This document shows positions 1 through 64,000 of a stretch of 64,000 nucleotides of DNA, piece after piece. The notes below the pieces were generated by a model. That model was not told where the DNA came from. It worked only from the letters and a program-made list of their open reading frames with translations, and ran no database searches. The translations under genes and the position numbers were made by a program. This stretch comes from Promicromonospora sp. MEB111. Its GTDB lineage: Bacteria > Actinomycetota > Actinomycetes > Actinomycetales > Cellulomonadaceae. The stretch is from positions 248,001-312,000 of the forward strand of contig NZ_JARVSD010000016.1 in the NCBI RefSeq assembly GCF_030209445.1. Reading direction: 5' to 3'. The first letter of the stretch is position 1. The number at the start of each line of letters is the position of its first letter.

Positions 1-1
1 C

Positions 2-127
2 CCGGGCGGCACCACCGGCCGCCGGCTCGCCGTCCTGACCGCCGTGCTGCTGGTCGCCGCGTCCGTGGCGATCCTCGGCCTCCGGCAGGGCTGGCTCGTG
101 CTGCCCTTCCGGCGGCGCGACCCCTGA
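2..127 (+). CDS. 3' end of a gene for a C-terminally membrane-anchored protein (truncated by window edge)
   Basis: Only the last 41 codons are inside the window, ending in TGA at 125-127. They encode one hydrophobic segment (LAVLTAVLLVAASVAILGL) followed by a short basic tail ending RRRDP. This is the usual end of a secreted actinobacterial surface protein held by a single C-terminal membrane helix. The next gene starts 43 bases later with its own ribosome site, so the two probably share a transcript. The catalytic or binding part lies outside the window and cannot be named. Confidence 0.6.
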   Translation, partial: PGGTTGRRLAVLTAVLLVAASVAILGLRQGWLVLPFRRRDP

Positions 128-170
128 GACCCCCAGTCCGCAGTCCATCCCCAGAGAGAGGCACGAACTC

Positions 171-1883
171 ATGACACGCAGCAGACCGGCGGGCCGTACG
201 CGGCACCGCGGGCACGCTCTGATCGCCACCGGACTGGCCGCGACGCTCGGCACGGCGCTCGCCGCCGCACCGCTCGTCGCACTGACCGCGACCGCGGCGG
301 AGCCGAGCGAGGTCACCGCCGACAGCGGTGACCTGGCCTGGGGCTTCCGTGAGAGCTTCCGCAACTACGTGGGGCGCCAGACGGCGGCCCTGCCGCCCAT
401 CGGGGCGGTCCCGGTCGGCGAGCGCATCACGCTCGTCGCACCCGGCGAGTTCGACGAGAACGGCACGCCCGCCGCCAACCTCGACACCACCCCGCCGAAC
501 GAGACCCTGCCCTACCTGCTGCCCGTCACGGGCGGGACGGTCACCGACGCGGACAACCTGACGATCGCCAGCGCCGGCGGCGCCGTCTTCCACTTCCCGT
601 CGCACGCCTTCACGGTGACGGTCAAGGACGTAGCCGTGGTGGTCGACGGCGGCGTGGGCACCCTCGTGGGCGACCTCGCCGTCGAGATCCCGGAGAACAA
701 CCTGGGCTACGAGCCCGGCACCTACGGCGGCGACGACGTGGTGCTCGGCGAGGTGGCGACCACCACGGTGGACGTCGCGGCCGACGCCGTGACCGTCTCC
801 GGGACCGGTGTGACCCTGACGGCTGAGGGCGCCGCGGCGCTCCAGGGCTTCCTCGCCGAGGGCGCCGCGCTCGACGGCTTCACCGTGAGCGCGCAGACCA
901 GCGCGCCCACGGAGGAGCCCGAGGAGTGGAACCCGACCGTGACGCTGTCGAAGGCGTCGGGGCTGGACCCCGACGGCGAGACCGTCACGGCCACCGGTTC
1001 GGGCTTCGACCCGGCGGCCAACGTGAACACGTCGGGCCGCCCGCCGGTCGCCGCGGGCGCGCCCACGGGCGTGTACGTGGTGTTCGGATCCTTCGGCGAC
1101 CCCTGGCGGCCGTCGGAGGGCGCCGGCTCGGGCGCCCGGACCGTGCTCGCCCAGAGGTGGGCGCTGCCGGAACCGTCGTACTCGCAGGTGAAGGCGGACT
1201 TCCCGAACGTGGCCGAGCAGCTCGTGCTGCTCAACCCGGACGGCACGTTCACGGCCGAGCTCGCGGCGGCGCCGTCGGACACCGCTACCGGCACCTACGG
1301 CGTCTACACCTACGCCGCGGGCGGGGCGGCGGCCAACGCCGCCCAGGAGCTGGGCATCCCGGTGACGTTCGCGACGCCGGGCGGCGAGGGCGAGGGCGAC
1401 ATCGACCTGGAGGTCACCGTGCCCGAGGGCGAGGACCCGGGCGAGCCCGGCGCGTTCACCTGGACCGTCGTGGGCGGCGCCGGGGCCGTGAGCCTCGGCA
1501 CCGCCGAGGCCGGGGCGGGCGCCCTGACCGCCACGGGCGACCTCAAGCGGGTCACGGTCAGCGACACCCGCGCGGGCGGTCCCGCGTGGAGCATCAACGG
1601 CACGGCCACCGACTTCTTCGCCACCGGTGGTTCGGCGTCCTTCCCGGGCAGCAGCCTGGGCTGGTCGCCGTCGGTCTCGGAGAACACCGGAGGCGCCGTC
1701 GCCGGCGCACTGGTGCGGCCCGGCGCGGGTTCCGGCCTGACCGCGAGCGCCACCCTGGTGTCCGCACCGGCGGGGCACGCGGCCGGTTCGGTGACGGCGG
1801 ACGCCGCGCTCGACCTGCGCATCCCGCTGGAGACCCCGGCCGGCGACTACGCGAGCGTGCTCACGCTCACCGCGGTGGGCTGA
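171..1883 (+). CDS. Secreted HtaA-domain protein with a WxL-like C-terminal region
   Basis: The 570-residue product has a long basic signal peptide (cleavage likely near residue 43, after TATAAEP). Residues about 52-245 look like an HtaA domain, starting DLAWGFRESFRNYVG; this family binds haem in corynebacterial Hta proteins. A middle segment (about 258-405) starts TVTLSKASGLDPDGETVTATGSGFDP and resembles the module that often follows HtaA. The last 150 residues are a beta-rich Gly/Ala domain ending in LTLTAVG, like WxL-type surface domains. The ATG follows GAGAGAGG. A DUF916 gene starts 7 bases downstream, supporting one surface complex. Haem binding is inferred from the family; a structural role is also possible. 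Confidence 0.7.
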   Translation: MTRSRPAGRTRHRGHALIATGLAATLGTALAAAPLVALTATAAEPSEVTADSGDLAWGFRESFRNYVGRQTAALPPIGAVPVGERITLVAPGEFDENGTPAANLDTTPPNETLPYLLPVTGGTVTDADNLTIASAGGAVFHFPSHAFTVTVKDVAVVVDGGVGTLVGDLAVEIPENNLGYEPGTYGGDDVVLGEVATTTVDVAADAVTVSGTGVTLTAEGAAALQGFLAEGAALDGFTVSAQTSAPTEEPEEWNPTVTLSKASGLDPDGETVTATGSGFDPAANVNTSGRPPVAAGAPTGVYVVFGSFGDPWRPSEGAGSGARTVLAQRWALPEPSYSQVKADFPNVAEQLVLLNPDGTFTAELAAAPSDTATGTYGVYTYAAGGAAANAAQELGIPVTFATPGGEGEGDIDLEVTVPEGEDPGEPGAFTWTVVGGAGAVSLGTAEAGAGALTATGDLKRVTVSDTRAGGPAWSINGTATDFFATGGSASFPGSSLGWSPSVSENTGGAVAGALVRPGAGSGLTASATLVSAPAGHAAGSVTADAALDLRIPLETPAGDYASVLTLTAVG

Positions 1884-1890
1884 CGGTCCC

Positions 1891-3015
1891 GTGTTCTCCC
1901 TGCCTCATCGTGCAAGCCCGCTGCCGCGACGTGCCTCCGGGCACGCCGCGGCTGCGGTGCAGGCCACCTACCGCCCCACGCTCGTGCTCACCGCACTGCT
2001 GACCGTCCTGCTCGGCGGGCTGCCGCTCGTGGGCCCGGCCGCGGCGCACGCCATGCCGGCCGTCGCCGACACCAGCACCGACACCAGCACCGACGGCATC
2101 TCCTGGTCCGTCACCCCTGCCGACAACCGGCAGGGCACCGGCCGCGCCAACTACGCCTACGCCGTCGAGCCCGGGGACCGCGTCCGCGACGCCCTGGTGG
2201 TGACCAACCGGTCGGCCGCTCCCCTGCAGCTCGCCGTGTACGGCACCGACGCCTTCACGACCCCGGGTGGCCACATCGACCTGCTGACCGCCGAGGAGCA
2301 CGCGACCGGGCTCGGCACCTGGATCACCTTCCGCCAGGGCACGCTGGACCTCGACCCGGGCGAGTCTGCCGAGGTCCCGTTCACGCTCCGCGTGCCCGAC
2401 GACGCCACACCCGGCGACCACTCGGGCGGCGTCGTCACCGCGCTGACGCAGCAGGTGGGCGACTCCGCCCTGACCGTGGACCGGCGTCTCGCGCTGCGCG
2501 TGCACGCGCGGGTGGCTGGCGACCTCGCGCCGGGGCTCGGGATCAGCGACCTGAGCGTCACCACGGACGTGTCCGCCAACCCGTTCGGGACCGTCACCTC
2601 GACGGTCCGCTACCGGCTCACCAACACGGGCACCGCCCGGCTGGTGCCCACGGAGTCGGTCACCGTGACGGGTCCCTCGGGCGCGTCCTGGCCCGGCGGC
2701 ACAGCGACGGCGTCGGAGTCGGCGTCGGGCGAGCTGACCGAGATCCTGCCCGGCTCGACGGTGGAGCGCGTGGTCGAGGTCCGGGGCGTCCGTCCGCTCG
2801 TGCGGGCCGAGGCGACGGTCCGGGTGGACGGCCTCGTGGTCGGCATCGGCGGGGGCGGCGTCACCTCGGCGCACGACGCCGCGAGCGGCTGGGCCGTGCC
2901 GTGGGCCCTGCTGGGTCTCGTGCTGCTGGCCGTGGCGGCCGCCGTGGTGATCCCGCTGGTGCGGGCGAGACGTGGCAGGCTCTGGGGCAGACCCCACGAG
3001 ACAGGGAGGGCCTGA
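1891..3015 (+). CDS. Secreted DUF916 (WxL-interacting-protein-like) membrane-anchored protein
   Basis: The 374-residue protein starts at GTG, 7 bases after the HtaA gene. An N-terminal hydrophobic segment (about residues 30-52) is a signal peptide. The body starts ISWSVTPADNRQGTGRANYAYAVEPGD and contains a segment on WITFRQGTLDLDPGESAEVPFTLRVP. These are hallmarks of DUF916, the peptidoglycan-binding half of WxL-interacting proteins in Gram-positive bacteria. One C-terminal helix (about 333-356) and an Arg-rich tail anchor it. Its stop overlaps the next start by one base, so it is translationally coupled to the DUF202 pair. The proposed job is holding the upstream WxL-like/HtaA protein at the wall; that is inference. 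Confidence 0.72.
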   Translation: MFSLPHRASPLPRRASGHAAAAVQATYRPTLVLTALLTVLLGGLPLVGPAAAHAMPAVADTSTDTSTDGISWSVTPADNRQGTGRANYAYAVEPGDRVRDALVVTNRSAAPLQLAVYGTDAFTTPGGHIDLLTAEEHATGLGTWITFRQGTLDLDPGESAEVPFTLRVPDDATPGDHSGGVVTALTQQVGDSALTVDRRLALRVHARVAGDLAPGLGISDLSVTTDVSANPFGTVTSTVRYRLTNTGTARLVPTESVTVTGPSGASWPGGTATASESASGELTEILPGSTVERVVEVRGVRPLVRAEATVRVDGLVVGIGGGGVTSAHDAASGWAVPWALLGLVLLAVAAAVVIPLVRARRGRLWGRPHETGRA

Positions 3016-3386
3016 TGAACCGGCCGGACGCGCAGCGGTTCCCGGCGTCGGTGTTCGGCGTCGGCTCGGAGCCCGACGCGCGCTTCACCCTCGCCAACGA
3101 GCGGACCTTCCTCGCCTGGATCCGGACCGCCCTCGCCCTGGTGGCCGGCGGCGTCGCCCTCGAGACGCTCGGCCTCGACCTGCACCCCGGCCTGCGGCTC
3201 GCGGCGTCGCTCGTGCTCATCGTCGCCGGCACGACGCTGCCGCTGATCGCCTGGGCCGGGTGGATGCGCGTCGAGCGGGCGCTGCGCAACGGCGCGCCGC
3301 TGCCGTCGTCGATCGTGGGCGTGGTGCTCGCCGTCGTCGTCGCGGTGGTCGGCGTGCTCGTGCTGCTGGGCGTGCTGCTGCGATGA
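3015..3386 (+). CDS. DUF202 (YidH-like) inner-membrane protein
   Basis: The 123-residue product carries the DUF202 signature near its N-terminus (RFTLANERTFLAWIRTALALVAGGVALE) and three transmembrane helices. ATG at 3015 overlaps the upstream TGA by one base, and the next gene starts in an ATGA overlap, so the three are translated together. A longer in-frame reading to 2901 exists, but it would run through the preceding gene. The biochemical role of DUF202 proteins is unknown; the operon ties this one to the surface module. Confidence 0.8.
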   Translation: MNRPDAQRFPASVFGVGSEPDARFTLANERTFLAWIRTALALVAGGVALETLGLDLHPGLRLAASLVLIVAGTTLPLIAWAGWMRVERALRNGAPLPSSIVGVVLAVVVAVVGVLVLLGVLLR

Positions 3387-3769
3387 CCGCCGCGGGGACT
3401 CCCCCGGGGGCGGGGTCTCCTCCGGGCTCCGGGCAGGCGCCCGTCCCCGGGCTGCAGCCGGAGCGCACGGAGCTGGCCTGGCGCCGCACGGCGCTGTCGG
3501 TCGCCGCCGTCTCGCTGGTGGGGGCGCGGCTGCTGCCCGCGCTCTTCGGCAGCGCGGTCTGGCTCCTGCCCGGCCTGGCCGGGCTGATGCTGGCCGGGTA
3601 CCTCCTGATCGCGTCCCGACGGCGGCACGGCCGACGAGTGCCGGTGCCGGCCCGGGGCCCGGGGCACGACTCGCCGGGCGCCGGGCTGCTCGCAGTGGCG
3701 GGCGCCGTCGTGGTGACGATCGGCCTGGGCGGGCTGGTGGTCGTCCTGGCCATCCATCTCTGGGCCTGA
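3383..3769 (+). CDS. Second DUF202-family membrane protein
   Basis: The 128-residue product has a Pro/Gly-rich leader, then PERTELAWRRTALSVAAVSLVGARLLP, the divergent DUF202 form commonly paired with a YidH-like partner. Three hydrophobic helices follow. The ATG shares four bases (ATGA) with the previous stop. It is the last gene of the surface operon. A 24-bp-arm hairpin begins 15 bases after the stop, between this gene and the convergent GH16 gene. Confidence 0.75.
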   Translation: MTAAGTPPGAGSPPGSGQAPVPGLQPERTELAWRRTALSVAAVSLVGARLLPALFGSAVWLLPGLAGLMLAGYLLIASRRRHGRRVPVPARGPGHDSPGAGLLAVAGAVVVTIGLGGLVVVLAIHLWA

Positions 3770-3783
3770 CCGCCTGACGCACC

Positions 3784-3862
3784 CAAGGTGCGCTTCTACC
3801 CAGTCATCGGGCCCGGAATCAGGCGTGGTGCGGGCCGAATGACTGGGTAGAAGCGCACCTTG
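3784..3862. repeat. Long hairpin element, family A copy 1 (24-bp perfect arms)
   Basis: Bases 3784-3807 and 3839-3862 are perfect reverse complements, including the core CTACCCAGTCAT/ATGACTGGGTAG, around a GC-rich loop that is partly self-complementary. Two further copies lie at 16098-16174 and 16327-16403. This copy sits between the convergent DUF202 and GH16 genes, so it could end transcription from both sides; no T-run follows. Conserved sequence among copies, not only conserved pairing, points to a repeat family rather than unrelated terminators. Confidence 0.85.
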
Positions 3863-3912
3863 CGGGTGGCGGGTCAGCGGGTGTGCGGGGTGGGCGGTTG
3901 GGCGGGTGCGCG

Positions 3913-5217
3913 TCAGGGCAGCGTCCAGCGCTGGACCGTGCTCCCGTCGCAGTCGGCGATCTGGGTCCGGGTCCCGTCGTTCTGCACCCGGCCGACCGGC
4001 TGCAGGCAGCGACCGGACTGCGGGTTGCGCAGCGCGAGGGTGCCGCTGGTCGAGGCCCACTGCTGGGCGCCGGTGCCGTTGCAGTCCCAGAGCTGGACGG
4101 CGGTACCCGGCGCCGTCGCTCCCCCGGCGACGTCGAGGCACTTGCCGAGCGCGCGGACCGTGCCGTCCGTGCCGACGGTCCACTGCTGGGCGGCGTTGCC
4201 GTTGCAGTTGGCGAGCTGGATGGGCGTGCCGTTGGCCGTGCTGGCCCCGGCGACGTCGAGGCAGATGCCGTTGCTCGCCCGGACCGTGCCCGTGCGCCCG
4301 CCTCCGCCGCCGGTGGAGTCGTAGACCCGGACGTAGTCGACGACCATCTGCTGCGGGAACTGCGTGGTCCCGTCGGGGTAGCCGGGCCAGTTGCCGCCCA
4401 CGGCGACGTTCAGGATGAAGAAGAACGGCTGGTTGAACACCCACGGGTTGCCGCCGGTGTTGGCGGGCGTGAACGTCTGGTACGCGTTGCCGTCCACCAG
4501 CCAGGTGATCGAGTTGGGGCTCCAGTCGATCGCGAAGGTGTGGAAGTCGTCGGCGAACGACCAGCCCTGCGGGTGCTGGTACTGCCCCGTGATGGGGTTG
4601 CCGCCCGAGTAGCCGGGGCCGTGCAGCGTGCCGTGCACCAGGTGGGGCTCGCGGCCGATGTTCTCCATGATGTCGATCTCGCCCGAGCTGGGCCACGGCG
4701 TGCCCGGGAACTGCCCGCCGAGCATCCAGAACGCCGGCCAGATGCCCTGGCCGCGCGGGATCTTGATGCGCGCCTCCAGCCGGCCGTACTGCGGCTGCAC
4801 CTTGCCCTTGGTCGTCAGCCGGGCCGAGGTGTAGCCGCTCCCTTCCTGCCGGGCCGTGATGACGAGGTTGCCGTTGCCGTCCAGGGCGGAGTTCTGGCGG
4901 GAGTTGACGTAGTTCTGCAGCTCGTTGTTGCCCCAGCCGCCCGCGCCGGTCTCGTGGTTCCAGTTCGCGGCGTTGGGGGCGCTGCCCGCCGCGCCGTCGA
5001 ACTCGTCGGACCAGGTCAGGGCGGCGGCAGCCGGTGCGGTCGCCGCCTGCGCCTGCGCTTCCGGTGCGGCCCCGGCGTCGGGCACCTTCGGCGGCGCTGC
5101 CGAGGCGACGAGCGAGGCGGACAGGACGAGCGTCACGGCGGCGACTGCCGTGACCAGGGTCCTGGGTGCGGTGGTTCGGGGGGTGCTGGACCTGCTGGAT
5201 CTGTGTGCACGACGCAT
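3913..5217 (-). CDS. Secreted GH16 endo-beta-1,3-glucanase with C-terminal CBM13 (ricin B lectin) domain
   Basis: The 434-residue protein has a signal peptide (to about residue 40) and an Ala/Pro-rich linker. A GH16 domain (about 66-300) starts LTWSDEFDG. The catalytic motif GEIDIMEN supplies E180 (nucleophile), D182 and E185 (acid/base). The laminarinase-like features NELQNYV and WPAFWMLG suggest beta-1,3- or beta-1,3/1,4-glucan as substrate. After a poly-Gly linker, residues about 313-434 form a ricin-type lectin with repeated QLWDCNGTGAQQW-like units, which bind sugar. The ATG follows GAGGGAG. A promoter is visible upstream and a hairpin lies beyond the stop. It is a single-gene unit that probably acts outside the cell on fungal or plant glucan. 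Confidence 0.92.
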   Translation of the reverse strand: MRRAHRSSRSSTPRTTAPRTLVTAVAAVTLVLSASLVASAAPPKVPDAGAAPEAQAQAATAPAAAALTWSDEFDGAAGSAPNAANWNHETGAGGWGNNELQNYVNSRQNSALDGNGNLVITARQEGSGYTSARLTTKGKVQPQYGRLEARIKIPRGQGIWPAFWMLGGQFPGTPWPSSGEIDIMENIGREPHLVHGTLHGPGYSGGNPITGQYQHPQGWSFADDFHTFAIDWSPNSITWLVDGNAYQTFTPANTGGNPWVFNQPFFFILNVAVGGNWPGYPDGTTQFPQQMVVDYVRVYDSTGGGGGRTGTVRASNGICLDVAGASTANGTPIQLANCNGNAAQQWTVGTDGTVRALGKCLDVAGGATAPGTAVQLWDCNGTGAQQWASTSGTLALRNPQSGRCLQPVGRVQNDGTRTQIADCDGSTVQRWTLP

Positions 5218-5308
5218 CGGGGTGCTCCCTCGACGTGAGCCATCCCGCCGGGCGGGACTGCCCGGCGGTCATCGCAGTGACCTTCGCGCTCAGAGCTGTT
5301 GCTGACGG

Positions 5309-5338
5309 ACCGTACATTCGGCCGTCGGAGCCGCACAA
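5309..5338 (-). promoter_or_regulatory. Candidate promoter of the GH16 gene
   Basis: Read on the minus strand, TTGTGC (5338-5333) and TACGGT (5314-5309) are separated by 18 bases, a reasonable housekeeping-sigma pair about 90 bases before the GH16 start. The rest of the 302-base gap 5218-5519 shows only the GH16 ribosome site and the leaderless -10 of the next gene. I see no LacI-type palindrome here, unlike the GH87 and importer promoters. Confidence 0.4.
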
Positions 5339-5507
5339 CGAGTGGTCGCACAGTTACGGGTTTTCCCATACCTGCAGGGCAGGGCCCGAAGGCAGGGCCG
5401 AGCACGCGGCGCGCAGCACCGGGCACGCGCTGTGAATGTTCTGCCCGCACATCTGAGGATCGGGTGACGGAGGTGCGTGGCGACGCCCGGCGCGCGGACG
5501 CAGCGCT

Positions 5508-5513
5508 TACCGT
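5508..5513 (+). promoter_or_regulatory. -10 box for a leaderless marP transcript
   Basis: TACCGT ends 6 bases before the GTG at 5520, which places the transcript start on the start codon itself. No Shine-Dalgarno sequence precedes that GTG. This supports the start choice for the protease gene. Confidence 0.55.
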
Positions 5514-5519
5514 CTACCC

Positions 5520-6692
5520 GTGACGCTCGTCGACCTCGTGCTCCTCGTGGTGCTGCTCATCGCCCTCGGCGCCGGGCTGAGCCGCGGCCTGCTGGCCACG
5601 CTCGGTGGCCTCGTCGGCCTGATCCTGGGCGGGCTGGCAGCCTTCTGGGCGGTCCCCGCGGTCAACGACGTGCTGCCGTCGTCGCAGTGGCGCGGGCCGG
5701 TGTCGATCGCCCTCGCGGTGCTGCTGCCCGTGTTCGGGGCCTCACTCGGCGCCGGGCTGGGCCGCGACCTGCGCCGCGGCGTGGACCGCACCGCGCTGCG
5801 CCCGCTGGAGCGGCTGCTGGGCGGCGCGGCGAACGTGATCGTGGTCGCCCTGGCGCTGTCGTTCGTGGGCAACGCGGTCTCGGCGACCGGAACGCCCGGC
5901 GTCTCGTCGGCCGTGTCCTCGTCGGCGGTCCTGCGCACCATCGACGACCTGACGCCCGCCGCGGTGGGCCGGCCCCTGGCCCAGATGCGCGCGATGGTGC
6001 TCGACGACGGCCTGCCGCGGCTCAACATCCTGATGGTCCCCCGGCAGGACCCGGTCACTCCCGTCGTCGACCTCGACAACCCGCAGCTCGAGGCCGCCGC
6101 CCAGTCGGTGGCCCGGATCTCCGGCATCGCCTACGCGTGCGGCAAGAGCTCGACCGGCTCGGGGTTCGTCGTGGCCCCGGACCGGCTGGTCACCAACGCG
6201 CACGTCGTGGCGGGCGTGGACCGGCCGGTCGTCGAGCTGCCCGACCGACCGGCCCGCGAGGGGCGCGTCGTGTACTACGACCCGGTCGACGACCTCGCCG
6301 TCGTCGCCGTCGAGGACCTGGCCGCCGAGCCGCTGGAGATCGCGCGGACCCTCTCGGTCGGCGACCGCGCCGCCGTCCAGGGCTACCCCTGGGGCGGACC
6401 GTTCACCTCCGTCGGCGCGGGCGTGCTGAGCGTCAGCACCGCCCCCGTGCCGGACGTCTACAACGAGGGGGCCAGCCCCCGCGAGGTCTACTCGGTGGCC
6501 GCCGAGGTGCGCCCCGGCAACTCGGGCGGGCCGCTGCTGACCACCGACGGGCGCGTGGCGGGCGTCGTCTTCGCGCGCGCCGAGGCCGACGTCGAGGTCG
6601 GCTTCGCCATGACGGACGCCGAGCTGCGCCCCGTCGCGGCCCAGGCCACCGCCCTGGACACCCCGGTGTCGTCGGGACGCTGCGCGGCCTGA
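5520..6692 (+). CDS. marP: MarP-like membrane serine protease (CvpA domain plus trypsin-like domain)
   Basis: In the 390-residue protein, residues 1-150 form four hydrophobic helices of the colicin-V-production (CvpA) type. The rest is an extracytoplasmic chymotrypsin-fold protease. The triad is visible: H228 (TNAHVV), D258 (DPVDDLAVV) and S335 (RPGNSGGPLL). C207 and C388 match the disulfide pair that stabilises mycobacterial MarP. MarP proteins protect against acid and oxidative stress by processing cell-wall enzymes. The GTG start has a -10 box 6 bases upstream and no ribosome site, so the mRNA is probably leaderless. The gene faces the AlkA-like gene 28 bases away. Confidence 0.88.
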   Translation: MTLVDLVLLVVLLIALGAGLSRGLLATLGGLVGLILGGLAAFWAVPAVNDVLPSSQWRGPVSIALAVLLPVFGASLGAGLGRDLRRGVDRTALRPLERLLGGAANVIVVALALSFVGNAVSATGTPGVSSAVSSSAVLRTIDDLTPAAVGRPLAQMRAMVLDDGLPRLNILMVPRQDPVTPVVDLDNPQLEAAAQSVARISGIAYACGKSSTGSGFVVAPDRLVTNAHVVAGVDRPVVELPDRPAREGRVVYYDPVDDLAVVAVEDLAAEPLEIARTLSVGDRAAVQGYPWGGPFTSVGAGVLSVSTAPVPDVYNEGASPREVYSVAAEVRPGNSGGPLLTTDGRVAGVVFARAEADVEVGFAMTDAELRPVAAQATALDTPVSSGRCAA

Positions 6693-6720
6693 GCCCGCCC
6701 GAACCGCCCGGCCGCGAACC

Positions 6721-7692
6721 CTAGAACGCCCGGTGGTCCGCGATCGGCAGCTTGGGCCCGCGTCGTGGCGCGCGCGGGTGCCCGGACAACGACAGCAGTC
6801 GGACCACCCGGTGCCGGTGCGGCGCGTAGGGCGCCAGCAGCCGCAGCATCCCGGCGTCGTCGGTGCGCTCGCCGGCCAGGGCCCAGCCGACCGCGGCCGG
6901 GAGGTGGAAGTCGCCCACGGACACCGCGTCGGCGTCGCCGAACGCGCGCTGCGCCACCTCCGCCGACGTCCACACGCCCACGCCCTGCACCTTCTCCAGC
7001 CGCGCCCGGGCCTCCGCCGGCGCCATCGTGGCCGCCTCCTCCAGCCGCGGGGCCACCAGGGCGCACCGCGCCACGGTCCGCGCGCGTCCGGGATCGACGC
7101 CGGCGCGGTGCCAGTCCCACACGGGGACGCGGGCCCAGACCTGCGCGTCGGGCACCACGCGCAGCCCGCCGCGCTGCACACCTCGCTGCCCACCGCCCAG
7201 CCCGTCGGGCGCCGGTCCGGGGGCCGGGGTGCCGTACCGCAGGAGCAGCCAGCGCCAGGCCCGGTGCGCCGTGACGGTCTGCACGCGCTGCTCCAGCACG
7301 GCGGGCACCAGGGACTCCAGCACCCGCCCGGAGCGGAGCATCCGCATGCCGGCGGCCCGACGGTGGGCGGCGCGGACCTGCGGCGGCGGCGCGAAGCCCG
7401 CCGCGTCGTCGTCCTCGCCGAGCAGGACCGGCAGCGCCTCGGCGGCCTCGCGGGCGCCGTCGCCCCACAGGTGCACCACCACCTCGTGCGGCCCGGCCGG
7501 GACGAACCGCTGCGTCACCGGCCCGGTCCGGAGCAGCGACGTGCGCCAGACGGAGCCGTCGGCGGCCCGGTGGAACGTGGGGTCGCCCGGGCCGTGCGCG
7601 AGCGGTCCGAGCGTCAGGCCGACGTCGAGGCGCCGCGGCGAGGTGTGGCGGACGGTGAGCACATCCCAGTGGACCATGCCGGGACCGGTCAT
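6721..7692 (-). CDS. AlkA-like DNA-3-methyladenine glycosylase (HhH-GPD superfamily)
   Basis: The 323-residue product has an N-terminal AlkA-type beta domain and a C-terminal helix-hairpin-helix fold. The hairpin reads LEKVQGVGVWTSAEV, and the catalytic aspartate is probably D261 in VGDFHLP. The family removes alkylated purines from DNA to start base-excision repair. The ATG overlaps the stop of the hydrolase gene upstream (7689-7692), so both are on one transcript. A low-complexity Gly/Pro insert at about 154-178 is unusual for the family. Confidence 0.85.
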   Translation of the reverse strand: MTGPGMVHWDVLTVRHTSPRRLDVGLTLGPLAHGPGDPTFHRAADGSVWRTSLLRTGPVTQRFVPAGPHEVVVHLWGDGAREAAEALPVLLGEDDDAAGFAPPPQVRAAHRRAAGMRMLRSGRVLESLVPAVLEQRVQTVTAHRAWRWLLLRYGTPAPGPAPDGLGGGQRGVQRGGLRVVPDAQVWARVPVWDWHRAGVDPGRARTVARCALVAPRLEEAATMAPAEARARLEKVQGVGVWTSAEVAQRAFGDADAVSVGDFHLPAAVGWALAGERTDDAGMLRLLAPYAPHRHRVVRLLSLSGHPRAPRRGPKLPIADHRAF

Positions 7693-8393
7693 CCCGAAAC
7701 CCGGGCCACCTCGTGCGCCACGGTCTCCACGAGCAGGCGCTGGCCGAGCGGCCGGAAGTGGCCCGCCAGCGGCAGCTCGATGTTCCGCGCGCCGGGCAGC
7801 CGGCCGGTCTCGGGGATGTGCGGGTCGAACCGCGGGTAGACGGCGGTGATGCGCTCGTTGACCAGGAGCTCGCCCGCGAGCGCCAGCAGAACCGGGTCGC
7901 GCGGGTCGAACGACCGCAGGGGGCGCGCGAGCATGTACCGCGCCCAGCGGGAGCCGGAGAAGGGCGTGGCGACCGCGACCATGCCCAGTACGCGGTCGCT
8001 CGCGGGCGAGAGCATGACGCGCTTGCCGATGAGGCCGCCCTTGCTGTGCGCCACGAGCACGACGCCGGACAGGTCGGCGCGCTCCAGGTGCTCCACGACG
8101 ACGTCGGCGGACTCGGGGACGGGACGGGCGTTGTGCCGCAGCGCGGGGACGGCGTGCACGGGGTGGCCCGCGCGGGCGAGCGCGGTCGCCACCGGGCGGA
8201 GGAACTCCCAGGTCTCGTAGATGCCGGGCAGCAGCACGACGGGGGCGGCGTCGCCGGTTCCGGTGGGCAGGGCGGCGCGGCCCAGCAGGGAGCGCAGCTG
8301 CCGGTCGACGGCCCAGGCGTAGTCGACGGCCCGGGTGCCGAGCCGGGCCCGCGCCCAGGAAGCGGACCTGCCGGGGCCGCGGGACCGGTTCAT
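7689..8393 (-). CDS. Alpha/beta-hydrolase (esterase/lipase-like)
   Basis: The 234-residue product starts MNRSRGPGRS; a longer frame to 8882 would run across the divergent SDR gene and is rejected. The fold is shown by PVVLLPGIYETWEFLRPVA (oxyanion region) and the elbow VLVAHSKGG with its Ser nucleophile. A late GHFRPLG segment probably supplies the His. Such PGIYETW hydrolases are often called triacylglycerol-lipase-like, but the substrate is unknown. It is the first gene of a two-gene operon with the AlkA-like gene and diverges from the SDR gene across 55 bases. Confidence 0.75.
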   Translation of the reverse strand: MNRSRGPGRSASWARARLGTRAVDYAWAVDRQLRSLLGRAALPTGTGDAAPVVLLPGIYETWEFLRPVATALARAGHPVHAVPALRHNARPVPESADVVVEHLERADLSGVVLVAHSKGGLIGKRVMLSPASDRVLGMVAVATPFSGSRWARYMLARPLRSFDPRDPVLLALAGELLVNERITAVYPRFDPHIPETGRLPGARNIELPLAGHFRPLGQRLLVETVAHEVARVSG

Positions 8394-8448
8394 CAGCTGC
8401 AGGCTACCGCGGGATGCGGGTGCCCGGGCCGGGTGCGACGGTTGCCTC

Positions 8449-10020
8449 ATGCGCGTCGTCGTCGTGGGTGCCACCGGGAACGTCGGGACGGCGCTGCTGC
8501 GCGCCCTGCACGCCGAGCCGCGGGTCACGTCGCTGCTGGGGATCGCCCGGCGGCTGCCGGACCGGGCCGCGGAGCCGTACCGGCACGCGGGGTGGGCCGC
8601 GGTCGACGTCGGCTCCGAGGACACCGACGAGACCGTGGTCGCGCGGCTCGCCGACCAGTTCGGCGGGGCGGACGCCGTGGTCCACCTGGCCTGGCTGACC
8701 CAGCCCAACCGCGAGCGCGAGCTGCTGCGCCGCACCAACGTGGAGGGCACCCGCCGGGTGGCCGAGGCCGTGGCGCGGGCGGGGGTGCCGCACCTGGTGG
8801 TCGCCTCGTCGGTGGGCGCGTACTCCCCCGTGGGCGACGACGCGCCGCGCCGCGAGGACTGGCCCGTCCGTGGCACCCCCACGTCGCACTACAGCGTCGA
8901 CAAGGCCGCGCAGGAGCGGGTGCTCGACGAGCTCGAGGCCGCGCACCCCGACGTCGTGGTGGCCCGGCTGCGGACCGCACTGGTCTTCCAGGCGTGCGCC
9001 GCCCCGTCGATCGCGCGCGCCTTCCTCGGGCCGCTGGTGCCGGTGCGGCTGCTGCGCCGGGGGCGGCTGCCCGCGCTGCCGCTGCCCGCCGGGCTGCGGC
9101 TGCAGGCGGTGCACGCCGACGACGTCGCCGACGCCTACCGGCGCGTGGTGGTCGAGCGGGCCGCCGGAGCGTTCAACGTCGCTGCCCGGGACGTGCTGCA
9201 CGGCACGGACCTCGCACGGATCGTGGACCACGGACGCCTGGTCGAGATGCCGCCCGGCGCCGTCCGCGGCGCCCTGGCCGCCGCGTACGCCGCGCACACG
9301 GTGCCCGCGGACCCGGGCTGGCTGGACATGGCGCTGTCCGCGCCGGTGCTGGACGCCGCGCGGATCCGGACCGAGCTGGGCTGGGAACCGCGCCGGACGG
9401 CGGCGGAAGCCGTCGAGGACCTGCTGGACGGCATGGCCGTGGGGCAGGGCATGGGCTCGGCGCCGCTGCGTCCGGCGAGCCCACGGCCCCCGGGCGAGTG
9501 GGCTGGGCCGCGGATCCCCGACTCGATGGACCACTACCTCTTCGGCCTCTACCTCTCGGACCACTTCACCGGCGCGACGGCGGGCCTGGAACGCCTGGAG
9601 CTGATGACCCGCACGTCCGAGGACACGCCGTTCTACGCGGAGCTGGCCGAGGCGACCGAGCAGCTCCGGGCCGAGCGGGAGCTCTACCGCGACCTGCTGG
9701 CCGCCCTGGGCGTGCCGCGCCGCCGGCACCGCCAGGCCGCGGCGTGGCTGGGCGAGAAGGCCGGGCGGCTCAAGCTCAACGGCCGGATCACGGACCGGTC
9801 GCCGATGACGGCGGTGCTGGAGGCGGAGCTCATGCGGTCGGCGGTGCTGGGCAAGATCGGCGGCTGGCAGACGCTGCGGGAGCACGCCGCCGACGTCGGC
9901 CTGGACCCGGCGCGGCTCGACGAGCTCATCGCGCAGGCACGCCGTCAGATCGACCTGTTCGACCGATACCACGCCTGGGCGCGTGAACGGGCGTTCCGGA
10001 CGGCGGCCTGGGAGCGCTAG
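8449..10020 (+). CDS. NAD-dependent epimerase/SDR fused to a helical C-terminal domain
   Basis: The 523-residue product starts MRVVVVGATGNVG, a Rossmann glycine motif at residues 6-13. The extended-SDR catalytic pair is in TSHYSVDKAAQE (Tyr and Lys). This domain ends near residue 335 (ELGWEPRRTAAEAVEDLLDG). A Pro-rich linker leads to about 165 residues of mainly helical sequence (MDHYLFGLYLSDHFTGATAG onward) that I do not recognise with certainty; it is reminiscent of ferritin-like four-helix bundles. GACGGT, 6 bases before the ATG, may be a leaderless -10. The stop overlaps the stop of the convergent YihY gene. Confidence 0.75.
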   Translation: MRVVVVGATGNVGTALLRALHAEPRVTSLLGIARRLPDRAAEPYRHAGWAAVDVGSEDTDETVVARLADQFGGADAVVHLAWLTQPNRERELLRRTNVEGTRRVAEAVARAGVPHLVVASSVGAYSPVGDDAPRREDWPVRGTPTSHYSVDKAAQERVLDELEAAHPDVVVARLRTALVFQACAAPSIARAFLGPLVPVRLLRRGRLPALPLPAGLRLQAVHADDVADAYRRVVVERAAGAFNVAARDVLHGTDLARIVDHGRLVEMPPGAVRGALAAAYAAHTVPADPGWLDMALSAPVLDAARIRTELGWEPRRTAAEAVEDLLDGMAVGQGMGSAPLRPASPRPPGEWAGPRIPDSMDHYLFGLYLSDHFTGATAGLERLELMTRTSEDTPFYAELAEATEQLRAERELYRDLLAALGVPRRRHRQAAAWLGEKAGRLKLNGRITDRSPMTAVLEAELMRSAVLGKIGGWQTLREHAADVGLDPARLDELIAQARRQIDLFDRYHAWARERAFRTAAWER

Positions 10021-11111
10021 CCCTCGGTCTCGTCCGCGGCATCCTCCCGCGCCGCATCCTCCCGTGCCGCCGCGACCCGGATCTCGCGGCCCCGCTCGAC
10101 CTCGCGCAGGTGCTTCGCCTGGCGCTTCTCGCTCGCCCGCGCGTCCTTGGGCGGGAGCTGCACGCTCTCCTCGGCGGCGATGCCGCCCTGGAGCTCGCGC
10201 CCGCGTTCGAGCTCCGCGTCCAGCTCGGCGCCGAACAGCAGCGCGAGGTTGGTGATCCAGAGCCACAGCAGGAACACGATGATCCCGGCCAGCGAGCCGT
10301 AGGTCGCGTCATAGCCGGCGAAGGTCGCGACGTAGAAGCCGAACGCGGCGGAGGCGAGCACCCACGACAGGATCGCGACGAACGCCCCGACGCTGATCCA
10401 GCGCATCTTCGGTTGCCGCACGTTCGGCGTGACGTGGTACAGGATCGCGACCAGCACGATGACCAGCGCCAGCACGACCGGCCACTTGGCGATGTTCCAC
10501 ACCGTGACGGACGTCGAGCCCAGGCCCACGGCGTCGCCCACCGCCCGGGCCAGGGGCCCGCTCAGCACGAGCGCCGCGACGATCAGGGCCGCCGTGACCA
10601 CGGCGACCAGCGTGACCAGCAGCATCACCGGGCGCAGCTTCCAGACGGGGCGGCCCTCGTCGATCCCGTAGATCCGGTTCATCGCCCGTCCGAAGGCGCC
10701 GACGTACCCCGACGCCGACCACAGGGCCAGGGCGACACCGAGCACGAGGGTGAGCCCGGCCCGCCCGCCGCCCGCCGCGGCGTTCTGGACGAGCGGCTCG
10801 ACGATCGCCAGCACGTCCGGCGGCACCACGCCGTCGACCGTGTCGAGCACGCGCTCGACCGCCTGGCCGCCGTCCCCCACGAGCCCGAGCACCGAGACCA
10901 GGGCGAGCAGGGCCGGCGCCGCGGCGAGCACCGCGTAGTACGTCAGTGCCGCGGCCAGGTCCAGGCACTCGTCGCGGGTGAACTGCCGCACGGTGTTGCG
11001 CGCGACGTACTTCCAGGTGCCGCGGTGCAGGTCCGGCGGGGCGTCCGGTTTGCGCCGGTCGTCCGGCGCCGGTGCCTCCACGCGCGCTGACGAGTCGTCG
11101 ATGTCGGCCAT
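10017..11111 (-). CDS. YihY/BrkB-family membrane protein
   Basis: The 364-residue protein has six predicted helices and the family pattern LDLAAALTYYAVLAAAPALLALVSVLGLVG near the N-terminus. GSLAGIIVFLLWLWITNLALLFGAELDAELER comes near the C-terminus. A charged tail with AAREDA repeats follows. The start at 11111 is chosen because AAGGGGGAG lies just upstream; the frame continues to 11189 without such a site. Family members were once called ribonuclease BN, which is a misnomer; their function is not settled. Confidence 0.85.
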   Translation of the reverse strand: MADIDDSSARVEAPAPDDRRKPDAPPDLHRGTWKYVARNTVRQFTRDECLDLAAALTYYAVLAAAPALLALVSVLGLVGDGGQAVERVLDTVDGVVPPDVLAIVEPLVQNAAAGGGRAGLTLVLGVALALWSASGYVGAFGRAMNRIYGIDEGRPVWKLRPVMLLVTLVAVVTAALIVAALVLSGPLARAVGDAVGLGSTSVTVWNIAKWPVVLALVIVLVAILYHVTPNVRQPKMRWISVGAFVAILSWVLASAAFGFYVATFAGYDATYGSLAGIIVFLLWLWITNLALLFGAELDAELERGRELQGGIAAEESVQLPPKDARASEKRQAKHLREVERGREIRVAAAREDAAREDAADETEG

Positions 11112-11282
11112 GCCCGCTCCCCCTTCGACCTCGAACCAACCTAGGCCGACGGCCGCCACTCGCAACCCGGGGTTCACCAGCCCCTTCACCGCCCGGACTG
11201 TCCGAATCGCCCGAACCGGCGTAGGGTGAATCGCTCGGAGTCATGAAGCGGCTCCCGATCCGGACGGATCTGGGAGGTCCCT

Positions 11283-12074
11283 GTGTCCTTGATCGAACAG
11301 CCCCGCACGACCGCCCTGAGCAACAACCAGAACGACCGCTCGGCGATCTCCGCGGAATTCTCGCCGGCCGACCTCATGCGCACGATGGGTCTCGGCACCA
11401 ATCTTCTGGTCGGCACCTACCGCGTCGAGCTCTCCTCCGGGATCTGGTGGTGGTCGGACGAGGTCTACACCATGCACGGCTGGAAGCGGGACGAGATCGA
11501 GCCGGGGCTCGACGCGCTGCGCTCCCGCAAGCACCCGGACGACCGGAGCCGGGTGGTCCGCGCCGCCAGCCAGGCGCTGCGGGTGGGCCGGCCCTTCGCG
11601 TGCGCGCACCGCATCGTGGACCGTAACGGTCGCACCAGGTCGGTGGTGGTGACCGGCCAGGGCAGCCAGAGCGGCAGCAGCAGCTCGCCCGAGCTGGTCG
11701 GCTACGTCGTGGACGTCACGCCCGTGCAGAAGGAGGCGCTGGACCGGGAGGCGGACGGCGCCGTGAACCGCGCCTTCGTCAGCCAGGCGGCGATCGAGCA
11801 GGCCAAGGGCGTCATCGCGGCGGTGCGGGGCGTCGACGAGAACGCGGCCATGGAGATCCTGGTCGACGTCGCGCGCAAGGCGGACGTCTCGCTGCGGCTG
11901 GCCGCCGACCAGGTCATGGCTGCCCTGCGGGCCGACAACGAGAAGACCGGCGTGACCCAGGCGGCGCTCAGGCGCGCGCTCGACGTCGTCCACCCGGTGG
12001 GCCGGCCGCGCGGCCACGACGCGCTGCTGACCCGGCGGCCGCGTCGCACGGACACGCGCCGCCGGGACAACTGA
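11283..12074 (+). CDS. PAS-ANTAR RNA-binding antitermination regulator
   Basis: In the 263-residue product, residues about 40-150 form a PAS-type sensor domain (GTYRVELSSGIWWWSDEVYTMHGW). Residues about 165-225 form an ANTAR domain (SQAAIEQAKGVIAAVRGVDENAAMEILVDVARKADVSL). ANTAR proteins bind paired RNA hairpins and prevent early termination. The GTG start follows GGGAGG. No partner kinase lies beside it, so the signal is probably sensed by its own PAS domain. The basic tail is low complexity. Confidence 0.85.
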   Translation: MSLIEQPRTTALSNNQNDRSAISAEFSPADLMRTMGLGTNLLVGTYRVELSSGIWWWSDEVYTMHGWKRDEIEPGLDALRSRKHPDDRSRVVRAASQALRVGRPFACAHRIVDRNGRTRSVVVTGQGSQSGSSSSPELVGYVVDVTPVQKEALDREADGAVNRAFVSQAAIEQAKGVIAAVRGVDENAAMEILVDVARKADVSLRLAADQVMAALRADNEKTGVTQAALRRALDVVHPVGRPRGHDALLTRRPRRTDTRRRDN

Positions 12075-12093
12075 CCGGGACGGCTGAGCGGCG

Positions 12094-13848
12094 TCAGCCG
12101 CGTCCGCCGGACGCCGGCCGCGAGAAGGTGGGCAGGGTGAAGGACGGCTCGCCCGGCGTCAGCTCCGTGGTGTACGCCGCGAGGTAGGAGTCCAGCCAGA
12201 CGGCGCGCCCGCCCTCGGTGGGCACGTCGCCGGCCGGGTCGTCCACCGCGAGCTCCAGGCGGGCGTCCCGGACCCGGATGGTCTGGCCCGACGGCGTGTC
12301 CACCCACGAGCCGGACTGGATCGAGCCGATCTCCACGGCCAGCCGGTGGCCGGCGGCCAGGGTCCAGTCGGTCGACTCGAGGTCGAGGGCCACCCGGCCC
12401 GGGTCGATGACGGCGGCCTGCTCGACGAACGGCACGGCCGTCCCGTCCGGGGCGACGTCGTGCAGCTCGACCAGCACGTTGCCGGTGCCCCGCACGTCCA
12501 GCGACACCTTCGGGGTGCCGACGACGCGGGTGTCCCGCTCGACGGGCTCGGACCACGTCAGGAAGCTCGACCGGGCGCCGTCCTGCTCCTCGTCCGGGCC
12601 GCCGTCGTCCACGTACGCGCCGCCGCCGAGCGCGACCCGTGCGGTCCGGTCGGCGGCCGGCCACGTGTCCTCGGCGCGCCAGGCGCCGGTGCTGTCCTGG
12701 ACCGAGAACGCCGGGTATTCCGTCGTCGGCCCGGTGCCCTTGAGGTGCTCGTCGTAGAAGGCGCCGATCTCGTCGAACCAGCCCTCGCGCCCCATCTTCC
12801 ACGTGCCGTCCTCGGTGCGGTCGTTGCCCCGGACGTGATCCCACGGGCCGAGCCAGCCGCGCTGCGGGCCGTCGTGGTTGGCGAGGTACTCGGCCATGCC
12901 CTCGGGCCGGGTGTTCCACTCTAGGAAGCCCTGGGTGACGAACAGCGGGGTGTCGCTCCCCTTCGCGTGCTTCGCCAGGTCCCGGTCCTGCCAGTAGCTC
13001 GTGGCCGGGTCAGCCTTCAGGTTGTTCAGCGTGTTGGCCGCGAGGCACTCGGGGTGCGCCAGCTCGTACCGGGAGTTCTTCACGTAGCGCTCGTCGTCGT
13101 CCGCCATCTGCGGCAGCTGGGCGATCGTGTTGTACGTGCTCGGGGCGATGATCCCCTCCTGACGCGGTACGCCGTTGGACCGGATGCGGTCGTACATGTC
13201 CCAGATGGGCTCCTGCGCGACGACGGCCTTGAGCGCGTCCTGGTCCAGGTTGTTGCCGATCAGGCCGGTGACGGCGTCGTACGACTTGCCGTACATGCCC
13301 ACCGCCCCGGTGGACCACGACTGGTCGGCGGCCCAGTCGATCGCGGCGGCGACGTCGGCCTGCTCGCCGGGGCCCGCGAAGTCGATGCAGCCGGTCGAGC
13401 CGCCGTAGCCCCGGGTGTCCACCAGGACCAGGGCGTAGCCGCGGTCGAACAGGTCGATGCCCTCGACCAGGTCGCCGAACCGGTCGGACGGGCCGGTGTG
13501 CGCGTGGCCCTCCTCGGAGATCTCGCCCGAGTGCCCGAAGTACGAGCCGGCCGACAGGATCACCGGCACCCGCTCACCCTTCTCCAGCCCCTCCGGCAGC
13601 AGGACGTCGGCGTGCAGCTCGACGTCGGAACCGTCCGAGGACGGGAAGTAGTGCTGCGTCCAGGCGGCGCCCTCGGGGACGCGGTCGTTCTCCTCGTGCG
13701 TCACCGGGCGGTCGGCGGTGGCGACGGCGGCGGGCTCGTCCGACGCCTTCTGCGACGTCGCCGTGGCGACCGGGACGGTGACCGCGCCCGTCAGGGCGAC
13801 GGCGGCGAGGGCTGAGACGGTCGTGACTGCGGCGCGTGAGCTGTGCAC
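12094..13848 (-). CDS. Secreted S15-family CocE/X-Pro dipeptidyl-peptidase-like hydrolase
   Basis: The 584-residue protein has a signal peptide (to about residue 33). An S15 alpha/beta-hydrolase domain follows, with nucleophile S189 in GMYGKSYDAVTG, DTRGYGGSTGC upstream of it, and a His in LGPWDHVRGN. A C-terminal jelly-roll domain (about 395-560) is typical of X-Pro dipeptidyl-peptidases and cocaine esterases. The GTG start follows GGAGGAG. It is divergent from a two-component system across 289 bases that contain inverted CGTGAC half-sites, which makes it a plausible target of that system. The real substrate, peptide or ester, cannot be told from sequence. Confidence 0.85.
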   Translation of the reverse strand: MHSSRAAVTTVSALAAVALTGAVTVPVATATSQKASDEPAAVATADRPVTHEENDRVPEGAAWTQHYFPSSDGSDVELHADVLLPEGLEKGERVPVILSAGSYFGHSGEISEEGHAHTGPSDRFGDLVEGIDLFDRGYALVLVDTRGYGGSTGCIDFAGPGEQADVAAAIDWAADQSWSTGAVGMYGKSYDAVTGLIGNNLDQDALKAVVAQEPIWDMYDRIRSNGVPRQEGIIAPSTYNTIAQLPQMADDDERYVKNSRYELAHPECLAANTLNNLKADPATSYWQDRDLAKHAKGSDTPLFVTQGFLEWNTRPEGMAEYLANHDGPQRGWLGPWDHVRGNDRTEDGTWKMGREGWFDEIGAFYDEHLKGTGPTTEYPAFSVQDSTGAWRAEDTWPAADRTARVALGGGAYVDDGGPDEEQDGARSSFLTWSEPVERDTRVVGTPKVSLDVRGTGNVLVELHDVAPDGTAVPFVEQAAVIDPGRVALDLESTDWTLAAGHRLAVEIGSIQSGSWVDTPSGQTIRVRDARLELAVDDPAGDVPTEGGRAVWLDSYLAAYTTELTPGEPSFTLPTFSRPASGGRG

Positions 13849-13940
13849 GTGCTCCTCCAGTGTTGGGGTGGCTGCGTCGTGGGTGAGATGCCTGTGGCTC
13901 GATCACACCCGAACGTTCACCCGCCCGGCAGTGGGACGAC

Positions 13941-13991
13941 GTCACGGGCCGGTCGTGACATTCGTCGGGGGCGGCCGTGACGCAGCGTCAC
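13941..13991. promoter_or_regulatory. Two inverted repeats of CGTGAC half-sites between the S15 gene and the two-component system
   Basis: GTCACG-N7-CGTGAC covers 13941-13959 and GTGACG-CAG-CGTCAC covers 13977-13991, giving four half-sites in 51 bases within the divergent gap 13849-14137. NarL/FixJ-type regulators bind such short inverted repeats, so this may be the site of the adjacent response regulator. The rest of the gap shows no gene. Confidence 0.45.
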
Positions 13992-14137
13992 TGGTGAGGT
14001 CGGCGTCGGGCACGAATACTGGGTCCCGCGCGACTCTTCCTGCCTGACCCGTTCCCGCCCGACCCGTTCCCCGCGCGACCCGGAGTTCCCATGGAGACCA
14101 AGCCCGCGAGCGAGCGCCACCTGCCGGGTACCGACCG

Positions 14138-15295
14138 TTGAGGCCCGGACGAACCGCCCTGTCCGAGCACAACGAGGCCTCCCAGGGGAGGCTCCGCCGG
14201 CTCAACCTGGTGCTGCAGGTGCCGCCCGTCGCGCTGGCGGGGGCGGTGCTCGTCGCGTTCGACCACGACAACCTGTGGGGCACGGTCGCCCTGGTCGTGG
14301 GGGTGGCGGTCGCGGTCGTGGCCATGGAGCGGTGGACGGCGGACGACCTCGCGCGGGTCGCCGTGCCCTGCCTGGCCGCCGGCGCCGTGGTGTGGCTGTT
14401 CGGCGCGCTCGTGACGGGCAGCAGCACGGCGTTCTACGGCATCGGCGTCGTGGGCTCCCTCGTGGTGCCGCAGCTCCCGCGGCGCCGGGTCGCCGCGCTG
14501 CTCGGGCTGGTCGTCCTCATCGCGGCTGCGAGCGCGAGCCGGCTGCTGGTGACCCAGGACGACGACGTCGGGGACCTGATCGCCTACGTGCTGGTCCCGA
14601 CCGGCGTCTTCGTGCTGGCCACCGCCCTGCTGTACGGCAACCAGCGGTACCTCGACCTCATGAAGGAGACGCGCGACCGCGAGGCGGAGCTCGCCGTGGC
14701 GCAGGAACGGATCCGGTTCGCGAGCGACCTGCACGACATCCAGGGCCACACCCTGCACGTGGTGAAGCTGAAGACCGTGCTGGCCCAGAAGCTGGTGCAC
14801 GGCGACGCCGACCGGGCACAGGAGGAGCTGCGCGAGATCCACGCCCTGGTCGCCGACACGATCGCGCAGACCAAGGACCTGGCGCACGCGCAGCGCCGGC
14901 TCAACCTGTCGGCCGAGCTGGAGAACGCGAAGAACCTGTTCGAGGCCGCGGGCATCGACGTCCGCGTCGACCGCGTGGCCGAGGCCGACCCACGGACCGC
15001 CGAGCTGCTCGGCCAGGTGCTGCGCGAGACGACCACCAACATCCTGCGGCACGCGCAGGCCTCGCTGGTGCGGATCACGCTGTCCGGCTCGGGCATCGAC
15101 ATCGTCAACGACGGCGTCCGGGACGGGCCGCTGCCCGCGCTCAGCGGGCTGTCCGCCCTGCGGCAGCGCGTCGCCGAGGACGGCGGCGAGCTGACGGTGG
15201 AGCAGGGCGCCGGACGGTTCCGGACCGCGGCCGGGTTCCCGCGGGCCGGCGCGACCCCCGCGCCGGAAGTGAAAGCACTGGAGGGCAGCCGATGA
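14138..15295 (+). CDS. DesK-type sensor histidine kinase
   Basis: The 385-residue protein has five to six transmembrane helices in residues 20-168. The HisKA_3 dimerisation box ERIRFASDLHDIQGHTLHVV has phospho-acceptor H199. The ATPase domain includes QVLRETTTNILRHAQA (N box), but its glycine boxes look shortened. The TTG at 14138 is the most upstream in-frame start and has a poor ribosome site; a GTG near 14209 is an alternative. The stop overlaps the regulator start (ATGA). Family members often sense membrane state. Confidence 0.85.
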   Translation: MRPGRTALSEHNEASQGRLRRLNLVLQVPPVALAGAVLVAFDHDNLWGTVALVVGVAVAVVAMERWTADDLARVAVPCLAAGAVVWLFGALVTGSSTAFYGIGVVGSLVVPQLPRRRVAALLGLVVLIAAASASRLLVTQDDDVGDLIAYVLVPTGVFVLATALLYGNQRYLDLMKETRDREAELAVAQERIRFASDLHDIQGHTLHVVKLKTVLAQKLVHGDADRAQEELREIHALVADTIAQTKDLAHAQRRLNLSAELENAKNLFEAAGIDVRVDRVAEADPRTAELLGQVLRETTTNILRHAQASLVRITLSGSGIDIVNDGVRDGPLPALSGLSALRQRVAEDGGELTVEQGAGRFRTAAGFPRAGATPAPEVKALEGSR

Positions 15296-15894
15296 CCACG
15301 GTGGTACTGGCCGACGACGAGGCCCTGCTGCGTAAGGCCCTGGCCGCGCTGCTCCCCCTCGAGGGCGACATCACGGTTCTGGCCGAGGCCGAGAACGGTG
15401 CCACCGCCGTCGAGGCCACGCTCCTGCACCGGCCCGACGTCCTCGTGATCGACCTGGAGATGCCAGGGGTGGACGGGCTCGGCGCCGTCGCGCAGATCCG
15501 CGCCGCGCGGCCGGACCAGGTGATCCTCATGCTCACCCGCCACGCCCGGCCGGGGGTGCTGCGCAAGGCGCTGCGGCTCGGCGTCCAGGGCTTCGTCAGC
15601 AAGTCCGCGGAGCCGGCGCACATCACGCAGGTCATCGCGGCGCTGCACGAGGGCAAGCGCTGGATCGACCCGGACGTCTCGGCGCTCGCCGTCATCGACG
15701 ACTGCCCGCTCACGGAGCGGGAGGTCGACGTCCTGCGGGTGACGAGCAAGGGCTACTCGGTCGCCGAGATCGCCGCCCAGCTCCACCTCGCGGAGGGCAC
15801 GGTGCGCAACTACCTCTCGAACGCGATGCAGAAGACCCAGACCCGGACCCGGCACGAGGCGGCGCGGTACGCACGGGAGCACGACTGGTTGTAG
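15292..15894 (+). CDS. NarL/FixJ (DesR-like) response regulator
   Basis: In the 200-residue product, the receiver domain has acidic residues D8/D9, phospho-acceptor D54 (VLVIDLEMPGVDG) and the K in GFVSKSAEP. A LuxR-type helix-turn-helix (LTEREVDVLRVTSKGYSVAEIAAQLHLAEGTVRNYLS) follows. It overlaps its kinase by four bases. Likely targets are its own promoter region and the divergent S15 gene. Confidence 0.9.
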   Translation: MTTVVLADDEALLRKALAALLPLEGDITVLAEAENGATAVEATLLHRPDVLVIDLEMPGVDGLGAVAQIRAARPDQVILMLTRHARPGVLRKALRLGVQGFVSKSAEPAHITQVIAALHEGKRWIDPDVSALAVIDDCPLTEREVDVLRVTSKGYSVAEIAAQLHLAEGTVRNYLSNAMQKTQTRTRHEAARYAREHDWL

Positions 15895-16097
15895 GGGTGG
15901 CCGGCTGGTCGGGATGGCTGGCTGGTCCGGGTGGCTGGTCGTGGGGCGCGTCGATCCGGGTCGAGGACGGGCGGTTCACAGAGGTGGGGGTCCGGCGTGG
16001 TCGGGCGTGGTCGAGGTGAGGCGGGGGCGAACTGGCGGGCGGCGATGCCGTGACGCCGTGACGCGCACTGGCACGCGTCCGTGGGGCCGGCAGCGCA

Positions 16098-16174
16098 GAA
16101 GTGCGCCTCTACCCAGTCATCAGGCCCGGACCTACAGTGTTTCCGGGCCCGATGACTGGGTAGAACCGCACCTC
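16098..16174. repeat. Long hairpin element, family A copy 2
   Basis: This copy has the core CTACCCAGTCATC, GGCCCGGA, a variable loop, CCGGGCCC and GATGACTGGGTAGA, flanked by GTGCG-like and CGCAC ends. The arms have two mismatches over 21 bases. The inner GGCCCGGA/CCGGGCC pairing is better preserved than in the copy at 3784. Confidence 0.8.
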
Positions 16175-16203
16175 CCGGGCCGGCGCCAACCCCCGCAACA
16201 GAG

Positions 16204-16259
16204 ACCGGCCACCGAGCATCGAGCATCGAGCACCGGCCACCGGCCACCGGCCACCGAGC
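16204..16259. repeat. Heptanucleotide tandem repeat, eight units
   Basis: Eight consecutive 7-base units fit ACCGGCC, ACCGAGC or ATCGAGC. The unit length is constant while two positions vary. It lies between two hairpin copies in non-coding DNA, so copy number is free to change. Confidence 0.75.
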
Positions 16260-16326
16260 AGGGTGCCAACGGCCGATGCACATCGCATCCCGGAACCGGA
16301 CGGAGTTTCGTGGAGTCAGCGGCCGG

Positions 16327-16403
16327 GAAGTGCGTTTCTACCCAGTCGTAAGGCCCGGATCTACGGTGACTTCTGGGCCTGATGACTGGGTACAACCGCA
16401 CTT
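16327..16403. repeat. Long hairpin element, family A copy 3
   Basis: This copy has GAAGTGCGTTTCTACCCAGT on the left and GATGACTGGGTACAACCGCA on the right, with internal GGCCCGGA and GGGCC segments. It is the most diverged copy, with several unpaired arm positions, but the block order matches the other two. It lies 152 bases after copy 2 in the same orientation. Confidence 0.78.
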
Positions 16404-16762
16404 TGCCCGGGGCGACACCGACCTCGCACGAGGCACGAGGCACTGGACAGGCGCGCACCGTACGGGCTGGCACACGGGCGTTGAGCAGGCTGTCATGGCC
16501 CGCTCCCGAATGGCCATGACAGGAGCTCGTCCCGGGCTCGCTGGCAGACAGGCCGCACGAGCAGATGACGCGCCAGAGCAGTCGCTCGCCGACGGCCCAG
16601 CCGGTTGCGGACCCGACCGACTCGGCCCGGCCCGAGCGCCCGGAGGTTACCCGAGTCGGACTCAATGAGGCGTGCATCCACAGGGCCGCGAACGAGGCGG
16701 ACGTCGATTTCCGCTGATGGCAGATGGGGTCGGTTCGGCGAGCGATGCGAACGCGTGTGTCA

Positions 16763-16768
16763 TAGGTT
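16763..16768 (+). promoter_or_regulatory. -10 box for a leaderless DUF222-HNH transcript
   Basis: TAGGTT ends 6 bases before the ATG at 16775 and no ribosome site is present, which fits transcription starting at the start codon. Confidence 0.5.
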
Positions 16769-16774
16769 GATGGC

Positions 16775-18550
16775 ATGACGCGAACGGGTGAGGTGCCGAC
16801 ACCGGCAGGCGATGAGCCGCCTGTCGGGTCGGTGCTGCCCGGGGGCGAGGCAACGTTGGCCGGTGGTATCGGACGCGCCGGGGTAGTGGATGGCGCAGTG
16901 GTTGATGCGGCGGGTGTCCGGGTCATGAGGCAGACGCTTGCGGGCATGATCCTGCCGGGTGCCACCGACATGGTCAGGACCGCGGACTTCGGTGCTGGTG
17001 TAGACGATGGCACAGATGGCGGGCCGCGGGCCCAGGCGGAGTGGGTGGATCTGCTCGGTGAGTTGGAGGCGTTGAAGAATGCGGTCACGGCGACGCAGGC
17101 GAGGTTGGCCGTGGTGTTGGACGAGGCGACCAAGGTGGAGGAGGCCCGGCAGGGCATCCGTGCGGAACGGTGCGGGCGTGGGGTCCCGAACCAGGTCGGT
17201 GCCGCCCTGCGGGTGAGCCCCCACGCCGGTGCCGGGTTCGTGAGCACGTCCCGGGTCTGGGTCACGCAGATGCCCCACACCTTCGCCGCCCTGCAGGCGG
17301 GGGTGCTGTCCCCGTGGCGGGCCACGCTCCTGGTCCGGGAGACGTCCCACCTGTCCGTGGAGCACCGCGCGCTGATCGACGAGGAGATCTGCGGCCCAGC
17401 CGGTCTGGCGGACCTGGCCCGGATGGGCACGCGCCGCCTGGTCGCCCGGATCAAGGAACGGGCCGCCCGGCTGGATGTGCACGCGTGCGTCAAGCGCAAC
17501 GCGAGGGCGGTCACTGAGCGGCGGGTGTCGGTGCGTCCGGCACCGGACCTGATGGTCTATCTGACGGCCCTGGTGCCCATGGCTGAGGGTGTGCAGGCGT
17601 ACGCGCAGCTGAAGGTCCACGCGGACGCGGTCAGGGCGGGTGGTGATGGGCGGGGTGCGGGGCAGATCATGGCCGACACCCTGATCGAACGCGTCACCGC
17701 CCGTCAGCCTGGCCACGCCGGTGATGTGCCGGTCACGATCAACCTCCTGGTCTCCGACCAGACCCTCCTGGCCGGTGGTAACGAGCCCGGTGTGGTGTTG
17801 GAGGGCGCTCCGGCGGGTGTGGGCACGGTCCCGGCGCCGGTCGCCCGGCATCTGGCGGCGCATGCGATCGAGACCGACACCGCGTGGCTGCGATCGATCT
17901 ATGTGAACCCGCACGGTCGCCTGGTGGCGACGACGTCGACGTCCCGGTTCCATCCTGCGGGTCTGGCCGCGCTCCTGCGTGCCCGGGAGCAGGGGATTTG
18001 TGCCACGACGTGGTGCGACGCCCCGATCCGGCACCTGGACCACGTCACCCCGTTTGTGGAGGGTGGACCAACCAGCCTGGACAACGGCCAAGGGCTGTGT
18101 GCGCGGTGCAACCATGCGAAGCAGGCACCGGGCTGGCGGCAGAAGACCACCCAGGTGGACAGCCGCGATGCCGTGGAGACAGTGACGCCCACGGGGCACA
18201 CGTATGTCTCTCTCGCGCCCGCACCTCCGATGCCTGTCAGGACCGGCAACGCAACGCCGGCTCGTGGTGCGCTGGTTCGCACCACAGTCCGCGACGCGAT
18301 CCCGGTCCCTGACACGACACCTGCTCAGGGCGGGGCACCAGCCCCCGAGCGCACCACCGCCCCGGCCTGGACCCCGGCCGTCGGCATGACGGGACCGAGC
18401 AAGGGCCGCACACCCCGCAGCCGCTACCAGATCGGCTGTCACAGCGCCCCGGACCGTGGCACCATCCCCTACAGACCCACGCGGCGCGGAACACCCCGCC
18501 CACCACGTCGGCCGTTCCGGGCCGACCTTGCCTGGACGCATCGGTCCTGA
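16775..18550 (+). CDS. DUF222 / 13E12-type HNH endonuclease-domain protein
   Basis: In the 591-residue product, residues about 85-330 are a DUF222 domain (LGELEALKNAVTATQARLAVVLDEA; GFVSTSRVWVTQMPHTFAALQAG). Residues about 405-450 are an HNH nuclease motif with zinc Cys pairs CATTWC and CARC, plus LDHVTPF carrying the catalytic His. The family is multi-copy in actinobacteria (13E12 repeats) and its job is unknown. Codons such as GTG, TTG and GGT are commoner here than in neighbours, and the gene follows a repeat-rich gap, both hints of transfer. The last 110 residues are low-complexity Pro/Arg/Thr and probably disordered. Confidence 0.85.
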   Translation: MTRTGEVPTPAGDEPPVGSVLPGGEATLAGGIGRAGVVDGAVVDAAGVRVMRQTLAGMILPGATDMVRTADFGAGVDDGTDGGPRAQAEWVDLLGELEALKNAVTATQARLAVVLDEATKVEEARQGIRAERCGRGVPNQVGAALRVSPHAGAGFVSTSRVWVTQMPHTFAALQAGVLSPWRATLLVRETSHLSVEHRALIDEEICGPAGLADLARMGTRRLVARIKERAARLDVHACVKRNARAVTERRVSVRPAPDLMVYLTALVPMAEGVQAYAQLKVHADAVRAGGDGRGAGQIMADTLIERVTARQPGHAGDVPVTINLLVSDQTLLAGGNEPGVVLEGAPAGVGTVPAPVARHLAAHAIETDTAWLRSIYVNPHGRLVATTSTSRFHPAGLAALLRAREQGICATTWCDAPIRHLDHVTPFVEGGPTSLDNGQGLCARCNHAKQAPGWRQKTTQVDSRDAVETVTPTGHTYVSLAPAPPMPVRTGNATPARGALVRTTVRDAIPVPDTTPAQGGAPAPERTTAPAWTPAVGMTGPSKGRTPRSRYQIGCHSAPDRGTIPYRPTRRGTPRPPRRPFRADLAWTHRS

Positions 18551-18620
18551 CCGCGGGTCGAGACGCGACACTGACCAGGTACCACAGCAGGCACAACGAC
18601 GGCCGACCCAGGGAGCGGGC

Positions 18621-21332
18621 ATGGCACATGTCACGGGCCGGCTGTCGGTGCGCCTGCTCGGCCCGTTCGCCGTGACGCTCGACGACACGCCCGTGGCCCT
18701 CAGCTCCCGCCTGCGTACGCTCCTCGCGGTGCTCGCGCTCGACGTGGGCCGGCCCGTACCGACCGAGCGCATCGCCGCCGCGGTGTGGGGCGAGGACCGG
18801 CCCGCCGACACCCGCAAGGCCATCCAGGTGCTGGTCACCCGGCTGCGCGCGGCACTCGGGGCCGACGCCGTCCGCACCACCCCGAGCGGCTACCAGCTCG
18901 ACGCCCCGCCCCAGGCCGTCGACCTGTCCCGGTTCGAGTCGGCGCTGACCGAGAGCCGCGCGGCGGCCGACCCCGCCGAGGAGTACCGGCTCCTGCGCGA
19001 GGCCCTGACGCACTGGCGCGGCTCCCCCTTCGAGACCGTCGACTCCGACCTGCTGGTCACGGTCGACCGCCCGCGGCTGGTCCAGCCCGCTCTGGCCGCC
19101 GTGGAGCGGTGCACCGATTTCGCGCTGGCCGGCACCCCAGACCCGGGAACCCCGGACCCCAGCGACGCAGACCTCGGCGAGCTCGCCGCCGCCCTGCGCG
19201 AGCTCGTGGCCGTCCACCCGCTGCGCGAGAGCCTGTGGGTCCGGCTCATGAAGGTGCTCGACCGCACCGGCCGGCGCGCCGACGCCCTGGCCGCCTACCA
19301 GGACCTGTACCGGGTCCTGCGCGACGAGCTCGGCACCCCTCCGGGCGAGGACGCCCGGGCGGCGCACCGCCGGCTCCTCACGCCGGAACAACCAGAACAG
19401 CCGGCGCAACCCGCCATGCTCCCGCCCCCGGAGAGCACCTTCCGCGGCCGGTCCGGTCCCCTCACGGCCCTCGACGCGCTCCTGGACGGCGCGCCCCGCA
19501 TCGCCGTCGTCGACGGACCGGGCGGGATCGGCAAGACGGCGACGGTGCTGCACTGGGCCCACCGCGCGTCCGGCCGCTTCCCCGGCGGGACCCTGTACGT
19601 GAACCTGCGCGGCTACTTCCCCACGAACACGCCCGTGGCCCCCGCGGTCGCCGTCCGCCAGTTCCTCGACGCGCTCGGCGTGCCGCCGGCCCGGATCCCG
19701 GACGATGCCGACGCCCAGGCCGCCCTGTACCGCTCGGTACTCGCGGACCGCCGGGTCCTGGTGGTGCTGGACAACGCCCGTGACGTCGAGCAGGTGCGGC
19801 CCCTCCTGCCGGGCGGACGGCGCTGCGTGGTGGTCGTCACGAGCAGGAACCGGCTCGGCGGCCTGGTCGCGGTCGAGGGGGCCGCGCGCCTCGCCCTCGG
19901 AACGCTCACCCCCGCCGAGGCCGAGGACGTGCTGGCCGCCCGGCTGGGCACGGCCCGGCTCGCCGCCGAGCCCGAGGCCGCCCGCGAGCTGCTGGCGCTG
20001 TGCGGCGGCCTTCCCCTCGCGCACGTGATCGTCGCCGAGCGCGCGGCCGCGCGGCCCGGGGCGCCGCTCGCCGGCCTGGTCCGCGAGCTGCACCAGTCCC
20101 GCATCGCCGCCCTGTCCGCCGGCCGCGACCAGGCGGCCCGCTCCGTCTTCTCGTGGTCCTACCGCGCGCTGGGCGCCGACGCCGCCACGGTGTTCCGCCT
20201 GCTCGGCCTGCACCCGGGGCCGCACCTCACGATCCCGGGCGTCGCGAGCCTCGGCGCGCTCCCCCGGGACCGCGCCCGCGCCGCCGTCGTCGAGCTGGAG
20301 CGGGCGAGCCTCCTGATCGAGCTCGCGCCTGGCCTGTTCACCATGCACGAGCTGCTCATGGACTACGCGACCGAGCTGGTCGCGCAGGACCCGCCCGAGC
20401 AGTCCGGCGCCGCGACCGTCCGCATGCTCGAGCACTACCTCGGCGTGGCCCACCAGGCCGAGGAGGCGCTCGCCCCCACCGAGGACCGGCACACGGTCGG
20501 CCCGCCGTCGCACGGCGTCCTCGGGTCGCCCCCGCCGTCCGGGCACGACGCCGGGGTCGCGCTCCTCGACCGCGAGGCACCCGTCCTCGTCGCGATGGTC
20601 CGGCGCGCCGCCACCACCGGCAACCACGAGCACACCTGGCGCATCGCGCGCTGCCTGCGCCCGTACCTGTGGGGGCGGGGTCAGGTCCCGACGCTCCTGG
20701 AGTCCGAGCGCCTGGCGCTCGCCGCGCTGGAACACCTTGGCCGCGTGCCGGAGCAGGTGGGCTCCCGCCGCTGGATCGCCCACGCCCTCATGCGGCTCGG
20801 GCGGGCCGACGACGCCTGGCGCACCATCGAGCCGACGCTCCCCCTGACCGAGGGCCGGGTCGAGCACCACGTCGACGACGACGCCGCACGGGCCTGGCTG
20901 CTGAGCACGGCGGCCGCCGTGCTGGCCGAGCTGGGCCGCCCGGACGAGGCGCTCGACCACGCGGAGCGGGCCCTCGACCTCTTCCGCGGATCGGGCGACC
21001 GCGTCGGGGAGGGCCGCACCGAGTCGGCGGTGGGCCTCTACCTGCGCCGGCTGGGCAAGCTGGACGACGCCCTGGCGGCATCGCAGCACGCCTACACCAC
21101 CCTGACGGAGGCCGGCGACGTCTGGATCCGCGGTTACACCCGCGAGCTCGTCGGCGACATCCAGCTCGACCTCGGCGACCCGGGCGCCGCGGCCGCCACC
21201 TACCGGGCGTGCGCCGAGGACCTGCGCGCCCTGGGCCGCACGGACGAGCTCGCCGGGATCCTCGCCAAGCTCGGCGCGGCCCGAGACGCCGCGGATGCCG
21301 GCAGCACCCGGTCGCCGTCGAGCACCGCCTGA
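18621..21332 (+). CDS. BTAD/SARP-type regulator with NB-ARC ATPase and TPR domains (copy 1)
   Basis: The 903-residue protein starts RLSVRLLGPFAVTLDDTPV, a winged-helix OmpR-like domain plus bacterial transcriptional activation domain (to about 260). An NB-ARC/AAA domain follows, with Walker A GPGGIGKTAT and VLVVLDNARDVEQV as Walker B. TPR-like helices fill about 640-890. AfsR-type proteins use ATP hydrolysis to gate promoter activation. The ATG at 18621 is chosen because GGGAG precedes it. It strongly resembles the gene at 22401. Its last 133 bases overlap the opposing ArsR-type frame. Confidence 0.88.
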   Translation: MAHVTGRLSVRLLGPFAVTLDDTPVALSSRLRTLLAVLALDVGRPVPTERIAAAVWGEDRPADTRKAIQVLVTRLRAALGADAVRTTPSGYQLDAPPQAVDLSRFESALTESRAAADPAEEYRLLREALTHWRGSPFETVDSDLLVTVDRPRLVQPALAAVERCTDFALAGTPDPGTPDPSDADLGELAAALRELVAVHPLRESLWVRLMKVLDRTGRRADALAAYQDLYRVLRDELGTPPGEDARAAHRRLLTPEQPEQPAQPAMLPPPESTFRGRSGPLTALDALLDGAPRIAVVDGPGGIGKTATVLHWAHRASGRFPGGTLYVNLRGYFPTNTPVAPAVAVRQFLDALGVPPARIPDDADAQAALYRSVLADRRVLVVLDNARDVEQVRPLLPGGRRCVVVVTSRNRLGGLVAVEGAARLALGTLTPAEAEDVLAARLGTARLAAEPEAARELLALCGGLPLAHVIVAERAAARPGAPLAGLVRELHQSRIAALSAGRDQAARSVFSWSYRALGADAATVFRLLGLHPGPHLTIPGVASLGALPRDRARAAVVELERASLLIELAPGLFTMHELLMDYATELVAQDPPEQSGAATVRMLEHYLGVAHQAEEALAPTEDRHTVGPPSHGVLGSPPPSGHDAGVALLDREAPVLVAMVRRAATTGNHEHTWRIARCLRPYLWGRGQVPTLLESERLALAALEHLGRVPEQVGSRRWIAHALMRLGRADDAWRTIEPTLPLTEGRVEHHVDDDAARAWLLSTAAAVLAELGRPDEALDHAERALDLFRGSGDRVGEGRTESAVGLYLRRLGKLDDALAASQHAYTTLTEAGDVWIRGYTRELVGDIQLDLGDPGAAAATYRACAEDLRALGRTDELAGILAKLGAARDAADAGSTRSPSSTA

Positions 21333-22273
21333 CCCAGCGGCGTCAGGGTGTGCCACACGCTGTTGCGCTCCCGCCGCGACGCGATCAGCCCCGCGTCGCG
21401 CAGCACGGACGCGTGCTCCGAGGCCGACGGCGCGGAGACGCCGATGTGCCGGGCCAGCTCGCTCGTGCTCGCGCCGTACGTCAGGGCCGACAGCGCGGCC
21501 GCCCGCGTCCGGCCGAGGAGCGCGGCCAGCGCGCGGTCGTGCCGCCCGCCGCCGGTCGGGTGGAGCCAGGACAGCCGGTGCGGCACCGGGTACACGAGCA
21601 CCGGAGCGAGCCCCGGGTCGGCCAGCGAGATCGGCGCGCGCCAGCAGAAGAACGCCGGCTGCAGGGTGATCCCCCGGCCCTCCAGGTAGACGTCCCGGTC
21701 GGCCGCGGTCTCGACGCGGAGCACCGGGTCCCGCCAGGTGACCGACGGGTGCACCGAGCTCAGCAGGGCCGCCGTGCCTCCGCCGGTCAGGGTGCGCACG
21801 TGCGCGGCGACGTCGGCCTCCACGGCGCTGCGGACCGCGGACCAGTGGGGCGCGAGCGCCTGGTCGTGGTAGGCCTGGGTGGCCTGCCCCAGCCGCCGTC
21901 GGGCGGGCGCCGAGCGCGCGAGGTCGACGGCCCAGCGCGGCACGTCGCGCTGCCGGCCCAGGAGCTCCAGCTCGTCCCGGAACCGGGCGGACGGCGTGCT
22001 CAGCACCGTCTCCAGGCCCGCGCCGAGCTCGGTGGTCCCGCCGGCGGGCGTGAGGAAGTCGGGCGTGTACCCCCGCGGCGGCGTGAGCCGCAGGTAGGAA
22101 CGCGCCTCCCCCGTCAGCGCGGACACCACCCGCGAGCGCCACTCGGCGAAGACGAGGGGGCCGCCCGGCTGGTTGACCTGGTGCGCGCTGAGCACGGCCT
22201 CCCACAGGGGGTCGGGCCCGGGGGCGAGCCGGACCCGCAGCAGGTCCTCGGCGGTGAAGTGGATCCGGAGCAT
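21200..22273 (-). CDS. DUF5937/ArsR-family winged-helix regulator
   Basis: The 357-residue product starts MLRIHFTAEDLLRVRLAPGPDPLWEAV, the N-terminus of actinobacterial DUF5937 regulators. An ArsR helix-turn-helix follows near residues 255-320 (YGASTSELARHIGVSAPSASEHASVLRDAGLI). The ATG follows GGAGGG. The expected fold ends near TLTPLGQAVLDGDRVL. The last 35 residues are Arg/Ser/Ala-rich and lie wholly over the 3' end of the opposing SARP gene, so they may be read-through rather than selected sequence. It is divergent from SARP copy 2, with two palindromes between. Confidence 0.78.
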   Translation of the reverse strand: MLRIHFTAEDLLRVRLAPGPDPLWEAVLSAHQVNQPGGPLVFAEWRSRVVSALTGEARSYLRLTPPRGYTPDFLTPAGGTTELGAGLETVLSTPSARFRDELELLGRQRDVPRWAVDLARSAPARRRLGQATQAYHDQALAPHWSAVRSAVEADVAAHVRTLTGGGTAALLSSVHPSVTWRDPVLRVETAADRDVYLEGRGITLQPAFFCWRAPISLADPGLAPVLVYPVPHRLSWLHPTGGGRHDRALAALLGRTRAAALSALTYGASTSELARHIGVSAPSASEHASVLRDAGLIASRRERNSVWHTLTPLGQAVLDGDRVLPASAASRAAPSLARIPASSSVRPRARRSSAHAR

Positions 22274-22287
22274 CGGCGCCCTCCTGC

Positions 22288-22343
22288 GTGACGCCGGATC
22301 TCGGCGTCACCGCCCATTCCACGCGGTGGCGGTTTCAAACCGC
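22288..22343. promoter_or_regulatory. Two candidate operators between the ArsR-type gene and SARP copy 2
   Basis: GTGACGCC-N7-GGCGTCAC spans 22288-22310 and GCGGTTT-C-AAACCGC spans 22329-22343; both have perfect arms. They lie in the divergent gap between the starts at 22273 and 22401. ArsR-family proteins bind short inverted repeats like the second, so self-control and control of the SARP gene are plausible. Confidence 0.55.
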
Positions 22344-22400
22344 TTTCACTGTCGCCCGGCGCACCGACCCGGCAGGATGGCCGGGACGGGGGGCGCGACG

Positions 22401-25184
22401 GTGCGGGACGGGGTGCGGATGGACGACGGGCACGAGCCCGCGGTCACGGTCTCCGTGCTGGGCCCGTTCGCCGTCGTGGTGGACGGCGAGGAGGTGCGCC
22501 TGACGGGCCGGCTGCGGGCCCTCCTGGCCGGGCTGGCGGTCGGCGCGGGCGAGCCGGTGCCCGTGGAGCGCCTGGTCGACGTGGTGTGGGGCGAGGAGCT
22601 GCCCGAGTCCCCGCAGCGGTCGCTGCAGGTGCTGGTCCGCAGGCTGCGGACGGTCCTGGGCGATGCCGCCGTCGAGACCGTCCCGGGCGGGTACCGGCTC
22701 GCCGTCCCTGCCTGGCGCGTGGACGTCAGGTCGTTCGTGGGGCTCGTCCAGGTCCGGCACGCCGAGGATCCGGCCGCGGAGCGACGGCGCCTGGCCGACG
22801 CCCTGAGCCTGTGGCGCGGCGCGCCGTTCGACGGCGTCGGGTCCGCCGCGCTGCACGCGGTCGAGGCGCCGCTCCTGGAGGAGCAGCGCCTGACGGCGCT
22901 GGCCCGCCGGATCGAGATCGACCTGGCGGGACCGGGCGACGGCCCGGGAGTCGACGACGCCCTCGTCGCCGAGCTGCGCGACCTCACGGACCGCCACCCG
23001 CTCCAGGAGCGGTTCTGGGCGCACCTCATGACGGCGCTGGTCCGGGGCGGGCGGCCCGCAGAGGCCCTCGACGCCTACACCCGGCTGGAGCGGACGCTCG
23101 CCGACGAGCTGGGCATCGGCCCCGGGGAGGCGGTCCGGCGGCTGCACCGGGAGATCGCCGGCGAGGGCGCCGTCGACCCACCGGGCTGGGTCCCGCGCCA
23201 GCTCCCCCTGGGTCCCCTGGCGTTCAGCGGGCGCGCGGGCGCGCTGGCGACGCTCGACGAGCTCCTCGCGGACGACGGCGCGCCCCGGGTCGCGGTGCTC
23301 GACGGCGCGGGCGGCGTCGGCAAGACGGCGACGGCGCTGCACTGGGCGCACCGCGTGGCCGGCCGGTTCCCCGACGGGCAGCTCTACGCGAACCTGCGGG
23401 GGTTCGACCCGACGTCGGCACCGGTGTCACCGGGGTCGGTGGTGCGCGGATTCCTCGATGCGCTGGGTGTGGCCAAGGGCCGCGTCCCGGCGTCGGAGGA
23501 CGCGCGGCTCGCGCTGTACCGGAGCGTCGTGGCCGGACGGCGGCTGCTCGTGGTGCTGGACAACGCCCGCGACGCCGACCAGGTGGCGCCGCTCCTGCCC
23601 GGGTCCGGCCCGGGCGTCACCTTGGTCACGAGCCGCGCCACCCTGTCCGGCCCGGGCGCCGCGCGGGTCGCGCTGGGCACCCTGACCCCCGCCGAGGGGT
23701 TCGACCTGCTCGCGCTGCGGGTCGGGGCGGAGCGGTGCGCGGCCGAGCCGGAGGCCGCGCGCCGGATCGTGGGGCGGTGCGCGGGCCTGCCGCTGGCCGT
23801 GGTGATCGCCGCGGCCCGGGTGCTGGCCCGGCCCGCGTTCCCGCTGTCGGCGGTCGCGGACGAGCTGGCGGACGGCGGCGCCCGGCTGGACGCGCTGGGC
23901 GACGACGACGCGATGGCCGACGTCCGCAGCGTGTTCGCCACGTCGTACCGGGCGCTGTCCCCGGACGGCGCGCGCATGTTCCGGCTGCTCGGGGTCCATC
24001 CCGGGCCGGACGTCCCGGGGACCGCGCTCGCGTCCCTCTTCGGTGGCCCGGGCGCTGCGGGCGCGATGGCCGAGCTGGTCCGCGTGCACCTCGTGACGGA
24101 GCACGCCCCCGGCCGGTTCGCGATGCACGACCTCGTGGCCGAGTACGCCCGCGAGCGGGCGCGGGAGGACGAGACGGCGCAGTGGCGGGACGCCGCCGTC
24201 GGGCGCGTGACGGCCTGGTACCTGGGCGTGGCCCTGGAGATGGACCGCCGCAGGTGGCCGGGGCGCGTGCGCCAGGAGTTCGTCCGGGACCCGGGCCCGG
24301 TCCGGGTGCCGGACGAGGAGCCGGCCGCCTGGTTCCGCGCGGAGCGGACGGTCCTGTTCGCCGTCGTGACGGCCGCGCGCGAGCACGGGTTCCCCGGTGA
24401 GGCCCTGTCCCTGGTCTGGGCCCTCTACAGCACGCTGTCCCACCACACGGAGCAGCGCGACGCGCTGTGGACGGTGCTGGTCGCGGCGCGTGACGTGGCG
24501 GTCGAGGTCCAGGACCGCCCGGCGGAGCTGTGGTGCACCCGGTACCTCGCGGCGGTGGCGGCGGCCGCGGGTCGCCGGACGGAGGGCGAGGCGCTGCGGC
24601 GACGCACGGTCGAGCTCGCCGCGGAGGTGGGCGACGTGCGGGGGCTCCAGCTCGCGCACCACGGCTACGCCGGCGACCTGGTGCGCTGGGGGCGGCACGA
24701 CGAGGCGGTGCACCAGGCCGAGCAGGCGCTCGTGCACGGCCGCCGGTCCGGCGACCCCTTCCACGAGGCCCACGCGCTGAACATCCTCGCGTGGGCCCTG
24801 GCGCACGCCGGCGACCTCGACCGCGCGCTGCCGCTGGCCGAGCGCGCCCTGGCGATGCTGAACGACACGGACAACCCGACCACCCGGGCGGTCGTCTGGG
24901 ACACGCTCGGCCTTGTGCACACCGGCCTGGGCGACCCGGAGCGAGCCATCGTCTGCTACCAGGAGGCGGCGGTCCGGTTCCGCGAGTTCGACATGCGGCA
25001 GGACCTGGTGGCGGCCGAGCGCCGCCTCGCCGTCCTGCTCGGCGAGGCGGGCCGCTGGGCCCAGGCGCGCGACGCCTGGCAGGACTGCCTGGACCAGTAC
25101 GTCGAGCTCGGGCTCGTGGGCGTCGCCGGGATCCGCGCGGAGCTGGCGCGGGCCACGGCGGAGCTCAGTCGCGCCGGCGAGTGA
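22401..25184 (+). CDS. BTAD/SARP-type regulator with NB-ARC ATPase and TPR domains (copy 2)
   Basis: Read from GTG 22401 (GGGGGG just upstream), the product has 927 residues; ATG 22377 and ATG 22419 are other possible starts. The order of domains matches copy 1: winged helix plus BTAD (VTVSVLGPFAVVVDGEEVRLTGRLRALLAGL), NB-ARC with DGAGGVGKTATALHWAHR, then TPR-like repeats to the C-terminus. Several blocks are nearly identical to copy 1, for example ALHWAHR and LYANLRGF, which points to duplication. The 3' end overlaps sdhB of the opposing operon by 20 bases. Confidence 0.86.
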   Translation: MRDGVRMDDGHEPAVTVSVLGPFAVVVDGEEVRLTGRLRALLAGLAVGAGEPVPVERLVDVVWGEELPESPQRSLQVLVRRLRTVLGDAAVETVPGGYRLAVPAWRVDVRSFVGLVQVRHAEDPAAERRRLADALSLWRGAPFDGVGSAALHAVEAPLLEEQRLTALARRIEIDLAGPGDGPGVDDALVAELRDLTDRHPLQERFWAHLMTALVRGGRPAEALDAYTRLERTLADELGIGPGEAVRRLHREIAGEGAVDPPGWVPRQLPLGPLAFSGRAGALATLDELLADDGAPRVAVLDGAGGVGKTATALHWAHRVAGRFPDGQLYANLRGFDPTSAPVSPGSVVRGFLDALGVAKGRVPASEDARLALYRSVVAGRRLLVVLDNARDADQVAPLLPGSGPGVTLVTSRATLSGPGAARVALGTLTPAEGFDLLALRVGAERCAAEPEAARRIVGRCAGLPLAVVIAAARVLARPAFPLSAVADELADGGARLDALGDDDAMADVRSVFATSYRALSPDGARMFRLLGVHPGPDVPGTALASLFGGPGAAGAMAELVRVHLVTEHAPGRFAMHDLVAEYARERAREDETAQWRDAAVGRVTAWYLGVALEMDRRRWPGRVRQEFVRDPGPVRVPDEEPAAWFRAERTVLFAVVTAAREHGFPGEALSLVWALYSTLSHHTEQRDALWTVLVAARDVAVEVQDRPAELWCTRYLAAVAAAAGRRTEGEALRRRTVELAAEVGDVRGLQLAHHGYAGDLVRWGRHDEAVHQAEQALVHGRRSGDPFHEAHALNILAWALAHAGDLDRALPLAERALAMLNDTDNPTTRAVVWDTLGLVHTGLGDPERAIVCYQEAAVRFREFDMRQDLVAAERRLAVLLGEAGRWAQARDAWQDCLDQYVELGLVGVAGIRAELARATAELSRAGE

Positions 25185-25917
25185 TCGTCCGGCCCAGCCA
25201 GACCAGGGGGTCGTAGCGCCGGTCCGCCACCCGCTCCTTCATCGGGATGAGGGCGTTGTCGGTGATCTTGATCCCCTCGGGGCACACCTCGGTGCAGCAC
25301 TTGGTGATGTTGCAGCGGCCCAGGCCGTGCTCGTCCTGCGCGGCGGGCACCCGGTCCGCGACGTCGAGCGGGTGCATCTCGAGCTCGGCGACCCGCATCA
25401 GGAACCGCGGCCCGGCGAACGCCCCCTTGTTCTCGTCGTGGTCGCGCACCACGTGGCACGTGTCCTGGCACAGGAAGCACTCGATGCACTTGCGGAACTC
25501 CTGCGAGCGTTCGACGTCGACCTGCGCCATCCGGTACTCCCCCGGCGCGAGGCCGGCCGGCGGCGTGAACGACGGGACCTCGCGCGCCTTCGCGTAGTTG
25601 AACGACACGTCCGTCACGAGGTCGCGCAGCACCGGGAACGTCCGCATCGGCGTCACGGTCACGACGTCGCCGGGGTCGAACACGGACATCCGCGTCATGC
25701 ACAGCAGCCGCGGGCGCCCGTCGATCTCGGCCGAGCACGACCCGCACTTGCCCGCCTTGCAGTTCCACCGCACCGCGAGGTCGGGCGCCTGCGTGGCCTG
25801 GATCCGGTGCAGCACGTCGAGCACCACCTCGCCCTCGTTGACCTCCACCTCGAAGTCCGCGAGCGCCCCGCCGGAGGCGTCCCCGCGCCAGACCCGGAAG
25901 CGACCCTTGTAGCTCAT
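25165..25917 (-). CDS. sdhB: Succinate dehydrogenase iron-sulfur subunit (Sdh1 type)
   Basis: The 250-residue product carries the [2Fe-2S] site WNCKAGKCGSC...LLC, then CIECFLCQDTC and CNITKCCTEVCPEG for the two downstream clusters. It passes electrons from the flavoprotein to the membrane quinone site. It is the last gene of a four-gene operon; its ATG overlaps the sdhA stop by four bases. The set resembles mycobacterial Sdh1 (Rv0247c-Rv0250c order) rather than SdhCDAB. Confidence 0.93.
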   Translation of the reverse strand: MSYKGRFRVWRGDASGGALADFEVEVNEGEVVLDVLHRIQATQAPDLAVRWNCKAGKCGSCSAEIDGRPRLLCMTRMSVFDPGDVVTVTPMRTFPVLRDLVTDVSFNYAKAREVPSFTPPAGLAPGEYRMAQVDVERSQEFRKCIECFLCQDTCHVVRDHDENKGAFAGPRFLMRVAELEMHPLDVADRVPAAQDEHGLGRCNITKCCTEVCPEGIKITDNALIPMKERVADRRYDPLVWLGRTITRRRD

Positions 25918-27905
25918 GCCGTTCCTCCCTCGGGATGCAGCGCCGCGGACCGCCCGGCGTCGGGGTGCCCGGCCAGCTCGGCCGGCGTGTAGTACTTCTC
26001 CAGCTCGGACAGGTCGAACAGCGCGAGCAGGTCGGGGCGCATGGGTTCCCGCTCGGCGGGTTCGACGGCGGTCCGGAGCACCACCGCCGCCCCGGAGCCG
26101 AGCCCCGAACCGTCCCGCACGCAGTGGGTGACCAGCACCCGGTGCCGCCACTCCGCGTCGAGCCCGGGGTGGTCCTCGCGGGTGTGCCCGCCGCGGCTCT
26201 CCGTGCGCAGCAGGGCCGAGGACGCGACGGCCTCGCTGACCATCAGCATGTTGCGCAGGTCCAGTGTCAGGTGCCAGCCCGGGTTGTACTGGCGGTGGCC
26301 CTCGACGACGACGTCGTGCACCCGGGCCCGCAGCTCGGCGAGCCGGTCGAGCGCGGCGACCACCTCGGACTCCGTGCGGATGATCCCGACCAGGTCGTTC
26401 ATCACGCGCTGCAGCTCGGCGTGCAGCGTGTAGGGGTTCTCGCCGCCGGCGCCGGCCGGGTGCGCGTCGAACGGCGCGAGCGTCATCGCGGCGGCCGCGG
26501 CGACGTCCGCCTCCCGGACGGCGGGACGGCGGTCCAGCCCGGCGACGTAGTCGGCCGCGCCGAGCCCCGCGCGCCGGCCGAACACCAGCAGGTCGGACAG
26601 CGAGTTGCCGCCGAGCCGGTTGGAGCCGTGCATCCCGCCGGCGCACTCCCCCGCGGCGAACAGCCCCGGCACCCGGGACTGCCCGGTGTCGGGGTCCACG
26701 GCGATGCCGCCCATCACGTAGTGGCAGGTGGGGCCCACCTCCATCTGCTCGGCCGTGATGTCGACGTCGGCCAGCTCCTTGAACTGGTGGTACATCGAGG
26801 GCAGACGCCGCCGGATCTCGTCGGCCGGCATGCGGCTGGCGATGTCGAGGTAGACGCCGCCGTGCGGCGAGCCGCGGCCCTCCTTGACCTCGGTGTTGAT
26901 GGCACGGGCCACCTCGTCGCGGGGCAGCAGGTCGGGCGTGCGGCGGTTGTTCTCCTGGTCGTCGTACCAGCGGTCCGCCTCGTCCTCGGACTGGGCGTAC
27001 TGGCCCTTGAAGACGTCGGGCACGTACCCGAACATGAACCGCTCGCCGTCCGAGTTGCGCAGCACGCCGCCGTCGCCGCGCACGCCCTCGGTCACGAGGA
27101 TGCCCTTGACGCTGGGCGGCCAGACCATCCCGGTGGGGTGGAACTGGACGAACTCCATGTCGATCAGGCTCGCCCCGGCGCGCAGCGCCAGGGCGTGGCC
27201 GTCGCCCGTGTACTCCCACGAGTTGGACGTGACCTGGAAGGACTTGCCGATGCCGCCCGTGGCCAGCACCACGGCGGGCGCCGAGAACTGCACGTGCCGG
27301 CCCGACTCCCGCCAGTACCCGAACGCCCCGGCGACGGCGCCGTGGTGCTCGGTCCCCGCGTCGGGGTCGGTCAGCAGCTCGGTGATCGTGCACTCCGCGA
27401 ACACCCGCAGCCGAGCCTCGAAGTCGCCGGTCTCGGCGTGGTCGGCCTGCTGCAGCGCGACGATCCGCTGCTGCAGGGTGCGCAGCAGCTCCAGCCCGGT
27501 CCGGTCGCCGACGTGCGCGAGGCGCGGGTAGGTGTGCCCGCCGAAGTGGCGCTGGCTGATCCGGCCGTCGGGCGTCCGGTCGAACAGGGCGCCGTACGTC
27601 TCCAGCTCCCAGACCCGGTCGGGCGCCTCCTTCGCGTGCAGCTCCGCCATCCGCCAGCTGTTGAGGAACTTGCCGCCGCGCATCGTGTCGCGGAAGTGCA
27701 CCTGCCAGGAGTCGTGCTCGTTGACGTTGCCCATGGCCGCCGCGCAGCCGCCCTCGGCCATCACGGTGTGCGCCTTGCCGAACAGCGACTTGCAGACGAT
27801 CGCCGTGCGCAGCCCGCGCTCGCGAGCCTCGATCGCGGCGCGCAGCCCCGCACCGCCCGCGCCGATCACGAGGACGTCGTAGTCGTGTCGTTCGATCTCG
27901 GTCAA
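25914..27905 (-). CDS. sdhA: Succinate dehydrogenase/fumarate reductase flavoprotein (Sdh1 type)
   Basis: The 663-residue protein has the FAD-binding start DYDVLVIGAGGAGLRAAIEA and the flavin-His segment KAHTVMAEGG. Substrate-site features are QFHPTGM, PTCHYVMGGIAVD and GLFAAGECAGGMHGSNRLGGNSL. It oxidises succinate to fumarate at the membrane face. The start is TTG at 27905, supported by GAGAGGA upstream and by the TEIERHDYDV N-terminus; the frame upstream has no family sequence. A 53-base gap separates it from the membrane-anchor gene. Confidence 0.93.
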   Translation of the reverse strand: MTEIERHDYDVLVIGAGGAGLRAAIEARERGLRTAIVCKSLFGKAHTVMAEGGCAAAMGNVNEHDSWQVHFRDTMRGGKFLNSWRMAELHAKEAPDRVWELETYGALFDRTPDGRISQRHFGGHTYPRLAHVGDRTGLELLRTLQQRIVALQQADHAETGDFEARLRVFAECTITELLTDPDAGTEHHGAVAGAFGYWRESGRHVQFSAPAVVLATGGIGKSFQVTSNSWEYTGDGHALALRAGASLIDMEFVQFHPTGMVWPPSVKGILVTEGVRGDGGVLRNSDGERFMFGYVPDVFKGQYAQSEDEADRWYDDQENNRRTPDLLPRDEVARAINTEVKEGRGSPHGGVYLDIASRMPADEIRRRLPSMYHQFKELADVDITAEQMEVGPTCHYVMGGIAVDPDTGQSRVPGLFAAGECAGGMHGSNRLGGNSLSDLLVFGRRAGLGAADYVAGLDRRPAVREADVAAAAAMTLAPFDAHPAGAGGENPYTLHAELQRVMNDLVGIIRTESEVVAALDRLAELRARVHDVVVEGHRQYNPGWHLTLDLRNMLMVSEAVASSALLRTESRGGHTREDHPGLDAEWRHRVLVTHCVRDGSGLGSGAAVVLRTAVEPAEREPMRPDLLALFDLSELEKYYTPAELAGHPDAGRSAALHPEGGTA

Positions 27906-27958
27906 GGCCGGGCTTCCTCTCCGACGGGCCGTGCGGTGGGTGCTGTCCGATGAGACGG

Positions 27959-28762
27959 CTATCCGATGAGCCGAAGGTCCGTGATCGTCCCGCGCGCGAC
28001 GAGCATCACGTACAGGTCCGTGAGGATCAGCGAGGCGAGCGTGATCCAGGCGAAGAACATGTGCCGCGTGTTGAGCGCGGAGATCCGGGTCCAGAACCAG
28101 TAGCGGACCGGGTGCTTCGAGAAGTGCGTGAGACGGCCGCCCATCACGTGCCGGCACGAGTGGCAGGACACCGTGTAGCACCACAGCAGGGCGACGTTGG
28201 CCAGCAGCACCAGGTTGCCGACGCCCACGACGAACCCGTCGTCGGGATGCCGGAACGCGACCAGCGCGTCGTACGTGTTCACCAGCGAGACCAGCACTGC
28301 GACGTAGAAGAAGTAGCGGTGCACGTTCTGCAGGACCAGCGGGAAGCGGGTCTCGCCCGTCTGCCGCGCGTGCGGCTCGGGCACCGCGCACGCCGCCGGC
28401 GCCAGCCAGAACGACCGGTAGTACGCCTTGCGGTAGTAGTAGCAGGTCAGCCGGAAGCCCAGCAGGAACGGCAGGCTGAGGGCCGCGTACGGGATCAGCG
28501 GGTGGTCCGGCAGGAACATGCCGAAGTGCGAGGACCCCGGTTCCGACGCGCACCCGAGCGAGACGCACGGCGAGTAGAACGGCGTCAGGTAGCGCTCGTC
28601 CGCGAAGAAGTACTGCTGCTGGAAGGCCCGCACGCCGCCGTAGACGACGAAGACCAGGAGGCCGGCCGCCGTCGCCGCCGGGGCGAGCCACCACCGGTCC
28701 GTGCGCAGCGTGCGGGCCCCGACGGCGGCGCGCCCGGGGGCGTCGACCCCGCGCGCCGTCAC
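27959..28762 (-). CDS. sdhC: Succinate dehydrogenase membrane anchor (Sdh1 SdhC type)
   Basis: The 267-residue protein has five hydrophobic helices and conserved segments YFFADERYLTPFYSPCVSLGC, CYYYRKAYYRSFW, NVHRYFFY and CYTVSCHSCRH. This is the long anchor of mycobacterial-type Sdh1, not the short haem-b SdhC/SdhD pair. I recall that a published mycobacterial Sdh1 structure has a Rieske-type [2Fe-2S] cluster in this subunit; C66, C71, C200/C203 and nearby His residues are candidate ligands here. The GTG start shares four bases with the stop of the small upstream gene. Confidence 0.85.
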   Translation of the reverse strand: MTARGVDAPGRAAVGARTLRTDRWWLAPAATAAGLLVFVVYGGVRAFQQQYFFADERYLTPFYSPCVSLGCASEPGSSHFGMFLPDHPLIPYAALSLPFLLGFRLTCYYYRKAYYRSFWLAPAACAVPEPHARQTGETRFPLVLQNVHRYFFYVAVLVSLVNTYDALVAFRHPDDGFVVGVGNLVLLANVALLWCYTVSCHSCRHVMGGRLTHFSKHPVRYWFWTRISALNTRHMFFAWITLASLILTDLYVMLVARGTITDLRLIG

Positions 28763-29046
28763 GACCGGTCGCCGTGGTAGCCGCCGAGCCCCTCGTCGTC
28801 GGCATCGCTGAACATCGACTCGTCCAGCGGGGTGTCGGGCACGACGACGTGCTCGGGAACCAGGTCCGGGACGCCTCGCGCGGGGTGCACCGCGGCGAGC
28901 TCGCCCGCGTCGATCTCCAGCCGCTCCAGGTCGTTCACCAGCCGGCGCACCTCGGGTGCGTCGCCGAAGGCGCCGCGCACGTCGGCGACGCTACGACGCA
29001 GCTGCTCGATCGAACGGCGCAGCGTCGCGAACTCGGTGGTCGTCAT
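28759..29046 (-). CDS. Small conserved protein leading the Sdh1 operon (Rv0250c-like position)
   Basis: The 95-residue acidic product has an N-terminal coiled-coil-like helix (EFATLRRSIEQLRRSVADVRGAF) and a Pro-rich, Asp/Glu-rich tail. No catalytic motif is visible. The ATG follows GGAGGTGTC. It is the first gene of the sdh operon and overlaps sdhC by four bases. A small unknown gene holds the same place in the mycobacterial sdh1 locus, so a structural or assembly role is likely. Confidence 0.7.
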   Translation of the reverse strand: MTTTEFATLRRSIEQLRRSVADVRGAFGDAPEVRRLVNDLERLEIDAGELAAVHPARGVPDLVPEHVVVPDTPLDESMFSDADDEGLGGYHGDRS

Positions 29047-29255
29047 GGGACACCTCCTTGGCGACGCGCCTCACCCCGTCGTGAGGTGCGTCACACCAGA
29101 CTCTGCCGTGTCTGTCCCGGTGAGGCAAGGGCGAACCCGGCGCGGGACCGGAGCGTGACAGGAACGAGACGTGTGAGCATGACCGTGCTGTGCCAGGCCC
29201 TGACCCAGAGGCTCGACGTCGCCCCGGCACACCTGCACCAGCCCGCCCCCTGACC

Positions 29256-29261
29256 TAGCGT
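29256..29261 (+). promoter_or_regulatory. -10 box for a leaderless ferritin transcript
   Basis: TAGCGT ends 7 bases before the ATG at 29269. No ribosome site is present, which fits a leaderless mRNA. Confidence 0.5.
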
Positions 29262-29268
29262 TGTCCCC

Positions 29269-29814
29269 ATGACGACGACCGATCCGAACTCCGAGTACCT
29301 GCGACTGCTGGGCGAGCAGGTGGGCCACGAGTTCGCGGCGCACCTGCAGTACGTGGCGATCGCGGTGTGGTTCGACAGCCACGACCTGCCGCAGCTCGCC
29401 GCGCACTTCTACCGGCAGGCGCTCGAGGAGCGCAACCACGGCATGATGATCGTGCAGTACCACCTCGACCGTTCGCTGCCCGTGCGCATCCCGGGCACCC
29501 CCGAGGTGCGCAACGACTTCGCGAACGTGCTGGAGCCGCTGCAGCTCGCGCTCGACCAGGAGCAGCAGGTCACCAACCAGATCGAGGCGATCTTCCGCGC
29601 GGCACGCGCCGAGGGCGACGCGCTCGGCGAGCAGTTCCTGCTGTGGTTCCTGGAGGAGCAGGTCGAGGAGGTCGCGGCAGCGAACACCCTCGTGACCGTC
29701 GCGAAGCGCGCCGGCGACAACCTGTTCGACCTGGAGAACTACGTGGCCCGCGAGACCATCGGCGACTCGGGCGAGTCGGCGGCGGCACCCCGCGCGGCGG
29801 GCGGGGGGCTCTGA
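29269..29814 (+). CDS. Ferritin (non-haem, iron storage)
   Basis: The 181-residue four-helix protein has ferroxidase-type ligands: E in GHEFAAHLQY, the EERNH segment, and a later Glu in EEQVEEVAA. It has the length of BfrB/FtnA-type ferritins, with a short Gly-rich tail. It oxidises Fe(II) and stores the mineral inside a 24-subunit shell in the cytoplasm. A leaderless -10 is 7 bases upstream. No Fur-type or IdeR-type box is obvious in the 200 bases before it. Confidence 0.88.
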   Translation: MTTTDPNSEYLRLLGEQVGHEFAAHLQYVAIAVWFDSHDLPQLAAHFYRQALEERNHGMMIVQYHLDRSLPVRIPGTPEVRNDFANVLEPLQLALDQEQQVTNQIEAIFRAARAEGDALGEQFLLWFLEEQVEEVAAANTLVTVAKRAGDNLFDLENYVARETIGDSGESAAAPRAAGGGL

Positions 29815-29816
29815 CC

Positions 29817-30203
29817 TCAGGCCGGCTCCGAGTACACGTCTGGTCCGCCCTCGTCGAGCTCGTCGAGCAGGTCCTCGAGGGCGACCAGACCGTCCAGCCG
29901 GAACTCGTAGGGCACCGCCAGGAGGGCGCCGCTCGTCCGCTCCACGACCGGCAGGGGCTCGCCGGTCCGGTCCTCGCCGACCTTGCCCTCGGGGATCGCG
30001 TCCTCGACCAGGTGCGCCGTGGGGACCCGGTCCGGGTCGAGATTCTCGTACGCGTCTACCAGCAGGGCGTCGAGCACCTTCCGCAGCCGCGCCCGCTCCT
30101 CCGGCTCCGCCGAGGTCAGGGCCGCGAGCAGCCCGGGCTCGAACGCCCACCCGGGGTCGGGCAGGGGGACGGTGTGCGCCACGCCTTCGACGTCGAACCA
30201 CAT
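29817..30203 (-). CDS. Hypothetical protein, 128 residues
   Basis: Starts MWFDVEGVAHTVPLPDPGWAFEPGLL at 30203, chosen for the GAGGGG ribosome site; the frame continues to 30293 without one. The sequence is acidic, soluble and has no helix-turn-helix, signal peptide or membrane segment. I do not recognise a family. It converges on the ferritin gene with a 2-base gap. Confidence 0.6.
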   Translation of the reverse strand: MWFDVEGVAHTVPLPDPGWAFEPGLLAALTSAEPEERARLRKVLDALLVDAYENLDPDRVPTAHLVEDAIPEGKVGEDRTGEPLPVVERTSGALLAVPYEFRLDGLVALEDLLDELDEGGPDVYSEPA

Positions 30204-30319
30204 GATGCCCCTCGATCCCGCCCGGTGGGTACGGACCTGGGGTTCAGGTCCGCACTGACGGAAGCAACCTAGAGAACACCTGACCGTCCGCACAAGGCGG
30301 TCGCGGGTGAACCTTTCGG

Positions 30320-31651
30320 TCAGGCCGGCGCCGGCGGGATGTTCTGGTTCAGGTGGAACACGTTCTCCGGGTCGTACGCGCGCTTGACCTCCGCGAGCCG
30401 CGCCAGCTTCGCCGGCGGGTAGGCCCGGCGGACGCCGGCCGCGCCGTCGTCGGCCAGGACGTTGACGTAGACGCCGCTGGCGTACGGCTCCAGCAGGGCC
30501 GCGTTCGTGCGGGCGGCGGCGATCCGCCGCTCGTCCTCGGCCGGGTCGGTCCAGCCGGTCGCCACGACGTACTCGAACCGCGCGTCGCGCTGGCTGAACG
30601 CGGTCTCGTCGTCGGGCACCTCCGCGATGGCGCCGCCGTAGGCCTGGAGGCCGGCCCGCACCTCGGGGTCGTGGGCGAGCAGCGCCTCCAGCGCGGCGTC
30701 GGGCAGCTCGCGGAAGTAGTGGCCCTTCCAGTAGCGGCGCACGGCGTGCCCCCTGACGCTGTCCTCCCGGGTCTGCAGGTCCAGGTAGGACAGCTCCTCG
30801 GCCCGGCGGGCCGCCGGCGTGCCCAGCGCGTCGAGCTCCCGCGCGTGCGTACGGCCCTCCTCCGGGTCGCCCACCCAGACGAAGCCGAACGTCGCGACGC
30901 CGTCGTGCACGGCCGCGGTGTAGGTGGCCTGCCGCGGGGCGTAGGCGCTAAGGTCGCGCCACCGGAAGGCGGCGGACGACGCGTCCCCTGACCCGACCGC
31001 GCCGATTGGGAAGTCGAGCTCCACGCCGAGTGCGCGCGTGCCCGTCGGGTGCAGCCGGAACTCGAACTCGGTCACCACGCCGAAGTTGCCGCCCCCGCCG
31101 CGCAGCGCCCAGAACAGCTCGGACCGCTCGTCCGCCGAGGCCCGCACCACCTCGCCGGCCGCCGTCACCACCTCGAAGGCCACGACGTTGTCGCAGGCCA
31201 GGCCGTACTGGCGGGCCAGCCACCCCATGCCCCCGCCCAGGGTGAGCCCGCCGACGCCGGTGTGCGAGACGTTCCCGGCCGTCGTCGCCAGGCCGTGCGG
31301 CTGGGTCGCCGCGTCGAGCGCGCCGAGCAGGGCCCCGCCCTGCACCCACGCCCGCCGGCGCTCCGGGTCGACGCGGACCTCGCCCATGGGCGTGAGGTCG
31401 ATCATCAGCCCGCCGTCCGGCACCGCGTGCCCGACGACGCTGTGCCCGCCGCAACGGACCCCCACCTCCAGGCCCTCGCGCCGGGCCAGCGCCAGCGCCG
31501 CGACCACGTCGTCCGCCGTGCGGCACCGGACCACCAGGGCCGGGCGGTGGTCCACCATCGCGTTCCACACCGTGCGGGCCTCGTCGAACCCGGCGTCGCC
31601 CGGACGCCGCAGGTCGAGCTCCGTCGCCGCCGGGTCTTCCGTGATGTCCAT
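30320..31651 (-). CDS. FAD-binding berberine-bridge-like oxidoreductase
   Basis: The 443-residue product has an FAD_binding_4 domain with GVRCGGHSVVGHAV, whose His normally bonds to the flavin 8-alpha carbon. GVGGLTLGGGMGWLARQYGLACDNV follows, and it ends in a BBE domain (YDPENVFHLNQNIPP). Where two-bond family members have a Cys, this one reads GNVSHTGVGG, so the flavin is probably linked by His only. No signal peptide is present, so it is probably cytoplasmic. Substrates in the family range from sugars to alkaloids; none can be assigned. Confidence 0.85.
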   Translation of the reverse strand: MDITEDPAATELDLRRPGDAGFDEARTVWNAMVDHRPALVVRCRTADDVVAALALARREGLEVGVRCGGHSVVGHAVPDGGLMIDLTPMGEVRVDPERRRAWVQGGALLGALDAATQPHGLATTAGNVSHTGVGGLTLGGGMGWLARQYGLACDNVVAFEVVTAAGEVVRASADERSELFWALRGGGGNFGVVTEFEFRLHPTGTRALGVELDFPIGAVGSGDASSAAFRWRDLSAYAPRQATYTAAVHDGVATFGFVWVGDPEEGRTHARELDALGTPAARRAEELSYLDLQTREDSVRGHAVRRYWKGHYFRELPDAALEALLAHDPEVRAGLQAYGGAIAEVPDDETAFSQRDARFEYVVATGWTDPAEDERRIAAARTNAALLEPYASGVYVNVLADDGAAGVRRAYPPAKLARLAEVKRAYDPENVFHLNQNIPPAPA

Positions 31652-31812
31652 GCTGCCGTCTCCTCGCGCCTCGTGGGACCGTGCTGCAGGAGAGACCGTC
31701 CGTCGCCGCCGGACTCATCGGGGTGCGCAGGACCAGCCCGCGACGAGCCGGAGACCGCGCCGCAGCCAGGTAATTTGTTGCCGCCGCTCCCGGGCCTTGG
31801 GACCATGACCGG

Positions 31813-32334
31813 GTGACGTCGCCGCTGACCGACGAGAGTCCGAACGCGCCCCTGCGGCTGCGTCCCCCACGACATGCCGTCGACCCGCGCGCCGTGGGCT
31901 GGTGGGCCCTCCAGTGGGTCCTGCTGACGGCGGTGCCCGTCGTCGTCCTGGTGGTGCTGGGCCTGCTGATCCCGCCCGCCCGCTTCTGGCTGTTCCTGCC
32001 GGCCGGCATCCTCGCCGTCCTCGGGGCGGCCGCCGCGCTCGCCCTGCCCCGGCTGTGGTTCCGCCACCACCGCTGGGAGGTCACCGACGAGGCCGTCTAC
32101 ACCCGGACCGGCTGGTTCTTCCAGGAGTGGCGGGTCGCCCCGCTCTCCCGGATCCAGACCGTCGACACCGCCCGCGGCCCGCTGGAGCAGCGCTTCGGCC
32201 TCGCCACGCTCACGGTGACGACGGCGTCCGCCCGGGGAGCCGTGAAGATCGAGGGACTCGACGCCGAGACGGCCGCCGACCTCGCCGCCGGCCTGACCGT
32301 CGCCACCCAGGCCACACCCGAGGACGCGACCTGA
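31813..32334 (+). CDS. Bacterial PH-domain membrane protein (YdbS-like)
   Basis: In the 173-residue product, two helices (about 30-75) precede a bPH2 domain with RWEVTDEAVYTRTGWFFQEWRVAPLSRIQTVDTARGPLEQRFGL. The GTG start lacks a clear ribosome site; GACCAT ends 6 bases upstream and may be a leaderless -10. It sits directly before a larger PH-domain protein, the usual YdbS/YdbT pairing. The pair has been linked to membrane stress, but its mechanism is not known. Confidence 0.82.
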   Translation: MTSPLTDESPNAPLRLRPPRHAVDPRAVGWWALQWVLLTAVPVVVLVVLGLLIPPARFWLFLPAGILAVLGAAAALALPRLWFRHHRWEVTDEAVYTRTGWFFQEWRVAPLSRIQTVDTARGPLEQRFGLATLTVTTASARGAVKIEGLDAETAADLAAGLTVATQATPEDAT

Positions 32335-33920
32335 GCGCCGCCGACGACGGCCCGACGCCCGAGAGCCCCGCGCCCGACGACCTCACCTGGGAGCGCCTGG
32401 ACCGCCGGGCCTACCTGGCCGGCGCCGTGTACACGCTCGGCCCCGCCGGGGGCGCGGCCCTCGTCACGGGGTACTGGCTGGCCGTGGGCAGCGGGATCGG
32501 GTTCGCGCTCTCCTGGGTGCTGCCCCCGCTGGTGCTCGCGGTGGTCGCGGGCGGCGTGGCCGGCGAGTGGATGCGGCGCGTCACCCGGTACCGCGTGGAC
32601 CCGGAACGGTTCCACGTGCGCACCGGCGTCGTCGTGCGCAAGCGCCTGGCCCTGCGGCGGGAGCGGATCCGCTCGGTGGACCTGACCGCCGACCCCGTGC
32701 TGCGCGTGCTCGGCACGGCCACCGTCCGGGTGGGTACGGGCGAGCAGGCCGGGACCGAGGGGACGGTCACCCTCTGGCCGCTGCGCCGCACGGACGCGGA
32801 GGCGCTGCGCGCCACCCTGCTCGCGCACGCCGCACGCCCCGCCGACGGGGCAGAAGGCGCCGACGACGGTGCCCTGGCCCGCTTCGACCGCCGCTGGATC
32901 CGGTTCGCCCCGCTGTCGTTCCTCACCCCGGCGCTGGGCGCGGCGGCCGCCGGCGGTCTGATCCAGGTGTCCGAGTGGTTCGGCCTGCAGGAGGAGCTGT
33001 TCGAGACGATCGGGTCGTGGTTCGGCCTCGCCCCGGCCGTGCTCGTCGCCGTGCTGATGGGCGTGGGCCTGTTCGTCGTGGGCGGCGTGGCCACCGTCGC
33101 GCTGTGGGTCGAGTACTGGTGGAACCACACGCTGGACCGGCAGGCCGACGGCACCCTGCACGTGCGGCGCGGGCTGCTCACCACCCGGTCGATCACGCTC
33201 GAGGAGTCCCGGCTGCGCGGCGTCGAGCTCGTGGAGCCGCTCACCGCGCGGCTCGCGGGCGGGGCGCGCGTGGACGCCGTCGCGACCGGGCTGGCCACGG
33301 GCGAGGAGGACAAGACCGACAGCAAGACCCTGCTGCCCGTCGCGCCCAAGGAGCTCGCCGACCGGGTCGCCGCGGACGTGCTGCGCGAGCCGGACACCTC
33401 GCCGACGGCGGCGCCGCTCACCGGGCACCCGGTCGCCGCGCGCGGCCGGCGGCTGCGCCGGGCGCTGGCCACCGTGCTCGTGACCGAGGCCGTGCTCGTG
33501 GTGCTCGGTCTGCTGCTCACGCCCGTGCTGCTGCACATCGCCTGGATCAGCGCGCTGGTGCTCGTGCCGCTGGCGATCGTGCTGGCGCTGGACGCCTACC
33601 GCGCGCTCGGCCACACGCTGACCGAGCGCTACCTGGTCGCGCGCAGCGGCACCGTGCGCCGCGCCACCGTGGCGCTCCAGCGGCGCGGCATCGTGGGCTG
33701 GACCGTGCGGCAGTCGGTGTTCCAGCGCCGGGCCGGGCTCGTCACCGTGCTCGCGACCACCGCGGCCGGTTCCGGCGCGTACGCGGTGCGCGACGCCGCC
33801 GAGCCGGACGGCCTGGCGCTCGCCGACGCCGCGGTGCCGGGCCTGCTGCGGCCGTTCCTCGTGGCCGGGCCGGCGAGCGAGCCCGTCAGCGCACCCGGAC
33901 CGCACCCGGCTGGACGGTGA
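32331..33920 (+). CDS. Bacterial PH-domain membrane protein (YdbT-like)
   Basis: The 529-residue product has four to six helices and three PH-like segments, for example TRYRVDPERFHVRTGVVVRKRLALRRERIRSVDL. Reading from 32331 needs a CTG start within CTGA, overlapping the previous stop. No ATG or GTG with a ribosome site lies close by, so a rare CTG start or a GTG near 32427 must be used. Its 3' end overlaps the opposing lipid-kinase gene by 35 bases. Confidence 0.75.
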   Translation: MSAADDGPTPESPAPDDLTWERLDRRAYLAGAVYTLGPAGGAALVTGYWLAVGSGIGFALSWVLPPLVLAVVAGGVAGEWMRRVTRYRVDPERFHVRTGVVVRKRLALRRERIRSVDLTADPVLRVLGTATVRVGTGEQAGTEGTVTLWPLRRTDAEALRATLLAHAARPADGAEGADDGALARFDRRWIRFAPLSFLTPALGAAAAGGLIQVSEWFGLQEELFETIGSWFGLAPAVLVAVLMGVGLFVVGGVATVALWVEYWWNHTLDRQADGTLHVRRGLLTTRSITLEESRLRGVELVEPLTARLAGGARVDAVATGLATGEEDKTDSKTLLPVAPKELADRVAADVLREPDTSPTAAPLTGHPVAARGRRLRRALATVLVTEAVLVVLGLLLTPVLLHIAWISALVLVPLAIVLALDAYRALGHTLTERYLVARSGTVRRATVALQRRGIVGWTVRQSVFQRRAGLVTVLATTAAGSGAYAVRDAAEPDGLALADAAVPGLLRPFLVAGPASEPVSAPGPHPAGR

Positions 33921-34845
33921 CGGCGGCGCGGGTCGACTCCCCCAGGTCCTCGCCGTCGATCTCGAACACGCGCGGCTCACTGAGCTCGATCTCCAGGTTC
34001 TCCAGCCGGCGGTGGGTCGCGCTCTCGCTGCTCTCGGCCGAGGCCCCGCCCGAGAGGACACGCTTAATGCCGTTGTCCCAGACCATGTTCCGCAGCGTGT
34101 CGACCCACCCGGCGGCGCCGTCGGCGCTCAGGACCAGCAGGTCCAGCTCGCCGTCCCCGGGGTCGGCGTCGGGCAGGAGGGTGATGCCGGCCTGGAGCAT
34201 GCCGCAGTTGCCCACCAGCAGCGTGTGGGCGCTGCCGCGCTCCAGCACCCGGCCGTCGGCCGTGATCCGGACGTCCAGGGTGCCGCTGGCGGACAGCGCG
34301 CGTCCCAGGGACTCGACGTAGGCGAGCCAGCCCACCTTGTCCTTGAGGTCGTCGTCGGTCTCGGTGATCATGTGCGCGTCGAGCCCGAACCCGGCCATGA
34401 CCGCGAACGCGTGACGTCGCGTGCCGCCGTCGAGATCGATCTCGAGCCAGCCCACGTCGATGGTGCGCGGGCGGCCGCTCAGCACCCGGCGGAAGGCCGC
34501 GGACGCGCCGGTGAGGGGCACCCCGAGGTTGCGGGCGAGCAGGTTGCCGGTGCCGAGCGGCACGATGCCCAGCTCGACGTCGGCGCCCGACTGCGCGAGG
34601 TGCTCCGCGACGGCCCGGACCGTCCCGTCCCCGCCCGCGGCCACGACCACCTCGGCCCCCGCCTCGATCGCCCGCTCGGCCGCGCCCTGGCCGGGATCGT
34701 CCTCGGTCGTCCCGAACCACAGCACCGTCTCGCGCCACCGCGGGTCGGCGAGGCGCTCGGCGGCCACGGCCTTGTCCAGCGCGGTGTCGAGGGCCTGCCT
34801 GGTCGTCTTGGCGGGGTTCCAGATGATGCCGAGGCGTGCGGTCAT
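33886..34845 (-). CDS. Diacylglycerol-kinase-family lipid kinase
   Basis: The 319-residue product starts TARLGIIWNPAKT, followed by the nucleotide motif VVAAGGDGTVRAV and IVPLGTGNLLARNLGVPL, the DAGK catalytic-domain signature. The C-terminal half is the lipid-binding sandwich with GNCGMLQAGITLLPDADPGDGELDL. Such YegS/DgkB-like enzymes phosphorylate diacylglycerol or related lipids. The start at 34845 is the family-like N-terminus; the frame extends upstream without homology. Confidence 0.87.
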   Translation of the reverse strand: MTARLGIIWNPAKTTRQALDTALDKAVAAERLADPRWRETVLWFGTTEDDPGQGAAERAIEAGAEVVVAAGGDGTVRAVAEHLAQSGADVELGIVPLGTGNLLARNLGVPLTGASAAFRRVLSGRPRTIDVGWLEIDLDGGTRRHAFAVMAGFGLDAHMITETDDDLKDKVGWLAYVESLGRALSASGTLDVRITADGRVLERGSAHTLLVGNCGMLQAGITLLPDADPGDGELDLLVLSADGAAGWVDTLRNMVWDNGIKRVLSGGASAESSESATHRRLENLEIELSEPRVFEIDGEDLGESTRAAVTVQPGAVRVR

Positions 34846-34974
34846 GGCGCCATGCTCGCACGCCGGGGGGCACGGCACGGGTGCGGGCACAGCACGTCAC
34901 CCTTCTGGCCGGGACGGTCGTCGCGTGCGTCGTGGTCGCCGCGACGGTCTCCCGTCCTGTGCCAAGATCTGCCG

Positions 34975-37900
34975 GTGCAGATCAGGATGATCGGTCCGTT
35001 CGAGGTCACTCTGGACGACGGCGCCGCCGCCGACGTCCCCGGGACGCGGCTGCGCGCGCTGCTGGCCGCCCTCGCGCTCAACCCGGGCCGGGTGGTGCCC
35101 AGGGCCACGCTCGTGGACTGGATCTGGGGCGAGGCCCCGCCGTCCGACGCGACGAACGCGCTCCAGCGCCTGGTCTCCCGGCTGCGCAAGGTGCTGCCGG
35201 ACGGCGCCCTGGAGGGTCAGGTGAGCGGCTACCGGCTGCTCGTGGACCCCGACGGCGTCGACGCTGTGCGGTTCGAGCGGCTGGTCGCCCGCGCGCACGA
35301 CGCCGACGTCGCCGGCAGGGTCCGGCTGCTGCGCGAGGCCCTCGCCCTGTGGCGGGGCCCGGCGCTGCAGGACGTCGGCGGGACGGACGGCGGGATCGAC
35401 GGTGCGGTCGGCAGCGGGTTCGGTGGTGGGAGCCTCGGTGCCGCCGTCACCCGGCTCGACCGGCTCCGCCTGACGGCCCTGGAGGACCGGTTCGACGCGG
35501 AGCTCGGGCTCGGCCACGGCGCCGAGGTGGTCGCGGAGCTGACCGACCTGGTCGCCGAGCACCCCGTGCGCGAACGGCTGGTCGCCGCGCTGATGCGCGC
35601 GCTGGCCGCGACCGGGCGCGACGCCGAGGCGCTGCAGGTCTACCAGCGCGCCCGCGAGGCCCTCGCCGACGCGCTCGGCGTGGATCCCTCGCCGGAGCTG
35701 TCGGCCCTGCACGTCGCCCTGCTGCGTGGCGAGCTGGCCCCGCGCGAGGCGACCCGCCGGACCAACGTCCGGGCCGCCCTGACCAGCTTCGTGGGCCGGG
35801 ACGCCGACCTCGCCGTGGTGCGCGGCCTCGTCGCGGACCACCGGCTGACCACGCTGGTCGGGCCGGGCGGCGCGGGCAAGACCCGGCTGGCCACCGAGAC
35901 CGCGGGCCTCCTGGCCGCCGACCTCCCCGACGGGGCGTGGCTGGTCGAGCTGGCCCCGCTCGGGCCCGACGACGACGTGGCGCAGGCGGCACTCACCGCG
36001 CTCGAGCTCCGCGACGCCCTGCTCGGCGAGGGGTCCACCCTGGACGCGACCGACCGGGTCGTCGCCGCCGTCCGCGACCGTGAGGCCCTGCTGGTCCTGG
36101 ACAACTGCGAGCACGTGATCGACTCCGTGGCGCGGTTCGCCGAGCGCGTGCTCGGCGAGTGCCGGCGGCTGCGGATCCTGGCCACGAGCCGGGAGGCCGT
36201 CGGCATCCCGGGCGAGGCGCTCTGGCAGGTGCTGCCCCTGGCCCTGCCGGGCGCCGCGGCCCGCGACGACGAGATCGGCTCCGCGCCCGCCGTCCGGCTG
36301 CTCCTCGACCGGGCGGGCGCCGTGCGCGCCGACCTCGCCTCCGCCGCCGGCACCGACGCCGACGCCGCCATGCTGGCGACCATGGCGCGCGTCTGCCGGG
36401 CCCTGGACGGGATGCCCCTGGCCATCGAGCTGGCCGCCGCCCGGCTGCGCACCATGTCGATCGACCAGCTCGCCGCCCGGCTCGACGACCGGTTCCGCCT
36501 GCTGACCGGCGGCAGCCGCACCGCGCTGCCCCGCCACCGCACGCTGCGCGCGATGGTCGACTGGAGCTGGGAGCTGCTGACGGACGCCGAGCGGACGGTC
36601 CTGCGCCGGCTGTCGGTGTTCCGCGGCGGGGCGAGCCTGGAGGCCGCCGAACGCGTCTGTACCGACCCGGCGGCCGACGTCGCGCAGGACGACGTGCTCG
36701 ACCTGCTCACCGCGCTGACCGAGAAGTCGCTGCTCGTCGCGGACGGCGACGCCCACGCCCCGCGCTACCGGATGCTCGGCACCATCAAGGAGTACGCCGC
36801 CGGGCGCCTCGCGGAGGCCGGGGAGGCCGAGCTGGCCCGCCGGGCCCACCTGGCCTGGTGCACCGAGCTCGCCGAGACCGCCGAGCCACACCTGCGCCGC
36901 GCCGAGCAGCTCACCTGGCTCGCCACGCTCACCGTGGAGCACGACAACCTGACGGCCGCGATGCGCGGGGCCCTGGCGTCGGGTGAGGCTGCGGAGGCGA
37001 TGCGGCTGGCGGCGGGCTCCGGCTGGTACTGGTGGCTCAGCGGGCACAAGTCCGAGGGCATGGACCTGCTGCTGGCCGCCACCAGGCTGCCCGGCGACGT
37101 GGCGGACGACGTCCGGGCCTGGGTGTACGCCCTGCTCTCGGTGTTCCTGAGCGCCGGCCTGGGCGACGAGCACACGGCCGCCGACTGGATCCACAAGGCC
37201 TACCGCTTCAGCCGGGACGCCGAACGGCAGCACCCGGCGCTGCCGCTGACCGTCCCGCTGGAACGCCTGCTGGTGGCCCCGGAGGAGGGCGTGGCGGCCT
37301 GGACGGACGTGCTGGACGACGAGGACCCGTGGGTGCGCGCGCTGGCCCGCCTGCACCTGGGCAAGCTCAAGCTGATGATCGGCCAGGACGAGCTCGGGGC
37401 CGAGGCGGACCTCCGGCGCGCGCTCGCCGAGTTCCGCGCGCTCGGCGAGCGGTTCGGGATCTCGTTCGCCCTGTCCGAGCTGGCCGACCAGCTCGCGGCG
37501 CGCGGCGAGCTCGCGGCCGCCTGCGAGCACTACGAGCAGGCCGCCGTGGTCGTCACCGAGATCGGCGCCGTCGACGACGTCATCCAGATCCGCTCGCGCC
37601 TGGCCCATCTGCACTGGCTGCTGGGTGACGAGGAGGCGAGCGCGGCCGCCATGGCCGAGGCCGAGCGGCACGCACGGCGGGTCACGTGGCCGGGCACCCT
37701 GGGCGCGCTGGCGCTCGCCAGGGCAGAGCTCGCACGGTGGCGGGGCGACGCCGCCGCGGCGCACGAGCACCTCGCCACCGCCGCGGAGATCTGGGGTGAG
37801 GAGTCCGACGGGGCGCACGTCAGCGCCGTCATGCGCGACCAGCTCGGCTACCTCTCGCCCGACCTCGACGAGGCGCGCACCCACCACGCCGCGGCGTGCC

Positions 37901-38190
37901 GGGCCGCCGTGGAGACCGGGCACGCGCCGATGGTCGCCGTCGCGCTCGTCGGTGTCGCGGACCTGGCGCTGAGGCTCGGGGAGCACGAGCAGGCCGCGCG
38001 CCTGCTCGGGGCGAGCGCCGGGGTGCACGAGCGGCGCGACTACCGCGCCACGCCGGACATCGCGCGGGTCGAGGGCGCGGCGCGCGGCCGCCTCGGCGAC
38101 ACCGGGTTCGCCGAGGCGGCTCGGGCAGGACGGGAGCTGGAGCGGGAGTCCGGCTGGGAACCACTCGCCGCCGTCACGCTCGCTTCGTGA
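34975..38190 (+). CDS. BTAD-domain regulator with AAA ATPase and C-terminal helical repeats (third SARP-type)
   Basis: The 1071-residue product starts QIRMIGPFEVTLDDG, a winged-helix plus BTAD region to about 250. TSFVGRDADLAVVRGLVADHRLTTLVGPGGAGKTRLATE follows, an AAA domain of the type seen in large LuxR/AfsR regulators. A long TPR-like region fills about 650-1070. CAAGAT, 6 bases before the GTG, may be a leaderless -10; an ATG at 34987 is an alternative. It converges on the DrrAB-like operon with a 17-base overlap. It is only distantly related to the pair at 18621 and 22401. Confidence 0.86.
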   Translation: MQIRMIGPFEVTLDDGAAADVPGTRLRALLAALALNPGRVVPRATLVDWIWGEAPPSDATNALQRLVSRLRKVLPDGALEGQVSGYRLLVDPDGVDAVRFERLVARAHDADVAGRVRLLREALALWRGPALQDVGGTDGGIDGAVGSGFGGGSLGAAVTRLDRLRLTALEDRFDAELGLGHGAEVVAELTDLVAEHPVRERLVAALMRALAATGRDAEALQVYQRAREALADALGVDPSPELSALHVALLRGELAPREATRRTNVRAALTSFVGRDADLAVVRGLVADHRLTTLVGPGGAGKTRLATETAGLLAADLPDGAWLVELAPLGPDDDVAQAALTALELRDALLGEGSTLDATDRVVAAVRDREALLVLDNCEHVIDSVARFAERVLGECRRLRILATSREAVGIPGEALWQVLPLALPGAAARDDEIGSAPAVRLLLDRAGAVRADLASAAGTDADAAMLATMARVCRALDGMPLAIELAAARLRTMSIDQLAARLDDRFRLLTGGSRTALPRHRTLRAMVDWSWELLTDAERTVLRRLSVFRGGASLEAAERVCTDPAADVAQDDVLDLLTALTEKSLLVADGDAHAPRYRMLGTIKEYAAGRLAEAGEAELARRAHLAWCTELAETAEPHLRRAEQLTWLATLTVEHDNLTAAMRGALASGEAAEAMRLAAGSGWYWWLSGHKSEGMDLLLAATRLPGDVADDVRAWVYALLSVFLSAGLGDEHTAADWIHKAYRFSRDAERQHPALPLTVPLERLLVAPEEGVAAWTDVLDDEDPWVRALARLHLGKLKLMIGQDELGAEADLRRALAEFRALGERFGISFALSELADQLAARGELAAACEHYEQAAVVVTEIGAVDDVIQIRSRLAHLHWLLGDEEASAAAMAEAERHARRVTWPGTLGALALARAELARWRGDAAAAHEHLATAAEIWGEESDGAHVSAVMRDQLGYLSPDLDEARTHHAAACRAAVETGHAPMVAVALVGVADLALRLGEHEQAARLLGASAGVHERRDYRATPDIARVEGAARGRLGDTGFAEAARAGRELERESGWEPLAAVTLAS

Positions 38191-38923
38191 ACGTGGCCCC
38201 CGCCCACAGGTAGCCCACCAGGGCGATGGCCACGCACCAGCCGACGGCGACGAGCGCGGTGCCGAGCGACGGCGTGCCCGCGAGCAGGCCGCGCACGGTC
38301 TCGATGATCGGCGTGAACGGCTGGTACTGCGCGAACTGCGCCAGCCCGGGGCCCATCGTGTCGGCCGGGACGATCGCGCTGCTGAAGAACGGCAGCATGA
38401 CCAGCGGCACGGAGGCCAGACCCGCCGTCTCGGGCGACTTCGCCGCCAGGCCGAGCGCGACGGTCAGCCAGCCGGTCGCGAACCCGAGCAGCACGACCAT
38501 GCCGGCCACGCCCAGCCAGTCCAGGGGGCCCGCCGCCGGGCCGAACCCGAGCAGGAACGCCACCCCGAGCAGGGCCGCGACGGCGACCACGTTCGTGAGC
38601 AGGCTGGCCACGACATGCCCCGTGAGCACGGCGCTGCGCGAGACGTCCATGACCTTGAACCGGTTGATGATCCCCTTGGTCATGTCGGAGTTCACCGCGG
38701 TGGCCGTGGACCCGAGTCCGTAGCAGACGGCCAGCAGGATCAGGCCGGGGGTCGCGTAGTCGATGTAGTCGACGCCGACGTCGAAGGCGTCGCCGAACAT
38801 GTAGACGAACATCAGCAGGATGATGATCGGCATCAGCACCGCGTTGAACACGGCGGTCGGGTTGCGGGCGATGTGCTTGAAGTTGCGGCGCAGCATGACG
38901 GCGGCGTGGGGTGTGGCGCTCAT
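38174..38923 (-). CDS. ABC-2-type exporter permease (DrrB-like)
   Basis: The 249-residue product has six helices, with the family N-terminus MLRRNFKHIARNPTAVFNAVLMPIIILLMFVYMFGD and the mid-segment MTKGIINRFKVMDVSRSAVLTGHVVA typical of daunorubicin-resistance DrrB. It pairs with the ATPase gene directly upstream; the two overlap by four bases. The pair would move a hydrophobic compound out of the cell, but the substrate is not deducible. Confidence 0.88.
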   Translation of the reverse strand: MSATPHAAVMLRRNFKHIARNPTAVFNAVLMPIIILLMFVYMFGDAFDVGVDYIDYATPGLILLAVCYGLGSTATAVNSDMTKGIINRFKVMDVSRSAVLTGHVVASLLTNVVAVAALLGVAFLLGFGPAAGPLDWLGVAGMVVLLGFATGWLTVALGLAAKSPETAGLASVPLVMLPFFSSAIVPADTMGPGLAQFAQYQPFTPIIETVRGLLAGTPSLGTALVAVGWCVAIALVGYLWAGATFTKRA

Positions 38924-39879
38924 CGGGCGGCCTCCGTCTCTGTGGTGCGGTCCGTCGTCTCGGCCGTCCGACCGGTGAGGGCGAGGAAGACGTCGTCGAG
39001 GTCGGGGGTGTGCACGGACAGCTCCTCCGCGGTCAGGGAGTACTCGTCGAGCCGGTCCAGCAGGGTGCGCAGCGACCGGGTGCCGCCGTCGCCGGGTACG
39101 CGCAGGCTCAGCGCCTCGTCGTCCCGCGTGCCGTCGGCCAGGACGCGCGCGGCGGCGTCGAGCTCCGCGAGGGTGGCGAACCGCAGCCGCACGTGGGTGC
39201 CGGGGATCTGGCGCTTGAGCTCGTCGGCCGTGCCCTGGGCCACGATGTGGCCCTGGTCCAGGACGGCGATCCGGTCGGCGAGCTGGTCGGCCTCCTCCAG
39301 GTACTGCGTGGTGAGGAAGATCGTCACGCCGTCGGCCACCAGGTCGCGGATGATCGACCACATCGTGCGGCGGCTGCGCGGGTCCAGGCCCGTCGTCGGC
39401 TCGTCCAGGAAGATGATCTCCGGGTCGCCGACCAGGGTCATGGCCAGGTCGAGCTTGCGGCGCATGCCGCCCGAGTAGGTCGACGCCGGCTTGTGCGCCG
39501 CCTCGGTCAGCTCGAACCGCTCCAGCAGCTCCGCGACGGACCTGCCGCCGGCGCCCCGGCCGTTGAGGTCGACCATGAGCTGCAGGTTCTCGCTCCCGGT
39601 CAGCAGCTCGTCGACGGCGGCGAACTGGCCCGTCACGCCGATCGCGGCGCGCACGGCCTTCGCCTCGGTCGCCAGGTCGTGGCCGGCGACCCGTGCGGTG
39701 CCGCCGTCGGCCCGGGTCAGGGTGGTCAGCAGGTTCACCGTCGTCGTCTTGCCAGCGCCGTTCGGGCCGAGCAGCGAGAAGATGGTGCCGGCCCGGACGT
39801 CGAGGTCGATGCCGTCGAGCACCACCTTGTCCTTGAACGTCTTGCGCAGTCCCGAGACCGCGATCGCCGAGGTGGGCAT
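38920..39879 (-). CDS. ABC exporter ATP-binding protein (DrrA-like)
   Basis: In the 319-residue product, Walker A is LLGPNGAGKTTTVNLL, the signature YSGGMRRKLDLAMTLVG, and Walker B IIFLDEPTTGLDPRSR. The DrrA-type C-terminal tail follows (DDVFLALTGRTAE). It overlaps both neighbours, the CPBP-protease gene upstream and the permease downstream, so the three form one translation-coupled operon. Confidence 0.9.
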   Translation of the reverse strand: MPTSAIAVSGLRKTFKDKVVLDGIDLDVRAGTIFSLLGPNGAGKTTTVNLLTTLTRADGGTARVAGHDLATEAKAVRAAIGVTGQFAAVDELLTGSENLQLMVDLNGRGAGGRSVAELLERFELTEAAHKPASTYSGGMRRKLDLAMTLVGDPEIIFLDEPTTGLDPRSRRTMWSIIRDLVADGVTIFLTTQYLEEADQLADRIAVLDQGHIVAQGTADELKRQIPGTHVRLRFATLAELDAAARVLADGTRDDEALSLRVPGDGGTRSLRTLLDRLDEYSLTAEELSVHTPDLDDVFLALTGRTAETTDRTTETEAAR

Positions 39880-40688
39880 CACATGACCCCCAGCATCAGC
39901 GCGACGGTGCCGCCGGTGGCCATGAGCAGGGTGGTGCCGGCGTGCATCCCGATCGACAGCCGCAGGTCCTGCTTCTTCCAGACGAACCAGGGGCCGGGGA
40001 AGAAGAAGATCACGCGGGAGAGGAACACCCACGGCGACCAGAGGTGGTATAGCGAGAACAGGACGGTGCTGAGCACCGGCGCCCACGCACCCAGGTGGGC
40101 CAGGCGCGGCATCAGGAACCCGCGGAACCAGTACTCCTCGATGAGCGGCAGCGTGAAGCCGGTGAACGGGATGGACGCGGCCAGCGTGATGATCATGACC
40201 GTGCGGTCGTTGCCCTCCAGGTACGTGGTGGCGCTGGCGCCGACGTCGTCGAACGGGAGCCACGTGAAGAAGGCCTCGAAGACGGCCGTGTCGAGGACGG
40301 TCAGCACGGAGGACACCACGATGAACCAGGCCATGAGGCCGGCGACCATGGCGACGAGCCGGCCGCGCGGGACCGGCTTGTCCAGGTAACCCAGGACGCC
40401 CCGGAGCGAGTACCGGCCGGTGCGCCGGCGGCCGAGCCAGAGCAGACCGAACTGGAGCGGGTAGAGCACGATGACCAGGGCGATCGCCCAGCCCAGGAAC
40501 GACGGGTAGTCGATGGCCCGCACCAGCGGCTGGGCCACGAGCAGGTAGACGGCGACGATCAGGACGCCGGGCACGAGGTGCAGCGCGATCGACAGGGGCA
40601 GGGAGTGGCGCTCGGCGAGCAGCAGCTCGACGACGCGGTTGGTTCGCGTGTCTTCGACGAAGGCCGTGGGGCCGGATATGTTCTCCAT
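39879..40688 (-). CDS. CPBP-family intramembrane metalloprotease
   Basis: In the 269-residue product with about seven helices, family motifs are EEYWFRGFLMPRL (glutamate pair plus Arg), FSLYHLW and the late GMHAGTTLL with its metal His. The start is at MENISGPTAF (40688); a longer frame to 40832 would cross a palindromic region and is less likely. CPBP proteases are often linked to peptide maturation, immunity or export, which suits its position at the head of an exporter operon. Inference: it may protect the exporter or mature a peptide substrate. Confidence 0.83.
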   Translation of the reverse strand: MENISGPTAFVEDTRTNRVVELLLAERHSLPLSIALHLVPGVLIVAVYLLVAQPLVRAIDYPSFLGWAIALVIVLYPLQFGLLWLGRRRTGRYSLRGVLGYLDKPVPRGRLVAMVAGLMAWFIVVSSVLTVLDTAVFEAFFTWLPFDDVGASATTYLEGNDRTVMIITLAASIPFTGFTLPLIEEYWFRGFLMPRLAHLGAWAPVLSTVLFSLYHLWSPWVFLSRVIFFFPGPWFVWKKQDLRLSIGMHAGTTLLMATGGTVALMLGVM

Positions 40689-40719
40689 GCCGAGGATGCT
40701 GTCGGCACCCGCGGACACG

Positions 40720-40761
40720 ACGCTGACACGACGCTGACACGGCTCCCGGACCGTGTCAGCG
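40720..40761. promoter_or_regulatory. Triple CGCTGACACG half-site array upstream of the CPBP-DrrAB operon
   Basis: CGCTGACACG occurs at 40721-40730 and 40732-40741 as a direct repeat with 11-base spacing, and inverted at 40752-40761. The second and third make an 11-bp-arm palindrome with an 8-base loop (40732-40761). The array lies 32-73 bases before the CPBP start, so it may be the operator of a repressor controlling the exporter; no TetR gene is present nearby. Confidence 0.55.
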
Positions 40762-40855
40762 TGTATCACCCGCACGTTTGGGAAACTCCCGGTGGGCAGT
40801 GGCACTATTACCCGGCCAGTCAGACCGGACACTCTGCGCTAAGGGGGCAGTTCGC

Positions 40856-41218
40856 GTGAGGAACACGGGTGCGCGCCAGGCCGACGTCGCCAGGCTCCGC
40901 ACCGCGTTGGCCGGGCTGTCGGGCGAGCCCGAGTGGTCGGGCGACGGCATGCAGCGCCCCGAGTGCCGCTCGACGCGGGCCTCGATCCACGACTACCTCT
41001 CGGGGCGGCTGCTCCCCCACCGCCGGCACCGGCTGGAGCGACACCTGGACGGCTGTGCCGCGTGCATCCGCGCGTTCATCGACGTCCGCCAGGTGTCCTG
41101 GAACCGCAGCGCCCTGGACCGGCGCCTGGTCGCCGACGACCACCGGGGCGGCCGGCACCGCCGGCCCCTCCGCCGACGTGTCAGACGTACAGGTCACTCG
41201 GGTGACCTGTACGTCTGA
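40856..41218 (+). CDS. Anti-sigma-factor-like zinc-finger protein (orphan)
   Basis: In the 120-residue product, SIHDYLSGRLLPHRRHRLERHLDGCAACIRAF matches the zinc-binding anti-sigma (zf-HC2) pattern His-x3-Cys-x2-Cys. There is no membrane helix, so a soluble ZAS-type regulator is possible. The GTG start follows AAGGGGG. No sigma-factor gene is adjacent. Its last residues and stop codon lie inside the 46-bp hairpin at 41177-41222, so the C-terminus (HSGDLYV) is written by the repeat. Confidence 0.65.
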   Translation: MRNTGARQADVARLRTALAGLSGEPEWSGDGMQRPECRSTRASIHDYLSGRLLPHRRHRLERHLDGCAACIRAFIDVRQVSWNRSALDRRLVADDHRGGRHRRPLRRRVRRTGHSGDLYV

Positions 41219-41222
41219 CACG
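41177..41222. repeat. 46-bp perfect hairpin, family B copy 1
   Basis: The hairpin has 21-bp perfect arms (outer CGTGTCAG, inner CAGGTCAC) around TCGG. It sits between the convergent zinc-finger and GH5 genes and could stop transcription from both sides; no T-run is present. A second copy lies at 42887-42932, on the other side of GH5. Conserved loop and arm sequence beyond base pairing supports a repeat family. Confidence 0.88.
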
Positions 41223-41227
41223 CTCCG

Positions 41228-42793
41228 CTAGGCCGCGCGGACCGCCACCTCGAAGACCCGGGCCACGTCCGGGGTGTAGTTGGACGGGTCGGTGATCACG
41301 AGCCGCACCTGGTCGACGGCGGCCGCCGGGCCGGGCGCGCTGACCAGGCCAAGCGTGTTGTCGTCGAAGACGGCCGCCTGCTGCCACCCGGCGGACGTGT
41401 GCACCTCGACCGTGAAGTCGCGCAGCACGTTGACCGAGCCCCCGCCGATGAACCCGCTGTACACGTCGACCTGGTCGACGACGGTCGGCGCGTCGAGCGT
41501 GATCGTCAGGGTGGGCATGGTGTCACCGGCCGCCGAGAGCCAGCGGCCCGCGTTGGTGCAGTCGCCGTCCACGGCCTTCGCCGCGCCGCTGGAGGCGCTC
41601 CCGGACGACGACGCGACCGCCGTGGCCCCGACCGCCGCGTGGTCCGCGCACGGGGACGCGTACGGCTGGTCGGCGAGCCACGCCTTGATCATCGCGCCCT
41701 GGTGCTCGCCGCCGAGCAGGTTCCAGTCGTGGTCGAACATCTGCGGCTTCCAGTAGTTGTCGAAGAGCCACGCCGTCCAGCTGATGTGCGGCCGGGCGTC
41801 GAGGTACTGACGCAGCGGGATGCCCCAGCCGGACGTCGTGCCCTGGGTGACCACCGGGTCGGAGAACTCGCCGGGCGGGTTCCAGCCGAACTCCGTGAGG
41901 ATCACCGGGATCTGCTGGGCGGCGTTGCCGAACTTCGCGTCCAGGTTCGCGGCCGTGGCGTCCCCCTGGTTGGGGTACAGGTGGTAGACGTACGCGATGT
42001 CGTTCCCGACGATCGGGTCGGCCGCCGCCTGGTTGACGTACGTGCTCCACTGCGGGCCGCCCATGAGCAGCAGCGTCTCGGGCGCGACCGCCCGGATGTC
42101 GTCCACCACCGGCTGGATGTACGCCTTCCAGGTGGCCCAGCTCGCGGGCGCGACGGGCTCGTTGAAGACCTCGTAGATCACGTTCGGCACGTCGGCGTAC
42201 AGCGGCGCCACGTAGTCCCAGAACTCCGCGACCGTGGACTGCGGGACGCCCGTGCTGCCGTAGTCGGACACGTAGTGCAGGTCCACGATGATGTAGATGC
42301 CCAGCTCCACGGCCTGCTGCACGTACGGGTCCACGTACTGGGCCACGTTGTCCTCGACGCTGAGCGAACCCCAGACCGTGACGGGCAGGCGCACGACGTC
42401 GGACTGCCAGCCGTCGGACACGGTCATGTCGATCACGTCGGAGATCGGCTTGGGATGGCACTCCGGGCACTCGGCGTTGTGCCGCGGCGCCAGCACGGAC
42501 ACGCCGCGCAGCTGCACGGGGGTGCCGGCGGCGTTCACGATCTTGTTGCCCGAGGTGCCCAGCCGCGAGACGGCGGCGGGGGCGGCCTCGGCGGCAGGCG
42601 TGGGCTCCGCGGCGGGGGCGACCCCGGCGGCTCCCGCCGCCGGGACCATCAGGCCGAGACCGGCCACGGCGAGCGCGAGCGCCGCGGCGGCGAGCGCGTG
42701 CCGCCGCGGCGGGCGGGCCGGTGGCCGGGCGACGGCGGGGACTGGTGAGGTGGGCTGGGGCGCGCGGCCCCTGTGGTGGTTGGTGCGCAGCAC
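41228..42793 (-). CDS. Secreted GH5 glycanase with C-terminal F5/8 (CBM32-like) domain
   Basis: In the 521-residue product, the basic, Pro-rich N-terminus leads into a signal helix (about 30-58). The GH5 domain starts GNKIVNAAGTPVQLRGVSV. The acid/base is E212 (YEVFNEP) and the nucleophile E301 (PVILTEFGW). ECPECHPKP is an unusual Cys pair near the start of the domain. The C-terminal 135 residues form a discoidin/F5-8-type sugar-binding sandwich. GH5 covers cellulase, mannanase and related activities; the subfamily cannot be fixed by eye. The GTG start follows GGAGAA. Hairpins flank the gene on both sides. Confidence 0.88.
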   Translation of the reverse strand: MLRTNHHRGRAPQPTSPVPAVARPPARPPRRHALAAAALALAVAGLGLMVPAAGAAGVAPAAEPTPAAEAAPAAVSRLGTSGNKIVNAAGTPVQLRGVSVLAPRHNAECPECHPKPISDVIDMTVSDGWQSDVVRLPVTVWGSLSVEDNVAQYVDPYVQQAVELGIYIIVDLHYVSDYGSTGVPQSTVAEFWDYVAPLYADVPNVIYEVFNEPVAPASWATWKAYIQPVVDDIRAVAPETLLLMGGPQWSTYVNQAAADPIVGNDIAYVYHLYPNQGDATAANLDAKFGNAAQQIPVILTEFGWNPPGEFSDPVVTQGTTSGWGIPLRQYLDARPHISWTAWLFDNYWKPQMFDHDWNLLGGEHQGAMIKAWLADQPYASPCADHAAVGATAVASSSGSASSGAAKAVDGDCTNAGRWLSAAGDTMPTLTITLDAPTVVDQVDVYSGFIGGGSVNVLRDFTVEVHTSAGWQQAAVFDDNTLGLVSAPGPAAAVDQVRLVITDPSNYTPDVARVFEVAVRAA

Positions 42794-42886
42794 GATGGTT
42801 CTCCGTTCTTCGTTGAACGAGCGGTCGAGCTCCGGGGGTGGAACCGGTCAGCCGGGTAGCACCACCCCCTCGGTAGGCGCAGGCGG

Positions 42887-42932
42887 CGTGTCAGGCCTAC
42901 AGATCCCTCGGGTGACCTGTAGGTCTGACACG
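42887..42932. repeat. 46-bp hairpin, family B copy 2
   Basis: Same outer ends CGTGTCAG/CTGACACG and same loop TCGG as the copy at 41177, with two arm mismatches. It begins 15 bases after the FAD-oxidoreductase stop, so it may end the importer operon, and it lies 93 bases before the GH5 start. Confidence 0.85.
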
Positions 42933-42947
42933 TCGGGTGGTGAGGGT

Positions 42948-44558
42948 TCAGTCACGGTGGGTGCGGATCTTGTCGGGCCAGGCCAGCGCGATGCCGAGGG
43001 TGTCGCTCAGCAGGCGCTGGTAGTCGGCCAGCCGCGCGGGGTCGCTGCGCACCTTGCGGGGCGGCAGGCCGCGGTCCAGGCAGAACGCCACGAGCGCCCC
43101 GACGGCCTCGCCGATGCCCCACTCCACGGGGTGCAGCCGGTAGCAGCCGTTGGTGATGTGCGTCGTGCCGATGTTCTTGCCCGCGGGCAGCAGGTTCTCC
43201 ACCCGCACCGGGACGAGGGCGCCGAGCGGCACCTGGAACGGGTACGCCTCGATGTCCACGTAGGTGCGGCCGGCGGTGCTGGGGTGCAGGTCGATCCGGT
43301 AGCGGCCCAGGCCCACGGTGTCGGGAAAGATCTCGCTGCCCGCGCCGTCGGGCCTCGCCTGCACGCCCACGTGCTGCTCGGTGACGGTCAGCTCCGCCTT
43401 GATGCGGCGGGCCTCGCGGATGTAGGGGGTCTTGGCCAGACCGTCCGGCGTGCCGGTCACGTCGGGGCGCAGGCGCAGTCCGGGGTAGCCGGTACCGCCG
43501 TCGGGGCGGGGTGCCTCGGTCTGGAGCCAGTGCAGGAACGAGAGCGACAGCTCGCGCGCGCCCGCGAGCGCCGCCGCGCGGGCGGCGTCGTCGACGCCGG
43601 GGCCGAGCAGGGGCGCCGCCCAGTAGTCGATCTGGGGCCAGTTGACGATCGTGACGTCGCCAACCGCGCCGCCGGCGAAGTTCTCGCGGGCCAGGACGCG
43701 GCGGAAGGTCCACAGCGGGAAGTGGGCGTTGCGGGCGTGGTCGGCCTCGAACAGGCGCGAGGTACGCGGCTCGAGGGTGATGGGCACGACGTCGTCGAAG
43801 GAGAGCTGCGGGCCGGGCCAGAAGGGGGCCACGGCGGTGCGCCAGTGGGCGTAGCCGGCAGGCCGACCCACGGTGTGGTCCTCGCCGGGCCGGTGCTCCA
43901 GGGCGAAGCACCAGGAGATCGCCTGCTGGTCGAGGGGGTCGGCGACGGCGGGGGCGTGCGGCTCGCCGGTCTCGTCGCGGCCCTCGGCGCCGACCACGTG
44001 CTCGACCGCGGCGAGCTCCAGCAGGTCGCCGAGCTCGGTGGCGTCCACGACGTAGTCGGCGTGCACGGTGGTCTCGTGGCCGTCGCGGGTGTCGCGCAGG
44101 GTGACGGCGTCCACCTCGTCGCCGGAGGTGTGGGCGGCGGTGGGCTCGTGACACAGCAGCAGCTCGATCTGCCCGCCGGCGCGCCAGGGCGCGATCATCT
44201 CCTCCAGCACGGCGGCCGCGACGCGCGGCTCGTGGCACAGGTGGCTGACGATGCCGAGGCCGGGGTCGAGCAGGGGGTCCGCGGCGGCGCGCGGCGTCAG
44301 GGGGTAGTTGCGGCGGTAGTAGTCGCGCACCCGACGGCGCAGCTCGGCGTAGCCGGGCGGGGCGTAGCCGTCCTCGATCCACGTGTGCTCGTCCGGGGGC
44401 ACGGCCTGCGCGGTGAGCTGGCCGCCGAGCCAGTCGGTGGGCTCGGTCAGCACCACCCGCCGGCCCAGCCGGGCCGCGGTCAGTGCGGCGGCCACGCCGC
44501 CCAGCCCGCCGCCCACGATCAGCACGTCCGTCTTGCGCTCGCTCGTACCCGCGCTCAT
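42948..44558 (-). CDS. FAD-dependent oxidoreductase (PF12831 type)
   Basis: The 536-residue product starts VLIVGGGLGGVAAALTAARLGRRVVLTEPTDWLGGQLTAQAV, the FAD-binding motif of the FAD_oxidored family. The late THITNGCYRLHPVEWGIGEAVGALVAFCL segment completes the flavin fold. No signal peptide. It is the last gene of the importer operon; its ATG overlaps the LacI stop by four bases. Family members appear in glycan-use clusters, where they may oxidise an imported sugar; the substrate is unknown. Confidence 0.82.
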   Translation of the reverse strand: MSAGTSERKTDVLIVGGGLGGVAAALTAARLGRRVVLTEPTDWLGGQLTAQAVPPDEHTWIEDGYAPPGYAELRRRVRDYYRRNYPLTPRAAADPLLDPGLGIVSHLCHEPRVAAAVLEEMIAPWRAGGQIELLLCHEPTAAHTSGDEVDAVTLRDTRDGHETTVHADYVVDATELGDLLELAAVEHVVGAEGRDETGEPHAPAVADPLDQQAISWCFALEHRPGEDHTVGRPAGYAHWRTAVAPFWPGPQLSFDDVVPITLEPRTSRLFEADHARNAHFPLWTFRRVLARENFAGGAVGDVTIVNWPQIDYWAAPLLGPGVDDAARAAALAGARELSLSFLHWLQTEAPRPDGGTGYPGLRLRPDVTGTPDGLAKTPYIREARRIKAELTVTEQHVGVQARPDGAGSEIFPDTVGLGRYRIDLHPSTAGRTYVDIEAYPFQVPLGALVPVRVENLLPAGKNIGTTHITNGCYRLHPVEWGIGEAVGALVAFCLDRGLPPRKVRSDPARLADYQRLLSDTLGIALAWPDKIRTHRD

Positions 44559-45637
44559 ACGGTGCTCCCCCTCGTGTCTCCTGATGGTCCGGCCGGCGGC
44601 GCGGCCACGGTCTCTCCCTCGACGACGACGCACTCCACGAGCACGTCCGCGACCGGCTCGCCGGGCTCGTCGAGCATGCCGACGAGCGTGTCGATGGCGA
44701 GGCGGCCCACCTCGCGGCGCGGGATCTGCAGGCAGTCCCAGCGCACGGGGGCGTCGGGCGCGACGCCCTCCAGCACGGCGACGGAGACATCGCGCGGCAC
44801 GGTCAGCCCGCGGTCCGCCAGGCCGTCGGCCAGCGGGTGGGCCAGCCATTCGGCGTCGGCGACGACGGCGGTGACCTCGCCCGTGGCGACCGCGTCGAGC
44901 CAGGCGGCATCGAGGCGTCCCTCCTCCAGGCCAGGGCTCGCCGGCGAGACGTCCCGCAGGCCGCGCCGCGCGACGGCGGACTCGTAGCCCCGCCGCCGGT
45001 CGGCGTAGGACTCCTCCTCGATGCCGGCGCGCAGGTAGCCGATCCGCTCGTGCCCGAGGTCGGCCAGCCGGTCGACGATCGCGGCGGCGGCCGACTCGTA
45101 GTCGGGCACGACGCACGTGATGCGTGTGCCGGGCACCTCGCGGCGGCCGATGTGCACGAAGGGGTAGCCGTCGGCCTCGAGGCGGGCCAGCTCGGCGCGG
45201 TCGGCGGCGACGCCGAGCAGCACCGCGCCGTCGGCCACGTTGAGGCGGTTGACGCCGTCGCGGTAGACGCGGCGCCGTCCGTCGCTGCCACCCGTGGAGG
45301 TGAACAGCACCAGGTCGTGGTCGATCTCCTCGGCCCGCTCCTCGATGCCGAGCAGGAACTCGAAGTAGAAGTCCTCGCGCGCCCGCGGGAACACCGCCTC
45401 GAAGGTGTGCACGCCGAGCAGGCGGTTGCGGCCGGTGCGCAGCTTGCGCGCCGTCGGGTTGGGCACGTAGCCCAGCTCCTTGATCGCGTCCTGGATGCGC
45501 CGGACGGTGGCCTCCGGGATGCGCGCGGCGTCCGTGTCGCCGCCGATCACGCGGGACACGGCGGACTGCGAGACGCCGGCCAGCCGCGCGACGTCGGACT
45601 GGCGGGGCGCCCGGGCACGGCGCGGGGTGGTGGTCAC
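44555..45637 (-). CDS. LacI-family repressor of the importer operon
   Basis: In the 360-residue product, the N-terminal DNA-binding domain reads SDVARLAGVSQSAVSRVIGG, with the hinge region at about 50-65. A periplasmic-binding-protein-like sensor domain follows (DLGHERIGYLRAGIEEESYADRRRGYESAV). The start is GTG at 45637, four bases inside the ATPase gene. Because it is inside the operon it probably controls, it would be self-regulating. The candidate operators are at 51469-51488 and 51511-51530. The ligand is likely an oligosaccharide brought in by the transporter. Confidence 0.88.
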   Translation of the reverse strand: MTTTPRRARAPRQSDVARLAGVSQSAVSRVIGGDTDAARIPEATVRRIQDAIKELGYVPNPTARKLRTGRNRLLGVHTFEAVFPRAREDFYFEFLLGIEERAEEIDHDLVLFTSTGGSDGRRRVYRDGVNRLNVADGAVLLGVAADRAELARLEADGYPFVHIGRREVPGTRITCVVPDYESAAAAIVDRLADLGHERIGYLRAGIEEESYADRRRGYESAVARRGLRDVSPASPGLEEGRLDAAWLDAVATGEVTAVVADAEWLAHPLADGLADRGLTVPRDVSVAVLEGVAPDAPVRWDCLQIPRREVGRLAIDTLVGMLDEPGEPVADVLVECVVVEGETVAAPPAGPSGDTRGSTV

Positions 45638-46689
45638 TCGTTCTCCTGTGTCTTCTGGTGCAGCCAGCAGCGGGCCCAGCGGCCGTCGCCGAGGTCGGTG
45701 CGCGGCGGTGCCTGCGTGCGGCACACGTCCATGGCGAACGGGCAGCGCGGGTGGAACCGGCAGCCGGACGGCGGGTCGATCAGGCTGGGCGGCTCGCCCA
45801 GGCCGTCCGCGTCGGCGTCGAACAGGGCCGCCCGGTCGCGCGCCCCGCGGCCCGGGTCGGGCGAGGACTCCACCAGCAGCCTCGTGTACGGGTGCTGCGG
45901 GTCGGCGATGACCTGCTCCTTGGGCCCGCCCTCGACCATCTCCCCGGCGTACATCACCACGATGTCGTCGCACAGGTAGCGGGCGCTGGCGATGTCGTGC
46001 GTGATGTAGAGCAGCGCGAGCCCGTCCTCGGTGCGCAGCCGGTCGAGCAGGTTGAGCATCTCCAGGCGGATCGACACGTCGAGCATCGAGATGGGCTCGT
46101 CGCCGAGCAGCACCTTGGGCTCGACGGCCAGCGCACGCGCGATGACGACGCGCTGCCGCTGCCCGCCGGAGAGCTCGTGCGGAAACTTGTCCACGAACTG
46201 CTCGGTGGGCGTCAGGGCCACGCGCTCCAGCAGCTCGCGCACCCGCCGGTCCAGCTCGGCCCGGCCGCGCACCCCGTGGTGCAGCTTGAGGGGCCGCTCC
46301 AGGTTGTGCCGCACCCGGTGCAGCGGGTTCAGGGAGCCGAACGGGTCCTGGAAGACGATCTGCACGTCCTTGTGGTAGCCACGCTCCACCCGCCCGCGCC
46401 GCTGCCGGACGGTTACGCCCTCCAGGGCGATCTCGCCGCTGGTCGGGGCGTAGAAACCGGCCAGCAGCCGGGCCAGCGTCGTCTTGCCGCTGCCGGACTC
46501 CCCCACCAAGGCGACCACGCGGCCGCGGTGCAGCGCCAGCGTGGCGCCCTCCACGGCGCGCACCACCGAGCGGGCGCCCACGGCCGAGCGCACCTCGAAG
46601 TGCTTGGTCACGTCCACGGCCTCCAGGACCGGGGTGTCCGGGGCGGGGGCGCCGGGGGCGGACGGCGCGGGCACCGTGGTCGCGGTCAT
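45634..46689 (-). CDS. Opp/Dpp-type ABC importer ATPase (OppF-like)
   Basis: In the 351-residue product, Walker A is LVGESGSGKTTLARLL, the signature ELSGGQRQRV, Walker B LLGDEPISMLDVS, and there is a THD H-loop. The C-terminal oligo_HPY zinc-like Cys set is CRFHPRCPFAMDVC. It pairs with the OppD-like gene upstream (four-base overlap). Oligo_HPY ATPases serve peptide or oligosaccharide importers; the LacI partner favours sugar. Confidence 0.88.
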   Translation of the reverse strand: MTATTVPAPSAPGAPAPDTPVLEAVDVTKHFEVRSAVGARSVVRAVEGATLALHRGRVVALVGESGSGKTTLARLLAGFYAPTSGEIALEGVTVRQRRGRVERGYHKDVQIVFQDPFGSLNPLHRVRHNLERPLKLHHGVRGRAELDRRVRELLERVALTPTEQFVDKFPHELSGGQRQRVVIARALAVEPKVLLGDEPISMLDVSIRLEMLNLLDRLRTEDGLALLYITHDIASARYLCDDIVVMYAGEMVEGGPKEQVIADPQHPYTRLLVESSPDPGRGARDRAALFDADADGLGEPPSLIDPPSGCRFHPRCPFAMDVCRTQAPPRTDLGDGRWARCWLHQKTQENE

Positions 46690-47776
46690 CGGGCTCCTCC
46701 TGTGCTGGTGCCGGGTGCCGGCTGCGGTCTCTGCGTCGGGTCGTGCAGCCGGCACGCGACGGCGTGCCCGCCCTTCGTGACCAGCTCCGGCAGGTGCGTG
46801 TCGCACCCCTCGAACCGGGCCGCGCACCGCGGGTGGAACGGGCAGCCCGACGGCGGACGGCGCAGGTCGGGCGGCGTGCCCGGGATCCCGGTGAGCCGCC
46901 GCAGGGGCGCGCGCAGCGGCGGGAACGAGTCGCGCAGCCCGCGGGTGTAGGGATGGCGCGGGTCGTCGTAGAGCTCCGACGCGGTGCCGAGCTCCACGAT
47001 GCGCCCGGCGTACATGATGGCGATGCGGTCGGCGAGCTCCAGCAACAGGGACAGGTCGTGCGTCACGAAGACGACGGCGAACCCCAGCGTCCGGCGCAGC
47101 CGCAGCACCTGGGCCAGGATCTGCCGCTGCATGACGACGTCGACCGCGGTCGTCGGCTCGTCCATCACGACCAGCTCCGGACCGCACGCGAGCGCGAGCG
47201 CGATGCTGGCGCGCTGCCGCATGCCACCCGACAGCTCGTGCGGGTAGCTGCGCGCCCGGTCCCCCGAGATGCCCACGGTCGCCAGCAGCTCGGCCGCGCG
47301 CGCCCAGGCGGCGTCGTTGCCCAGGGACCGGTCGTGGGTGCGCAGCGCGTCGGCGAACTGCGCGCCGAGCCGCATCACGGGGTTGAGGGCGTCCATGGCG
47401 CTCTGCAGCACGATGGACAGGGAGGTCCAGCGCAGCGCCCGCAGCGCCCTGGGGCTCGCGGTGACCAGGTCGACGGCGGCCCCGCCGTCGCGCGGCTGGA
47501 ACACGATGCTGCCCGCGGTGGTGACGGCGGGCGGCCGCTGCAACCGGGTCAGGGCCGTGATCAGGGTGGACTTGCCGGAGCCCGACTCCCCCGCCACGCC
47601 GAGGATCTCGCCGCGGCGCAGGGTGAAGGTGACATCGGCGCAGGCGCGCACGGGGTCGCCGTCGGTCACGTACTCGACGGTGAGGCCGGTGACGCGCAGG
47701 ACGTCGCCGTCGGCTCCCCGCGCGGCGGTGGTCCCGGCGTCGTCGTGATCGGTGTCGGACATGATCTGGGTGACCA

Positions 47777-47777
<1 letters not shown>
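46686..47777 (-). CDS. Opp/Dpp-type ABC importer ATPase (OppD-like)
   Basis: In the 363-residue product, Walker A is VAGESGSGKSTLITAL, signature ELSGGMRQRASIALAL, Walker B LVVMDEPTTAVDVVMQ, and the C-terminal Cys set is CPFHPRC. VLQSAMDALNPVMRLG around the Q-loop differs from peptide OppD consensus. The ATG at 47777 shares one base with the upstream stop (TGATG) and follows GGAG; a second ATG is at 47762. Confidence 0.86.
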
Positions 47778-48673
<896 letters not shown>

Positions 48674-48678
48674 GGCGC

Positions 48679-49749
48679 TCACCCCTGTTCCCGGATGCGG
48701 GGGTCGAGCACCACGTACAGGGAGTCGGCCAGGAGGTTGGCGAGCAGGGTCGCGAGCGTCACGATGAGAAAGACCCCCTGCATCATCGGGTAGTCGCGCT
48801 TGTTGAGGGACTCGAACAGCAGGTAGCCGATGCCGGGGTAGCTGAACACCGTCTCGGTCAGCAGTGCCCCGCCGATCACGCCGCCGAGCGCCATGGCGAA
48901 GCCGGTGAAGCTCGGCAGCATGGCGTTGCGGGCGGCGTAGCGCAGGATGACGCGGCCGCGGGAGAGGCCCTTGGCCTGGGCGAGCAGCACGTAGTCCTCC
49001 CGGACGGTCGTGACCGTCATGTTCCGCATGCCCAGCAGCCAGCCGCCGAACGCGGAGAACACGATGGTCGCGGCGGGCAGCGCCCCGTAGTGCATGACCG
49101 AGGCCAGGAACGGCAGGTTGAACCCCTCGGCGAGGTTGGCGTCGTAGCCGCCCGACAGGGGGAACCAGCCGAGCACGAACCCGAACACCCACAGGGCCAG
49201 CAGCGCGACCCAGAAGTACGGCACGGACGACAGGAACGCCGTCAGCGGCGTGAGGATCGAGTCGAGCCGGCTGCCGGCCTTCCACCCGGCGATCACGCCG
49301 AGGCCCGTGCCGAGCACGAACGCGAGCACGGTGGTGGTGCCGACCAGCAGCAGCGTCCAGGGCAGCGCCTGAAGGACGAGCTCGCTCACCGGCACGGGAA
49401 AGTTGACGACGGAGACGCCGAGGTCGAACCGGGCGAGCTGCCCCAGGTACGCGAGGAACTGCTCGCCGAGGTTCTGGTCGGGGTCGCCGAAGATCGCCCG
49501 GATGCTCTCCAGGGTCTCCGGCGGCACCTGCTGCCCGCTGACCCGCTGCAGCTCCTCCACGATGGCGGAGGACGGGTCCCCCGGCATCAGGCGCGGCAGC
49601 AGGAAGTTGAGCACGATCGCTGCGGCGGCGGCCGCGGCGTAGAAGCCCAGCCGGCGCAGCAGGAACCCCCAGCGGCGCACGGCCCGCACCGCCGCGGGCG
49701 GGCCGCCCGGTGCCGTGCGCACCGGGGCGGGCGCCTCCGTCGTCGTCAT
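48679..49749 (-). CDS. Opp/Dpp-type ABC importer permease (DppB-like)
   Basis: In the 356-residue product, the first helix follows RRLGFYAAAAAAAIVLNFLLPRLMPGDP, the OppB/DppB N-terminus. The permease domain has EDYVLLAQAKGLSRGRVILRYAARNAMLPS as the EAA loop. Six helices. It lies 2 bases after the binding-protein gene and forms the channel with the DppC-like partner. Confidence 0.88.
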   Translation of the reverse strand: MTTTEAPAPVRTAPGGPPAAVRAVRRWGFLLRRLGFYAAAAAAAIVLNFLLPRLMPGDPSSAIVEELQRVSGQQVPPETLESIRAIFGDPDQNLGEQFLAYLGQLARFDLGVSVVNFPVPVSELVLQALPWTLLLVGTTTVLAFVLGTGLGVIAGWKAGSRLDSILTPLTAFLSSVPYFWVALLALWVFGFVLGWFPLSGGYDANLAEGFNLPFLASVMHYGALPAATIVFSAFGGWLLGMRNMTVTTVREDYVLLAQAKGLSRGRVILRYAARNAMLPSFTGFAMALGGVIGGALLTETVFSYPGIGYLLFESLNKRDYPMMQGVFLIVTLATLLANLLADSLYVVLDPRIREQG

Positions 49750-49751
49750 GG

Positions 49752-51413
49752 TCAGCCCTCCGCCGGCTCGAGGCCGAGCAGCGTGAGGATGAGGTCCGGC
49801 CCCATCCCGACGAAGGGGATGTGGTCGAAGTTGTCCGGCGTGGGCCAGCCCGACCAGCGGGTCGCGTTGATCTCGACGAAGTAGAAGTTGTCGTACAGCG
49901 GGCTGAACGGCACCTCGTCCACGACGAGCTCCTGCATCCGCAGGCCCAGCTCCTTCAGCTCGGCCTCGTCGTCGGTGCTCTCCATCGCCGCGATGATCTC
50001 GTCGGCCTCAGGGTTCGAGAAGCGGCCCTGGTTGAGCGTCGCCTTCTCCCCCACCGGCACCACGAAGTCGCCGTCCAGGAAGCCGTAGACGCCGTAGATG
50101 CCGGCGCCGCCCGTGGATGCCGCGGTGATGTCGAAGTCGCCGAGGTTCATCGCGTCGTAGTAGCCGGCGGTGGGCTGCCCGGCGGGCTTGACCTCGACGC
50201 CGAGCGTGTCGCGCCAGCCGTTGATGAGGATGTCGGCGTAGCTGCCCCAGGCCCAGTCGTTGTTGAACAGGATGGTGGGCTGGTAGCTCTCGCCGTCCTT
50301 GACCAGGGCGCCGTCCTTCACGGTCCAGCCGCCGTCGGCCAGCTCGGCCTTGGCGGCCTCTGCGTCGACGGGCCACGGCTCGGCGAGCTCCGGGTTGATC
50401 CAGTCGGCGTAGACCGTGGCGTTGAGCCCGGTGGGTCCCGCCTCGGTGCCGGGACGCTGCAGCGTGGTGGTGATGGCGGTGCGGTCCATGGTCATGGCCA
50501 GCGCGCGGCGCACGTGGACGTCGTCGAACGGTGGCCGGCCGGCGTTGAACATGGCCGACATCGCGCCGCCGTTCGGGTAGAGCTGGTACAGGTTGTGCTC
50601 CGGGTCCTTGGCCGTGTACTCCTGCTCGCCGTTGGCCCAGGAGCCCTGCGCGATGTCGATGTCCCCGCGCAGGAGCTGCGCCTTGGCGGCGTCCGCGCTG
50701 GTGGGGATGATCTTGTAGGTGGACATGGGCAGCTCGCCGCCCCAGTAGTCGTCCCGCGCGGTGAGCGTGACCTGCTGGGGCTTGAACTCCGCGAGGGTGA
50801 ACGGCCCGGTGCCGACGGGCTCGGGGTTGGTCCAGGTGTTGAGGTCCTGGTCGCGCCAGATGTGCTCGGGCACCATCGGCAGCAGGATGTTGGCGAACTG
50901 CTTGACCGTGGCGAACGACGGCTCCGCGAACGTGACCGTGAACGTCAGGTCGTCCACCTTCTCGGCCCGCTCGTAGGTGACGCCCGCGATCGAGAACTCC
51001 GGCTGCTCGATCGGCAGGTTCAGCGAGAAGACGGCGTCGTCGGCCGTGAAGGGCTCGCCGTCCGAGAACGTGACGCCGTCGCGCAGGTGCACCGTGAGCG
51101 TGGTGCCGGCGTCGTCGAACTCCCAGCTCTCCGCGAGCCACGGCTCGACCACGGCGCCGTTGCTGTAGTCGACGCGCATGAGCGGCTCGTAGACCAGCTC
51201 CATGTTGGGCGCCTTGTCGACGGCGGGGCCCACCACGTTGTAGTTGTGGACGAACGTGGTGCCGCCGTCCGTCTTGCCGTAGATCATCGTGTCGTCACGC
51301 CCGCCCGCGGTCCCGTCGCCGGACGACGAGCCGCCCGCACAGGCCGAGGTGAGCAGGACGAGTGAGACGACCAGCGCTGAAACGCGCCGCCCGAACGATC
51401 GTGCGTGTCCCAT
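49752..51413 (-). CDS. Solute-binding lipoprotein of the Opp-type importer (SBP_bac_5)
   Basis: In the 553-residue product, the lipobox LTSAC puts the lipidated Cys at position 25. The mature protein is a family-5 binding protein: VYEPLMRVDYSNGAVVEPWLAESWEFDDAGTTLTVHLRDGVTFSDGEPFTADDAVFSL, VGTGPFTL, and RRALAMTMDR. The ATG follows GGAAGGGAT. First gene of the seven-gene operon, downstream of a near-consensus promoter with LacI-like operators. The ligand is probably an oligosaccharide released by secreted glycanases. Confidence 0.9.
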   Translation of the reverse strand: MGHARSFGRRVSALVVSLVLLTSACAGGSSSGDGTAGGRDDTMIYGKTDGGTTFVHNYNVVGPAVDKAPNMELVYEPLMRVDYSNGAVVEPWLAESWEFDDAGTTLTVHLRDGVTFSDGEPFTADDAVFSLNLPIEQPEFSIAGVTYERAEKVDDLTFTVTFAEPSFATVKQFANILLPMVPEHIWRDQDLNTWTNPEPVGTGPFTLAEFKPQQVTLTARDDYWGGELPMSTYKIIPTSADAAKAQLLRGDIDIAQGSWANGEQEYTAKDPEHNLYQLYPNGGAMSAMFNAGRPPFDDVHVRRALAMTMDRTAITTTLQRPGTEAGPTGLNATVYADWINPELAEPWPVDAEAAKAELADGGWTVKDGALVKDGESYQPTILFNNDWAWGSYADILINGWRDTLGVEVKPAGQPTAGYYDAMNLGDFDITAASTGGAGIYGVYGFLDGDFVVPVGEKATLNQGRFSNPEADEIIAAMESTDDEAELKELGLRMQELVVDEVPFSPLYDNFYFVEINATRWSGWPTPDNFDHIPFVGMGPDLILTLLGLEPAEG

Positions 51414-51468
51414 GCCAGATCCCTTCCGCTTCGTCGAGGTGGATCACCGCGCATACGCTGCGCATTCT

Positions 51469-51488
51469 CTGCTCATACGTATGAGCAG
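51469..51488. promoter_or_regulatory. LacI-type operator O1 of the importer operon
   Basis: CTGCTCATACGTATGAGCAG is a perfect 20-bp palindrome with the central CG typical of LacI sites. It lies in the 5' untranslated region, centred 42 bases from O2, four helical turns, so one tetramer or two dimers could bridge both. Confidence 0.8.
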
Positions 51489-51510
51489 CGACTCGCGACG
51501 GTGCGGAGGG

Positions 51511-51530
51511 TTGCTCTTACGTATGAGCGA
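51511..51530. promoter_or_regulatory. LacI-type operator O2 overlapping the transcription start
   Basis: TTGCTCTTACGTATGAGCGA matches O1 at 16 of 20 positions. The core 51513-51528 is palindromic with one mismatch. It begins 3 bases downstream of the -10 box and covers the expected start near 51526, so binding would block initiation. Confidence 0.78.
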
Positions 51531-51532
51531 GG

Positions 51533-51562
51533 ACATTAGGGGCGGGCCGGGCGGGGTGTCAA
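51533..51562 (-). promoter_or_regulatory. Near-consensus promoter of the importer operon
   Basis: On the minus strand, TTGACA (51562-51557), an 18-base GC-only spacer and TAATGT (51538-51533) give a strong housekeeping promoter. Transcription would start near 51526 and leave a leader of about 113 bases. Confidence 0.75.
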
Positions 51563-51595
51563 CACCTTGGGGGTAGGAGGTTTGGAGCGGGAGGC

Positions 51596-52048
51596 TCAGG
51601 GGACCTGGCGGGCCTCGGGCGGCATCTCGTCGTCGATCGCCGCCTGCACGAACTGCATCAGGGAGTGCTCCGGACCGATCGTGAACCGCTTGGAGACCTT
51701 GAAGACGGGGTACGCGCCGTACTGGGCGCTCTGCACCAGCGCGGTGCGCTGGTCCGCGTCGTAGGACCAGTGCGCGCCGGCGCCGTTCCGCACGACCACC
51801 TCGCCGACGTACGCGCCCATGCCGAGACTGAAACCCTTGTCGAGATCGGCCGGCGATGCCGACTCCAGCAGGCTCTGGATCAGAACCTCGAGTGCTGTGA
51901 TCGACTCGACCGTGTAGTCGAAGAGGTCGGAGGCACGAGAGCTCTGGACGAACTCGTCCGCGAGGCGGCGCATGAGCTCCGCCATCTCCCCGTCGCTGGG
52001 CGGGCGGACGTCGTCCGTTTCCTTGGGCTTCCTGCGCCACCATGCCAT
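51596..52048 (-). CDS. Hypothetical protein, 150 residues
   Basis: Starts MAWWRRKPKETDD; soluble, acidic, with a central segment DLDKGFSLGMGAYVGEVVVRNGAGAHWSYDA that looks like a conserved alpha/beta domain of unnamed actinobacterial proteins. No signal peptide or membrane helix. A single-gene unit, divergent from the PARG gene. I cannot assign a function. Confidence 0.7.
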   Translation of the reverse strand: MAWWRRKPKETDDVRPPSDGEMAELMRRLADEFVQSSRASDLFDYTVESITALEVLIQSLLESASPADLDKGFSLGMGAYVGEVVVRNGAGAHWSYDADQRTALVQSAQYGAYPVFKVSKRFTIGPEHSLMQFVQAAIDDEMPPEARQVP

Positions 52049-52166
52049 GCGGTCATCATGTCAGGGTGATGAGGGGGTGCGATTTCGGACGGAAAGCACA
52101 ACGGTCCGGCGGTCAGCTCGCACGTTGATTGACCGGCCGCGTTTCCGGCGACCAGTATTGCGGGCT

Positions 52167-52997
52167 GTGACCTCGTCGAACAGGAGCCGGGACCGGTTTC
52201 GCGCCCTCGCGGCCGAGACCATGGACGCCGTCCGCGCCGGAAGCTACAGCGCAGGTGAGCGGCGTGTCGACATCGCCGACCAGGTCGCCGCCGCCGCCGC
52301 CGGGACGCGCCTGATCCTCCCCGGCACACCGCTGTCCGAGGGCGCCGCCTGGTCCGGCCCCACCACGGTCGAGGTGCGCGACGAGTCGAGCCTGGCGGCG
52401 GCGCGGCGCCTCGGCCCGGGCACCGCCTGCCTGGTCTTCGCCTCGGCCCGCAACCCGGGCGGCGGGTTCCTCAACGGCGCCCAGGCCCAGGAGGAGGCGA
52501 TCGCGCGCAGCTCGGCGCTGTACGCCACCCAGACCAGCGCGCCCGAGTTCTACGAGCACCACCGCCGCGAGACGTCCCTGCTCTACAGCGACCGGGTCAT
52601 CCTCTCGCCCGACGTCCCGGTCATCCGGGACGACGACGGCGTCCTGCTCGCCGAGCCCTACCCGGTCACCTTCCTGACGGCGGCGGCGCCGAACCTGTCC
52701 GCGATCGAGCGCAACCAGCCCCCCGCGGTGGGCGAGGTCAGGGCCACGCTCGCCCGCCGGGCCGCGCGGGTGCTCGACGTGGCCGCCGCCCATGGCAGCC
52801 GCCGGATCGTCCTCGGCGCCTGGGGCTGCGGAGTGTTCGGCAACGACCCTGCCGACGTCGCTTCTGCCTTCGCCGAGGCCCTGGCCGAGCGGCCGAGGTT
52901 CGAGCACGTCACCTTCGCGATCCTCGATGCGCGGCCCGGGCAGCCGGTGCTCGGAGCCTTCGAGAAGCGGTTGCGAACGGCGTATGAGGGCGCCTGA
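52167..52997 (+). CDS. Microbial-type poly(ADP-ribose) glycohydrolase (TIGR02452/DUF2263)
   Basis: The 276-residue product carries the PARG signature: N96-PGGG (98-100), then FLNGAQAQEE with catalytic glutamates at 109-110. A macrodomain-like core follows, ending in VLGAWGCGVFGNDPADVASAF. Bacterial PARGs remove poly(ADP-ribose) chains. GTG 52167 is chosen as the first start before conserved sequence; no ribosome site is clear. No PARP-like gene is visible in the window, so its substrate source is unknown. Confidence 0.87.
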   Translation: MTSSNRSRDRFRALAAETMDAVRAGSYSAGERRVDIADQVAAAAAGTRLILPGTPLSEGAAWSGPTTVEVRDESSLAAARRLGPGTACLVFASARNPGGGFLNGAQAQEEAIARSSALYATQTSAPEFYEHHRRETSLLYSDRVILSPDVPVIRDDDGVLLAEPYPVTFLTAAAPNLSAIERNQPPAVGEVRATLARRAARVLDVAAAHGSRRIVLGAWGCGVFGNDPADVASAFAEALAERPRFEHVTFAILDARPGQPVLGAFEKRLRTAYEGA

Positions 52998-52999
52998 CG

Positions 53000-53090
53000 C
53001 CCTCGCCGTCGGTGCCGGCGGCTTCGAAGGTCACCTCGATGTCGGCACCGGCGACCCGGACCTCAGGGTGCGCCGGGTGGTCCGGGCCAG
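53000..53090 (-). pseudogene. Possible coding scrap downstream of the SDR gene
   Basis: On the minus strand this stretch reads HPEVRVAGADIEVTFEAAGTDGEGV with GC-rich third positions typical of real coding DNA here, but it has no start and runs into the opposing PARG gene end. It may be the remnant of a lost gene. The evidence is only codon pattern and a protein-like sequence. Confidence 0.3.
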
Positions 53091-53095
53091 ATGAC

Positions 53096-53863
53096 TCAGG
53101 CCTGGTCGGTGGGCATGACCCACAGCTCGGCTATGGACGCGTGCCGCGGGCGGGTGACCATGTAGGCGATGCCGTCGGCGATGTCCTGAGGCACGAGCGT
53201 CTCGGTGTTCTCGTAGAAGGCGTCGATGTCGTCGCGCATGGCCCCGCTGTTGTGGGAGCCGAGCTCGGTAGCGACGCCGCCGGGCTCCAGGACGCCGACC
53301 CGGACGTGCTTTGTGGTGACCTCCTGACGCAGGGACTCGGTGAAGCCGTTCACGCCGAACTTGGTCAGGTTGTAGACGCCGTAGTTCGCCCAGGCCACAC
53401 GGCCGGCGATCGAGCTGATGTTGACGATGTCGGCGACCTGGCGAGGGTCGTCCTCGGCGGCCTTCAGGAGGTGCGGAAGCGCCGCGTTGGTCATGTAGAG
53501 CAGGCCTTGCACGTTGATCGCGAGCATGCGCTCCCACTCTTCGACGTCGGCGCCGACCACCGGGCCGAGGAGCATGAGACCCGCGTTGTTGACAAGCACG
53601 TCCAGGCGGCCGAGCCGATCGATCACTGTCTGGACCGCCGCTTCGGCCTGGGCGCGGTCGGTGATGTCGGCCTCGACGGCCAGGGCGGCGCCGCCCGCTG
53701 CCTGGATCTGCGAGGCGAGGATGTGGAGCCGGTCGGCCCGCCGGGCGACGAGCGCGACGGACGCGCCCTCCTTGGCCAGACGGCGGGCGGTTGCCTCACC
53801 GATGCCGCTGCTGGCGCCGGTGACAAGGGCGACTGTGCCGGCGAGAGGGGATGTCGATGTCAT
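53096..53863 (-). CDS. Short-chain dehydrogenase/reductase
   Basis: In the 255-residue product, the NAD(P) motif is VALVTGASSGIGEAT, NNAG is present, and the catalytic set is S (NISSIAG) with Y and K (YGVYNLTKFGV). ARRADRLH suggests NADP preference. Downstream of another SDR gene in the same direction, 28 bases apart; both are probably controlled by the divergent XRE regulator. The substrate is unknown. Confidence 0.88.
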   Translation of the reverse strand: MTSTSPLAGTVALVTGASSGIGEATARRLAKEGASVALVARRADRLHILASQIQAAGGAALAVEADITDRAQAEAAVQTVIDRLGRLDVLVNNAGLMLLGPVVGADVEEWERMLAINVQGLLYMTNAALPHLLKAAEDDPRQVADIVNISSIAGRVAWANYGVYNLTKFGVNGFTESLRQEVTTKHVRVGVLEPGGVATELGSHNSGAMRDDIDAFYENTETLVPQDIADGIAYMVTRPRHASIAELWVMPTDQA

Positions 53864-53891
53864 GTGGATGGCTTCCTGTCGAGGTTCTGTG

Positions 53892-54737
53892 TCAGACGTC
53901 GTAGGAGAGCGACGCGGACAGCTCTCGGTTCGCGTCGAGCTGCCCCTGGATGGTGGCGAGGTTCTGCTCGACCCCGGCGGTCGCGTCGGCGCCGGCCACG
54001 AAGCGCAGCGGCAGGTGCCCCGAGTCGGAGAGGGCAACGAGGGCCTGGGCCAGCTTCTTCGGATCGCCGCCCTGCTGCCCGTTCATGCTCTTCCAGGCCG
54101 CAACGGTCTGCGTGGTGCGCTCGGCGTAGTCCTCGATGTCCAGCTCGGGCCAGATGGTTGAGGACCCTTCGACGAGCAGCTCGGTGCGGAAGAAGCCAGG
54201 CTCCACGGCCATCGTCGAGATGCCGAACGGTTCGAGGTCGAACCGGAGGGACTCCATCCAGCCTTCGAGCGCGAACTTCGAGGCGGCGTAGGCGGCGCAG
54301 AACTCCTGGCCGATGAGTCCGGCCGACGACGTGACCGTGATGACCTGGCCCGACCGCTGTGCGCGCATGACCGGGAGGATCGCGCGGGTGACGTTCAGAG
54401 GCCCGAAGAAGTTGGTCTCCATCTGCGCGCGGAACTGCGCAGGGCTGATGTTCTCGAAGTAGCCGGCGTAGAAGTTGCCCGCATTGTTGACGAGAACGTC
54501 GATGCGACCGAAACGGTCGACGGCCGCCCGGGCAGCGTCGGCCGCGGCGTCGGGATCGGTGATGTCGAGGGAGAGGGCGAGCAGGTTCTCGTGCTCGCCG
54601 ACCGAGGCCAGCACCCGGTCCGCGCTGCGGCCGGTTGCGACCACCGAGTGGCCGTCGGACAGAGCGGCGCGAGCGATGTCGACGCCCATGCCTCGGCTCG
54701 CGCCAGTGATGAACCAGACCTTCGTGTTGTTGTTCAT
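53892..54737 (-). CDS. Short-chain dehydrogenase/reductase (classical, NADP type)
   Basis: In the 281-residue product, the motif is VWFITGASRGMG, with LVNNAGNF, VTSSAG and YAASKFALEG as Ser, Tyr and Lys. GRSAD supports NADP. First gene of a two-gene operon divergent from the XRE regulator across 100 bases, the standard layout for regulator and target. Confidence 0.9.
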   Translation of the reverse strand: MNNNTKVWFITGASRGMGVDIARAALSDGHSVVATGRSADRVLASVGEHENLLALSLDITDPDAAADAARAAVDRFGRIDVLVNNAGNFYAGYFENISPAQFRAQMETNFFGPLNVTRAILPVMRAQRSGQVITVTSSAGLIGQEFCAAYAASKFALEGWMESLRFDLEPFGISTMAVEPGFFRTELLVEGSSTIWPELDIEDYAERTTQTVAAWKSMNGQQGGDPKKLAQALVALSDSGHLPLRFVAGADATAGVEQNLATIQGQLDANRELSASLSYDV

Positions 54738-54825
54738 GCCATCAGGAAATGCTGCCGCGGGCGTCGCAGGGAGACCCGCTTTATAGGGTTAATGCCAGTG
54801 ACCCCCTACGACGGGGCCGCTGACG

Positions 54826-54831
54826 TATTTT
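54826..54831 (+). promoter_or_regulatory. -10 box for a leaderless XRE-regulator transcript
   Basis: TATTTT ends 6 bases before the ATG at 54838, with no ribosome site between. Confidence 0.5.
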
Positions 54832-54837
54832 CGAAGC

Positions 54838-55740
54838 ATGGACACCCGGAACGACATCCGTGAGTTCCTGACCACCAGACGGGCCAGGCTCACCCCTGAA
54901 CAGATTGGCCTGCCCGACTTCGGTGGTCGGCGGCGCGTTCCTGGGCTGCGCCGCGAAGAGGTCGCGCTGGTCGCAGGGATGAGCGTGGAGTATTACGTGC
55001 GCCTGGAGCGAGGGAACGCCACCGGCGTCTCCGAGGCCGTGCTTGAAGGCATCAGTCGCGCCCTCCAGCTTGACGACGCCGAGCGCTCCCACCTGTACGA
55101 CCTCGTGCGTGCCGCCAACGAAGGCACTCACCGGCAGCAACGTCGCGCACGCCCCAGAACGCAACAGGTCCGGCCGGGTGTGCGACAGCTGCTCGACGCG
55201 ATGGCCGACGTCCCCGCGTTCGTGCAGAACGGGCGGCTCGACATCATCGCCGTCAACAGGCTCGGACAGGCCGTGTTCTCGGAGATGTACGTACAGCCGC
55301 AACGCCCCGCGAACTTCGGCCGATTCGTGTTCCTCGACCCCCGCGCCCAGGGCTTCTACCGCGACTGGGGCAACGCGGCGCGCCAGACCGTCGCGATCCT
55401 GCGCACGGAGGCCGGTCGCGCTCCGCACGACCACCACCTGAGCGACCTGGTCGGCGAGCTCTCCACCCGCAGCGACGCCTTCCGCACCCTCTGGGCGTCC
55501 CACGACGTGCGCGAGCACCGCACCGGCGTCAAGGCGATCACCCACCCGGTCGTCGGCGACCTGGACCTGGACTTCGAGGTCATGGATCTCTCCTCCGACC
55601 GCGGCATCCAGCTGATCGCCTACTCCGCTGCGCCCGGCTCGGCCTCTCACGATGCACTCAAGCTCCTCAGCAGCTGGACGGCGACGACCAGTTCGGTCGA
55701 CGAACACCGCACCGGCCAAGACACCGTGGAACACAGCTGA
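54838..55740 (+). CDS. XRE-family regulator with MmyB-like ligand-binding domain
   Basis: In the 300-residue product, the N-terminal helix-turn-helix is RRRVPGLRREEVALVAGMSVEYYVRLERGNATGVSEAVL, the hallmark of MmyB/MLTR-type regulators. A PAS-like ligand domain follows (MADVPAFVQNGRLDIIAVNRLGQAVFSEMY). Members commonly control an adjacent SDR, as here, in response to a fatty-acid-like or aromatic ligand. A leaderless -10 precedes it. Confidence 0.88.
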   Translation: MDTRNDIREFLTTRRARLTPEQIGLPDFGGRRRVPGLRREEVALVAGMSVEYYVRLERGNATGVSEAVLEGISRALQLDDAERSHLYDLVRAANEGTHRQQRRARPRTQQVRPGVRQLLDAMADVPAFVQNGRLDIIAVNRLGQAVFSEMYVQPQRPANFGRFVFLDPRAQGFYRDWGNAARQTVAILRTEAGRAPHDHHLSDLVGELSTRSDAFRTLWASHDVREHRTGVKAITHPVVGDLDLDFEVMDLSSDRGIQLIAYSAAPGSASHDALKLLSSWTATTSSVDEHRTGQDTVEHS

Positions 55741-55861
55741 ACAAGCGGGTGCTCGACCAGCTGTGGATACCGGCAGATCATCCTGTTCGGGTGACACCGA
55801 CGCGCCGGCCGTCGAGGGATGCTGGTTCCGGGCCCAGCAGCGACGAGGCAGGAGAACCGAC

Positions 55862-56938
55862 ATGAGTGAGTCGACACCGATCAGCCGCATCTTCCGTCGC
55901 CCGGGCGCCACGACGGAGTCACGCGAGTCGTCGGCGCTCCTCGCCGGCGCGGTGGCCTTCGTGCTGGGGGTGCTCGTCGGGCTGATCGTGTTCCAGGGTC
56001 GCGACGTGCCGATCTCCGGGCGCGGCTCGCTCGGCGACTTCGCCGCCCTCGGCGGAGCACTCGTCGCGATCGGGGCGGTCCTCTTCGGTTGTGTCTCGCG
56101 ACGCGGCCAGATCCGGCGCGAAGCGGCCGACGACAGGGAGCGGCCGCGCCTGCGCTGGTTCGACGTCGCGGCCCTGGCGCTGGCGCACGCCGTCATCGCG
56201 CTGCTGGGGTGGATCGGGCTCGCGTCGATCGTGAGCAGGAGCTTCGTCGGAGCGACCGCCTATCCGACGTCGGCCGCGGTGCTCGCCGGCGTGGCCCTGG
56301 CCGTGACCACCTACCTGACATTCCTGTCGGCGGTGAACCTCACCCCGATGACGCTCTCGCTCGTCCTGGCGGTGTTCCTCACCGTCGGAGCCTTCGCCAG
56401 CATGCTCAGCGCGACCGACCCGTTCTGGTGGAAGGAGAATCTCAGCGCACTCGGGATGACCGACGACATCTCCGCCATGGCGTTCAACCTGACCCTGATC
56501 GTCGCCGGCGTCATGGTCACGACCATCGCCCACTACGCGACCGCGTACCTCCCGCACTCGACTCCCGCGGAGGCGCGGGGCCGCAGCCGGGTCCGGATGG
56601 CGCTCGTGCTCATCGGCATACTCTTGGCGTGCGTGGGGGTCTTCCCCGTCGACGACTTCCTGGCGGCTCACAACATCGCCGCCACCGGGATGGTGATCGT
56701 GTACGTCGCGCTGGTCGTGAGCCTCCGCCGGTTGCTCCCGTCGATGCCCCGGGTGTTCGTCCTGCTCGGCTACACCTACGTCGGGGTGATCGTCGTTCTC
56801 GCGATCTTCTTCATCACCGGGTACTACAACCTGACGGCCGTCGAGCTGGTCGCGGCCATCCTCATCTTCAGCTGGATCATCGTGTTCCTGCGCAACACCG
56901 GGGCGGTCGAGGAAGGTCTCCAGCCCGGCAGCCGGTGA
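55862..56938 (+). CDS. DUF998-family membrane protein
   Basis: In the 358-residue product, about eight helices include FWWKENLSALGMTDDISAMAFNLTLIVAGVMV, the DUF998 signature. The start follows GGAGAA. No enzyme motif is visible. It stands in the same direction as the XRE regulator, 121 bases after it, and may or may not share its transcript. Confidence 0.78.
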   Translation: MSESTPISRIFRRPGATTESRESSALLAGAVAFVLGVLVGLIVFQGRDVPISGRGSLGDFAALGGALVAIGAVLFGCVSRRGQIRREAADDRERPRLRWFDVAALALAHAVIALLGWIGLASIVSRSFVGATAYPTSAAVLAGVALAVTTYLTFLSAVNLTPMTLSLVLAVFLTVGAFASMLSATDPFWWKENLSALGMTDDISAMAFNLTLIVAGVMVTTIAHYATAYLPHSTPAEARGRSRVRMALVLIGILLACVGVFPVDDFLAAHNIAATGMVIVYVALVVSLRRLLPSMPRVFVLLGYTYVGVIVVLAIFFITGYYNLTAVELVAAILIFSWIIVFLRNTGAVEEGLQPGSR

Positions 56939-57028
56939 CAAACCGTGCGCCCCGCCGATTCCCGGGCACCATGGGGGTACCGGCAGGCACCCTGCGGTCA
57001 CATCCGAGAACCATCACGGAGGACAGCG

Positions 57029-57478
57029 ATGAGCATCGAGACCCCGCGCCACACCACCACGGCGACCACCCACATCGCCGAGCCACCCGAGCGGGTCTGG
57101 GCCGAGCTCACCCACCCGGGTGCCCGGTGGATGCTGGGCGCGAACATCGAGACGGACTACCAGCCGGGCAGCCCGATCACCTTCGAGGGCCACTTCTTCG
57201 GTCGCGTCTTCGCCGACAAGGGCACCGTCATCGCCGTCGACCGCCCACGGCTGCTGCACTTCACGCACTTCGCGCCACTGAGCGGCCTGCCGGATGTTCC
57301 CGAGAACTACCACGAGATCCGGATCGAGCTCACGCCCGACGACGGCGGCACGCGCGTCACCGTGACCCATGGGAACATCGACACCGCGCAGCACGCGTCC
57401 GCCTCCGCGGGGCACTGGAAGGACGCGCTCGCGACGCTGGCCCACCGCGACGACGGGTCGGGCCCGACCCACTGGTGA
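57029..57478 (+). CDS. SRPBCC/AHSA1-type START-domain protein
   Basis: The 149-residue product starts TTHIAEPPERVWAELTHPGARWMLGANIETDYQPGSPITFEGHF, the hydrophobic-pocket fold of AHSA1-like proteins. The ATG follows GGAGGA. The family binds hydrophobic ligands or helps stress proteins; no partner is visible. It converges on the kinase-like gene, 13 bases away. Confidence 0.82.
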   Translation: MSIETPRHTTTATTHIAEPPERVWAELTHPGARWMLGANIETDYQPGSPITFEGHFFGRVFADKGTVIAVDRPRLLHFTHFAPLSGLPDVPENYHEIRIELTPDDGGTRVTVTHGNIDTAQHASASAGHWKDALATLAHRDDGSGPTHW

Positions 57479-57491
57479 GTCCGGCCCAGTC

Positions 57492-58556
57492 CTACTGCCC
57501 GGTCCGGCGGATCGCCTCCAGCGGGTACGGCGTCGACCGGCTCTCCCGCTGGAACGCGCGGTAGAAGTCCCCCACCACCGCGGCGACCGGCGCGTGCCGG
57601 AGCATCACCGCTGCGAGCGCCGCCGGAACTCGCTCCGGGGACACTCCCTCGGCACACGCGCGAACGAACGTCCTGCGCTCCTCCGGCCCGAACCCGTACA
57701 GCGCGACGGCCAGCCAGTTCACCAGGTGCGTGGCGGCGTAGTACCGGTCGTAGCCCTGGTGTTCGTGGAAGAAGTCGGACTCGCCCGGGGTGAGCTCGAA
57801 GCGGGAAGAGATCGCGAGGCCGTAGTCGGCGAAGTAGAGCCGCCTGCCGTCGGTCAGGATGTTCTGGAAGTGTGCGTCGAAGTGCAGGAGCCCACGGGCG
57901 TTCATGAACGAGAGGCCAGCCCTCAGCTCGTCGTCCACCATGGCGCAGGCCCGCTCAGCCGCCTCGTCACCGGCCCTGACCTGGACGTCCAGCCAGTCGT
58001 GCAGGTTCTGCGGGATGTACTCCAGGAACAGCACGAGGCTCGCCGTGGACTGCTGCACCGCCTCGATCCGGTGGCGGATCTCGGGTCCGCCGCCCCAGTA
58101 GGCGACGGCGTGCTCGACGTCGGCCAGCTCCTCGGGGAGCGGCTGACCGGCATCCGGTAACTCGCGCCAGTGGTACATCAGGGGGAACCCCTCGGACTCC
58201 CCGGCGAGCACCCAGTCCGTCGTCATGATCTGCGCGGCCAGCTCCCGCCAGGCGCCGAACCCCGGGCCACCGATGGTGCCGACTCCGAAGTGGCAGAAGA
58301 CCGGCAGCCCGAACAGGTTCGCCGTGGAGCGGACGTTCTCGGGACGGCGCTCGAGGTCGGTGAGCCGCACCTGCTTGACGAACACCGGCGTCCCCTCGAC
58401 GTCGAGCAGCACGGTCGCGCCGCCGATGCCGGAACCGATCGGCGTGCCGGCGTCGACGAGCTCGCGCAGCCCGCGGTCGCTGCACAGCGACAACGCCCTG
58501 GACACGGCTCCGTGGGCGGCCAGGCGAGCGCCGCGGGACAGGTCAGGGTTCGTCAA
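57492..58556 (-). CDS. Protein-kinase-like-fold phosphotransferase
   Basis: In the 354-residue product, VFVKQVRL carries the ATP-site Lys, GLLHFDAHFQNIL resembles the catalytic loop (HxDxxxxN), and RLYFADYGLAI the metal-binding DFG-like motif. No clear small-molecule signature is present, so protein or antibiotic phosphorylation are both open. The TTG at 58556 overlaps the end of the upstream AHSA1 gene if its frameshift is corrected. Third gene of the ArsR operon. Confidence 0.72.
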   Translation of the reverse strand: MTNPDLSRGARLAAHGAVSRALSLCSDRGLRELVDAGTPIGSGIGGATVLLDVEGTPVFVKQVRLTDLERRPENVRSTANLFGLPVFCHFGVGTIGGPGFGAWRELAAQIMTTDWVLAGESEGFPLMYHWRELPDAGQPLPEELADVEHAVAYWGGGPEIRHRIEAVQQSTASLVLFLEYIPQNLHDWLDVQVRAGDEAAERACAMVDDELRAGLSFMNARGLLHFDAHFQNILTDGRRLYFADYGLAISSRFELTPGESDFFHEHQGYDRYYAATHLVNWLAVALYGFGPEERRTFVRACAEGVSPERVPAALAAVMLRHAPVAAVVGDFYRAFQRESRSTPYPLEAIRRTGQ

Positions 58557-59035
58557 CTGCGCCGCCCGGCACGAGCGCGGCGTATCCCGCGCTCATCGGC
58601 ATGTAGTCGGCGTCGAAGTCGGCGAGGCTGGGCGGCGACGAGGCGGTCCAGGTACCACTCCCAGCCCGGCCCGGTCTCCGGCAGGGTCTTCGGGTCGAGC
58701 TCCCTCTGCCGCAGGGTCAGCGTGGTGCCGCCGTCCACCTCGGCGAGCTCGGCGCTGAGCCGCCAGTTGCCGTACTCGTCCTCGGCGCTGACGGCGAGCA
58801 GCCGCGGCGGCTCGCACGCGTCGACGCGGAACTCCGCCGGCGCTCCCGGCTCGGCCTCGGCGTTCATGGTCACCAGCACGCGGCCCGACGACGGGTCTCC
58901 GGTCCATGTGCCGAACCACCGGGCGAGGCGCTCCGACTCGGTGACGCTCGCCCACACGTCGTCGATCGGGACGCCGAACCGGCGCACCAGCACCAGGGTC
59001 CGCCCGTCGTCCTCCAGGGTTCCGGTCAGGTTCAT
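58553..59035 (-). CDS. AHSA1/SRPBCC protein with an apparent C-terminal frameshift
   Basis: As read, 160 residues. The fold is plain: RFGVPIDDVWASVTESERLARWFGTWTGD and WRLSAELAEVDGGTTLTLRQREL. After GWEWYLDRLVA the frame turns into QPRRLRRRLHADERGIRRARAGRRS. The neighbouring frame there reads SLADFDADYMPMSAGYAAL and ends in VDEP at 58543, the expected family ending. A one-base change near 58626-58640 would restore it. It could be a true mutation or a sequencing slip. The start overlaps the ArsR stop by four bases. Confidence 0.8.
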   Translation of the reverse strand: MNLTGTLEDDGRTLVLVRRFGVPIDDVWASVTESERLARWFGTWTGDPSSGRVLVTMNAEAEPGAPAEFRVDACEPPRLLAVSAEDEYGNWRLSAELAEVDGGTTLTLRQRELDPKTLPETGPGWEWYLDRLVAAQPRRLRRRLHADERGIRRARAGRRS

Positions 59036-59418
59036 GCGGTCCGCTCCTTCGCGCTGGTACCCGTGGTCTTCGTACCCGATGCGGTCGTCCCCCGACGGCG
59101 GTCCCGTGCCGCCCGGCGCACCTCGGTGCCCAGTGCGTCGAGGTGACCCGCGGTGACCGGCGCCCGGCTCGCGGTGAGCGCACCGATCAGCGCGCCCACC
59201 TCTGACAGCGGCCCAGGATCGAGCGCATAGCGCCGCTCCCGGCCGTCGTCGGTCCCCCGCACCAGGCCGGCGTCACTCAGCACCCGCAGGTGCCTGCTGA
59301 TCGCCGGGCGTGACACCGCGTGCTCGGCCGCGAGGTCCACCACGCGCGCCGGGCCGTCCGCGAGCCGCAGCAGCAGCTCGCGCCGGATCGGATCGGCGAT
59401 GGCCCCGAAGACGTCCAC
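59032..59418 (-). CDS. ArsR-family regulator of the AHSA1-kinase operon
   Basis: In the 128-residue product, IADPIRRELLLRLADGPARVVDLAAEHAVSRPAISRHLRVLSDAGLV is the winged-helix core. No metal-Cys site is seen. The GTG has a -10 box (59426-59431) embedded in an 18-base palindrome, so it probably represses itself and the two genes after it. The ArsR plus AHSA1 pair is common in actinobacteria. Confidence 0.87.
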   Translation of the reverse strand: MDVFGAIADPIRRELLLRLADGPARVVDLAAEHAVSRPAISRHLRVLSDAGLVRGTDDGRERRYALDPGPLSEVGALIGALTASRAPVTAGHLDALGTEVRRAARDRRRGTTASGTKTTGTSAKERTA

Positions 59419-59425
59419 ACCCCCA

Positions 59426-59445
59426 ATGGTAACCGATCAGTTACC
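59426..59445 (-). promoter_or_regulatory. ArsR operon promoter -10 within an operator palindrome
   Basis: GGTAACCGATCAGTTACC (59428-59445) is an inverted repeat with one mismatched pair. On the minus strand TACCAT (59431-59426) overlaps it and ends 7 bases before the GTG. The mRNA would be leaderless, and a bound regulator would cover the -10. Confidence 0.65.
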
Positions 59446-59497
59446 AATTCTCGAGTGACCCGCTGCACCGCACCGGCGCCTCGGGGCAACGCCTACG

Positions 59498-59554
59498 CCG
59501 CCGAGGGGGTAACGGTGAGCGAACATTGTTCGCTCACCGTTACCCCCTCGGCGG
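59498..59554. repeat. 57-bp palindrome with 28-bp perfect arms
   Basis: Arms 59498-59525 and 59527-59554 are perfect reverse complements around a single T, including GGGGGTAACGGTGAGCGAAC on the left. It is a different sequence from hairpin families A and B. It lies in the 381-base gap 59419-59799, upstream of the ArsR gene and near a permease remnant. It may be a terminator without a T-run or the residue of a mobile palindrome. Confidence 0.85.
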
Positions 59555-59676
59555 AGTGGTCCTTGCCCACCAGAACGGCTCAGTCGCTCGGGCCCTCAGG
59601 AACGAGGTTGGCCACCCGCACGTCGAACACAGCCCCCCGCCCTCGGCGAAGGCCTCGACGCCCAGCGCATCAGAAC

Positions 59677-59757
59677 CGACAGGTTCAGGTTGAGCTCCTC
59701 TTCGTCGTCGCCCAGCGCCGGTTCGTCGAGGGCATCACCGCGGGCTCGTTCCGCTGA
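59677..59757 (+). pseudogene. 3' remnant of a sugar ABC transporter permease (MalG-like)
   Basis: The frame ending in TGA at 59755-59757 reads QVQVELLFVVAQRRFVEGIT and then AGSFR. This closely matches the C-terminus of carbohydrate importer permeases of the MalG/AraQ type, whose last residues read like QRxFVxGLTAGxxKG. No upstream permease sequence is present. A LacI gene stands next to it, so a sugar-importer operon may once have been here. Confidence 0.55.
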
Positions 59758-59799
59758 CCGTCGGGTCTCCCCGCGGGACGACGTCGGACCACGGCGCCG

Positions 59800-60855
59800 T
59801 CACCCACGGGGAGGCCCGACCGAACCGCGCTCGACCAGGTGGACGTCGAGCGAGACGGGCTCGCGGGGGGCCTTCGTGCTGTCGGTCCCGGGCTCGGTCT
59901 CCGTCCGCTCGATCTCCGCAGGTTCTATCTCCTCCAGGATGATGCGCGACGCCTCGGCCACCTTGGCCGCCATGTCCTGCGCGACCGTGGTCAGGCCGGG
60001 GGTCGTGTACCGGGCGAAGTCGAGGTCATCGAACCCGATGACCGACACGTCGCCGGGCACCGACCCGCCCGCCTCGACGATGCCCGCCATGATCCCGACC
60101 GCGAGGTGGTCGGCCGTGGCGAAGACCGCGGTCACCTCCGGGTGGTCGCGGCGCAGCCGGAGGCCGAGGCGGCGGCCGTCCTCGAACAAGGTCAGCACCT
60201 CCTCCGCCTCGATCGCGCGCGGGTCGAGCCCGGCCTCCAGGCACGCCTCGCGGAAGCCTGTCCACCGCTGGCCCACCACGCCCAGGCCCTGGTAGGGCGG
60301 CCCGGCGAACAGCACGTGCCGGTGCCCGGCGTCGGCCAGGCGCGCGCCGGCGAGGCGGCCGCCCGCGTGGTCGTCGCTGCGCACCCCGATCGCCCGCGGG
60401 TTCGCGGAGTAGCTGTCGATGGCGACGAGCGGTACGGCGTCGACCCGCAGGCGGTCGATCTGCTCGTCGGTGAACTCGACCAGCACCACGCCGTCGAGCG
60501 ACCAGCCGCGCACGGTCTGCGCCACCTGGTCCTCGTGCTCGATGCCGCGCAGCAGCACGTGGTAGCCGCGATGCCGCAGGTGGGTCTCCATGCCGCCGAC
60601 CACGGCGACGGTGTGCGGGCTGACCAGCAGGCTGTTGTTCTCCCCCACCGGGACGAGCGCCGCCACGATGTGCGAGCTGTTCGCCGCGAGGCTCCGCGCC
60701 GGGATGTTCGGCACGTAGCCGAGCCGGGCGGCGATGCCCAGCACGCGCTCGATCGTCGCGGGCGAGACACGGGCGCGCTTGCCGTTCATGACGTTCGAGA
60801 CGGTCATGACGCTGACGCCGGCCTCGTCCGCGATGTCGCTCAGTCGTGTGGTCAC
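59800..60855 (-). CDS. LacI-family regulator, probably controlling the GH87 gene
   Basis: In the 351-residue product, the DNA-binding part is LSDIADEAGVSVMTVSNVMNGKRARVSPATIERV, with hinge AARSLAAN-like sequence. The sensor domain includes VSVIGFDDLDFARYTTPGLTTV, the LacI/GalR ligand fold. GTG start after GGGGGAGG. It is divergent from the GH87 gene, with a GTTTACCGCTAAAC site in between. The C-terminal tail (after 325) is Glu/Thr-rich and longer than usual. Confidence 0.9.
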   Translation of the reverse strand: MTTRLSDIADEAGVSVMTVSNVMNGKRARVSPATIERVLGIAARLGYVPNIPARSLAANSSHIVAALVPVGENNSLLVSPHTVAVVGGMETHLRHRGYHVLLRGIEHEDQVAQTVRGWSLDGVVLVEFTDEQIDRLRVDAVPLVAIDSYSANPRAIGVRSDDHAGGRLAGARLADAGHRHVLFAGPPYQGLGVVGQRWTGFREACLEAGLDPRAIEAEEVLTLFEDGRRLGLRLRRDHPEVTAVFATADHLAVGIMAGIVEAGGSVPGDVSVIGFDDLDFARYTTPGLTTVAQDMAAKVAEASRIILEEIEPAEIERTETEPGTDSTKAPREPVSLDVHLVERGSVGPPRG

Positions 60856-60904
60856 GCGAACCTCCCCCGTCGGCTTCCGGCTCCAGCCGCATCCTAGGTG
60901 GCCC

Positions 60905-60934
60905 TTGACCGGACGGTCGGCATCCCCTTACCGT
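60905..60934 (+). promoter_or_regulatory. Promoter of the GH87 gene
   Basis: TTGACC (60905-60910), an 18-base spacer and TACCGT (60929-60934) predict a start near 60941, giving a leader of about 63 bases before the ATG. Confidence 0.6.
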
Positions 60935-60942
60935 CGTCGCAA

Positions 60943-60956
60943 GTTTACCGCTAAAC
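60943..60956. promoter_or_regulatory. LacI-type operator of the GH87 gene
   Basis: GTTTACCGCTAAAC is palindromic with one mismatched pair and a central CG, and starts about 2 bases after the predicted transcription start. The regulator gene is divergent and adjacent. The layout copies that of the importer promoter at 51511-51562. Confidence 0.7.
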
Positions 60957-61003
60957 CTCACCGTCGGTAGACCCCAGTGCGCATCCCGGTCGAAGGAGAT
61001 CTC

Positions 61004-63928
61004 ATGCCGCGCAGAACTGACACACGCACTTTCCCCGCCTGGCGCAGACGCCTGGCCCTGCTGGCGGCGGTCGCCGTCGCCGGCTCCGCCCTCGTGGCCG
61101 CGACCGCGGTCCCGGCCGGCGCCGCGACCAGCCGCTACCAGGCCGAGCAGGCCGCCCTGACCGGCGGCGCGGTCGTGGCCACCGAGCACGCCGGCTACAC
61201 GGGCTCCGGCTTCGTGGGCGGCTACACCGACGGCAACAAGGGCGCCGCGACCTCGACGTTCACCGTGACGGCGTCCGCGTCGGGCCCGCACACGCTGGGC
61301 CTGCGCTACGCCAACGGCACCGGTTCGGCCAAGACGCTCACCCTCCTGGTGGACGGCGCCGCCCAGCAGGTCACCCTCCCGGCGACGGCGGGCTGGACCA
61401 CCTGGGCGACCCAGAGCGCCGTCGTCACCCTGAGCGCCGGCAGCCACGCGGTGGCCTACCGGTTCGGCAGCGCCGACTCGGGCAACGTGAACCTCGACGC
61501 CCTCGACGTCACGGACTCGGGCGGCTCCAGCGGAGCCGACTACGGCCCCGGGCCGACGTTCGAGGCGGAGGCAGCCACCCTGGCGGGCGGCGCCGTGACC
61601 GCCACGGACCACACCGGGTTCTCCGGCACCGGGTTCGTGGGCGGGTTCACCGACGGCAACGCCGGATCGGCGTCGGTCACGTTCAAGGTGCAGGTCACGG
61701 CCGCCGGCGCGAAGGACCTGACGCTCCGGTACGCGAACGGCACCGGCTCCGCCCGCACGCTCTCGCTGTACGACGGCGGGACAAGGCTGACGCAGCTCTC
61801 CCTACCCGCGACCGCGAGCTGGGACACCTGGGGCACCGTGACGCACACCGCGACGCTGACCGCGGGCAACCACGACCTGCGGCTGGCCTACGCCTCGGGC
61901 GACAACGGCAACGCGAACGTCGACAGGCTCGATGTCGCCACGAACGTGCCGCCGCAGCCCGCCGGACCGGGCGAGGCCGAGAACGCCTACCGCTCCGGGA
62001 ACGCCGCCGTCGCGTCCGCCACCGGCGGCTTCACGGGTGCGGGGTACGTCGGCGGCCTCACGACGACGGGCGCGCGCGTGCTGCGCACGGTCCAGGCCGG
62101 ATCGGCCGCCACGGCGACCGCGACGTTCCGGTTCGCGACGCCCGCAGGCGCGCGCACGCTCGACCTGCTGGTCAACGGCCGGGTCACCGGCCAGGTCACC
62201 TTCCCCGCGGGCAGCGGCTGGCGCACGGTCACGGCGAGCGTGCCGGTCCGGGCCGGCGTCAACACGGTGGGCCTGCGGGCGGCGGGCTCGGGCGCCGACG
62301 TGCTGGTCGACAGCCTCACGGTCTCGGGCGAGACCGACCTGGCCGTGCGCGGCGCGTCGACGTCTTACCAGCAGTACGAGGCCGAGGCCGGGACGACGAC
62401 GGGCACCAAGCTGACGCCGTCGCGCACCTACGGCACGGTGCAGGCGGAGTCGAGCGGTCGCAGCGCCGTCCGGCTGGACGCCGTCGGCGAGAAGGTGGAC
62501 GTGACCCTCACCGCCCCGGCGAGCGGGCTGGTGCTGCGCTGCTCGATCCCCGACAACGCCGCGGGTACCGGCCAGACGTCGCCCCTGGCGGTCTACGCGA
62601 ACGGGACCAAGCTCAAGGACGTGACGCTGACCTCGGCGCACTCCTGGCAGTACGGCGAGTACCCGTTCCACAACGACCCGGCGCTGGGCGCCGCCCACCG
62701 GTTCTACGACGAGCTGCGGTTCGAGATCCCCGAGCAGCCGGCCGGCACGGTCCTGACGCTGCAGAAGGACTCGGGCGCCGTGGCGCACGTCGACATCGAC
62801 CTGGTGGAGGCCGAGCGGGTCGCTCCGGCGCTCACGGCGCCGTCGGGCGCGGTGTCGATCACGGCGCACGGCGCGACGTCGGGCGGTGGTGACGACACGG
62901 CGGCGATCACGGCGGCGGTGGCCGCTGCGAAGGCCGCGGGCGTGCCGGTCTGGATCCCGGCCGGCACCTTCCACGTCAACGACGCCGTCCGGGTCTTGGG
63001 TGTGTCCGTGCTCGGTGCCGGCCCCTGGCACTCGGTGATCGTGGGCACGGGCCGCGCGGGCGGCTTCTACGCGACCGGCGGCGGGGTGACCATCGCCGAC
63101 GTCGCGATCTTCGGCTCCGCCACCGTGCGCGAGGACGCCGACGGTCAGGCCGCCATCGAGGGCGACTTCACGAGCGAGACCCTGCTGCAGAACATCTGGG
63201 TGCAGCACACCAAGGTGGGGCTGTGGGTGCGGCCGGGCTCGCGCGACCTGCTCGCGGTCGGGCTGCGCGTCCGTGACACGTACGCCGACGGCGTGAACCT
63301 GCGCTCCGGCGTGACCAACGCACAGGTGACCCAGTCGACGTTCCGCAACACGGGTGACGACGCGCTGGCCATGTGGTCGGACGGCGCGGCCGTGAGCGGC
63401 AGCGTGTTCTCGTTCAACACCGTCCAGGCGCCGGCCCTGGCCAACGGCCTGGCCGTGTACGGCGGCGGGGGCGGCAACCGGGTCGAGGACAACCTCGTGG
63501 CCGACACGGTCAACGCGGCCGCGGGCATCGCGGTCAGCACCCGGTTCGGCGTGCCGTTCACGGGCACCACCACGGTGGCCCGCAACACGCTGACCCGCAC
63601 CGGCAGCCGCGAGCCCAACTGGCCGGCCGAGCTCGGCGCGCTGTGGGTCTACGCCGACGTGCACGCCATCGACGCGCCCATCGTGATCCGCGACATGACC
63701 ATCCAGGACAGCACCTACGCGGGCGTGCTCATGTCGTGGCAGAAGTCGATCCAGCAGGTGAGCCTCGACCGGGTCGCGATCACCGGCTCGGGCACCTATG
63801 GCATCGAGCTGCACGCCGCGGGCAGCGCGACGTTCGCGAACACGACCGTGTCCGGGTCCGGGACCGCAGGGCTGCTGAACGACATGGGGTTCGTGCTCAA
63901 CCGGCTCGGGGGCAACTCCGGGTTCTGA
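61004..63928 (+). CDS. Secreted GH87 alpha-1,3-glucanase (mutanase/mycodextranase) with repeated CBM35-like modules
   Basis: The 974-residue protein has a signal peptide to about 42. Three CBM6/35-like sugar-binding modules follow (about 44-178, 182-315, 322-440; the first two share ANGTGSA, FVGGxTDGN and a closing LDV). A further module spans 455-610, and a beta-helix GH87 domain 618-974. Catalytic candidates are D762 (YADGVN) and D785/D786 (TGDDALAMW). Their spacing of 23 and 24 residues equals that recalled for the catalytic Asp trio of the Paenibacillus GH87 enzyme Agl-FH1. It would cut alpha-1,3-glucan of fungal walls or dental mutan. ATG 61004 follows AAGGAG; a GTG at 60977 is less likely. 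Confidence 0.87.
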   Translation: MPRRTDTRTFPAWRRRLALLAAVAVAGSALVAATAVPAGAATSRYQAEQAALTGGAVVATEHAGYTGSGFVGGYTDGNKGAATSTFTVTASASGPHTLGLRYANGTGSAKTLTLLVDGAAQQVTLPATAGWTTWATQSAVVTLSAGSHAVAYRFGSADSGNVNLDALDVTDSGGSSGADYGPGPTFEAEAATLAGGAVTATDHTGFSGTGFVGGFTDGNAGSASVTFKVQVTAAGAKDLTLRYANGTGSARTLSLYDGGTRLTQLSLPATASWDTWGTVTHTATLTAGNHDLRLAYASGDNGNANVDRLDVATNVPPQPAGPGEAENAYRSGNAAVASATGGFTGAGYVGGLTTTGARVLRTVQAGSAATATATFRFATPAGARTLDLLVNGRVTGQVTFPAGSGWRTVTASVPVRAGVNTVGLRAAGSGADVLVDSLTVSGETDLAVRGASTSYQQYEAEAGTTTGTKLTPSRTYGTVQAESSGRSAVRLDAVGEKVDVTLTAPASGLVLRCSIPDNAAGTGQTSPLAVYANGTKLKDVTLTSAHSWQYGEYPFHNDPALGAAHRFYDELRFEIPEQPAGTVLTLQKDSGAVAHVDIDLVEAERVAPALTAPSGAVSITAHGATSGGGDDTAAITAAVAAAKAAGVPVWIPAGTFHVNDAVRVLGVSVLGAGPWHSVIVGTGRAGGFYATGGGVTIADVAIFGSATVREDADGQAAIEGDFTSETLLQNIWVQHTKVGLWVRPGSRDLLAVGLRVRDTYADGVNLRSGVTNAQVTQSTFRNTGDDALAMWSDGAAVSGSVFSFNTVQAPALANGLAVYGGGGGNRVEDNLVADTVNAAAGIAVSTRFGVPFTGTTTVARNTLTRTGSREPNWPAELGALWVYADVHAIDAPIVIRDMTIQDSTYAGVLMSWQKSIQQVSLDRVAITGSGTYGIELHAAGSATFANTTVSGSGTAGLLNDMGFVLNRLGGNSGF

Positions 63929-64000
63929 GATCGGTGCGGCGGTCGGCGCGGCGGGTCCTGAACCTGCCGTGCCGGCCGCGCAGCGGTGCCGGCCCGGGCT
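63929..64000. other. Non-coding end of the window
   Basis: 72 bases after the GH87 stop; no clear hairpin with a T-run and no start codon with a ribosome site can be seen before the window ends. Confidence 0.4.

What the first reader, a model, noticed from the sequence alone, without database searches (positions are those of the whole stretch)
3784..16403. Three-copy family of sequence-conserved 77-79-bp hairpins
Copies at 3784-3862, 16098-16174 and 16327-16403 share the order GTGCG, CTACCCAGTCAT, GGCCCGGA, variable loop, GGGCC, ATGACTGGGTAG, CGCAC. Terminators normally conserve pairing, not sequence, so this looks like a repetitive palindromic element (REP- or MITE-like) that may double as a bidirectional terminator. 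I do not recognise it as a named family.
Basis: seen in the sequence. Interest (0 to 1): 0.75.

Follow-up and report, generated by a model that had tools for sequence, protein, structure and literature searches.

The report
Dispersed hairpin repeat at gene ends
A soil bacterium of the genus Promicromonospora carries 27 scattered copies of a 79-letter DNA hairpin, mostly after the ends of genes, and it is one of several such hairpin families that seem to spread through these genomes and replace each other, probably serving as transcript-end signals.

Summary
The three hairpins belong to a sequence-conserved family with 27 copies in this 6.23 Mb genome and 0 to about 51 in 12 other Promicromonospora genomes. 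Of 93 other genomes of the taxonomic family, 6 gave one weak match each. Copies sit mostly after stop codons (14 of 27 between convergent genes, 1 between divergent genes). One copy lies in frame inside an ABC-ATPase gene, where 10 of 10 homologues from other genera lack it.

In an unbiased 790 kb sample, 28 of 50 intergenic long hairpins fall into six sequence families (0 to 2 in shuffled controls), so this is one of several. Different species can carry different families at one gene end. Copies at the same site in two species are hardly more alike than copies at different sites.

Best reading: a non-autonomous palindromic repeat that spreads by copying, is kept at gene 3' ends, and acts there as a bidirectional transcript-end hairpin. 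REP membership fails (no Y1 transposase in 13 of 13 genomes). The U-tract of a canonical terminator is absent. No target-site duplication was seen, and the mover is unknown. The closest precedent is pneumococcal SPRITE.

The parts
3784..3862 (.). Family A hairpin, copy 1, between convergent genes (14 bp after the left gene, 50 bp after the GH16 gene)
   Evidence: CM R1 88.0/87.4 bits; fold -65.8 kcal/mol, z -12.4; gene context
16097..16175 (.). Family A hairpin, copy 2, downstream of the response-regulator-like gene
   Evidence: CM R1 90.8/87.1 bits; fold z -9.5/-11.6
16326..16405 (.). Family A hairpin, copy 3, 229 bp after copy 2; left edge of a 2.1 kb repeat shared with contig C11
   Evidence: CM R1 76.4/67.9 bits; BLAST edge
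3383..3769 (+). Gene whose 3' end faces copy 1 (387 nt in the codon-usage gene calls)
3913..5217 (-). GH16 glucanase with ricin-type lectin domain; its 3' end faces copy 1
   Evidence: Pfam PF00722 E 7.9e-30
15292..15894 (+). Response-regulator-like gene upstream of copies 2 and 3 (name from reading the sequence, not searched)
   Evidence: gene calls
16775..18550 (+). DUF222-HNH endonuclease gene, multicopy in the genus; part of the repeat that begins at copy 3
   Evidence: ORF; PF02720 and PF01844 on 16946-18550; repeat
41177..41222 (.). Hairpin of a second family (B: GTGTCAGAC...GTCTGACAC), same kind of element

Best explanation
This is a dispersed, genus-restricted palindromic repeat (about 79 bp, nearly one perfect hairpin). 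Shown: it is repeated, sits mostly directly after stop codons, is shared with some relatives and missing in others, and stands in frame inside a coding sequence where homologues lack it. Inferred: it spreads as a hairpin-only unit by a copying process whose enzyme is unknown (non-autonomous), is tolerated or selected at gene 3' ends, and there its transcript folds on either strand into a very stable hairpin. That hairpin ends transcription (I-shaped, without U-tract, perhaps with NusG or Rho) and/or stops 3' exonucleases. It is one of at least six hairpin families in this genome, and families can take each other's place at the same gene end.
For: 27 copies in G000 and about 51/36/24/22/21/14/13/10/8/4/4/0 in 12 congeners (matches halved). 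In G000 14 of 27 copies are convergent and 1 divergent; against sampled intergenic DNA (16% convergent) 14 of 26 has p 1.4e-5. Hairpins of all families in the 790 kb sample lie within 100 bp of a stop codon in 26 of 38 cases, null 9.7, 0 of 5000 draws. 28 of 50 sampled intergenic hairpins fall into 6 families, shuffles 0-2. Swap A to J at one convergent pair; A, J and other hairpins behind the GH16 gene in different species. Copies at the same site in two species are hardly more alike (0.86) than copies at different sites (0.83). In-frame copies in an ABC-ATPase of three species, absent from 10 of 10 homologues of other genera. Pairing kept through change: 90.4% of 2302 cells, 25 of 33 pairs with double changes, 0 of 500 shuffles as high.
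Against: No T-rich tail after the stem (T 0.06-0.15 against 0.16 background, 50 copies), so canonical intrinsic termination is not supported. No transposase of the REP type. No clear target-site duplication and no clean 79-bp empty site: in the three alignments made the extra or replaced block does not match the hairpin's own limits. 13 of 23 held G010 copies have a G000 counterpart at the same site, so much of the distribution is inherited. Paired changes could also come from template switching between arms rather than from selection on RNA. The intragenic copy and the differences between species show presence and absence, not movement in action. No expression data.
Confidence: 0.7

Rival explanations
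1. Ordinary host transcript-end hairpins whose sequence is held constant by a sequence-specific RNA- or DNA-binding protein. The copies are old, inherited at fixed sites, and follow the protein's specificity in each species, without mobility.
For: 13 of 23 held G010 copies have a G000 copy at the same site. Pairs 18-68, 22-64 and 32-54 are invariant in 70 of 70 copies. 11 of 13 held G012 copies have AGCG where the G000 consensus has AGTC, mostly with the partner arm changed too.
Against: The same gene ends carry unrelated families in other species. Six families coexist in one genome. One copy is in frame inside a gene, absent from homologues. Site orthologues are hardly closer than other copies. 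Copy number runs from 0 to about 51 in one genus.
Confidence: 0.15
2. MITE of a cut-and-paste DDE transposon: the palindrome is the fused terminal repeats of a parent insertion sequence.
For: The whole unit is an inverted repeat, AT-richer than its surroundings (G000 copies GC 0.56-0.72; contig C32 0.726), and dispersed.
Against: No target-site duplication seen in flanks or in three site comparisons. Loops differ between most copies. A parent element was not searched for.
Confidence: 0.15
3. DNA uptake signal pairs acting as terminators, as in Neisseria and Pasteurellaceae.
For: Sequence-conserved inverted pairs after genes, as described for uptake signals (PMC1852404, passages).
Against: Arms hardly occur alone: TACCCAGTCAT 9 inside long hairpins and 1 elsewhere, TTGAGTGCTGG 11 and 0 in 790 kb. 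Tens of copies, not about 1000. Several unrelated motifs in one genome.
Confidence: 0.02
4. The hairpin is the end of the DUF222-HNH element and is moved by that endonuclease.
For: Copy 3 is the left edge of an 83% identical repeat with the DUF222-HNH gene, seen also at C11:304992.
Against: Only these two DUF222 genes were seen to have it. Seven other G000 places match the DUF222 gene only from window 16706-16734 on, without hairpin. The other 24 hairpins are more than 12 kb from any DUF222 match listed.
Confidence: 0.05

Closest known systems
SPRITE of Streptococcus pneumoniae (PMC3049150, passages read)
   Same: 30 copies, terminator-like hairpin, enriched between convergent genes and near 3' ends, coexists with other repeat families (BOX, RUP), nearly confined to close relatives, target-site duplication not resolved.
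   Different: SPRITE has an 18-bp duplex with a U-rich tract. This one has a stem of about 33 pairs and no U-tract. Family replacement at the same gene end and an in-frame intragenic copy were not in the SPRITE passages read.
REP/BIME with RAYT (PMC3733652, passages)
   Same: Dispersed palindromes downstream of genes and between convergent genes; several families per genome.
   Different: REPs are 20-40 bp with an unpaired GTAG or CGTC end and, for GTAG, a Y1 transposase. Here 79 bp, GTAG paired inside the stem, no Y1 protein found in the genus. CGTC REPs also lack a known transposase.
Stem-loop sequence families (PMC2267715, PMC1590033; passages)
   Same: Repeated sequence families sharing a stem-loop; in the 40 genomes surveyed, stable stem-loops concentrate on the 3' side of genes.
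   Different: The high-GC Gram-positive genomes named in the passages seen are Corynebacterium and Mycobacterium; no Promicromonospora appeared there.
Rickettsia palindromic elements (recalled; mentioned in passing in PMC10969869 and PMC3049150)
   Same: Palindromic repeat inserted in frame into protein-coding genes.
   Different: Here 1 of 27 copies is intragenic; most are at 3' ends.
I-shaped terminators of mycobacteria (PMC12288462, passages)
   Same: Hairpin without U-tract within 50 bp of the stop codon in a high-GC actinobacterium.
   Different: No sequence conservation among them is mentioned in the passages read; whether they terminate is disputed (references listed there).

Membership tests
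REP (GTAG type, RAYT-mobilised) | Y1/RAYT transposase in the genome | tested here: not met
   PF01797: 0 of 13 Promicromonospora genomes; controls ring in 5 of 14 named genomes, E. coli included
REP (GTAG type, RAYT-mobilised) | 20-40 bp palindrome with unpaired GTAG at one end | tested here: not met
   79 bp; CTAC/GTAG is paired inside the stem
REP (GTAG type, RAYT-mobilised) | Intergenic, downstream of genes, between convergent or unidirectional genes | tested here: met
MITE | Terminal inverted repeats, short, without a gene of its own | tested here: met
   the whole unit is one inverted repeat
MITE | Target-site duplication | tested here: inconclusive
   none visible in flanks; no clean empty site in the three comparisons aligned
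MITE | Parent autonomous transposon with matching ends | not tested
   no genome-wide search for DDE transposases flanked by the arms was made
Canonical intrinsic terminator | Stable hairpin directly after stop codon | tested here: met
Canonical intrinsic terminator | U-tract after the stem | tested here: not met
   T fraction 0.06-0.15 outside the stem, background 0.16
DNA uptake signal terminator | Motif also abundant singly | tested here: not met
SPRITE-like dispersed terminator-like repeat | Sequence-conserved dispersed family enriched at 3' ends of convergent genes, confined to close relatives | tested here: met
SPRITE-like dispersed terminator-like repeat | U-rich tract after the stem | tested here: not met
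Any of the above | Experimentally ends transcription or moves | not testable with these tools
   no RNA or strain-resequencing data held

The most novel reading that the evidence does not exclude
Promicromonospora genomes carry a set of interchangeable hairpin cassettes: several unrelated families of long palindromes, each spread as a hairpin-only unit by a system that does not use the known Y1 REP transposase, installed at gene 3' ends, where one family can replace another and the copies in a genome are kept alike.
Probability: 0.2. Interest if true: 0.8.

Novelty: new variant of a known kind. Interest (0 to 1): 0.52.

Why it matters
Canonical terminators are scarce in mycobacteria, and whether U-less hairpins end transcripts there is disputed (PMC12288462). 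A family of 27 closely similar hairpins at gene ends in another high-GC actinobacterium, with sister species lacking the family or carrying another one at the same gene end, is a natural experiment that makes this testable. It also suggests that gene-end signals in a genus can be mobile and interchangeable, and poses a concrete question: what copies a bare hairpin in genomes without the known REP transposase.

Tried and rejected
Rfam (window 3500-17000, E up to 1): the 3 hits, mir-3130 twice and mir-9198, are far below the gathering scores (41 of 95 and 27 of 92 bits). I read these as chance likeness of arms.

RAYT: none in 13 of 13 genomes.

DUF222-HNH as mover: edge coincidence at one repeat pair only.

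Phage, virus or plasmid origin: no exact match of the A arm pattern in IMG/VR and none for one 79-bp copy in the plasmid and phage collections.

Pattern hits outside the genus in 84,980 species: 7 of 19 stretches (Bacillus sp. B15-48 three times, Limosilactobacillus, Halomonas, two MAGs) have other sequence around and between the arms and are not this element. Records near the window's own genome may be left out of that scan.

Tandem duplication as the origin of all clusters: of 19 close pairs examined (under 300 bp apart), by my reading 7, in 4 of 13 clusters, have upstream-upstream or downstream-downstream homology of 40 bp or more (matches of the downstream flank of one with the upstream flank of the next are the same spacer and were ignored). 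So it explains only some.

Caveats on counts: gene calls are from my own codon-usage script, not from annotation. 12 of 50 sampled intergenic hairpins did not map to intergenic regions of 80 bp or more and were left out of the placement test. The mean for non-orthologous copies left out five divergent copies (L080-L084) and used 21 others per pair. One G000-G010 pair recognised later (L106/L063) is not. 23 of about 36 G010 copies were held. Two low-scoring G004 hits were dropped from alignment A2. One search drew 101 genomes and scored fewer candidates; one search is the better count for the genus. J counts use exact arms only. My first comparison of the ABC-ATPase read one strand only and gave 4 homologues; one search repeats it on both strands with 10 loci, all 10 usable, one (G015) ending in the linker.

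Literature: no listed paper described this element in searches; lists were capped (for example 20 of 1,587, 8 of 3,559), and subscription journals are mostly not held. For all papers cited I saw passages or search listings only.
Full report
OBSERVATION. The three hairpins exist where stated. They fold with z -8 to -12 against dinucleotide shuffles. The consensus of the family, from 28 copies, is about GAARGTGCGCTTCTACCCAGTCAT-NN-GGCCCGGAA-loop-TTCCGGGCC-NN-ATGACTGGGTAGAAGCGCACYTTC, about 79 bp, with the loop and the NN positions variable.

GENOME AND RELATIVES. The window is part of a 6.23 Mb genome, G000. Named hits and matching contig lengths identify the genus as Promicromonospora, with P. 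sukumoe = G010, P. thailandica = G011 and P. kroppenstedtii = G009. A covariance model (R1) finds 54 matches in G000, that is 27 places on both strands, E 1.9e-26 to 1.5e-8. Matches in the other 12 genomes of the genus: G006 102, G010 71, G002 47, G012 45, G009 42, G011 28, G003 27, G007 20, G004 17, G001 8, G008 7, G005 0; halve for places. In a draw of 101 genomes of the family, 13 have matches: 7 Promicromonospora (8 were drawn, going by the full list of the same draw) and 6 of 93 others with 2 matches each, presumably one place on both strands, E 5e-6 to 5e-4. An exact-arm pattern found copies in 5 of 99 genomes (G000 included), all in the genus. Nothing was found in viral contigs by pattern, nor in plasmids or phages with one copy as query.

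PLACE. By my gene calls, the 27 copies lie 14 between convergent genes, 11 between co-directional genes, 1 between divergent genes and 1 inside a gene. Of the 11 co-directional copies, 10 are nearer to the upstream stop codon than to the next start. Against intergenic sequence of the sample, 14 of 26 convergent has p 1.4e-5 and 1 of 26 divergent has p 2.4e-5.

STRUCTURE AND SEQUENCE. On 70 copies from five species, 90.4% of 2302 cells pair, 25 of 33 pairs show double changes, and no shuffle of 500 reaches this; slid controls fall to 29-44%. So both pairing and letters are kept. There is no T-rich tail: beyond the terminal CCTT of the stem, T is 0.06-0.15 in 50 copies against 0.16 in intergenic DNA. 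Canonical intrinsic termination is therefore not supported. The U-less, I-shaped form is reported, and disputed, for mycobacteria (PMC12288462, passages).

NOT ALONE. In 790 kb of G000 (contig C32 and the first 400 kb of C11, whole stretches), 55 long hairpins were found, 50 intergenic. 28 of these 50 fall into six sequence clusters (9, 6, 6, 3, 2, 2), family A being one of the sixes; shuffled hairpins gave 0 in 29 runs and 2 in one. In this sample 26 of 38 mappable hairpins have their centre within 100 bp of a stop codon (null 9.7, 0 of 5000), 12 are convergent (null 6.2, p 0.013), 7 are divergent (null 15.4), and 12 of 19 co-directional ones are nearer to the stop (null 8.1, p 0.10). Family J (TTGAGTGCTGG...CCAGCACTCAA), counted by exact arms, has 43 copies in G012, 35 in G004, 23 in G000, 14 in G008, 2 in G011, 1 each in G010 and G007, and 0 in G005. 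This differs from the ranking of family A. Of the 19 G000 J copies listed there, 9 share a nearly identical loop in one or the other orientation, which points to recent copying.

TURNOVER. Behind the gene at L064 site A, 11 of 13 species have a long hairpin (G004 and G005 do not), but of different sequence: A type in G000, G010, G006, G009; CAGCGAT type in G012; ACCCAGTCAT with other flanks in G011 and G007; CCACCAAGCAGTT type in G003. Behind the GH16 gene of the window (copy 1), G000, G010, G006 and G009 have A (G006 three copies), G007 has the CAGCGAT type, G012 and G004 have J, G008 and G011 have other hairpins, and G003 only a short one; the remaining species were not examined there. One convergent pair has A in G010 and J in G000, with both flanks about 91-92% identical. 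Another has a family B hairpin between two stop codons in G010, where G000 has only a few bases. Of 23 G010 copies examined, 13 have an A copy at the same place in G000, 2 have the place without A, and 8 have no clear counterpart among the 980 kb of G000 held, which includes all 27 G000 copies with their surroundings. For 12 orthologous pairs, identity (best orientation) averages 0.86, against 0.83 for non-orthologous copies; in no pair is the orthologue the single best match, and in 3 of 12 at most 2 of 21 others are as good. In one pair (L120/L065) the central 28 bases match fully only when inverted. This is what template switching in a palindrome would give, and it means that part of the paired change may be mutational rather than selected.

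INSERTION. The copy at G000 C22:94197 lies in frame in a 585-aa protein with two ABC ATPase domains. Codon score and GC3 drop in the two 20-codon bins that hold it. The counterparts in G010 and G006 carry it too, G006 twice, all in one open frame. 10 of 10 homologues from other genera (38-66% identical; 8 of the same family, 2 of other families of the order) lack the roughly 27 residues, though gap placement in this linker is approximate and one sequence ends there (one search was a first, partial version). This is the best single sign that the unit inserts. In G006 the second copy came with part of its flank, so some clusters arise by local duplication.

INTERPRETATION. Shown: a dispersed family, its placement, its coexistence with other families, and its turnover. 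Inferred: spread of hairpin-only units by an unknown agent, and a function at transcript ends. REP membership fails on transposase, size and end. MITE membership is open. Uptake-signal pairs are disfavoured by the lack of lone arms. The DUF222-HNH link rests on one repeat pair. The closest precedent I read is SPRITE of pneumococcus (PMC3049150, passages), with 30 copies, terminator-like, convergent, and without a resolved target duplication. The present case differs in its long U-less stem, several interchangeable families and an in-frame copy. Hence: new variant of a known kind, interest a little above the middle.

Noticed in passing
window 41177-41222; L064:413; L072:8622; G010 L105, L106, L107, L109, L111, L113: Family B hairpins GTGTCAGACgtaCAGGTCACC...GGTGACCTGtacGTCTGACAC, 9 in 790 kb of G000.
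   Followed up: partly
G000 C32:155246, C32:203439, C11:9785 and others: Family J (TTGAGTGCTGG): strict outer stem (fixed by the search pattern) with a varying but mostly paired inner stem in G004 and G012; a shared loop in 9 of 19 listed G000 copies suggests a recent burst.
   Followed up: partly
window 16326-18507 and G000 C11:304992-307282: 83% identical repeat of hairpin, spacer and DUF222-HNH gene that starts at the hairpin; other DUF222 copies share only the part from about 16709.
   Followed up: partly
G006 C2:995520-1000038 against L064:2600-6700: The gene between two hairpin sites lies inverted relative to its neighbours in G006, as recombination between palindromes would give.
   Followed up: no
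L083:6327-6381 and G010 L118:4918: A 55-57 bp hairpin (CTATGCCTAGTGCTGCTAGGG) with identical letters in two species although the DNA next to it differs; may be more tightly constrained than the others.
   Followed up: no
window 59484-59568: A long hairpin, 85 bp, that joined no family in the 790 kb sample.
   Followed up: no
L027, L042, L045 (Bacillus sp. B15-48): A different repeated palindrome that also contains TACCCAGTC...GACTGGGTA, three places in one genome, flanked by AACTTCCAT-like ends.
   Followed up: no
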